Assembly (NCBI GenBank): GCA_016281435.1
Contig: JAEEIQ010000082.1
Span: 1 to 35,283 of the forward strand
Length of the DNA stretch: 35,283 nt
Direction of reading: 5' to 3'
Source: Bacteroidales bacterium
Lineage (GTDB): Bacteria; Bacteroidota; Bacteroidia; Bacteroidales; UBA932
Shown here one piece after another: positions 1-35,283 of this stretch. Position 1 is the first letter of the stretch; the number at the start of each line of letters is the position of its first letter. The notes below the pieces were generated by a model that had not been told where the DNA came from, did not search any database, and was given only the letters and a program-made list of their open reading frames with translations. The position numbers and the translations under genes were made by a program.

Positions 1-22
1 CAATCTCTCTCAATAGACATAC

Positions 23-133
23 TGCGGTGGTTTGAGCAGCGGGGTTCCACCTCTACCCATTCCGAACAGAGAAGTTAAGCCCGCTAACGCCGATGGTACT
101 GCCCCACCAGGTGGGAGAGTAGGTAGCCGCCGC
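23..133 (+). rRNA. rrf: 5S ribosomal RNA
   Basis: This is a 5S rRNA gene of about 111 nt. The terminal helix is visible: GCGGUGG at 24-30 pairs with CCGCCGC at 127-133. The internal segment with CCATTCCGAAC and GAAGTTAAGC is the standard conserved 5S core. It is probably the last gene of an rRNA operon whose 16S and 23S genes lie before the window, so bases 1-22 would be 23S-5S spacer. The ends are placed by the helix and could be off by one or two bases. Confidence 0.93.
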
Positions 134-146
134 TTTTAATTACAAG

Positions 147-179
147 GTCCCGGATCGAGAAATCGTTCCGGGACTTTTT
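147..179 (+). terminator. Intrinsic terminator of the rRNA operon
   Basis: An 8-bp stem (147-154 with 167-174, arm GTCCCGGA) is closed by a loop that can form three more pairs, and is followed directly by five T residues (175-179). It lies 13 nt after the 5S gene, where an rRNA operon terminator is expected. Confidence 0.85.
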
Positions 180-181
180 GT

Positions 182-189
182 TATATTTG
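182..189 (+). promoter_or_regulatory. Putative Bacteroidota -7 box for the rhamnosidase gene
   Basis: TATATTTG matches the Bacteroidota -7 consensus TAnnTTTG and sits 28 bases before the start codon at 218, right after the rRNA terminator. No convincing -33 TTTG is present at the usual 19-21 nt spacing, so the assignment rests on the -7 box alone. Confidence 0.5.
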
Positions 190-217
190 TCCTGATGAGA
201 TAAACTCCCTTTTCAAC

Positions 218-2839
218 ATGATAAGATTAGTCCCCTTTTTTGTGGCCATCTCGCTGCTTTCATGCGCTTCTTCTGTCCCGGAGGCCGTGCGGACCGACGC
301 CCTTGACGACAGCGTCTGGGCTGCGTCCGAGTGGATTTCTGCAGCAAACGCCCCGGTTGTGAACGCCAAGGTCGACGACAAGGACCGGTCCCGCGCGGCT
401 GACGGCGCGAGTTGGTTCCTCTGCAGAGTCACCAATGAACGGAAAGTCGTATCCGCCAGGTGGATGGTCACTTCACTCGGTGTTTTCGACATTTACATCA
501 ACGGCCGGCCTGTCGGAGGCGAGGCCCTGAGGCCTGGTTTTACCCACCCCGTGAAAACCCGCCGCTCTTTTACCTACGACGTCACTGCCATGCTGGACGC
601 CCGCAAGGGAGCCGTCAACGTCCTGTCCGCCCAGGTCACTCCCGGCTGGTGGGCTGACAAGATAGTCACTCCCCGTGGCCACGAAGGCATGCTTGGTCGT
701 AAATGCGCCTTCAGGGCTGTTCTGGAACTGACTTACGAGGATGGCAGCATAAAACTCGCGGGCACAGATACCGAAAACTGGAAAGCCGGTATAGCAGGCC
801 CCGTCATCCATGCGGCTATCTTCGACGGCGAGGAGTACGATGCCGCCCGGAAGCCAGGATTCGCCACCCCCGGACTCCTTGAAAAGCCGGAGCCCAACGA
901 CGAATTCAAAGGCGAGATACTCCCTTCGAATGGTGCCGAGATATGCTGGAGGGAGGATCTCTCGCTGACCCCCGTCGAGGCTTACGTCTGGGAAGGGGTT
1001 TGCGGAAAAAGTGAAGATGCATTCGGGACGGTGGTAATCAAGCGGGAGTGCAGTGACGGCTCCGTGATCAGCTTGAACGAAGGCGAGACTCTCGTCGTCG
1101 ACTTCGGCCAGAATGCCGCCGCCGTGCCATCGTTCACCTTCAAAGCCAGGAAGGGGACTGTCCTTACCTGTCTTCCCGCCGAGATTCTCAACGACGGCAA
1201 CGGCGCGAGGTCCCGTGGCATGGACGGCCCTGAAGGTAGCGTTCACCGTACCAACCTGCGCAACTGGGAGAATGCCTTCAGGATGGTCTATACTTTCGGG
1301 AAGGGAAGACGCTACGTGACTTACCGTCCGTCGCACACCTTCTTCGGCTATCGCTATATTTCCGTCACCGCTACCGGCCCTGTCAAGATAAAGAAGGTAG
1401 TATCGGTGCCGGTCTCTTCCATAAGTAAGGATCTCGAAACGGGCGTCCTGAAGACCGGCGACGAGAGCATCAATAAACTGATCTCCAACACAGTATGGGG
1501 CCAGAGGTCGAACTACCTTTCGGTCCCCACCGACTGTCCCCAGAGGAACGAGCGCCTGGGGTGGACGGCCGACACGCAGGTTTTCACGGAGACGGGCGCG
1601 TTCTTCGCCAACACCCTCGCCTTTTTCCATAAATGGATGCGCGACATGCGTGACAGCCAGTCAGCGACCGGGGCATTCCCAGGCGTGGCTCCAACCGCCC
1701 AGTACGGAGGAGACATGTCGCGCCTGGGCTGGGCTGATGCCGGAATCATCGTGCCATGGACGATATGGAGGCAGTTCGGCGACAAGTCCGTCATAGAAGA
1801 GAACTGGGAGGCCATGAGCCGCTACATCAGCCACCTCGGACAGACGCGTTACGACCACGATGCGCTCAAGGCCGAGAACGGCAACTACCAATGGGCCGAC
1901 TGGCTGAGTTACGAGCCGCTGGAGAGCCACGGCGGAGGCGCGTTCACCAAAGACGCTTCGGGAAGACGGGTGCCGCGTCCCGAGACCATCCAGTATTGGA
2001 ACTACCTCTGCGCCTGCTACTGGGTACTGGACGCCGAAATGATGAAAGATATGGCGGCCGCCACCGGCCGTGACGCCTCCCGCTTCACCAGGATGGCCGC
2101 CGAAGCCCGCGGCAGGGCGCGTAGTTTTCTCGATTCCCGCGGCCGTTTCAAATGCGAGATTCTGAACACCATGCAGACTCCCGCCCTCTTTGCGCTGAAG
2201 GCGGAGCTGGTCGAAGGAGCTGCGAAGGATGCAGTCATTGCCCGTCTTCGGGAAAACTTCAACTCCACCGGCATGCGCCTGCAGACAGGGTTCCTCGGCA
2301 CGTCCATCCTTATGGATACCCTCACCGAAAACGGCATGGCGGATATAGCCTGGAACCTCCTCTTCCAGCGGAAGAACCCGAGCTGGCTGTATTCCGTCGA
2401 CAACGGCGCCACGACAATCTGGGAACGCTGGAACAGCTACACGAAGGAGAACGGCATGGGCCCGAAGGGCATGAACAGTTTCAACCACTATGCCTACGGA
2501 TGCGTCTGCGCGTGGATATGGAAAACCGCAGCCGGAATTGCCCCGGATACGGAGAATCCCGGTTTCAGGCATATAATCATGAGGCCGGTGCCCGATCCGA
2601 GGCTCAAGAGCATGGACGCATCCTACGACTCCGCGGCGGGGCTCATCAGGAGCGCGTGGCGCTATGAGGGCGACCGGTGGATATGGAACTTCAGCATACC
2701 AGAAGGCGCAAGCGCCACCGTGGCCGTTCCCGGAGTGCCCGAAGAAAAGGAATACGGCCCCGGGAACCACGAAATAAGGGTCGATGCGGATAATCTTGCT
2801 ACAATTGCGGATTATTCTGCAACGGGGTATGGGCGATAA
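218..2839 (+). CDS. GH78 family alpha-L-rhamnosidase, lipoprotein
   Basis: This predicted exo-enzyme releases terminal alpha-L-rhamnose from polysaccharide side chains or glycosides. The 873-residue protein opens with a lipoprotein signal ending SLLSC (Cys16), so it is probably anchored in an outer envelope leaflet. The N-terminal third carries the beta-sandwich and rhamnose-binding regions of the family. The catalytic (alpha/alpha)6 barrel contains the GH78 signature DCPQRNERLGW at residues 439-449, TTIWERW at 732-738 and MNSFNHYAYG at 752-761. Their acidic residues are the usual candidates for catalysis. The length is normal for Bacteroidota members. It is the first gene of a same-strand run with a GH88-DUF2264 protein, a GH127-like enzyme and a sulfatase, which suggests a rhamnose-capped acidic glycan as substrate. 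The family is secure; the natural substrate is inferred. Confidence 0.93.
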   Translation: MIRLVPFFVAISLLSCASSVPEAVRTDALDDSVWAASEWISAANAPVVNAKVDDKDRSRAADGASWFLCRVTNERKVVSARWMVTSLGVFDIYINGRPVGGEALRPGFTHPVKTRRSFTYDVTAMLDARKGAVNVLSAQVTPGWWADKIVTPRGHEGMLGRKCAFRAVLELTYEDGSIKLAGTDTENWKAGIAGPVIHAAIFDGEEYDAARKPGFATPGLLEKPEPNDEFKGEILPSNGAEICWREDLSLTPVEAYVWEGVCGKSEDAFGTVVIKRECSDGSVISLNEGETLVVDFGQNAAAVPSFTFKARKGTVLTCLPAEILNDGNGARSRGMDGPEGSVHRTNLRNWENAFRMVYTFGKGRRYVTYRPSHTFFGYRYISVTATGPVKIKKVVSVPVSSISKDLETGVLKTGDESINKLISNTVWGQRSNYLSVPTDCPQRNERLGWTADTQVFTETGAFFANTLAFFHKWMRDMRDSQSATGAFPGVAPTAQYGGDMSRLGWADAGIIVPWTIWRQFGDKSVIEENWEAMSRYISHLGQTRYDHDALKAENGNYQWADWLSYEPLESHGGGAFTKDASGRRVPRPETIQYWNYLCACYWVLDAEMMKDMAAATGRDASRFTRMAAEARGRARSFLDSRGRFKCEILNTMQTPALFALKAELVEGAAKDAVIARLRENFNSTGMRLQTGFLGTSILMDTLTENGMADIAWNLLFQRKNPSWLYSVDNGATTIWERWNSYTKENGMGPKGMNSFNHYAYGCVCAWIWKTAAGIAPDTENPGFRHIIMRPVPDPRLKSMDASYDSAAGLIRSAWRYEGDRWIWNFSIPEGASATVAVPGVPEEKEYGPGNHEIRVDADNLATIADYSATGYGR

Positions 2840-2843
2840 TTGC

Positions 2844-2851
2844 TATCTTTG
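2844..2851 (+). promoter_or_regulatory. Putative -7 box upstream of the GH88-DUF2264 gene
   Basis: TATCTTTG fits TAnnTTTG. It begins five bases after the rhamnosidase stop codon and ends 18 bases before the ATG at 2870. A transcript from here would start near 2857, so the in-frame TTG at 2840 could not be the start. No clear -33 element is seen, so readthrough from the rhamnosidase gene is also possible. Confidence 0.45.
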
Positions 2852-2869
2852 AAAAAACTCATACCGATA

Positions 2870-5257
2870 ATGAAAAGAATACTCTCGATCGTAGCCGCCG
2901 GCCTGCTCCTCTGCACGGGAGCCGCAGCCGCGCCGGCGCAGCCCGATGCCAAGAAAATGGCACGTCTGGTGGAAACGAACCTGGATTTCGCCGCCAGGCA
3001 AGCCATGCTCATGTTCGACTCCGTGAAGGACCTTCCCGGGGAACTGCCCAACCAGACGGACAGGGAAGACAAGTTCGTGACCTGCCGGTCCCACTCATGG
3101 GTCAGCGGATTCCATCCCGGCCTCCTGTGGTACATTTATGAGAACACCGGAGACAAGAATGTGATGGAGGCTGCGGACATCCTGACGCGCCGCATCACGA
3201 AGGAGCAATACAACAAGGACAGCCACGACGTTGGCTTCATGCTGAACTGCAGCTTCGGCAACGGCTACCGTCTCACCGGCTGGGAAGATTACAGGCAGAT
3301 CCTCATCAACGGGGCGAACTCCCTTGCGACTCGTTTCAACCCTACCATCGGCTGCACCCGTTCCTGGAAGCCCCGTTTCGGCTGGGACTTCATCGTCATC
3401 ATCGACAACATGATGAACCTGGAGCTGCTCGGAGTCGCATCCGGACTCACCGGCGACCTCACGAACATAAACCTGGCCCGCAGCCACGCCAACACGACGA
3501 TGCGCAACCACTTCCGTCCCGACGGGAGTTCAGTGCACGTGGTGGACTATGACGAGGCCACGGGGAAAATCAACCAGAGGGTCACCCGCCAGGGCCTCAA
3601 TGACGATTCGGCATGGGCCCGCGGACAGGGCTGGGGCCTTTACGGCTTCACGATGATGTACCGCCAGACCGGAGACCCGGCCTATCTGCAGCAAGCCTGC
3701 AAGATAGCTGACTATATCGCAGGCCACAAGAACCTCCCGAAGGACAAGATCCCTTACTGGGACTTTGACGCTCCCGCGAAGAAGACCACTCCGCGTGACG
3801 CTTCTGCCGGTGCCTTGATTGCATCCGCCCTGATCGAACTCAGCCAATACACGGACGGGGCCCAGTCGAAGAAGTACCTCGGCCTCGCCGAACAGATGCT
3901 CGTCTCCCTTTCCGGAAAGACCTACCGCGCCGCGAAGCCCGGAGACAACCACAATTTCATTCTGAAGCACGCAACGGTGTTCTTTGCGAAAGACAACTAT
4001 GACACCGCCCTGACCTATGCCGATTACTACTATGTCGAAGCCCTGATGCGCTACAAGCGCCTGCTTCAGGGCCGTCCGGTGGTGGACGTGCGCACGGCCG
4101 TATCCTCCAATCCCGACCGTCAGGCATGGCTGAGCAGCCTCGACCACTTCGCCCGCCCCGTCCTGGAGAACCTCAGCTGCGGGACCCTCAGGCAGAACAT
4201 GCCCGTCGAGACCACGGCGAACAATGCCCGTAAGCGTGAGGAATGCACCCACCTCGAGGCCCTGGGCCGCGTCATTGTCGGAATCGCTCCCTGGCTGGAA
4301 CTTGGGCCCGACAATACCCCCGAGGGCAGGCTTCGCGCCGAGTATATCGACCTCGCCTGCAAGGCCATAGCCCAGGGCGTGGATCCTGATTCTCCGGATC
4401 ACCTGAATTTCAACGTGGGAAGGCAGCCCCTCGTGGACGCCGCCTTCCTCGCGCACGGACTTCTCCGCGCCCCGAAGCAGCTTTGGGGTAATCTTGACGA
4501 CGTTACGAAGGAAAGGCTCGTCAATGAATTGAAGTCCTCCCGCGTGATCAAGCCCATCGAAAGCAACTGGCTGCTCTTTGCCTCGACGGTGGAAGCCGCC
4601 CTGCTCGAGTTCACCGGGCAGTGGGATTCGGAGAGGGCCCTGTACGGAGTGAAGCGCTTCCGCGACGACTGGTACAAGGGCGACGGCTGGTACGGCGACG
4701 GCCCCATGCTGCATTTGGACTACTACAACAGCTATGTGATCCAGCCCATGCTGATCCAGGTGCTGCAGACGATGAAGGCCCACAATATCGAGGGATCTGA
4801 CTTCTACGATGTGGCCGCTCCCCGTTATGCCCGCTATGCGGCGATCCAGGAGAGGTTCATCTCCCCCGAAGGGACATTCCCCGTGGTCGGAAGGTCCTTG
4901 TGTTACCGCATAGGCGCCTTCCAGGCCCTTTCGGACGTGGCCTACAGGCACATGCTTCCCGAAGAAGTGAGCCCTGCCCAGGTGCGCTGCGGCCTTACCG
5001 CCGTCCTGCGCAACCAGATGGAGCAGCCCGGCACCTTCGACAGGAACGGCTGGCTGACGCTCGGTTTCGCCGGCCACCAGCCCCATATCGCCGAGACGTA
5101 CATCTCCACGGGAAGCCTTTATCTATGCTCCGCCGGATACATCGTTCTCGGCCTTCCCGGGGATGATCCTTTCTGGACCGCTCCCGCCGCCCCCTGGACT
5201 TCGAAGAAGGTCTGGGAAGGCGCTGATCACAACGCGGATCACGCGATCAAGAACTGA
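2870..5257 (+). CDS. Two-domain glycosidase: GH88 unsaturated glucuronyl hydrolase fused to DUF2264
   Basis: This 795-residue secreted protein joins two glycan-active domains. A Sec signal peptide (MKRILSIVAAGLLL, cleaved around AAAAPA) is followed by a GH88 domain at about residues 30-398. Both acidic residues typical of unsaturated glucuronyl hydrolases are present: Asp120 in SHDVGF and Asp179 in IIDNMMN. GH88 enzymes remove the unsaturated uronic acid left by polysaccharide lyases. Residues from about 412 to 770 form a DUF2264 domain, with landmarks such as GDGWYGDGP and GRSLCYRIGAFQAL. From memory, this family includes CAZy GH154 beta-glucuronidases; that link is recalled, not verified. 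I chose ATG 2870 because a hydrophobic signal peptide starts there and a promoter box lies just before it. The gene is 6 nt from the next one. Both domains look complete, so this appears to be a true bifunctional fusion. Confidence 0.88.
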   Translation: MKRILSIVAAGLLLCTGAAAAPAQPDAKKMARLVETNLDFAARQAMLMFDSVKDLPGELPNQTDREDKFVTCRSHSWVSGFHPGLLWYIYENTGDKNVMEAADILTRRITKEQYNKDSHDVGFMLNCSFGNGYRLTGWEDYRQILINGANSLATRFNPTIGCTRSWKPRFGWDFIVIIDNMMNLELLGVASGLTGDLTNINLARSHANTTMRNHFRPDGSSVHVVDYDEATGKINQRVTRQGLNDDSAWARGQGWGLYGFTMMYRQTGDPAYLQQACKIADYIAGHKNLPKDKIPYWDFDAPAKKTTPRDASAGALIASALIELSQYTDGAQSKKYLGLAEQMLVSLSGKTYRAAKPGDNHNFILKHATVFFAKDNYDTALTYADYYYVEALMRYKRLLQGRPVVDVRTAVSSNPDRQAWLSSLDHFARPVLENLSCGTLRQNMPVETTANNARKREECTHLEALGRVIVGIAPWLELGPDNTPEGRLRAEYIDLACKAIAQGVDPDSPDHLNFNVGRQPLVDAAFLAHGLLRAPKQLWGNLDDVTKERLVNELKSSRVIKPIESNWLLFASTVEAALLEFTGQWDSERALYGVKRFRDDWYKGDGWYGDGPMLHLDYYNSYVIQPMLIQVLQTMKAHNIEGSDFYDVAAPRYARYAAIQERFISPEGTFPVVGRSLCYRIGAFQALSDVAYRHMLPEEVSPAQVRCGLTAVLRNQMEQPGTFDRNGWLTLGFAGHQPHIAETYISTGSLYLCSAGYIVLGLPGDDPFWTAPAAPWTSKKVWEGADHNADHAIKN

Positions 5258-5263
5258 CGACCG

Positions 5264-6973
5264 ATGCTCCGCAGGATATTGATCCTTTCCCTTGCCCTGC
5301 CCCTGCTGCTTGGCTGCCGGGAGGCAGGGCAAAGCCTTCTCGGCCCGGAGGACGTGAGTCTTTCAGGCATGGCCGGGCAAGCGGCCCGCGAATGCCTTGA
5401 AGGCCGGCTGAAGACGTTCATCTCCTCGCCGGAGAGTCCTGCCGTGGCGCTTTTCTCTCCGGAAAGCCGCTCCGACAATCCGGGTTCATGGAGGGGCGAG
5501 CATGCCGGGAAGTGGCTCTGCGCCGCTTCCACGATGTATCGGATGACGGGGGATGGCGACCTTCGCGGGATACTTTCCGCGGTGGCGGACACCCTTGTGT
5601 CCTGGCAGGGGGAGGACGGTTATCTAGGCTGCTGCCGTCCGGGGGTGCGCTTCTGCGACGTTCCCGCCGCTCCGGCCACCAATGTCGGCTGGGACCTCTG
5701 GAACTGTGCCTACATGATGAAGGGTTTGGCCGAGGCCTCGGTCGCACTCGGGCGGAAAGAACTGCTTGATGCGGCCTGCCGTCTGGCGGACCTGATGTAC
5801 AGGACCTTCGTGAAGGAAGGACGGTGCATCGCCGAAACCGGCCATCATGCCGGGCTGGCGTCCCTTGGGCTGATAGAGCCAGTCTCCGAATTATATGAAA
5901 TACTGCCTGATGCCCGCTGGAAGGCCCTTGCCGGGAAGTGCATCGAAGAATTGGACTCCGCTCCCGGACTCGGGCTCATGCAGATTCTTTCGAACGGACA
6001 GGACATTGCCCTTGCCGGGGACGGGAAGATATATGAGACCATACGCTGCCTGACGGGGCTTTCGCGCTGGGCCCGCCTTACGGGAGACCGGGACCTTCTG
6101 CGCTGCTGCCTGAACGGATGGGAGAGCATATCGGAGGACCATCTCACACCCTGCGGCGGGCCGTGGGGCGGAGTCGGCGTCCATCCGGAAGTGTTCAACA
6201 GGGATTGCTGCTTCGCTCCCGCCCAGGTCGCGGAGACCTGCTCCTCGATGGAGTGGATGAACCTGAATGCGGAACTCATGCGCAGCCTGCCTGAAGCCCG
6301 CTTCGCCGAAGAGATAGAGAAGACCTACTACAACGCCATCCTTCCGGCCCGCAAGGCCGACGGCCACCGCTGGGTCTATTATACCCGCCTGAACGGGGAC
6401 GTCACTCCCGGAAACGAGTGGAGCTGCTGCTGGTCCAGCGGGACCATGGCCCTCGGCAACATCGCCGGGATGCTCTGCGGCCGCATCGGACACGCCCTCC
6501 GGGTGAATGTCTATGCCGGCGGCGCGGTCTCGGACACCGACGGCTTCAGGATAGAAATGGACGGGGATTATGCCCATACGGGAGAGGCCCGCTTCCGCAT
6601 CTACGGAGATTCCTGCAGGAAGGAGCTTCAGTTCCGGCTTCCCGCCTGGGCCGCTTCCGTGGATGCCCGGCTTAACGGGGAAGAGGCTATGCTGCAGGAA
6701 AAGGACGGGTATCTCCGACTGGATTGCGAATGGAAGGACGGCGACGAGCTCGTCCTTCGTTTCCCTTTTGAAACCAGGGAGATACGACGCAGCTCCCGCT
6801 ATATCTGCGACGGGAAGTTCAGCGTGCGTTTCGTAAAAGAGACGCAGGAGTACTCCGCCTTTGCGCTCGGGCCGCTCGTCCTGTGCGCTGGTCCCGGGGG
6901 GCAGCTTCCTTTATGCGATTATCTCCCGTACACCGATGAACCGGAAGTGGAAATATGGACGCAGGTACAATGA
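5264..6973 (+). CDS. GH127-like (DUF1680) beta-L-arabinofuranosidase, lipoprotein
   Basis: This predicted retaining glycosidase of the DUF1680 / GH127 group releases beta-L-arabinofuranose or a related sugar. The 569-residue protein has a lipoprotein signal ending LLLGC (Cys18). The zinc-cysteine active site known from HypBA1 of Bifidobacterium is visible: Glu324 and Cys326 in AETCSS, and the pair Cys388-Cys389 in WSCCWSSG. One of these paired cysteines is the nucleophile in characterised members. An (alpha/alpha)6 barrel covers the first two thirds and beta-sandwich sequence the rest. It begins 6 nt after the GH88-DUF2264 gene and its stop overlaps the sulfatase ATG (ATGA at 6970-6973), so the three are probably translated from one mRNA. 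GH127 and GH146 cannot be separated by eye, and the substrate is uncertain. Confidence 0.85.
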   Translation: MLRRILILSLALPLLLGCREAGQSLLGPEDVSLSGMAGQAARECLEGRLKTFISSPESPAVALFSPESRSDNPGSWRGEHAGKWLCAASTMYRMTGDGDLRGILSAVADTLVSWQGEDGYLGCCRPGVRFCDVPAAPATNVGWDLWNCAYMMKGLAEASVALGRKELLDAACRLADLMYRTFVKEGRCIAETGHHAGLASLGLIEPVSELYEILPDARWKALAGKCIEELDSAPGLGLMQILSNGQDIALAGDGKIYETIRCLTGLSRWARLTGDRDLLRCCLNGWESISEDHLTPCGGPWGGVGVHPEVFNRDCCFAPAQVAETCSSMEWMNLNAELMRSLPEARFAEEIEKTYYNAILPARKADGHRWVYYTRLNGDVTPGNEWSCCWSSGTMALGNIAGMLCGRIGHALRVNVYAGGAVSDTDGFRIEMDGDYAHTGEARFRIYGDSCRKELQFRLPAWAASVDARLNGEEAMLQEKDGYLRLDCEWKDGDELVLRFPFETREIRRSSRYICDGKFSVRFVKETQEYSAFALGPLVLCAGPGGQLPLCDYLPYTDEPEVEIWTQVQ

Positions 6974-8775
6974 GACGTATGATCAAAGGCGCTCCGGCGC
7001 TTGCCTGCCTCGGGGCCGTGGCTGCATGCCAGGGCCCTGAAGCGCATCATGAGAGGCCGAATGTCGTCATCGTGATGACGGACGACCAGGGCTATGACGA
7101 TTTCTCCGCCCATGGCAATCCCGTGGTCCGGACTCCGGAGCTGGATGCCTTCAGGCAGGCCGCGGTGCGGCTTTCCGACTTCCATTCAGCCCCGATGTCC
7201 ACGGCGACGAGGGGCCAGCTGCTGACCGGCCTGGATGCAGTGCGGAACGGGGCCCTCAACGTCAGCAGCGGACGGACGACCCTGCGTGCCGGCCTGCCGA
7301 CAATGGCGGAGTTTTTCTCGGAAGCCGGGTACTCGACCGCAATCTTCGGCAAATGGCATCTCGGGGACAATTATCCCTTCCGCCCGGAAGACAGGGGTTT
7401 CGGGGAGGCCCTCTGGTATCCTTCTTCCCATATAGGGTCCGTTCCGGACTACTGGGGCAACGACTGTTTCGACGACGTGTATATCCATAACGGGGAGCAG
7501 GAACGGCAGGAAGGCTACTGCACCGATGTGTTTTTCTCGAAAGCTCGGAAGTGGATGGCGGAGCAGGCCGGTCAAGGCCGTCCGTTCTTCCTGTATCTGG
7601 CTCCCAATGCACCCCACGGACCTTTCCGTGCGCCGCAGGAGGCCGTCGAATCGGTGCGCCTGCGCCTCGGAAAGGCCGATGAACTCGGGGTGCATTCCCG
7701 CCGGATGGGCGACCTGGCGGTTTATCTCGCGATGATAGAATGCGTGGACGCGCAGTTCGGCCGGACAATGGATTTCTTGAAATCTTCAGGCCTGGAAGAC
7801 AATACCATAGTCCTTTTCATGACGGACAACGGCAGCGTGCTGGATTCCTATGTCCCGTCCCCTTCCCGCCGCGGCAAGAAGGGCCAGCTTTCCGAGGGAG
7901 GGCACAGGGTGCCGTTCTTCCTCCGCTATCCGGCAGGCATCGGGGGCGGGTGTGACGTGGACGGGCTCGCCTGCATGCAGGATGTGCTGCCGACCCTTCT
8001 GGACTTTTGCGGCATACCCTTCCGGAAAGGTCAGTTCGACGGGATGTCCCTGCGGCGCGCCCTGGAAGGACGGGGCCGCCTCCCGGGTGACAGGACCCTG
8101 TGCATCAATTTCAGCCGCATGCCCACGATGTTCGCCTATCCTTCCCCTTACGGCCAGGCTGCGGTGCGTCGCTCGGAGACGGCAGTCATGCGCGGCAGCT
8201 GGCGTCTTCTCGGCGAAGACGAGCTGTATGACATCTCGTCCGATCCGATGGAAAGGAACAACGTCATCGGAGCCAATCCCGGAATAGTCCGCAGCCTTAA
8301 AGCCGCGCGCGATGCATGGTGGAAGGACGTTGAGAAGAATGCCAACGCCTTCCAGCCTGCCCTGCTCGGCCCCGGGCCGGAGCATAAGCTCACCGCATGC
8401 GACTGGGTGGACGTATTCACCGACCAGCAGGCGCAGGTCCTGAAAGGGACGAGGCGCAACAGCTACTGGATGCTGGATGTGACGGAGCAGGGGCGCTACC
8501 GTTTCGAACTTCGCCGCTGGCCGCGTGAACTCGGCCTTCCGCTGAAAGAGGCGCCCGAAGGCGGAACGGCCTGCGACGTGTGTACGGCCAAGGTCTTCAT
8601 CTCATGCGGGGACAGGACTTTCCGGGCGAGCTCGCCCGTCGGGCTCCCGGAGAGCTTCGTCGCGTTCGAGTTCGACCTGCCTGCGGGACAGGCTGTCCTG
8701 CATACCGCCTTCGACGACGGACAGAAGGAAGCGCTTTTCGGTGCGTACTACGTTTATGCCCGGAAAGTTTTGTAA
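6970..8775 (+). CDS. S1 family sulfatase, Ser-type, lipoprotein
   Basis: This predicted sulfate ester hydrolase acts on sugar sulfates. The 601-residue protein carries a lipoprotein signal ending AVAAC (Cys20). The alkaline-phosphatase-like fold is shown by metal ligands Asp38-Asp39 (TDDQGY), FGKWHLG with Lys128 and His130, NAPHGPF, and MTDNGS later in the chain. The formylglycine motif is Ser77-Thr-Ala-Thr-Arg81-Gly, a serine-type site with Ala where Pro is usual. Maturation would need an anaerobic radical-SAM sulfatase-maturating enzyme, which is not in the window. About 150 C-terminal residues form an extra beta-rich region seen in other Bacteroidota sulfatases. I chose ATG 6970, which overlaps the upstream stop; in-frame ATGs at 6955 and 6979 are alternatives. 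Its place in the glycosidase run suggests a sulfated substrate. Confidence 0.88.
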   Translation: MRRMIKGAPALACLGAVAACQGPEAHHERPNVVIVMTDDQGYDDFSAHGNPVVRTPELDAFRQAAVRLSDFHSAPMSTATRGQLLTGLDAVRNGALNVSSGRTTLRAGLPTMAEFFSEAGYSTAIFGKWHLGDNYPFRPEDRGFGEALWYPSSHIGSVPDYWGNDCFDDVYIHNGEQERQEGYCTDVFFSKARKWMAEQAGQGRPFFLYLAPNAPHGPFRAPQEAVESVRLRLGKADELGVHSRRMGDLAVYLAMIECVDAQFGRTMDFLKSSGLEDNTIVLFMTDNGSVLDSYVPSPSRRGKKGQLSEGGHRVPFFLRYPAGIGGGCDVDGLACMQDVLPTLLDFCGIPFRKGQFDGMSLRRALEGRGRLPGDRTLCINFSRMPTMFAYPSPYGQAAVRRSETAVMRGSWRLLGEDELYDISSDPMERNNVIGANPGIVRSLKAARDAWWKDVEKNANAFQPALLGPGPEHKLTACDWVDVFTDQQAQVLKGTRRNSYWMLDVTEQGRYRFELRRWPRELGLPLKEAPEGGTACDVCTAKVFISCGDRTFRASSPVGLPESFVAFEFDLPAGQAVLHTAFDDGQKEALFGAYYVYARKVL

Positions 8776-8799
8776 ATTTTTGAAAAAAGCGTTAATTTG
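8768..8799 (+). promoter_or_regulatory. Putative promoter for the outer-membrane protein and ATP synthase operon
   Basis: TTTTG at 8768-8772 and TTAATTTG at 8792-8799 are separated by 19 nt, a normal -33/-7 spacing for Bacteroidota, with the -7 box one base off consensus. The -33 overlaps the end of the sulfatase gene. No similar box was seen between the barrel gene and atpD, so this promoter may drive the whole ATP synthase operon. Confidence 0.6.
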
Positions 8800-8825
8800 C
8801 AGTTTCAATAAACTTAATACAGAAG

Positions 8826-10872
<2,047 letters not shown>

Positions 10873-10874
10873 TC

Positions 10875-11117
10875 ATGCTCCTGGACATCCTCACTCCTTC
10901 GGAAAGGCTGGTGGAAGCCTTGGAAGTCAGCGCCGTGTTCCTGCCCGGCTCGGCCGGACAGTTCGAGGTGCTGCCGCACCATGCTCCCATCATCTCCTCC
11001 CTCGAGGCGGGCGTGATACGCTATCGCCGCGGGGAGCAGGAATCCGAAGTGGAGGTGGCCTCGGGTTTCGCAATCGTTTCGGACGACCATATAAAAGCCT
11101 GCGTGATCAAGGGATGA
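10875..11117 (+). CDS. atpC: F-type ATP synthase epsilon subunit, short form
   Basis: This epsilon subunit belongs to the F1 central stalk and contacts the c ring. Its 80 residues match only the N-terminal beta-sandwich domain, including the GQFEVLPHHAPIIS segment and a closing VASGFAIVSDDHIKACV. The C-terminal two-helix domain that inhibits ATP hydrolysis in E. coli and Bacillus is missing, as in several other Bacteroidota. Its stop overlaps the atpB start (ATGA at 11114-11117), which indicates translational coupling. Confidence 0.93.
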   Translation: MLLDILTPSERLVEALEVSAVFLPGSAGQFEVLPHHAPIISSLEAGVIRYRRGEQESEVEVASGFAIVSDDHIKACVIKG

Positions 11118-12163
11118 GGACGCTTCGCTTCATATTGGTCCTGCTGCTTTCCCTGCTGCTCCCTTCGGGCCTGCATGCGGAGGGCTTGGATATGAACGAG
11201 TACCTGTTCGGACACGTCGGGGACTCCTACGGATGGCATGTAACCACGGTGAAGGGCCATCATGTGACAGTCCATCTTCCCGTCATCGTGCGCAGCCGCA
11301 CCAGCGGCTGGCATTGCTTCTCTTCGAAACATATAGAGGAGGGGGAGTCCTGGGAGGGTTTCCGTATCGCCGGGGAGGGTGAGAAACATGCCGGAAAGAT
11401 AGTGGAGGATATGCCTTCCGGAGTCGTGAAGCCCCTCGACATCTCCATTACGAAGAACGTCTTCGGCCTGATGGTGAATTCCCTGGTCCTGGTGCTCCTG
11501 ATCCTTTGCGGAGCGCGCTGGTACCGGCGCCACGACGCCGTCGAGCAGGCTCCGGGCGGATTCGCCGGCGTAGTCGAAATGATGGTGACGATGGTAGAGG
11601 ACGATATAATCAAGGACTGCATCGGACCGGACTACAAGCGCTATTCCCCTTATCTGCTGACGGCCTTTTTCTTCATCTTCGTCAACAACCTGATGGGCAT
11701 CGTGCCCTTCTTCCCCGGCGGGGCCAACGTGACCGGCAACATAGCCGTCACATTCACCCTTGCCGTGTTCACCTTCCTTGCCGTGAATCTTTTCGGCAAC
11801 AAGCATTATTACAAGGAGATCTTCTGGCCCGACGTGCCGGCATTCCTGAAAGTGTTCCCCCTGATGCCCCTGATCGAGATCATCGGCATGTTCACGAAGC
11901 CCTTCTCCCTCATGATAAGGCTCTTTGCGAACATTCTGGCGGGACATGTGATGCTGCTCGGAGTCGTCTCCGTCGTATTCCTCACGGCCAAGCTCGGTGT
12001 CGGGCTGAATGCCGGCCTGAGCGTTATCTCGGTCCTGTTCGGAGTGTTCCTCGACGTGCTTGAGCTGCTCGTCGCCTTCCTGCAGGCCTATGTGTTCACG
12101 ATGCTGTCGAGCGTCTTCATCGGACTGTCCCGCCAGCACGCCGAAAATAAAGAAACAACTTAA
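11114..12163 (+). CDS. atpB: F-type ATP synthase a subunit with periplasmic extension
   Basis: This membrane subunit of Fo forms the ion half-channels. The 349-residue protein starts with a cleavable-looking signal peptide (ending SGLHA) and has about 85 extra residues before the first conserved membrane helix, a His- and Trp-containing periplasmic region of the Bacteroidota type. The essential arginine is Arg269 in SLMIRLFANILAGHV. Five or six membrane segments follow the extension. I took the ATG at 11114 because it overlaps the atpC stop and gives the signal peptide; the frame is open further upstream inside atpC. atpE follows after 12 nt. Confidence 0.96.
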   Translation: MRTLRFILVLLLSLLLPSGLHAEGLDMNEYLFGHVGDSYGWHVTTVKGHHVTVHLPVIVRSRTSGWHCFSSKHIEEGESWEGFRIAGEGEKHAGKIVEDMPSGVVKPLDISITKNVFGLMVNSLVLVLLILCGARWYRRHDAVEQAPGGFAGVVEMMVTMVEDDIIKDCIGPDYKRYSPYLLTAFFFIFVNNLMGIVPFFPGGANVTGNIAVTFTLAVFTFLAVNLFGNKHYYKEIFWPDVPAFLKVFPLMPLIEIIGMFTKPFSLMIRLFANILAGHVMLLGVVSVVFLTAKLGVGLNAGLSVISVLFGVFLDVLELLVAFLQAYVFTMLSSVFIGLSRQHAENKETT

Positions 12164-12175
12164 AAACCCAATATC

Positions 12176-12430
12176 ATGTTAATGTCAATGATTCTTCAGG
12201 CAGCAGCTGGTGCTGCTCTCGGAAAGGCCGGAGCCGCCATCGGAGCCGGCATCGCCGCCCTCGCAGCCGCTATCGGCATCGGAAAGATCGGTAACGCCTC
12301 CCTCGAAGCCGGCGCACGCCAGCCCGAGCAGGCCGGTCATTACCGTATGACGGCCATCATCATCGGCGCCCTCGTCGAAGGCGCCTGCCTCTTCGCCATC
12401 CTTGTCTGTCTGCTCGGTATCGTAGGATAA
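12176..12430 (+). CDS. atpE: F-type ATP synthase c subunit
   Basis: This 84-residue proteolipid forms the rotor ring of Fo. Two membrane hairpin helices flank the polar loop Arg48-Gln49-Pro50. The ion-carrying carboxylate is Glu68 in ALVEGACLF. The residues that bind Na+ in known Na+ rings are not seen: there is no Gln at the helix-1 position equivalent to Ilyobacter Gln32, and Glu68 is followed by Gly-Ala rather than Ser-Thr. This argues for H+ specificity. Three in-frame ATGs (12176, 12182, 12188) are possible starts; the first is reported. Confidence 0.96.
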   Translation: MLMSMILQAAAGAALGKAGAAIGAGIAALAAAIGIGKIGNASLEAGARQPEQAGHYRMTAIIIGALVEGACLFAILVCLLGIVG

Positions 12431-12436
12431 CAGATC

Positions 12437-12943
12437 ATGTCCCTTATCACTCCCGATTTCGGTCTTATCTTCTGGATGACCCTGATCTTCGGCCTGGTGT
12501 TCTTCATCCTGGCGAAGTTCGGTTTTCCGGTGATTACCGGCATGGTGGCCAAGAGACAGGACCGGATCAATGAAAGCATACGTCTGGCGAAGGAAGCCGA
12601 GCGTCGTTATGAGGAACTTTCCGAAAAGCAGCAGCAGATGCTCGAGGAAGCCCGCATCGAACAGGGGCGTATCCTGAAGGAAGCGGCGAAGACCCGTGAC
12701 GAGATGGTGGCCCAGGCCCGGCAGCAGGCGAGCGAGGAAGCCTCCCGCATCCTCGAGGCCAGCCGGGTGCAGCTCGAGGCCGAGCGTGAGAGCGTGATGC
12801 GCGACATCCGCTCCCAGGTGGCCCTGCTTTCCGTCCAAGTGGCCGAGAAGGTCCTCCGCAAGGACCTCGACGACGGCCCTTCGCAGGAAGCTTTCATAGA
12901 CCGCATGGTCGACGAACTCTCAAGGACTGAACCCGAAAGCTGA
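12437..12943 (+). CDS. atpF: F-type ATP synthase b subunit
   Basis: This is the peripheral stalk subunit. The 168-residue protein has one N-terminal membrane helix at about residues 9-28, followed by a long charged helix rich in Glu, Arg, Gln and Ala that forms the stator coiled coil, with a short C-terminal region that contacts the delta subunit. It begins 6 nt after atpE and its stop codon shares one base with the atpH start (TGATG). Confidence 0.95.
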   Translation: MSLITPDFGLIFWMTLIFGLVFFILAKFGFPVITGMVAKRQDRINESIRLAKEAERRYEELSEKQQQMLEEARIEQGRILKEAAKTRDEMVAQARQQASEEASRILEASRVQLEAERESVMRDIRSQVALLSVQVAEKVLRKDLDDGPSQEAFIDRMVDELSRTEPES

Positions 12944-13422
12944 TGAACACGGGCGTCATATCCTCGCGTTATGCCCGGGCTCTTCTGAAGTACTCTCTCC
13001 AGACGGGCCGGGGGGAGGAGGTTTTCGCCCAGGTGCGCCGTATCCTGAAAGATCCTGACGCCCTTTCCTCGATGGATCTTGAAGATAGTCTCGGCCGTTT
13101 CATCGAGCTGCTTTCCCGCCATGGGAGGATGGAGTATGTGCGCCTTATATTCGCGTCGTTCGTACGCATGTACTGCGATACCGCCGGGATACGGATCGTG
13201 CATCTGAAGACTGCAGTCCCGTCCCCCGGTCTGGAAGAAAAGCTCCGCGCGGAGCTGTCCCGCAAGACAGGATGCCGCATACTCATGGAGACGGAACTCG
13301 ACCCGGAGCTTATCGGCGGGTTCGTCTTCGAAATTTCCGGCCGCAGGCTCGACGCGAGCGTGCGGCACCGTCTCGACAGCATCGGACGCCAATTTACAGA
13401 AACCAACCGCAGAATAGTCTGA
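12943..13422 (+). CDS. atpH: F-type ATP synthase delta subunit
   Basis: This 159-residue OSCP-like subunit links the peripheral stalk to the top of F1. The N-terminal segment [13 protein letters not shown] is typical of the family, and the C-terminal part holds the usual [14 protein letters not shown] stretch. It overlaps atpF by one base and ends 4 nt before atpA. It is slightly shorter than the E. coli protein. Confidence 0.93.
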
Positions 13423-13426
13423 ACTT

Positions 13427-15010
13427 ATGTCCCAGAACGCAATCAAGCCCAGTGAAATCTCCGACATCCTGCTGTCCCAGTTGAAAGGGATGGACGACGG
13501 CCTCCGTTACGAGGAGGTCGGCACCGTGCTGCAGGTCAGCGACGGCGTGGCCCGTGTCTATGGCCTGAACAACGCGGAGGCGGGGGAGCTGCTCTCCTTC
13601 GACAGCGGGGTCATGGCCGTGGTGATGAACCTGGAAGAAGATAATGTGGGAGCCGTCCTTCTCGGACCGACCGACCTGGTGAAGGAAGGGATGGGCGTGA
13701 AACGCACGGGGAACATCGCCTCCATCGAGGTGGGCGAGGATATCGTCGGGCGCGTCGTGGATCCGCTCGGCACTCCGCTGGACGGCCGCGGTCCCGTCGG
13801 GGGGCAGAAACTCAGGATGCCCCTCGAGCGCAAGGCTCCCGGCGTCATCTTCCGCGAACCCGTCACCGAGCCGCTCCAGACAGGCATCAAGGCCATCGAC
13901 GCCATGATACCCATAGGCCGTGGCCAGAGGGAACTGATAATCGGCGACCGCCAGACCGGAAAGACCGCGATAGCGATCGACACCATCATCAACCAGCGCT
14001 CCGCGTTCGAAAAGGGTGAACCGGTGTTCTGCATCTACGTGGCAGTGGGCCAGAAAGGTTCCACGGTCGCCTCGATAGTCGAAACCCTGCGCTCGAAAGG
14101 TGCCATGGACTACACCGTGGTCGTAGCCGCCACGGCTGCCGATCCCGCCGCCCTGCAGTATTATGCTCCTTTCGCCGGTGCAGCCATAGGTGAGTACTTC
14201 CGGGATACGGGCCGTTCCGCCCTGGTCGTATACGACGACCTCAGCAAGCAGGCCGTTGCCTACCGCGAAGTTTCCCTTATCCTGAAGCGCCCGTCCGGCC
14301 GCGAGGCGTATCCGGGAGATGTCTTCTATCTGCATTCAAGGCTTCTGGAACGTGCCGCGAAGATAATAAGCCAGCAGGAAGTGGCAGAAAAGATGAACGA
14401 CCTGCCGGAATCCCTCCGCGGAAAGGTGCGCGCGGGAGGTTCCCTTACGGCGCTCCCGATAATCGAGACCCAGGCCGGGGACGTGTCCGCATACATTCCG
14501 ACCAACGTGATTTCAATCACGGACGGCCAGATCTATTTGGAGAATTCCCTGTTCAACAGCGGATTCCGTCCGGCCATCAATGTCGGTATCTCCGTCTCCA
14601 GGGTAGGCGGAAGCGCTCAGGTCAAGTCCATGAAGAAGGTAGCCGGCACCCTGAAGATCGACCAGGCGCAGTACGGCGAGCTCGAGGCCTTCTCCAAGTT
14701 CTCTTCAGACATGGACAAGGTCACGGCCATGACACTCGACAAGGGGCGCAAGAACAACCAGCTGCTTATCCAGCCGCAGTACAGCCCCATGCCCGTGGGC
14801 GAGCAGGTGGCCGTACTGTATTGCGGAACCCATGCCCTGATGGCCGACATACCGATCTCGAAGGTGCAGGATTTCCAGGCCATGTTCCTGGACCGCATGC
14901 GTGCCTCTCATGCCGATGTCCTTTCCTCGCTCGGGGACGGCAAGCTGGAAGACAGCAGCGTACAGGTGATAGAGAAGGTGGCTTCCGAGATCTGCAAGCA
15001 GTTGAAATAA
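13427..15010 (+). CDS. atpA: F-type ATP synthase alpha subunit
   Basis: This is the regulatory nucleotide-binding subunit of F1. The 527-residue protein has the Walker A motif GDRQTGKT at 173-180, the beta-barrel start [18 protein letters not shown], and the [14 protein letters not shown] segment that carries the arginine finger contacting the beta subunit. The length is normal. A short AT-rich gap of 4 nt separates it from atpH, and atpG follows 6 nt after its stop. Confidence 0.98.
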
Positions 15011-15016
15011 GGAAGG

Positions 15017-15871
15017 ATGGCTTCGCTCAGGGAAATAAAGGACCGCATAGGTTCCGTCCGCTCGACCTTGAAGATCACGGGGGCGATGAAACTGGTCGCA
15101 TCCGCCAAGCTCCGCAAGGCGCAGGCGGCGGCGCAGGCCATGTTGCCCTATGAGCGTACGCTTTCCGAAATACTCTCGAAGACTGTCTCCGCCGCCGGCG
15201 GAAAGGTCCCCGGTCTGTCTCCGGAGCGGGGAGAAGATTTCAATCCCCGCGCTGCCGTGGTCGTGATCGCGTCGAATTCGTCCCTTTGCGGCGCATTCAA
15301 CGCCAATGTGCTCAGGCAGGCTTTCCAGGTACTTTCCGGGAACGGCACCGCCGACGTCTATGCCGTCGGGCGCAAGGCGGCCGATGCCCTGCGCCGAGCC
15401 GGAGAGGCTCCTGTCTGGGACAGTGTCACGCTCGTGGGGCATCCTGTTTTCGAAGAAGCCGCCGCGCTCGCGCGTACCTTGACCGGAAGTTTCCTCGAAG
15501 GACGCTGCGACAAGGTCCTTCTCGTGTACAACCATTTCGTTTCCACCGCGGTGCAGAAGCCGGTGGTACGGACTTTCCTCCCGTTCGAGATGCCGGAGGA
15601 CAGTTCCGCCGCTCTTCCCGAAGATTTCATCCTGGAGCCTGACGCCGAGCGTATCCTGGAGTCCCTTATCCCCCGTGTGCTCGAGACCCGCATCTGGTCG
15701 GCCGTCCTCGATTCCGTGGCGGCTGAGCATGCAGCCCGCACGATAGCGATGCAGACCGCCTCGGACAATGCCGAGAACCTGCTTTCGGACCTTACCCTGG
15801 AGTACAACAAGGGCCGTCAGCAGAAGATTACGGCAGAGATCCTCGACCTTCTCGGAGGCAAGGCCGGGTAG
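15017..15871 (+). CDS. atpG: F-type ATP synthase gamma subunit
   Basis: This 284-residue central shaft subunit shows the two conserved terminal helices: the N-terminal SLREIKDRIGSVRSTLKIT and the C-terminal MQTASDNAENLLSDLTLEYN. It closes the operon. A GGAAGG stretch just before the ATG may act as a ribosome-binding site. A short imperfect hairpin covers the stop codon region (15861-15886) but lacks a T-tract, so the end of the transcript is not clear. Confidence 0.97.
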   Translation: MASLREIKDRIGSVRSTLKITGAMKLVASAKLRKAQAAAQAMLPYERTLSEILSKTVSAAGGKVPGLSPERGEDFNPRAAVVVIASNSSLCGAFNANVLRQAFQVLSGNGTADVYAVGRKAADALRRAGEAPVWDSVTLVGHPVFEEAAALARTLTGSFLEGRCDKVLLVYNHFVSTAVQKPVVRTFLPFEMPEDSSAALPEDFILEPDAERILESLIPRVLETRIWSAVLDSVAAEHAARTIAMQTASDNAENLLSDLTLEYNKGRQQKITAEILDLLGGKAG

Positions 15872-15891
15872 AGTTATTTTCGGCCTCAAAA

Positions 15892-15922
15892 TTTGCATTG
15901 TCAGCAAAAGTTTGTATATTTG
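15892..15922 (+). promoter_or_regulatory. Promoter of the tRNA-Pro gene
   Basis: TTTG at 15892-15895 and TATATTTG at 15915-15922 are 19 nt apart, a full match to the Bacteroidota -33/-7 pattern. The -7 box ends 11 bases before the tRNA 5' end. Confidence 0.75.
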
Positions 15923-15933
15923 CGGTCCGATTT

Positions 15934-16007
15934 CGGGATGTGGCGCAGTTGGCTAGCGCACCACGTTAGGGACGTGGGGGTCGTCTGTTCGAGTCAGATC
16001 ATCCCGA
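15934..16007 (+). tRNA. tRNA-Pro with anticodon AGG
   Basis: A complete cloverleaf of 74 nt can be drawn. The acceptor stem is CGGGATG with CATCCCG, starting with the C1-G72 pair typical of bacterial tRNA-Pro. The D stem is GCGC/GCGC, the anticodon stem CCACG/CGTGG, the loop TTAGGGA, the variable loop has 5 nt, and the T arm GTCTG-TTCGAGT-CAGAT closes with a G-T wobble. The discriminator base is A and no CCA is encoded. The anticodon is AGG at 15968-15970, followed by G37 as in other proline tRNAs. A34 is unusual for a bacterial tRNA-Pro. A terminator follows directly. Confidence 0.92.
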
Positions 16008-16014
16008 CTTCGAA

Positions 16015-16045
16015 GAGGGTTGAGGTTTCAACCCTCTTTTTTTTT
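16015..16045 (+). terminator. Intrinsic terminator after tRNA-Pro
   Basis: A perfect 9-bp stem (16015-16023 with 16028-16036, arm GAGGGTTGA) with a 4-nt loop is followed by nine T residues. It begins 8 nt after the tRNA. Confidence 0.93.
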
Positions 16046-16047
16046 AC

Positions 16048-16055
16048 TATATTTG
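16048..16055 (+). promoter_or_regulatory. Putative -7 box for the S41 protease gene
   Basis: TATATTTG lies just after the tRNA terminator and 34 bases before the ATG at 16090. A clear -33 is not visible because that position falls in the terminator stem. Confidence 0.5.
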
Positions 16056-16089
16056 CCGATCATATTGTTGAGATTCTAAAACACAAAAA

Positions 16090-17610
16090 ATGAAGCGTTT
16101 TATATTTGCACTGATGGCGACCCTTGCCATAGTGTCCTGCGGGAAGAACGAACCTGATACGAAAGAGAAGGGTTCCTCCGAGACCGAGACTTCCAATCCG
16201 TATCTGTATATCAATTACTTCGGCCGCAGCTGCATGAGTCTGTACTACCTGTGGGCGAAAGAGATTGCCTCCGACCTTTCCGCGTGGAAGAGTGAAGACG
16301 AACCCATCGCCAAGGTGAAGGCCATCCGCTATAAGGAGAACGGAAAGGATTTCGACAGGTGGACGATGATGACTGACGACTTCAACGGGTTCGAAAGCAG
16401 CGTCGCCGGCGTGTCCAAGACTTACGGCTACGACCTGCAGTTGTTCTACGGCGATGCGGAAGGCACCTACATCGTCGGCGTGGTGACTTATGTATATAAG
16501 GATTCTCCCGCTGAAAAGGCCGGATTGAAGAGGGGTGATGCCATCGTGACCGTCAACGGCCGCAGGATGACCAAGGTGACTTATTCGACTATAGCCAACA
16601 ACGAACTCAGCAATTCGGAGTCCGTCACCGTCACCCTTGCCGACGGTAAGTCATACAGCCTTACGGCCGTGGAGATGTATGAGGACCCCGTGGTCACGTA
16701 CAAGGTCCTGGATGTCGCCGGAAAGAAGGTGGGCTATCTTTTCTACAGTTCCTTCACCCTGCTTTCCTGCGACCGCCTGATCGAGGCCTGCAAGTATTTC
16801 AAGGCCGAAGGTGTCGAGGAACTTGTCATCGATCTCCGTTACAACGGCGGCGGATACGTGTTCGCGCAGCAGGTGCTTGCGTCGATGCTCGCCCCCGAGG
16901 CCAATGTGCGAGCTGGCGATGTGCTCGAGACCACGGTCTACAACGAGGCCCTTGCCCGCGAGCTCGGCAACGGGGCCACCAAGCTCAGTTTCACACATGA
17001 AATCACTGTGGACGGCAAGAAGCTTGCCTACAACACCGAGGATGCGAACATAGGCATCAAGAAGATGTACGCGATCCTCGATAAGGGCAGCGCGTCCGCT
17101 TCGGAGAGTCTGCTGACCGTCCTCATGCCTTATATCCCCATAACCATAGTCGGAGAGCAGTCCCACGGGAAGTTCTGCACCGGAATAATGTACGGGGCTG
17201 AGGAGTGGTATGACGATTACAAGGCTACCATGGCCACGACCACTTACTCGAAAGGCAAGAAGGCGGTCAAGAACTGGGGCCTGTATGTCATGATAGGACG
17301 TTTCGCCGACAGGTTCGGCAACACTCCCTGCATGCCCGACGGCTTCACTCCGGACGTCGTCGCGCACGACAACCCCAACGACGGCCACCAGCTCGGAGAT
17401 CCCGAAGAGTCCATGCTGGCCAGGGTGCTCGCCCAGATTTCCGGTGCGGGAAGCGGAACGCCCCGCTCTGCGCGTCAGGCGCGTCCCGCGTTGGAGAAAG
17501 TCGATTTCATGATGGAGAATCCGCTTTTCGGAAAGTATATCCTGACGAGCGGCGAATTCAATCAGGCCCTGCCGCATTCCTTCTTCGAGGTCCCTTCCGT
17601 GCAGGAGTAG
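16090..17610 (+). CDS. S41 family C-terminal-processing-type protease, lipoprotein
   Basis: This predicted periplasmic or envelope serine protease has 506 residues. A lipoprotein signal ends AIVSC (Cys17). A PDZ domain covers about residues 125-195 (DSPAEKAGLKRGDAIVTVNG). The S41 catalytic domain follows, with the substrate-binding loop DLRYNGGG at 249-256, the probable nucleophile Ser336 in GSASASE, and Lys361 exactly 25 residues later. This is the Ser-Lys dyad spacing of Tsp/CtpA proteases. The substrate is unknown; family members trim or degrade envelope proteins. The gene stands alone behind a tRNA terminator, and its last 49 bases overlap the minus-strand lptG-fmt gene. Confidence 0.92.
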   Translation: MKRFIFALMATLAIVSCGKNEPDTKEKGSSETETSNPYLYINYFGRSCMSLYYLWAKEIASDLSAWKSEDEPIAKVKAIRYKENGKDFDRWTMMTDDFNGFESSVAGVSKTYGYDLQLFYGDAEGTYIVGVVTYVYKDSPAEKAGLKRGDAIVTVNGRRMTKVTYSTIANNELSNSESVTVTLADGKSYSLTAVEMYEDPVVTYKVLDVAGKKVGYLFYSSFTLLSCDRLIEACKYFKAEGVEELVIDLRYNGGGYVFAQQVLASMLAPEANVRAGDVLETTVYNEALARELGNGATKLSFTHEITVDGKKLAYNTEDANIGIKKMYAILDKGSASASESLLTVLMPYIPITIVGEQSHGKFCTGIMYGAEEWYDDYKATMATTTYSKGKKAVKNWGLYVMIGRFADRFGNTPCMPDGFTPDVVAHDNPNDGHQLGDPEESMLARVLAQISGAGSGTPRSARQARPALEKVDFMMENPLFGKYILTSGEFNQALPHSFFEVPSVQE

Positions 17611-19991
17611 GACTCAGGATTGCGGAAGCCTGCGAGGAAGGCTTTCACTTCCATGCGCTTTTTCCCCGAAAGCTGGAGATCTTCGATAGCGACCGCCCCG
17701 TCGGCGGTCGCTATCGCCATATAGCTGCGACCGTCGGAAAGTACGGTGCCGGGTGCGGCCGAGGGCAGGTCGTGACGTGCTGCGCCCTTGAATATCTTGA
17801 GCTGGACAGCGCTCTCACCATCCCTGACAAGTTCCGTGAATGCCGTGGGATAGGGGCTCAGGCCGCGTATCAGGTTGACGACATTCGCCGTCGTGTCGTT
17901 CCAGTCTATGTGGCAGAGCTCACGGGTAAGCTTGGGTGCGGGCTTGAGAACCTCCGAGCCTTGGATGAAGCTGCGCTGGACCCTCGTCTCGACATTTTTC
18001 TGGATTATCCCTTCCACGGTTTCGACGACAAGGTCCGCTCCTATCCCCATCAGGGCGTCATGGACGTCGCCCGCGGTGTCTTCGGGGCCTATGATGTGCT
18101 CCTGCCGCAGGATGATGCCTCCGGTGTCGATGTCCTTGTCTATCATGAAGGTGGTGACGCCGGTCATCCTCTCCCCGTTGATTACGGCCCAGTTGATGGG
18201 CGCCGCGCCGCGGTACTGGGGCAGAAGGGCGGCGTGCAGGTTGAAGGTGCCGAGCCTGGGCATGGTCCAGACCTCTTCCGGCAGCATCCTGAAGGCCACC
18301 ACGACGAACATGTCGGCCTTCCAGGCCCTGAGCGCGGAGAGGAACTCGGGATCCTTCAGCTTGACGGGCTGGAGTACGGGTATGTCGTGCTCCACGGCAT
18401 ATTTCTTGACTGCGCTTTCGTTGAGTTTCAGGCCGCGGCCCGAGGGCTTGTCCGCCACGGTGACGACCCCGACCACCTTGTAGCCGCCCCTGACAAGGGC
18501 GTCGAGAGGAGCCACGGCGAATTCGGGAGTGCCCATGTAGACTATCCTGACTGGCTTGAACAGCCGTACTATGCGGCTCTTTATCTTGCGCCACCAGCTC
18601 TTCAGCTGGTCCGTTTCGAAGAGGGCCGAATCGTTCACCGCCTTCCACGTGAGGAACAGGCCTATCGGAGCGAGGACGTACGCGGAGATGAAGGCGCCGG
18701 TGGAGGCGGAGACGGCTCCGTCCCTGGCGAGTTTGGTCCCTGAGATGTCCACTACCCAGTACAGGACGAAGAAGAGCACGGAGATGATGGCGCTGGTGCC
18801 GAGCCCGCCCTTGCGTATGAGGGCCCCGAGGGGCGCTCCTATGAAGAACAGGATGAAGCAGGCCAGGGCCTGGGCGAATTTCTTCAGTATCTCGACGTCC
18901 GTCCTGCGGAGGAAGAAGAGGTACTCATAGACTTCGTGGCTGCAGGATGTGAGTTCGGAGGACATGCGGGAGGCGCTTCCGGAGGCCCTCCTGCAGGCGT
19001 CAATCTTGTCGTCCAGCTTCTTCCACTTGCCGAAACCTTCGTATTCGAACATCCTGGTCGCGCCTCTGTGGACGGAGGTGTCGAGCTGGGTGCGCATGGT
19101 AAAGCCGCTGGAGCGGTTCATCTGCATGTAGTGCCTGTCCCTGGCGCTGGACGTGAGTCCCCGCAGGGAGTCCTGCTCATGAAGCAGCTGGCTGATTTTC
19201 ATCGACTTGATCTGGTCCCCGAAGCGTGAGGAGTCGGATTTCTCGAAGGCGTAGTTCTTCAAGGGGATGATAAGTTCCTGCTTGGCGAAGTCGACCCTCT
19301 GCAGTTCCAGCGTGGTGTCGCGGTATTTCTTGACGTTGGTTTCCTGGTAGTTCGAACCGTTGAAGAGGGTGAAGGTCAGGTAATCCTTGTTCCTGGACAT
19401 CTTCAGCAGCGAGGAGTCGGCCATGGTCAGGGCAGTGTTCCCTTTACCGGTGGTGTGGTCATAGACCATCACGCCGTACATCATCCCCGTTTCGTCATTC
19501 TGGTCCTGGACCCGCAGGATATAGCCGTCGATGCCGTCGTAGAAGGTCCCCGAGGGGATCTTGATCTCTTCCTTTGTGCGTCCGATGTCGTCGCGCAGGG
19601 TGTAGATCTCGTTGTATGCCTTGGGCACGAGGTTGTTTCCGGCGTAGAACGCGGCTACGCTGATGAAGGCCGAAGCCACCATCAGGGGCAGCATTATGCG
19701 CCACAGGGATATTCCGGATGCCTTGATGGCCATCAGCTCCTTGTTCTCCCCGAGCGAGCCCATCGTCATCATCGACGCGAGCAGGGTCGAAAGGGGCAGG
19801 GCCAGCGGCAGGATGGTGCACGTGCCCCACATCAGGAATTCGAGTATGACCTTCATCCCCAGGCCCTTGCCGACGAGTTCGTCGATATAGAGCCAGAGGA
19901 ACTGCATCATCAGGATGAACACGACCACGAACAGGATCGCTATGAACGGTCCTATGAAGGAAGTCAGTATGAACCTGTCTAGCCGTTTCAT
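17562..19991 (-). CDS. Fusion of LptF/LptG-type LPS export permease and methionyl-tRNA formyltransferase
   Basis: One uninterrupted 809-codon frame encodes two unrelated functions. Residues 1 to about 478 are a YjgP/YjgQ (LptF/LptG) permease: three N-terminal membrane helices, a large periplasmic domain (about 130-380) and three more helices (about 385-465), as in the ABC transporter that extracts lipopolysaccharide from the inner membrane. From residue about 481 the protein is methionyl-tRNA formyltransferase: VRIVYMGTPEF, then Asn584 and His586 in FNLHAALLPQYRG, Asp622 in KDIDTGG, and a complete C-terminal tRNA-binding domain. The linker is short and basic (SRIVRLFKP). I found no ATG, GTG or TTG before the first Fmt strand that would allow separate translation; the nearest Met (486) lies inside the strand. 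It follows alaS by 15 nt. Each half is clearly recognised; the fusion is the odd point. Confidence 0.92.
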   Translation of the reverse strand: MKRLDRFILTSFIGPFIAILFVVVFILMMQFLWLYIDELVGKGLGMKVILEFLMWGTCTILPLALPLSTLLASMMTMGSLGENKELMAIKASGISLWRIMLPLMVASAFISVAAFYAGNNLVPKAYNEIYTLRDDIGRTKEEIKIPSGTFYDGIDGYILRVQDQNDETGMMYGVMVYDHTTGKGNTALTMADSSLLKMSRNKDYLTFTLFNGSNYQETNVKKYRDTTLELQRVDFAKQELIIPLKNYAFEKSDSSRFGDQIKSMKISQLLHEQDSLRGLTSSARDRHYMQMNRSSGFTMRTQLDTSVHRGATRMFEYEGFGKWKKLDDKIDACRRASGSASRMSSELTSCSHEVYEYLFFLRRTDVEILKKFAQALACFILFFIGAPLGALIRKGGLGTSAIISVLFFVLYWVVDISGTKLARDGAVSASTGAFISAYVLAPIGLFLTWKAVNDSALFETDQLKSWWRKIKSRIVRLFKPVRIVYMGTPEFAVAPLDALVRGGYKVVGVVTVADKPSGRGLKLNESAVKKYAVEHDIPVLQPVKLKDPEFLSALRAWKADMFVVVAFRMLPEEVWTMPRLGTFNLHAALLPQYRGAAPINWAVINGERMTGVTTFMIDKDIDTGGIILRQEHIIGPEDTAGDVHDALMGIGADLVVETVEGIIQKNVETRVQRSFIQGSEVLKPAPKLTRELCHIDWNDTTANVVNLIRGLSPYPTAFTELVRDGESAVQLKIFKGAARHDLPSAAPGTVLSDGRSYMAIATADGAVAIEDLQLSGKKRMEVKAFLAGFRNPESYSCTEGTSKKECGRA

Positions 19992-20006
19992 CCCTGTGGG
20001 CGGGTC

Positions 20007-22634
20007 TTACTCTCCTTTCGCTTTCGAGATGAGGATTCCCAGCGCTTCGTCCAGCCCGTCGGGGTTCTTGCCGCCGGCGGTTGCGAGGCCGTTCTGTCCG
20101 CCGCCTCCGCCCTGGATGGCCTTTGCGGCGTCACGGATGTCGGCCGGGGCGTTGCGGCCCGCGGCGACGAGGTCGTCGGAGTACATCAGGCAGAGCTGCG
20201 GCTTGCCATCATGGGTGTATGCTGCGACCAGGGCCGCGGACTTGAGCTCCTTCTGCAGGGCGAGGGCGGCGTTGCGGAGCATGGCCGGATCGGCGTCCAT
20301 GCCGGGACGCACGGCCACGATGATCTTGATGCCGTTGACTTCTTCGGCGCGGGAGGCAAGTTCCCTGGCGAAGTCCGCGGCCTTCTGTTTCGCGAATTCT
20401 TCAGCCTGCTTCTTGAAGGTGGCGTTGTCTTCGATCATCTTGCGTATGGCACCTGCGAGGTCGGGAACGTTGTTGAACAGGCCCCTGGCTGTCTTCAGCA
20501 GCTCCTGCATCCCGTAAACGGCCTGCTCGGCTTCTGCTCCGGTGACGGCCTCGATGCGCCTGATTCCGGCGGCGATGGCGGCTTCGCTCAGGATCTTGAA
20601 GTAGCCGATGTTGCCGGTCGCGGAAGTGTGGCAGCCGCCGCAGAGTTCCACGCTGGGGCCGAAGCGGACGACGCGTACGGTGTCGCCGTATTTCTCCCCG
20701 AACAGGGCGATGGCGCCCATCGAGCGGGCCTCGTCCATGGTGGCGTCACGCTTTTCTTCCCTTGCGATATTGCTGCGGATCAGCTCGTTGACGCGGCTTT
20801 CGACCTTGCGCAGGGTCTCGTCGTCGAGTTTCTCGAAGTGTGAGAAGTCGAAGCGGAAATACTTGTCGCAGACGAAGGAGCCCTTCTGCTCGACATGGGT
20901 CCCTACGATCTCGCGCAGGGCCTGGTCGAGAAGGTGCGTGCAGCTGTGGTTGGCCTCGATGCGGGCCCTCCTGGCAGCGTCCACTTCGAGGCGGAACGCC
21001 CCTTCGCAGTTGTTGGGAAGCTTTTCCGCGATGTGGACCGTGAGGTTGTTCTCCTTCACGGTGTTGAGGATGCGTACGGTCTGGCCGTCGGCCGAGGTGA
21101 TTGTGCCGGTGTCGCCGACTTCGCCGCCCATCTCCCCGTAGAAGGGAGTGCGGTCGAAGACCAGCTGGAGCATCTCCTTGTTCTTCTGGACCACGGTGCG
21201 GCTCCGCAGGAGCAGGGCGCCTTCCGTGACGGTTTCGTCGTAGCCCGTGAAGACGCTCTCTTCACCCTCGTGCCATACGGTCCAGTCGCCGAATTCGTTG
21301 GCGGTGGCGTTGCGGGCGCGGTCCTTCTGCTTGGCGAGTTCGGCCTGGAAGCCTTCGAGGTCCACCTTGTAGCCGTTCTCGGTCGCGATGAGTTCGGTGA
21401 GGTCGATGGGGAAGCCGTAGGTGTCGTAGAGCTTGAAGGCGTCCGCTCCGGGGATGACCTTGCTTTCTTCAGCCGCTGCCATGCAGTCGTCCATCAGGCG
21501 TATTCCCCTGTCGAGGGTGCGCAGGAAGGCCATCTCTTCTTCACGTATGACGTTTTCAATGAGTTTCTGCTGGGCCTTGATCTCGGGATAGGCTTCGCCC
21601 ATGTCGTCCACGAGCTGGCCCACGAGCCTGCAGAGGAAGGGCTCCGACAGGCCGAGGAAGGTGTAGCCGTAACGGACGGCGCGGCGCAGGATCCTGCGGA
21701 TCACGTATCCGGCCTTGACGTTGGAGGGCAGCTGGCCGTCGGCTATGGAGAAGCTGATGGCGCGTATGTGGTCGGCGATGACCCTCATCGCGACGTCGGT
21801 CTCCGCGCTTTCGCCGTAGCGGTGGCCGGAGATTTCCCCGATCTTGGAGAGCATGCCAGTGAAGACGTCGGAGTCATAGTTGCTGTTCTTGCCCTGGAGC
21901 ACGGAGCAGAGGCGCTCGAAGCCCATTCCGGTGTCTATGTTCTTGGCGGGAAGGGGTTCGAGATGGCCGTCGGCCATCCTCTGGAACTGCATGAAGACGA
22001 GGTTCCAGATTTCGATGACGTGCGGGTCGGACTTGTTGACGAGGTCGCGGCCAAGGACGCCCGAGGCCTTTTCTTCCGGGGTGCGAATGTCGATGTGGAT
22101 CTCGCTGCAGGGACCGCAGGGGCCGGTGTCGCCCATTTCCCAGAAATTGTCGTGCTTGTTGCCGAGCACGATGTGGTCTTCGGGCAGGTGGCGGAGCCAT
22201 GCCTTCTTGGCCTCTTCGTCCATCGGGGTCTCGTCCGATCCTTCGAAGACGGTGGCGTAGAGTATGTTCTTGTCGATCTTGTATACTTCGGTGAGCAGCT
22301 CCCATGCCCAGTCTATGGCTTCGTCCTTGAAATAGTCGCCGAAACTCCAGTTGCCGAGCATCTCGAACATCGTGTGGTGGTACGTGTCGTGGCCCACTTC
22401 TTCGAGGTCGTTGTGCTTTCCGCTGACCCTCAGGCATTTCTGTGAGTCGGCCGCCCTCAGCGAGCGGGCTTTCGCGTTGCCGAGGAATATGTCCTTGAAC
22501 TGGTTCATCCCGGCGTTGGTGAACATCAGCGTCGGGTCGTTCTTAACTACCATGGGTGCCGAGGGGACCACGGTGTGGCCCTTCGAGGCGAAGAAATCGA
22601 GAAACTGCTTGCGAATCTCCTTTGAGGTCATCAT
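20007..22634 (-). CDS. alaS: Alanyl-tRNA synthetase
   Basis: This enzyme charges tRNA-Ala in the cytoplasm. The 875-residue protein has the class II core near its N-terminus ([17 protein letters not shown]), the editing domain with zinc ligands His563 and His567 (HSCTH) and Cys665 and His669 (CGGCH), and a C-terminal DHHA1-type domain ending in a Gly-rich GGGGGQNG segment. The frame is open to 22760, but ATG 22634 (or the next codon, 22631) starts at the normal [14 protein letters not shown], and a promoter lies between. The lptG-fmt gene follows 15 nt downstream, so both are probably one transcript. Confidence 0.97.
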
Positions 22635-22657
22635 ACTTTGAATATTATAAAGAACCA

Positions 22658-22687
22658 CAAATTTAGTTGTTTTTTCCGATAGTTCAA
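22658..22687 (-). promoter_or_regulatory. Promoter of alaS and lptG-fmt
   Basis: On the minus strand, TTG (22687-22685) and TAAATTTG (22665-22658) are 19 nt apart, a clean -33/-7 pair. The -7 box ends 23 bases before the alaS ATG, which supports the start at 22634 over the longer open frame. Confidence 0.75.
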
Positions 22688-22698
22688 TAGAAACGGAG

Positions 22699-22827
22699 GG
22701 CCGGAACGGTCTGTCCGCAGGGACCGTGCCACCCGCGGCACGATAGCGGGGGGACCGCAAGCGGCTCGCCGCGCAGTGGTGGGGTCGAGCGGAGCGAGAC
22801 GTCCCTGCGGGCAGAGCCGTTCCGGCC
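22699..22827 (+). repeat. 129-nt palindromic element with a 26-bp outer stem
   Basis: The left arm 22699-22724 pairs with the right arm 22801-22827 through 26 base pairs, with one bulged G (22816) and one G-T wobble. The outer arm begins GGCCGGAACGG. Inside are smaller hairpins, such as CGTGCC/GGCACG (22725-22730 with 22737-22742) and GCGG/CCGC (22761-22764 with 22769-22772). The element lies between two divergent promoters, so a terminator role is not needed there, and only four T residues follow. It may be a dispersed REP- or MITE-like repeat or a structured RNA; the strand is arbitrary. No protein is encoded. Confidence 0.8.
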
Positions 22828-22877
22828 TTTTAGCCCCGGGAACTTCAGGTAACCGAGGATAATATGTTAAAATTTAG

Positions 22878-22885
22878 TATATTTG
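22878..22885 (+). promoter_or_regulatory. Putative -7 box for the M23 peptidase operon
   Basis: TATATTTG lies 22 bases before the ATG at 22908. No good -33 TTTG is seen at the usual spacing. Confidence 0.55.
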
Positions 22886-22907
22886 CATTCCGCCAGAAAA
22901 CGAAAGG

Positions 22908-23939
22908 ATGGCTAAGGCTCCGAAATTCAAGAAGTACCGGTACAATCCCGATACCCTCATGTACGAGGTCGAAGAGGTTCCGCGGTGGGTTCCTTATCTG
23001 AGGAACTCGCTGATGGCTCTCGGCGCGATCGCGATGGGGGCGCTGTATTTCTGGCTCTACACTTCCGTACTCGGCCTGGACCTCCCGAAGACCGCCGCCT
23101 TGAAAAAGAAAAATGCGGAATGGTCTTCGAAGATGGACATCCTCAACCGCCAGCTGGACCTCTACGAGGAAACTCTGAGCGGCATCGAAGACAGGGACGA
23201 CCATGTGTACAGGTCCATTTTCGGGCTGAACGAGATTCCGGACGAAGTCAAGAAGGCCGGATTCGGGGGTGTGAACCGTTATTCGTGGCTTGACGAACTC
23301 GGCGGGGCGCCCCAGCTCAAGGCCACGCTGATGCGCATGGACGTGCTCACGAAGAGGACCTACCTGCAGAGCAAGGCCCTTGACGAGGTCGGACTCATTT
23401 CCAGGACGGCCGGTGACATGGTCTCGTGCGTCCCCGCCGTGCCCCCGATAAACCCGGCAAAGGGCTCATATCACATATCCAGTTACTTCGGATACAGGAC
23501 GGATCCGGTTTTCGGCGGGAGGCGCTTCCACGAGGGGCTTGATTTCGCCACCGACATCGGGAACCCGGTGTACTGTACCGGCGACGGGGTCGTGGAAAAG
23601 GTCCGGTATCAGTTCTTCGGCTATGGCAACGAGGTCCTGATCGACCATGGTTTCGGGTACAAGACGCGCTATGCGCACCTTAATTCCGTGGACGTGGCCG
23701 TCGGGATGCGGCTCAAGCGCGGGGACAAGATCGGGGAGGTCGGCAAGACCGGAAAATCGACGGGCCCGCACCTGCATTATGAAGTTATCTACAAGGGGAG
23801 CCAGGTGAATCCGATGTCCTATCTCGACCTGTCGATGTCCGTCGAGGAATATCAGGCCATGGTCAGCAAGGGCAAGGACTCGGGCGTCAGCCGCAAGAAG
23901 GTCCCTTCGCACAATGAACTGCTCAGGAGGAGGCGCTGA
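22908..23939 (+). CDS. Membrane-anchored M23 family metallopeptidase (first of two)
   Basis: This predicted peptidoglycan endopeptidase or divisome/elongasome-linked LytM protein has 343 residues. A basic cytoplasmic N-terminus precedes one membrane helix at about residues 35-55. A helical, coiled-coil-prone region (about 62-100) connects to the M23 domain from about residue 185. Zinc and catalytic residues are intact: His208 and Asp212 in FHEGLD, His257 in YAHL, and His288 and His290 in PHLHYEV, so it should be active. The C-terminus is very basic. The next M23 gene starts 2 nt after its stop. The gene diverges from alaS across the palindromic element. Confidence 0.92.
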   Translation: MAKAPKFKKYRYNPDTLMYEVEEVPRWVPYLRNSLMALGAIAMGALYFWLYTSVLGLDLPKTAALKKKNAEWSSKMDILNRQLDLYEETLSGIEDRDDHVYRSIFGLNEIPDEVKKAGFGGVNRYSWLDELGGAPQLKATLMRMDVLTKRTYLQSKALDEVGLISRTAGDMVSCVPAVPPINPAKGSYHISSYFGYRTDPVFGGRRFHEGLDFATDIGNPVYCTGDGVVEKVRYQFFGYGNEVLIDHGFGYKTRYAHLNSVDVAVGMRLKRGDKIGEVGKTGKSTGPHLHYEVIYKGSQVNPMSYLDLSMSVEEYQAMVSKGKDSGVSRKKVPSHNELLRRRR

Positions 23940-23941
23940 CG

Positions 23942-24892
23942 ATGGCAAAGGGCTACGAATTCGACAGGAGCAGTTTCAGCTTCAGGAAGGCGACGGTTTC
24001 CGCATGGAAGATCGTCCTTTCGGCGCTGAAATACATCGCGGTGACATTCTCGCTGACTGTTGTGGCGTATCTGCTTTTCGCCCTTGTCGTCAGCACGGAT
24101 ACGGAAAGGCGCCTCAGGCGCGAGAACCGCATGTACGAGAAGGCCTATCCAGGGCTCCAGCCGAAGGAGCAGCTGCTCGGGGACGTGATTTCCGGCCTGC
24201 AGCTCAAGGACAACGAGATTTACGGGCAGGTCTTCCATACCGACGCTCCCAACGTGGACCCCATCAGCTCCCTGGACTTCCTCTACGGCAGCGACACCAT
24301 TCCCGACGTCGAGATCAGCCGCTACGCGACACGGAAGGCCATGGCGTTGGAGCTGAAGGCGGCGAGGGTCGATTCCTCCTTCCGGAGGATCTTCTACCTC
24401 ATCGCGAGGGAAGGCTTCGTGGCCCCTCCTATGGAGCTTCCGCTGAAAGGCATCTCCTATCCGCAGGTCGGGGCCTCCAAGGGAATGAGGCTCAATCCTT
24501 TCTACAAGGCGTACGTGGAGCATAACGGGATGGATTTCATCGTCCCCCAGGGGACGCCTGTCTATGCCGCGGCAGACGGCGAGGTCGTCAGCGTGGTACA
24601 CTCTACGAAGGGTCTCGGAAACATGGTCCAGATAGCCCACAGGGGCGGGTTCAAGACCAATTACGCCCACCTTGCGGACATCGTCGTGTCGAAGGGCCAG
24701 AAGATTTCCAAGGGGAAGAAGATAGGCTCCGTCGGGATGTCCGGCAACACCTTCGCCCCCCATCTGCATTATGAAGTCATGCGGGATTCCGTTTACCTGG
24801 ACCCGATAGGATACATATTCGCCTCGACCACCCCGGACGAATATTCGAATATGCTTTTCATGGCCGTCAATACCGTTCAATCTATGGACTGA
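23942..24892 (+). CDS. Membrane-anchored M23 family metallopeptidase (second of two)
   Basis: This 316-residue protein has the same layout as its upstream neighbour: a short basic N-terminus, one membrane helix at about 30-50, a charged helical linker and a C-terminal M23 domain from about residue 170. The metal and catalytic residues are present: His194 and Asp198 in EHNGMD, His243 in YAHL, and His274 and His276 in PHLHYEV. A strong Shine-Dalgarno-like AGGAGGAGG (23925-23933) inside the upstream gene lies 8 nt before the ATG. The pair probably arose by duplication but has diverged. The MerR gene follows 5 nt downstream. Confidence 0.92.
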   Translation: MAKGYEFDRSSFSFRKATVSAWKIVLSALKYIAVTFSLTVVAYLLFALVVSTDTERRLRRENRMYEKAYPGLQPKEQLLGDVISGLQLKDNEIYGQVFHTDAPNVDPISSLDFLYGSDTIPDVEISRYATRKAMALELKAARVDSSFRRIFYLIAREGFVAPPMELPLKGISYPQVGASKGMRLNPFYKAYVEHNGMDFIVPQGTPVYAAADGEVVSVVHSTKGLGNMVQIAHRGGFKTNYAHLADIVVSKGQKISKGKKIGSVGMSGNTFAPHLHYEVMRDSVYLDPIGYIFASTTPDEYSNMLFMAVNTVQSMD

Positions 24893-24897
24893 AGAAT

Positions 24898-25215
24898 ATG
24901 GAAAAACTGTTGTACACAATCGGAGAAGTCGCCGATATGCTGAAGGTCTCCGTCTCGCTAGTGAGGTTCTGGTCGAACTCTTTCCCGAAGTACGTCAAGC
25001 CCCAGCGCAACGCCAAGGGGAACCGCCTATATACCGTCCAGGATATAGATGCCCTGAAGCAGATCTACCACCTCGTGAAGGTCAAGGGGATGACCCTGGA
25101 AGGAGCGGCCGGCGAGCTCTCCCGGGACCGTTCCTCCGTGGACCGTTCGGTGCGGGTTCTCGAGTCCCTGAAGGGGATACGCGCACAACTTGTCGAAATA
25201 CGCAAATCATTGTGA
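24898..25215 (+). CDS. MerR family transcriptional regulator
   Basis: This 105-residue DNA-binding protein starts with a winged helix-turn-helix (LYTIGEVADMLKVSVSLVRFW) and continues NRLYTVQDIDALKQIYHLVK, the usual second half of the MerR fold. A short helical tail follows that could form the dimer coil. There is no effector-binding domain and no cysteine metal site, so the signal it answers to is not evident. It is the third gene of the M23 operon, which suggests a cell-wall or growth-related role. Confidence 0.9.
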   Translation: MEKLLYTIGEVADMLKVSVSLVRFWSNSFPKYVKPQRNAKGNRLYTVQDIDALKQIYHLVKVKGMTLEGAAGELSRDRSSVDRSVRVLESLKGIRAQLVEIRKSL

Positions 25216-25242
25216 ATTATCCGGCAATTTTTCCTACCTTTG
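25210..25242 (+). promoter_or_regulatory. Promoter for the zinc-ribbon / dnaB / rnf run
   Basis: TACCTTTG at 25235-25242 matches TAnnTTTG, and TTG at 25210-25212 lies 22 nt upstream, slightly long for a -33. It sits in the 62-nt gap after the MerR gene, and no other convincing promoter was seen before rnfB. Confidence 0.6.
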
Positions 25243-25277
25243 CATCCCTTATAGTGGAATAAACAATCAAAACAGAT

Positions 25278-26093
25278 ATGGCCACCACCAAGAAAATCAA
25301 GAAAGTCGAAACCCCCATCGATGAGAGGGAAACTTTCGTGTCCCTGCAGAAGAACTTTGCAGACTCCGAGCTCTCCGTCGAAGAAAAGCTCAAGACCCTC
25401 TATCAGCTTCAGGAAACTGACAATGCGATCGACAAGATCGTCCTGCTCCGTGGGGAACTCCCTTCGGAGGTCGCTTCCCTCGAGGAAGAGATCGAGGCCC
25501 TGCGTTCCAAGTATGCCCATGTGGAAGAACTGATCGCGGGTTATGAGAAATCCATCGTCGCCAACAAGGAGCAGATCGTCGAGCTCGACGCCGAAATCGG
25601 CAAATACCAGAAGCAGCTCGAGAACATATCCAACAGCCGCGAGTACGACTCCATCAACAAGGAGATCGAGAACCAGACCCTCCTCCGCCAGATAGCCGAA
25701 AAGCACATCGGCGAGGCCCGCTTCGCGATCGAGGAGCGCAAGGCCGACCTCGAAGACATCCAGTCCCGCATCGACATCCGGGACGGGGATCTCGAAGCGA
25801 AGAAAGTGGAGCTCGACAGCATCATCGAGTCCACCGCCAAGGAAGAGGAAGTCCTCCAGGAGAAGCGCAAGGCCTGCGCCGCGAAGATCGACGACCGCAC
25901 GATGAGCGCATACGAGCGCATCCGTGCCAGCGTCAGCAACCATCTCGCCGTGGTCTCCGTCTATGACGGCGATTCCTGCGGAGGTTGCTTCAACACCATC
26001 ACTCCCCAGCGCCTTATCGACATCGCTTCGAACAAGAAGCTCGTCATCTGCGAACACTGCGGACGCATCATCGTCAATCCTGATTTCGAATAG
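25278..26093 (+). CDS. Coiled-coil protein with C-terminal C4 zinc ribbon
   Basis: This 271-residue cytoplasmic protein belongs to the family once called DUF164 (C4-type zinc ribbon). Residues from about 35 to 210 form a long charged coiled coil. The C-terminus has a zinc ribbon with Cys234 and Cys237 (CGGC) and Cys258 and Cys261 (CEHC). Related proteins are widespread, and several are thought to act as nucleic-acid-binding or chaperone-like factors, but the role in Bacteroidota is not settled. It is 8 nt upstream of dnaB. Confidence 0.85.
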   Translation: MATTKKIKKVETPIDERETFVSLQKNFADSELSVEEKLKTLYQLQETDNAIDKIVLLRGELPSEVASLEEEIEALRSKYAHVEELIAGYEKSIVANKEQIVELDAEIGKYQKQLENISNSREYDSINKEIENQTLLRQIAEKHIGEARFAIEERKADLEDIQSRIDIRDGDLEAKKVELDSIIESTAKEEEVLQEKRKACAAKIDDRTMSAYERIRASVSNHLAVVSVYDGDSCGGCFNTITPQRLIDIASNKKLVICEHCGRIIVNPDFE

Positions 26094-26101
26094 AGGGGAT
26101 A

Positions 26102-27595
26102 ATGGCAGACGGAGCTCCGAAAAGGAAGAAAAACCAGACGGTGACCCTGGAGAATCTGGGCCTTGAGATGGGCAACAAGCCGCCTCAGGCCCTCGATGTC
26201 GAAGAGGCCGTCCTGGGTGCGATGCTGCTTGAGGCCTCCTGTGTCGAACAGGCGATGGAGGAACTCACGGCCTCGTGTTTCTACGATCCGAAGCACCGGA
26301 TGATCTTCGAGGCCATGGTGTCGCTCTTCAACGAGCATGTCGCCGTGGACATCATCACCGTGACATCCCGCCTGAAATCGAACGGGAACCTCGAGGCCGT
26401 CGGCGGCGCCGTGGTCCTCGCGACCCTTTCGGAAAAGGTCGGGTCCGCGGTCCACATCGAGCACTATATCAAGATCCTCAAGCAGAAGACGATCCAGAGG
26501 GACCTGATCGGGGCTTCCTATGAGATACTGCGGGATGCGTTCGACGACTCCGTCACTGTCGACGACCTTATCGACAACGCCCAGACCCGTCTTTTCGACG
26601 CCATCCAGAGCAGCGTCAAGCGCGAAGTCCAGGACATAGGCTCGATAATCAACACCGCCATGTCCGAGATCCAGGAGCAGCAGAAGACGACGGGGCTCAA
26701 CGGGGTCCCTTCGGGTTTCGTCAGCCTGGACCGCGTCACGATGGGATGGCAGAAATCGGACCTCATCATCCTGGCCGCCCGTCCGTCCGTGGGTAAGACG
26801 GCATTTGCCCTGAACCTTGCCCGCAACGCCGCCGTGGACCACCACTTCCCGGTTGCGGTGTTCTCCCTGGAGATGTCCGCCGTGCAGCTCGCGAAGCGTA
26901 TAATGACTTCCGAGTCCGGTCTCAGCGCCGACAAGATCAAGGGCGGCGTGAAACTGGAGCCCTACGAGTGGGAGCAGCTCGAGTACAAGCTGAAGAACCT
27001 CTCCAAGGCGCCCCTGTACATTGACGACACCCCGTCTCTGCCCGTGATGGAGTTCCGCACGAAGGCCAAGTCCCTCGTGAACCACAAGGGCGTGCGCCTC
27101 ATCATCGTGGACTATCTCCAGCTGATGCAGGCCCCGGCCGATTACCGCGGCATGCGCGAGCAGGAGGTGGCATTCATCTCCCGTACCCTGAAGGCCACCG
27201 CCAAGGACCTCAATGTCCCCATCATAGCCCTTTCGCAGCTTTCCCGCGCCTCGGTCACCAGGGCCGGAGCGACCGGCAAGCCGCAGCTGAGCGACCTGCG
27301 CGAGTCCGGCTCCATCGAGCAGGACGCCGACATGGTCCTCTTCATCCACAGGCCGGATTATGTCGGGCTGTCGGAGAACCTCGAAGACAGGGAGAAGACA
27401 CAGATCATCATCGCCAAGCACCGCAACGGTGAGACGAAGGAGATAGACATGCGCTTCCGCGGCGACCAGATCCGCTTCATCGAACTGAACGACAGCCTGG
27501 TCAGTGAAGATGACAGCCGGTCGGTCAGTTCGGCCATGAATGACGATTATGACGGCGATTTCGGCGGCTTCCCCGCTTCTGATTTCGAAAATTAA
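26102..27595 (+). CDS. dnaB: Replicative DNA helicase DnaB
   Basis: This hexameric helicase unwinds the replication fork. The 497-residue protein has the N-terminal helical domain (NKPPQALDVEEAVLGAMLLE), a linker helix, and the RecA-like motor with Walker A ARPSVGKT at 226-233, the Walker B region IIVDYLQLM, and the later ALSQLSRASVTR and DLRESGSIEQDADMV motifs. There is no intein. The C-terminal tail is acidic and disordered. It is 8 nt after the zinc-ribbon gene and only 3 nt before the rseC-like gene, so it is probably cotranscribed with rnf. Confidence 0.97.
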   Translation: MADGAPKRKKNQTVTLENLGLEMGNKPPQALDVEEAVLGAMLLEASCVEQAMEELTASCFYDPKHRMIFEAMVSLFNEHVAVDIITVTSRLKSNGNLEAVGGAVVLATLSEKVGSAVHIEHYIKILKQKTIQRDLIGASYEILRDAFDDSVTVDDLIDNAQTRLFDAIQSSVKREVQDIGSIINTAMSEIQEQQKTTGLNGVPSGFVSLDRVTMGWQKSDLIILAARPSVGKTAFALNLARNAAVDHHFPVAVFSLEMSAVQLAKRIMTSESGLSADKIKGGVKLEPYEWEQLEYKLKNLSKAPLYIDDTPSLPVMEFRTKAKSLVNHKGVRLIIVDYLQLMQAPADYRGMREQEVAFISRTLKATAKDLNVPIIALSQLSRASVTRAGATGKPQLSDLRESGSIEQDADMVLFIHRPDYVGLSENLEDREKTQIIIAKHRNGETKEIDMRFRGDQIRFIELNDSLVSEDDSRSVSSAMNDDYDGDFGGFPASDFEN

Positions 27596-27598
27596 AGG

Positions 27599-28018
27599 AT
27601 GGCGCGCAATCAGGATATCACCCATTCCGGGAAGATAGTTGACATCACTCCCGAATTCATCACGGTCGAGATTCTCTCCGAGTCCGCGTGCGCAAGCTGC
27701 CATGCAGCGGGCCTCTGCGGCATCTCCGAGGCCAAGACCAAGGCGGTCCAGGTCCCTGCGACCCTGGACGGCTGGCAGATCGGGGAGGAAGTAGATGTCT
27801 GCCTGCGGCGCTCCATGGGCCACAAGGCCGTGTGGATCGCATATGTGATACCTCTGCTCGTGGTCATGGCCGTACTCCTGGGCCTTCTGGCAGCAGGGGT
27901 GGCGGAAGTGTCCGCCGGACTTGCGGCCATTGCGGCCGCCGCCCTGTACTATCTTGTGGTGTATCTCTTCAGGGATGCGCTCAGAAAAGAATATTCATTT
28001 TATATCAAGAAGAAATGA
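27599..28018 (+). CDS. RseC/MucC-like membrane protein
   Basis: This 139-residue inner-membrane protein of the SoxR-reducing / RseC family has an N-terminal cytoplasmic part with the cysteine cluster Cys31, Cys34 and Cys40 (CASCHAAGLC), followed by two membrane helices at about 79-99 and 103-122. Relatives sit beside rnf genes in many bacteria and are thought to take part in redox delivery or maturation of the complex. Its stop overlaps the rnfB start (ATGA at 28015-28018), which supports a functional tie with Rnf. Confidence 0.88.
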   Translation: MARNQDITHSGKIVDITPEFITVEILSESACASCHAAGLCGISEAKTKAVQVPATLDGWQIGEEVDVCLRRSMGHKAVWIAYVIPLLVVMAVLLGLLAAGVAEVSAGLAAIAAAALYYLVVYLFRDALRKEYSFYIKKK

Positions 28019-28965
28019 CAACGACGATTATCTGGACCATTGTGATTCTCGCCGCGCTCGGACTTGTACTGTCCGTCGTTCTTTTCCTCATCGCGAAGAA
28101 ATTCAAGGTTGAGGAAGATCCGAGGATCGACGAGGTTGAGAAAGTGATGCCGGGTGCCAACTGCGGCGGCTGCGGATTCGCGGGCTGCCGCGCCTTTGCG
28201 GACAATGCCGTGAAGGCTGCCAGCCTTGACGGGATTTACTGCCCTGTCGGAGGAAACGAAGTCATGGGCAAGGTTGCGGCCATCCTTGGCTACGAGGTGA
28301 AGGAAAAAGCCCCTCAGGTGGCCGTGGTCCGCTGCAACGGGACCTGCCAGGCCCGTCCCCGCATCAATGAGTACGACGGGGTGAAATCCTGCAAGGTCAA
28401 GGCCGCCCTCTACAGCGGGGACACGGCGTGCGCCTTCGGGTGCCTCGGCTGCGGCGACTGTGTGGCCGCGTGCCAGTTCGGGGCCCTTTCGATGGACCCT
28501 GAAACTGGGCTTCCCGTGGTTGACGAGGAGAAGTGCACCGCCTGCGGCGCCTGCGCGAAAGCCTGCCCGAAGAAGCTCATCGAGCTCCGCAACAAGGGCC
28601 CGCGCGGCATGCGTGAGTTCGTCTCCTGCCGCAACCAGGACAAGGGACCTGCCGCGAAGAAGGCCTGTGCGAACGCCTGCATAGGATGCGGCATCTGCGC
28701 CAAGACCTGCACCCACGATGCGATCACCCTCGAGAACAATGTCGCGTATATCGATTTCGCGAAGTGCAAGCTTTGCCGCGAATGCGAAGCCGTCTGCCCG
28801 ACCGGAGCCATCCACGGGGTCGGTTTCCCCAAGGAGCTTGACAAGGAGGCCGTAAAGGCCCGCATAGCCGAAAGGGCCCGCAAGGCCAAGGAAGCCGCGG
28901 CAGCGAAGGCAGCCGAAGAAGCTGCTGCCAAAACAGAGATAAAGAAGGAGGCCGTCAATGAGTAA
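28015..28965 (+). CDS. rnfB: Rnf electron transport complex subunit B
   Basis: This iron-sulfur subunit accepts electrons from reduced ferredoxin. The 316-residue protein has one N-terminal membrane helix (about 5-27), a Fes domain with Cys50, Cys53, Cys58 and Cys76, and four CxxCxxCxxxC motifs (CLGCGDCVAAC, CTACGACAKAC, CIGCGICAKTC, CKLCRECEAVC), enough for up to five clusters in all. The last 35 residues are Ala/Lys/Glu-rich and low in complexity. I chose the ATG overlapping the rseC stop because it gives the normal membrane anchor; the frame is open further upstream. It overlaps rnfC by 8 nt. Confidence 0.96.
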   Translation: MTTTIIWTIVILAALGLVLSVVLFLIAKKFKVEEDPRIDEVEKVMPGANCGGCGFAGCRAFADNAVKAASLDGIYCPVGGNEVMGKVAAILGYEVKEKAPQVAVVRCNGTCQARPRINEYDGVKSCKVKAALYSGDTACAFGCLGCGDCVAACQFGALSMDPETGLPVVDEEKCTACGACAKACPKKLIELRNKGPRGMREFVSCRNQDKGPAAKKACANACIGCGICAKTCTHDAITLENNVAYIDFAKCKLCRECEAVCPTGAIHGVGFPKELDKEAVKARIAERARKAKEAAAAKAAEEAAAKTEIKKEAVNE

Positions 28966-30370
28966 GATTACATTTTCCATAGGTGGCGTCCATCCGGACG
29001 ACGCCAAATCCGCCCGCGGCCGCGCCACGGAGGTCCTTCCCCTTCCCGAGACCGTCTATGTGTCGATGGCCCAGCACCTCGGCGCTCCCGCCAAGCCCGT
29101 TGTCGCCGTCGGTGACAAGGTCAAGGCCGGCCAGGTCATAGCCGAACCCGGCGGATTCATTTCCGCTTTCGTACATTCTCCCGTGTCCGGGACAGTCAAG
29201 GCGATAGCCCCCCGCAAGGACCTCGCCGGCAACTGGATGACCCATGTCGAAATCGCCGTGGAAGGCGACGAGTGGGCCGAAGGGATAGACCTTTCCGATA
29301 CCCTCGTGAAGGAGATTCCGGAAGACAAGGCGTTCATCCTCGGACGTATCAAGGAGTGCGGTGTCGTCGGTCTCGGCGGCGCGACCTTCCCGACGCATGT
29401 CAAGCTCAGCCCTCCTCCGGGAAAGGTGGCCGAGTGCCTCATAATCAACGGAACCGAGTGCGAACCGTACCTGACCTGCGACTTCCGCCTCATGCTTGAA
29501 AGGCCCGCGGAGATAGTAGTGGGCGCTGCCATCATGCAGAAAGTCCTCGGTGGCTGCCGCTGCGTCATCGGCGTGGAAGAGAACAAGCCCGAGGCCATAG
29601 AAGCGCTCTCAAAGGCTGTCCGCGACCTGGGATATCCCGGCATCAGCGTGGTCTCGCTGAAGAAGCGTTATCCGCAGGGCGGAGAGAAGCAGCTCATCGA
29701 CGCGGTCATGCACCGCCAGGTGCGCTCGGGCGGCCTGCCCATCGACGTGGGCGCCGTCGTCCAGAACGTCGCGACTTCCGTTGCGGTCTATGAGGCCGTG
29801 CAGAAGAACAAGCCCCTCGTGACCAACACCATGACCATAACGGGCGACTGCATCCCCGTCGAAAGGCAGCACAACTACCTCTTCCGCATCGGCATGCCCC
29901 TGAGCTTCATAGCGCAGCAGGCCGGCGGAGTGCCCGAGGACGCCGCGAAGATAATAAGCGGCGGTCCCATGATGGGCAAGGCCGTGAGCAATCTCGACGC
30001 ATGCACCGTCAAGGGTTCGTCCTCGATCCTCTACCTGTCCGAAGCGGCTACCCGCCGCAAGGCCGAAGGAAGCTGCATACGCTGCGGAAGGTGCGCGGAT
30101 GCCTGTCCCATGGGTCTGGAGCCTTTCCTGCTGAACCGCCTTTACAAGGCCGGCGACGTCGATGGCCTCGAAGCCGCCTCCGCACAGGATTGCATAGAAT
30201 GCGGCTGCTGCCTGTACAGCTGCCCCGCCTACATCCCCCTGCTCGACAACGTCCGTCAGGCCAAGGGGCAGGTCATGGGTGTCATCAGGGCCCGTGCCGC
30301 TGCGGCGAAGGCTGCCGCTGAAGCTGCGAAGGCCGCCGAGGCTGCCAAGAACGAAACTGATAAAAAATAG
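28958..30370 (+). CDS. rnfC: Rnf electron transport complex subunit C
   Basis: This subunit carries the NADH/FMN site, where electrons reach NAD+. In its 470 residues are an N-terminal barrel-sandwich region, the nucleotide-binding segment GLGGATFPTHVKL, INGTECEPYL, an SLBB region, and two C-terminal 4Fe-4S motifs, CIRCGRCADACP and CIECGCCLYSCP. The last 25 residues are Ala/Lys-rich, like the tail of RnfB. An AAGGAGG ribosome-binding site (28945-28951) inside rnfB lies 6 nt before the ATG. Confidence 0.96.
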   Translation: MSKITFSIGGVHPDDAKSARGRATEVLPLPETVYVSMAQHLGAPAKPVVAVGDKVKAGQVIAEPGGFISAFVHSPVSGTVKAIAPRKDLAGNWMTHVEIAVEGDEWAEGIDLSDTLVKEIPEDKAFILGRIKECGVVGLGGATFPTHVKLSPPPGKVAECLIINGTECEPYLTCDFRLMLERPAEIVVGAAIMQKVLGGCRCVIGVEENKPEAIEALSKAVRDLGYPGISVVSLKKRYPQGGEKQLIDAVMHRQVRSGGLPIDVGAVVQNVATSVAVYEAVQKNKPLVTNTMTITGDCIPVERQHNYLFRIGMPLSFIAQQAGGVPEDAAKIISGGPMMGKAVSNLDACTVKGSSSILYLSEAATRRKAEGSCIRCGRCADACPMGLEPFLLNRLYKAGDVDGLEAASAQDCIECGCCLYSCPAYIPLLDNVRQAKGQVMGVIRARAAAAKAAAEAAKAAEAAKNETDKK

Positions 30371-30381
30371 GAAATTCAGAT

Positions 30382-31344
30382 ATGGGAAAAATGATTGTTT
30401 CACCGTCCCCGCACATTCACGCGAAGGTCTCGACCAACGCGCTGATGAGGGACGTCGTGATCGCCCTCCTGCCCGCAATCGTGGTTTCGGTCCTTTTCTA
30501 CGGATGGTCGGAACTGCTGGTGCTGGCCGTCAGCGCGCTTTCCTGCGTGCTGCTTGAGTGGGCGATTGCCAAATGGCTTTTCCGGGACTGCAAGGTGGCC
30601 AACCTTAGTTCCGCCCTCGTGACGGGCCTGCTTCTCGCGATGAACCTGCCTTCGACCACTCCCTGGTGGGTCGTCGTGATCGGCGCGCTGTTCGCGATCG
30701 GCGTCGCGAAGATGTCCTTCGGCGGCCTCGGACAGAACGTGTTCAACCCGGCGATCGCGGGACGTGTGTTCCTGCTGGTGTCGTTCCCGGCCTATATGAC
30801 TGACTGGACGATCCCCCAGGGCTTCATCCATTCGACGGACGCCGTCTCCGGAGCCACCCTCCTGGGCCGTTATGCCGAAGGCGGGATGGATGCCGTCGCG
30901 GGCACCGACCTCCTCCGCACGCTGTTCCTGAACATAGGAGGCTCCGCGGGTGAGATTTCAGCCATCGCGCTGCTGGCAGGCTTCGTGTACCTGCTCTGCC
31001 GCAGGGTCGTCAAGCCCTGGATTCCCCTCTCCATCTTCGTGACCGTGGCCCTGATCTCCGGAATCTTCAACCTGGCCGATCCCGCCCAGTACACCGGCCC
31101 GCTCTTCAACCTGCTGACCGGCGGCATGATACTCGGCGCCTGCTTCATGGCGACCGACTACGTGACCTCCCCGATGAGCACCTTGGGCGGTGTGATCTAC
31201 GGCTTCGGAATAGGCTTCATCGTGATGATGATCCGTTATTTCGGATCCTATCCCGAGGGAATGTCCTTCGCGATACTTCTCATGAACATGGCAGTGCCCC
31301 TGCTCAACAGGGCTTTCCATCAGCATAAATACGGGAGGGCATAG
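30382..31344 (+). CDS. rnfD: Rnf electron transport complex subunit D
   Basis: This 320-residue integral membrane subunit has eight to ten hydrophobic helices. The covalent FMN site is visible as SGAT at residues 156-159, with Thr159 the predicted flavin acceptor. The FGGLGQNVFNPAIAGRVF segment is characteristic of the RnfD/NqrB family. It is 11 nt after rnfC and 2 nt before rnfG. Confidence 0.96.
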   Translation: MGKMIVSPSPHIHAKVSTNALMRDVVIALLPAIVVSVLFYGWSELLVLAVSALSCVLLEWAIAKWLFRDCKVANLSSALVTGLLLAMNLPSTTPWWVVVIGALFAIGVAKMSFGGLGQNVFNPAIAGRVFLLVSFPAYMTDWTIPQGFIHSTDAVSGATLLGRYAEGGMDAVAGTDLLRTLFLNIGGSAGEISAIALLAGFVYLLCRRVVKPWIPLSIFVTVALISGIFNLADPAQYTGPLFNLLTGGMILGACFMATDYVTSPMSTLGGVIYGFGIGFIVMMIRYFGSYPEGMSFAILLMNMAVPLLNRAFHQHKYGRA

Positions 31345-31346
31345 AT

Positions 31347-31979
31347 ATGGCAGCAAAATCAACTCTCAGGAACATGGCCCTGTGCCTTACGCTCGTATGC
31401 CTGTTCTGCGCAGCGGTCCTCGGAGGCGTGTACGCCCTGACCGCCGCTCCCATCGAGGCTGCGGCTGTCAATACGCTCCGCAATTCCATAGGACAGGTGC
31501 TTCCGGAAGGGGGAACCCTCTCCGAGGCCATGACCGTGGAAGCCGGAGGCCAGAATTATGAATACTACAGCAGCTCCGAAGACGGAAAGGCCGTCGCCTA
31601 TGCCGTCAAGAGCAGCGTCAACGGCTTCGGCGGCCCCCTGACCCTCATGGTCGGAGTGCTTCCGGACGGTACTGTATATGCCACCCGCGTGCTGTCGCAC
31701 AGCGAGACCCCGGGCCTCGGTGCCAAGTGCACCACCGACGGGAACTTCATTTCCCAGTTCTGCGGCCTGGGCCCCGACAAGGTCATAAAGGTCAGGAAAG
31801 ACGGGGGCGACATCGACGCCATCACCGCTTCGACTATCACTTCCCGCGCATACTCGCTTGCCGTCAGCAACGCCGTTTCCGTGGTCCGCGTCCTTGAAGG
31901 CGCGAATGTCGGAGCCGACGCTTTCAGCGGAGCTTCCGTCCCTGCGGCCCAAAATGAAAATCAGGAGGAACAGAAATGA
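31347..31979 (+). CDS. rnfG: Rnf electron transport complex subunit G
   Basis: This 210-residue subunit has one N-terminal membrane helix (about 8-32) and a periplasmic FMN-binding domain. The flavinylation site reads ITASTITS, with Thr163 the predicted acceptor. Ala and Ser stand where the textbook motif has Gly and Ala, so it is a variant of S/T-G-A-T. The C-terminus is acidic. Its stop overlaps the rnfE start (ATGA at 31976-31979). Confidence 0.94.
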   Translation: MAAKSTLRNMALCLTLVCLFCAAVLGGVYALTAAPIEAAAVNTLRNSIGQVLPEGGTLSEAMTVEAGGQNYEYYSSSEDGKAVAYAVKSSVNGFGGPLTLMVGVLPDGTVYATRVLSHSETPGLGAKCTTDGNFISQFCGLGPDKVIKVRKDGGDIDAITASTITSRAYSLAVSNAVSVVRVLEGANVGADAFSGASVPAAQNENQEEQK

Positions 31980-32560
31980 GTAAATGGTCACTTGTCACAG
32001 ACGGGTTCATAAAGAACAACCCGACCTTCGTGCTGGTGCTCGGAATGTGTCCGACGCTGGCCACCACGACTTCCGCGATGAACGGCCTTGAGATGGGACT
32101 TGCGACTATGTTCGTCCTGGTCCTCAGCAACATAGCGATTTCCCTCATCGCTCCCGTGGTCCCCGACAAGGTGCACATTCCCGTGTACATCGTCGTGATC
32201 GCCACCTTCGTCACCGTCCTCCAGCTCCTCATGCAGGCCTTCGTCCCCGCGGTCTATGAGACCCTCGGACTGTTCATTCCCCTTATCGTCGTGAACTGCA
32301 TAGTCCTCGGCCGCGCCGAAGCTTTCGCAAGCAAGCACGGAGCCGGCGACAGCGCCCTCGACGGCATAGGCATTGGCCTCGGATTCACCGTGACCCTGAC
32401 CATAATAGGTCTGGTCCGCGAAATTCTCGGAAGCGGCGCCGCCTTCGGATGGAAATTCATCCCCGGCGACGGCATACTCGCTTTCGTGATGGCTCCCGGA
32501 GCGTTCCTCGTCCTGGGATACCTGCTGGTCCTGTTCAACAAGATTGCAAAAAAACAGTAG
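31976..32560 (+). CDS. rnfE: Rnf electron transport complex subunit E
   Basis: This 194-residue subunit has six membrane helices, is related to NqrD, and forms with RnfA the paired core through which electrons cross the membrane. Typical segments are NNPTFVLVLGMCPTLA near the N-terminus, whose Cys may ligate the intramembrane iron-sulfur centre known in Nqr and Rnf, and IPLIVVNCIVLGRAEAFA. An AGGAGG (31963-31968) lies 7 nt before the ATG. rnfA starts 6 nt downstream. Confidence 0.95.
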   Translation: MSKWSLVTDGFIKNNPTFVLVLGMCPTLATTTSAMNGLEMGLATMFVLVLSNIAISLIAPVVPDKVHIPVYIVVIATFVTVLQLLMQAFVPAVYETLGLFIPLIVVNCIVLGRAEAFASKHGAGDSALDGIGIGLGFTVTLTIIGLVREILGSGAAFGWKFIPGDGILAFVMAPGAFLVLGYLLVLFNKIAKKQ

Positions 32561-32566
32561 CGCGCC

Positions 32567-33169
32567 ATGGCTGATTATTTCATCATCATAATCTCAGCGA
32601 TATTCGTAAATAATATCCTGCTGGCCCAGTTCCTCGGCATCTGCCCGTTCCTGGGTGTTTCCAACAAGCTTTCGACCGCTACCGGAATGTCCGGGGCCGT
32701 GTGCTTCGTCATCACGCTGGCGACAGTCGTGACTTACCTGCTGAACAAATACCTCCTCGTCCCCTTCGGGCTGGAGTTCCTGCAGACCATCGCCTTCATC
32801 CTCGTGATCGCGGCCTTCGTCCAGATGGTCGAGATCGTCCTGAAGAAGATAAGCCCGTCCCTGTACCAGGCCCTCGGAATATTCCTCCCCCTGATCACTA
32901 CGAACTGCGCCGTCCTCGGCGTGGCTATCACTGTGGTTACCAAGGAGTTTACCTTTGGAGACGCTTCCCATATGCTGAACCTCGGCGAAGCGACGGTCTA
33001 TGCCTTCGCCACTTCCCTCGGCTACGGCCTGGCGATGATACTTTTCGCGGGCCTGCGGGAGCACCTCGCGGGGAGCGACGTCCCCAAGTCCTTCAAGGGA
33101 CTGCCGATAGCCCTGATCACCGTCAGTATCATGGCTATGGCATTTCTTGGTTTTTCAGGGATTGTTTAA
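32567..33169 (+). CDS. rnfA: Rnf electron transport complex subunit A
   Basis: This 200-residue six-helix membrane subunit is the partner of RnfE and is related to NqrE. Landmarks are NNILLAQFLGICPFLGVSNK and IFLPLITTNCAVLGVA, each with a cysteine at the position expected for the shared iron-sulfur centre. It completes the set RnfB-C-D-G-E-A. The promoter of the next gene lies over its last codons. Confidence 0.96.
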   Translation: MADYFIIIISAIFVNNILLAQFLGICPFLGVSNKLSTATGMSGAVCFVITLATVVTYLLNKYLLVPFGLEFLQTIAFILVIAAFVQMVEIVLKKISPSLYQALGIFLPLITTNCAVLGVAITVVTKEFTFGDASHMLNLGEATVYAFATSLGYGLAMILFAGLREHLAGSDVPKSFKGLPIALITVSIMAMAFLGFSGIV

Positions 33170-33177
33170 TATATTTG
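33147..33177 (+). promoter_or_regulatory. Promoter of the second small barrel gene
   Basis: TTG at 33147-33149 and TATATTTG at 33170-33177 are 20 nt apart, a good -33/-7 pair that straddles the end of rnfA. It lies 34 bases before the ATG at 33212. Confidence 0.72.
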
Positions 33178-33211
33178 CGAGTCACTTAAAACTTTTTAAA
33201 CCATTTTTAAT

Positions 33212-33634
33212 ATGAAAAAGATCATTGTTGCTATCGTCTCCCTGCTCGCAGTGGCAGCCGTTGCTTCCGCTCAGCCCAGGGCCATCGGTGTCCGCGTCGG
33301 TTGGGGTGGTGAGATTTCCTACCAGCACAGCCTTGGCGAGAACTTCCTCGAGGCTGACCTCGGATGGACCGCAGGTTCCATGAACATCGCTTGCGCCTAC
33401 GATTTCAGCATCGCTCCCGTAGGACCCCTCAATTTCTACGCAGGCCCCGCTGCTGACCTCTGGCTGGTCAACGAAGGCGGCATCGGCCTTGGTGTCGGCG
33501 CCCAGGTGGGTCTCGAGTATGCGTTCGATTTCCCCCTGCAGCTCTCCCTCGACTGGAGGCCTCTGTTCAACATCATCCCTTCGACGGGATTCGGCTGGCA
33601 GAGCATCGCTCTCGGCATCCGCTACATGTTCTAG
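33212..33634 (+). CDS. Small outer-membrane beta-barrel protein
   Basis: The product is a 140-residue exported protein with a signal peptide cleaved after about residue 20 (AVASA, then QPR). The mature part has alternating strands with Gly/Asn turns and ends in the outer-membrane signature IRYMF, with C-terminal Phe. No enzymatic motif is seen. It has its own promoter and a strong terminator, so it is a single-gene unit. Function is unknown. Confidence 0.8.
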   Translation: MKKIIVAIVSLLAVAAVASAQPRAIGVRVGWGGEISYQHSLGENFLEADLGWTAGSMNIACAYDFSIAPVGPLNFYAGPAADLWLVNEGGIGLGVGAQVGLEYAFDFPLQLSLDWRPLFNIIPSTGFGWQSIALGIRYMF

Positions 33635-33657
33635 TGGAAAAATAGCCTAACATATTG

Positions 33658-33686
33658 AAAGGGTCGGGTTTTCCCGACCTTTTTTT
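33658..33686 (+). terminator. Intrinsic terminator after the barrel gene
   Basis: A 7-bp GC-rich stem (GGTCGGG 33662-33668 with CCCGACC 33673-33679) with a TTTT loop is preceded by A residues and followed by seven T residues. It would also stop any readthrough from the rnf run. Confidence 0.92.
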
Positions 33687-33687
33687 G

Positions 33688-33695
33688 TATATTTG
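33688..33695 (+). promoter_or_regulatory. Putative -7 box for the nucleotidyltransferase gene
   Basis: TATATTTG begins one base after the terminator T-tract. A transcript would start near 33702, upstream of the in-frame TTG at 33712. Confidence 0.5.
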
Positions 33696-33711
33696 CGATG
33701 TGGCGGCAGCT

Positions 33712-34821
33712 TTGAACAACATACGCGATATTTTTCTCTTCCTGGTCTGTGTGGGAGCCGGAACGAAGTGCCCTTCCGCCGGTGTCCTCCCTCCGGTCAT
33801 CCCATGGGAGAAACTGAAGGCGCTGGCCCGCTACCATTCCCTTCTCGCGGTGGTGCTGGACGGCTATAATGCCCTGTGTTCCAAAGGTCTTCTGGCCGAA
33901 GGGCAGGAGATGGACCCCGCCTTTGAAAGAAAGTGGATTTCCTCCGTTCTCAGCTCATACGAGAAGCGCTACCGGAATTACGGGGATGTGGTTGCCGCCT
34001 TGAACGGGTTTTATGCCTCCCATGGCTTCAAGATGCTGCTGTTGAAGGGCTACGGCCTCAGCAAGAACTGGCCTGTTCCGCGCCATCGCCCCTGTGGGGA
34101 CATCGATATCTGGATGTTCGGCCGCTGGAAAGAAGCCGATGACGCACTGATGGCCGAGAAGGGCATAAAGGCCGGCCACAGGCACCAGCACCACACGACT
34201 TTCCGCTTCGAAGGGCAGTTCGTCGAGAATCATTTCGATTTCGTGGACGTTTACTCCCATCCTTCCAGCCGGCGTTACGAGAAGATACTGAAAAGGCTTG
34301 CGCCCGAAGGCCTCGGGACGGTACGGATCGGGGATCAGGATGTGCTGACGCCGTCTCCGGACTTCAATGCGCTGTTCCTGCTGAGGCACGCCGCTTCCCA
34401 TTTCGCTTCCGAAAAGATGACTGTCCGCCAGGTGCTGGACTGGGCGTTCTTCGTACGCGAATGCGGCAAGGACGTGGACTGGAATCTCGTTTCAGGTACC
34501 GTCGATGAGTTCGGAATGAATGATTTCCTGAACTGCCTGGACGCCATCTGCGTGGAGGATTTCGGCTTTGGGGCCGATATCTTCCCTCCCTTCAAAGCCG
34601 ATCCGGAGCTGAAGGCCCGTATGCTCAGGGACCTTATATACCCGGAATTCTCAGAAAAGGAGCCCAAGGCGGTCCTGCGCCGCTTCGCATTCCGCTTCCG
34701 CCGCTGGAGGAAAAACGCATGGAAGAACCGCATGGTCTATCCCGAATCCTCCTTCGTCAGTTTCTTCTACCTCCTCTGGAGCCATATACGCAAGCCCAAG
34801 ATCCTGAGAAAGAAAGATTGA
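33712..34821 (+). CDS. Uncharacterised nucleotidyltransferase family protein
   Basis: This protein resembles the uncharacterised nucleotidyltransferase family that Pfam calls NTP_transf_5. With the start chosen here it has 369 residues. The nucleotidyltransferase core is visible as LKG at 111-113 and, after a short loop, RPCGDIDIWM with Gly129-Asp130 and Asp132 as the likely metal-binding acids. A conserved HHTTFRF and a helical C-terminal half follow. Members are often found in polysaccharide or cell-surface loci, but the substrate is unknown. The frame is open from 33655, but that part overlaps a terminator and promoter; no ATG lies in the first codons after the promoter, so TTG 33712 is the best guess, with GTG 33700 possible. 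The C-terminus is very basic. Confidence 0.78.
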   Translation: MNNIRDIFLFLVCVGAGTKCPSAGVLPPVIPWEKLKALARYHSLLAVVLDGYNALCSKGLLAEGQEMDPAFERKWISSVLSSYEKRYRNYGDVVAALNGFYASHGFKMLLLKGYGLSKNWPVPRHRPCGDIDIWMFGRWKEADDALMAEKGIKAGHRHQHHTTFRFEGQFVENHFDFVDVYSHPSSRRYEKILKRLAPEGLGTVRIGDQDVLTPSPDFNALFLLRHAASHFASEKMTVRQVLDWAFFVRECGKDVDWNLVSGTVDEFGMNDFLNCLDAICVEDFGFGADIFPPFKADPELKARMLRDLIYPEFSEKEPKAVLRRFAFRFRRWRKNAWKNRMVYPESSFVSFFYLLWSHIRKPKILRKKD

Positions 34822-34845
34822 ATTCGGTTTTAAAAAAATTATTAC

Positions 34846-34853
34846 TATTTTTG
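34846..34853 (+). promoter_or_regulatory. Putative -7 box for the terminal lipoprotein gene
   Basis: TATTTTTG fits TAnnTTTG and would give a leader of about 100 nt before the ATG at 34963. No -33 at good spacing is evident. The leader (about 34857-34962) contains the inverted repeat AACTGCCA (34862-34869) / TGGCAGTT (34905-34912) and an overlapping small hairpin CCATT/AATGG (34896-34907). Confidence 0.45.
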
Positions 34854-34962
34854 AGACTTGTAACTGCCAGTGCAAAAGCATATCGGACTTATTTTCCATT
34901 TCAATGGCAGTTTACATAGGTTACAAATTGAAAGTATTTTATCAGTTTAAGTCTCAGATAGT

Positions 34963-35283
34963 ATGAAAAAGATCCTGTTTGGCTGCTTTGTCGCAGTGCT
35001 CGGAATCGCCGTTCTCGGTTCCTGCAAGAAAGATCCCGGCAAACTTTCCTTCGAAGTCCCCGAGGAGATGAGTTTTGAAGTGGCGCCCGGCGCCACCGAA
35101 GTTTTCGGATTCGAAATCAAGAATCAGGCAGGCGCGTCTCTCGACGTGTTCGCAGAGTATGAAGGTACTGAATATGACGCCAAGGCAAGTGTTTCCGAAG
35201 ACGGACACAGCATCGAACTTGAAGTCACCGCTCCCGATATTGTCTTCGAAGAGTCCGAGTTCGTCGTCACTATCACGGTCAAG
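34963..35283 (+). CDS. Lipoprotein, 3' end outside the window
   Basis: An open frame of 107 codons runs off the end of the window without a stop. It starts with a lipoprotein signal (hydrophobic stretch ending AVLGSC, Cys21) followed by KKDPGK, a lysine/acidic stretch of the kind associated with surface-exposed lipoproteins in Bacteroidota. The visible mature part is acidic and strand-rich, with a repeated theme (LSFEVPEEMSFEV, then SIELEV and FVVTITV), suggestive of an immunoglobulin-like or BACON-like domain. The family cannot be named from this fragment. Confidence 0.8.
   Translation, partial: MKKILFGCFVAVLGIAVLGSCKKDPGKLSFEVPEEMSFEVAPGATEVFGFEIKNQAGASLDVFAEYEGTEYDAKASVSEDGHSIELEVTAPDIVFEESEFVVTITVK

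Follow-up and report, generated by a model that had tools for sequence, protein, structure and literature searches.

An LptF-like permease joined in frame to a methionyl-tRNA formyltransferase in gut Bacteroidales

The formylated initiator tRNA with which bacteria begin translation is provided by methionyl-tRNA formyltransferase (Fmt), a soluble enzyme. How, then, did the fmt of an uncultured gut Bacteroidales come to share one reading frame with a lipopolysaccharide (LPS) export permease, and what does the product do? The locus lies in a 35,283-nucleotide stretch of DNA, analysed as a whole and called the window here. We think it likely that the protein is an ordinary Fmt tethered to an LptF-like permease, and that the joining was born of frame changes in an operon of overlapping genes.

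The fusion gene and its two halves

The fusion gene (17562..19991, minus strand) has an ATG start and 809 codons plus a stop. The preliminary description, which had a single 809-codon frame running from an LptF/LptG-type permease into a complete Fmt, is borne out by the open reading frame, Pfam and TIGR00460. Pfam places LptF_LptG, Formyl_trans_N and Formyl_trans_C in that order along the 809 residues and finds no further domain in the protein. The best 50 Foldseek matches are exclusively formyltransferase-fold proteins; the permease half was matched in a further look. The structure model has a pTM of 0.44, so the placement of the two halves relative to each other is not predicted. No record in the plasmid collection covers 80% of the query.

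Fifteen nucleotides upstream on the same strand lies alaS, encoding alanine-tRNA ligase (20007..22760, minus strand; TIGR00344, 886.7 bits). Its family match begins at residue 48 of the listed frame, so translation probably starts downstream of the listed TTG. The gene is directly upstream of the fusion in 74/74 and 18/19 loci with more than 1.5 kb of flank, and directly upstream of the unfused permease-fmt pair in 32 of 36 loci. The fusion would be carried on one mRNA, probably of an alaS-lptF/fmt operon.

The permease part (18636..19991, minus strand; residues 1-452) consists of transmembrane helices, a periplasmic β-jellyroll at about residues 150-243 with a helical insertion, and a last transmembrane helix at residues 435-452, which is the plan of the LptF/LptG family. 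The match to PF03739 scores 230.6 bits against a gathering score of 27.9, the better of its two stretches covering residues 6-281. This half is closer to LptF (TIGR04407, 144.2 bits, cut-off 230) than to LptG (TIGR04408, 103.3 bits, cut-off 240). Since both equivalog cut-offs are missed, we name it only LptF-like. Glu85, the coupling-helix glutamate, is invariant among the aligned fusions and aligns to the NSEL of LptG. Six transmembrane helices and the basic linker predict that the permease ends on the cytosolic side. A membrane-tethered Fmt, as first claimed, follows from this as a direct prediction. Among 28 related genomes, LptB is over the cut-off in 27, and a second, separate LptF/G permease is found in 25 and not found in three, with the proviso that these metagenome-assembled genomes may be incomplete. 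The N-terminal half would serve as the LptF-like half of an LPS exporter, working with LptB and a second, LptG-like permease encoded separately.

The Fmt part (17565..18548, minus strand; residues 482-809) comprises a Rossmann-type N domain and a C-terminal domain, which Pfam recognises as Formyl_trans_N (residues 482-657) and Formyl_trans_C (PF02911, residues 687-790). It passes the TIGR00460 fmt equivalog at 228.5 bits (cut-off 201.5). The catalytic residues said to be intact are so when aligned to E. coli Fmt: Asn584 and His586 (codons 584-586, 18234..18242, minus strand) match N108 and H110, and Asp622 (18126..18128, minus strand) matches D146. Arg519 (18435..18437, minus strand) matches R42 of the tRNA-recognition loop. 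None of the four varies among 77 aligned fusions. Judged by its sequence, the Fmt part is most likely an ordinary, catalytically complete methionyl-tRNA formyltransferase.

Relatives, unfused kin and the origin of the fusion

The comparison of the junction with relatives that the preliminary description called for gave a uniform picture. The best 120 of 4340 protein matches, which as the best-ranked show conservation and not frequency, all have the same three domains at 68-93% identity, and the best 80 loci of at least 549 relatives in a genome scan share the architecture. Source names, where given (for few of the 120 listed proteins), read only "methionyl-tRNA formyltransferase", a label that hides the permease half.

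A separate fmt elsewhere had been named as a finding that would speak against the fusion as the working copy; none over the cut-off appeared in the relatives. In each of the 28 genomes drawn from the best 80 loci there is a single fmt over the cut-off, in a frame of 801-871 residues, and a second one was found neither there nor in the 44 genomes of the same family with an fmt of fused length. The weaker matches to the fmt profile in the 28 genomes cover part of it and score no more than 66 bits. That is, by profile search the fusion holds the only detected fmt in each related genome tested. The anchored half would probably formylate initiator Met-tRNA as the only Fmt of the cell.

Within one GTDB family, 125 genomes bear fmt; by frame length, 44 are assigned as fused and 81 as unfused, and a 684-residue frame at a contig edge (G481), below the cut-off, is counted as neither. 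Each of the 44 has one fmt over the cut-off, and both halves are present in all 20 of the 44 that were fetched. Among the matches listed, the fusion occurs in 4 of 393 genomes of an order sample, all of that family and all also in the family sample (G015, G019, G036, G154), and in 1 of 296 genomes of a phylum sample, the one at the centre of this analysis. These match lists are ranked, and a match to both halves is expected first. A fusion present throughout the order or phylum is rejected on these counts.

Forty of the 81 unfused genomes were fetched, mostly those with longer contigs. In them, fmt occupies the same genomic place as the fusion. In four (L095, L100, L108, L109), the permease is absent from the fetched flank, and these were excluded from the tree and from the count of pair geometry, which leaves 36 permease-fmt pairs. 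The two genes overlap in 27 of the 36, lie within 35 nt of each other in 35 (L101, with 1.2 kb between them, was kept in this count) and share a frame in none.

On the tree, fused and unfused states require 4 changes (3-5 over bootstraps), 3 of which are forced by well-supported branches. A single fused clade is rejected (p-AU 0.0004), in a test whose group was defined by the trait, though an earlier tree had already been seen. Trees built from each half alone need 4 and 5 changes. The long branches L101 and L107 were excluded from the change counts, the clade test and the per-half trees. Change counts alone cannot separate fusion from fission; nevertheless, the 4 changes and the rejected single clade suggest that the fusion probably arose repeatedly. 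We propose that it was gained, not lost, probably three or four times in the family, each time through a small change of frame that abolished the lptF stop where the two genes overlapped or abutted out of frame. Such an ancestry in overlapping genes is a sufficient non-functional origin, and the fusion would be retained since each half is needed and present in one copy. The probable recurrence makes it more than a single accident.

The junction and the competing readings

The linker (18549..18635, minus strand; residues 453-481) is the short basic stretch originally reported, with 29 residues, 7 K/R and 3 D/E, and contains an amphipathic helix at about residues 460-478. A TAG stop stands at the junction in the +1 frame, as had been noted. 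The claim that no start codon precedes the first Fmt strand can be made more precise: there is none within 29 codons upstream, and a GTG at -30 (18636..18638, minus strand), at the end of the permease, is the sole in-frame ATG, GTG or TTG in the 45 codons before Fmt strand 1 (R482). The next ATG, that of M486, falls within that strand. We suggest that the mRNA gives a single, uncleaved inner-membrane protein, with the Fmt half held on the cytosolic side by the short basic amphipathic helix.

It is tempting to propose that convergent fusion brought initiator-tRNA formylation to the inner membrane in this family, and that an Fmt beside the LPS exporter couples formylation, and through it initiation, to envelope export or the state of the membrane, or promotes formylation close to membrane-bound ribosomes. 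We regard such a functional tether as unlikely. In its favour, so unusual a joining probably has several origins and has been kept across deep divergences, and internal starts were repeatedly lost. The linker is a further point for it. Within the 83 rows of the linker-length set, the last transmembrane motif was located in 67, and its distance to the Fmt part is 39-41 residues in 59 of these, so that length is mostly constant in the clade of the window. Pooled dN/dS over 16 close pairs is 0.114 for the linker, 0.039 for Fmt and 0.033 for the last transmembrane part, by which measure the linker is evolving as protein, under purifying selection. However, linker sequences differ among the separate fused clades, Pfam adds no further domain, 81 of the 125 family genomes carry fmt in a frame of unfused length, and genes lying so close together, mostly with an overlap, are likely to fuse by accident more than once.

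Linker proteolysis or internal initiation might instead release free Fmt, the fusion being mainly an expression device; this we consider quite improbable. Of 83 fused rows, 44 have Met at -7 and 9 have it at -5, with one or the other in 52. By parsimony, Met(-7), probably the site of the former Fmt start, is ancestral and was lost about 12 times. Among 102 fused loci, 57 have an in-frame ATG in the 12 codons preceding the Fmt part, and 73 have an ATG, GTG or TTG there (L081 and L082 share genomes with L063 and L004 and are probably repeats among the 102). The A share in the 20 nt before ATG(-7) is 0.52, as high as at unfused fmt starts (0.46), against 0.24 for other internal ATGs. PMC6847099 describes Bacteroidota as without Shine-Dalgarno sequences and as favouring A at -3 and -6. 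The A-rich leader is, however, partly due to the Lys-rich linker, whose AAA share of Lys codons is 0.37 in rows with the Met and 0.38 in rows without it. Per unit of branch length, the rate of change is 0.77 for Met(-7) and 1.53 for other residues at that position; any constraint on the Met is therefore weak at best, and a strongly kept start is unsupported by these rates. The window itself lacks the Met and has GTA at -7. The internal Met and A-rich leader suggest that some free Fmt may be made in many relatives.

Conversion of the Fmt-like part into a sugar formyltransferase that modifies LPS, as in ArnA, would explain the link to LPS export and is very improbable: the part passes TIGR00460, falls far below the cut-offs of the ArnA equivalog NF005998 (147 versus 777 bits) and PRK06988, retains the tRNA-loop Arg and the C-terminal domain, is the single above-cut-off fmt in 28/28 genomes that all have peptide deformylase, and has an unfused fmt at its place in kin. 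A sequencing or assembly frame error, the doubt raised at the outset, deserves practically no credence, since the three-domain architecture conserved in the best 120 of 4340 relatives and the best 80 of at least 549 loci rules out a local indel or assembly error.

Comparison with known systems

A search of the open-licence PMC literature found no description of a permease-Fmt fusion. For these Bacteroidales, the prediction is that an enzyme of translation which is usually soluble sits at the inner membrane, with the only detected Fmt copy anchored to a transporter, a state probably reached several times. Can formylation be sustained by an enzyme fixed in place and present at the copy number of a transporter? 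Fused and unfused sisters in one family are a natural experiment, and the route can be traced on the tree, from overlapping operon genes to frame-change fusion and later loss of the old start.

Like E. coli Fmt (1FMT/2FMT; TIGR00460), the fusion has both domains, the catalytic Asn, His and Asp and the tRNA-loop Arg, and in the relatives it is single-copy over the cut-off in genomes with deformylase. Unlike it, its Fmt N-terminus is joined to a membrane permease, in the window without a start codon of its own. The permease half shares with LptF/LptG of LptB2FG(C) (PF03739; e.g., 5x5y, 6mhu) the family match, the transmembrane plan with its β-jellyroll, the coupling-helix Glu and, in most of the 28 related genomes, the company of LptB and a second permease. 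It differs in its longer periplasmic part, its cytosolic C-terminal Fmt and the missed equivalog cut-offs. The unfused alaS-lptF-fmt loci of the same GTDB family have the same order, strand and homologous halves, but as two genes, mostly overlapping and in different frames. ArnA is likewise bifunctional and linked to lipid A, a formyltransferase of the same superfamily fused to another enzyme. There, however, a sugar formyltransferase is joined to a UDP-glucuronic acid oxidase, and the present fusion scores far below the ArnA cut-off.

The fused frame and its conservation

The gene at 17562–19991 on the reverse strand is an intact frame of 809 codons with an ATG start. In its product, Pfam recognises LptF_LptG towards the N-terminus and both formyltransferase domains towards the C-terminus; the Fmt (methionyl-tRNA formyltransferase) equivalog model scores 228.5 bits, above its cut-off of 201.5. 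Reading frame, domains and score thus agree with the preliminary description of a complete LptF/LptG-type permease running in one frame into a complete Fmt. The catalytic Asn, His and Asp, described there as intact, align with their E. coli Fmt positions, as does the tRNA-loop Arg, and none of the four varies among 77 fusions; we take the functions of these residues to be as known from the literature. The permease is LptF-like (144 bits for LptF vs 103 for LptG, neither equivalog cut-off being reached). Its C-terminus, and hence the Fmt part, is predicted to lie in the cytosol from helix count, charge and established knowledge; the excerpts of PMC12738788 and PMC6164715 consulted contain no statement on the location of LptF/G C-termini.

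The fusion gene and a convergent S41-type peptidase-like gene (16090–17610, forward strand) overlap at their 3′ ends by 49 nt. Elsewhere in the window, forward-strand genes for an alpha-L-rhamnosidase, DUF2264, GH127 and sulfatase proteins are clustered at 218–8775, close together or overlapping, and Rnf-type electron transport genes (a Fer4 protein, RnfC-like and RnfD-like) lie at 27688–31344 (forward), downstream of a dnaB-like gene.

When 5.8 billion proteins were searched, 7998 candidates were scored and 4340 of them were relatives at E ≤ 0.001; the best 120 of these carry all three domains at 68–93% identity. A scan of named genomes gave at least 549 relatives; the best 80 loci were kept, and all 80 are fusions covering about 795–809 query residues, with best segments 63–72% identical. 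Being top matches to a fusion query, both lists measure conservation, not frequency. The source titles of the 80 are uncultured Bacteroidales or Bacteroidia assemblies and one Prevotellaceae, and include Candidatus Cryptobacteroides avistercoris (locus L009) and C. faecigallinarum (L048). The identical architecture in both lists rules out a sequencing or assembly artefact. Two different fusion loci, L037 and L050, come from one MAG (isolate SUG854), reflecting either two copies or a mixed assembly.

Distribution and origin of the fusion

The family sample consisted of 139 genomes from the GTDB family to which G019, the genome carrying L048, belongs; we take UBA932 to be the name of this family. 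An fmt over the cut-off was found in 125 genomes, with a frame of fused length (796–856 aa) in 44 and of single-gene length (316–392 aa) in 81. No second fmt passes the cut-off in any of the 44. Among the matches listed, the two halves share a frame in 4 of 393 genomes of the order sample, all four also belonging to the family sample, and in 1 of 296 of the phylum sample, the centre genome itself.

Regions were fetched from 20 of the 44 fused genomes, both halves being confirmed in every one, and from 40 of the 81 unfused. Fused and unfused loci share the gene order alaS–permease–fmt. Where a fused locus has more than 1.5 kb of flank, alaS lies directly upstream of the fusion (74 of 74 and 18 of 19), and it directly precedes the permease in 32 of 36 unfused loci. 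The permease precedes the unfused fmt in 36 of 40 loci. The two genes overlap in 27 of these and lie within 35 nt of each other in 35; in L101 they are separated by 1.2 kb, and in no locus are they in frame. In the fetched flanks of L095, L100, L108 and L109 no permease was found, and with L101 these loci show that not every family member has the two genes side by side. Since the pairs overlap or lie close together but out of frame, a minor change of frame close to the permease stop would be enough to fuse most of them. Divergent from alaS are two tandem genes (22908–24892, forward) whose translations read as M23-type peptidases. Of the 60 family loci fetched, some of which lack that flank, 39 have a homologue of the first gene upstream and on the opposite strand.

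A tree built from both halves (75 rows, 41 fused and 34 unfused) requires four changes of the trait (3–5 over bootstrap trees), three of them forced by well-supported branches. The permease-only tree also gives four changes, three forced by starred branches, and the Fmt-only tree five, two so forced. Forcing all fused rows into a single clade lowers the log-likelihood by 760 and is rejected (p-AU 0.0004). These counts do not separate gain from loss; separate gains are favoured by the differences in linker among the fused clades, by the new stop and new start that a fission would need, and by the unfused state of the rest of the order. The window's fusion falls within an all-fused clade of 23 rows.

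A possible internal start before the Fmt part

No start-type codon occurs within 29 codons upstream of the Fmt part in the window. In its clade, counting codons upstream of the first Fmt residue, 44 of 83 rows have Met at −7, 9 have it at −5, and 52 have it at either position. Met(−7) is ancestral by parsimony and was replaced about 12 times, and the change rate at −7 per branch length is 0.77 for Met vs 1.53 for other residues. It is gone in separate fused lineages (L003, L018, L019, L026, L030, L048, L057, L060 and L080) and in most of the window's subclade, within which L007 retains it. L019, L030 and L060 lack it yet have another start-type codon near by; L003, L018, L026, L048, L057 and L080 have none within 12 codons upstream of the Fmt part. 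Met(−7) is most simply read as a remnant of the former Fmt start that is either weakly retained or drifting.

The share of A in the 20-nt leader is 0.52 before ATG(−7) (n = 44), similar to the 0.46 before unfused fmt starts (n = 33); it is lower, at 0.36, before the start of the fusion itself (n = 78), 0.37 at −7 in rows without Met (n = 38), and 0.24 both ahead of other internal ATGs (n = 1855) and before any codon. Initiation in Bacteroidota is described, in the part of PMC6847099 consulted, as proceeding without a Shine–Dalgarno sequence, aided by adenines at −3 and −6. Given this and the A-rich leader, some relatives may additionally make free Fmt. The repeated loss of the internal start suggests that free Fmt is dispensable in the window's lineage.

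Copy number, partner genes and function

The preliminary description had called for a search of the window's genome for a free-standing fmt and a second lptF/lptG, and both were sought in 28 relatives of the window's organism drawn from the best 80 loci. In each of the 28, exactly one fmt passes the cut-off, and its frame is always 801–871 aa long; no second one over the cut-off accompanies the fusion. A second permease in a separate frame is present in 25; the one read, in the genome of L083, is LptG-like (180 vs 151 bits, no equivalog cut-off reached). This unfused gene (L083, 1483–3713, reverse strand) lies directly downstream of one whose translation reads as tgt. Peptide deformylase is kept in all 28 genomes, and 27 pass the LptB cut-off.

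We found no description of a permease–Fmt fusion in the literature searched, nor one in the portions consulted of PMC4378268, PMC6529658, PMC2823697 and PMC11528492. It is possible that the fusion brings a real benefit, such as equal dosage or local formylation: it has probably recurred, its linker is under selection (dN/dS 0.114), and internal starts have been lost. The model scores, the single copy and the synteny argue against formylation of an LPS sugar by the Fmt-like domain. We take both halves to be active and regard the tether as tolerated, not required, since a shift of frame in an overlapping gene pair accounts for the fusion and most of the genomes sampled in the family remain unfused.
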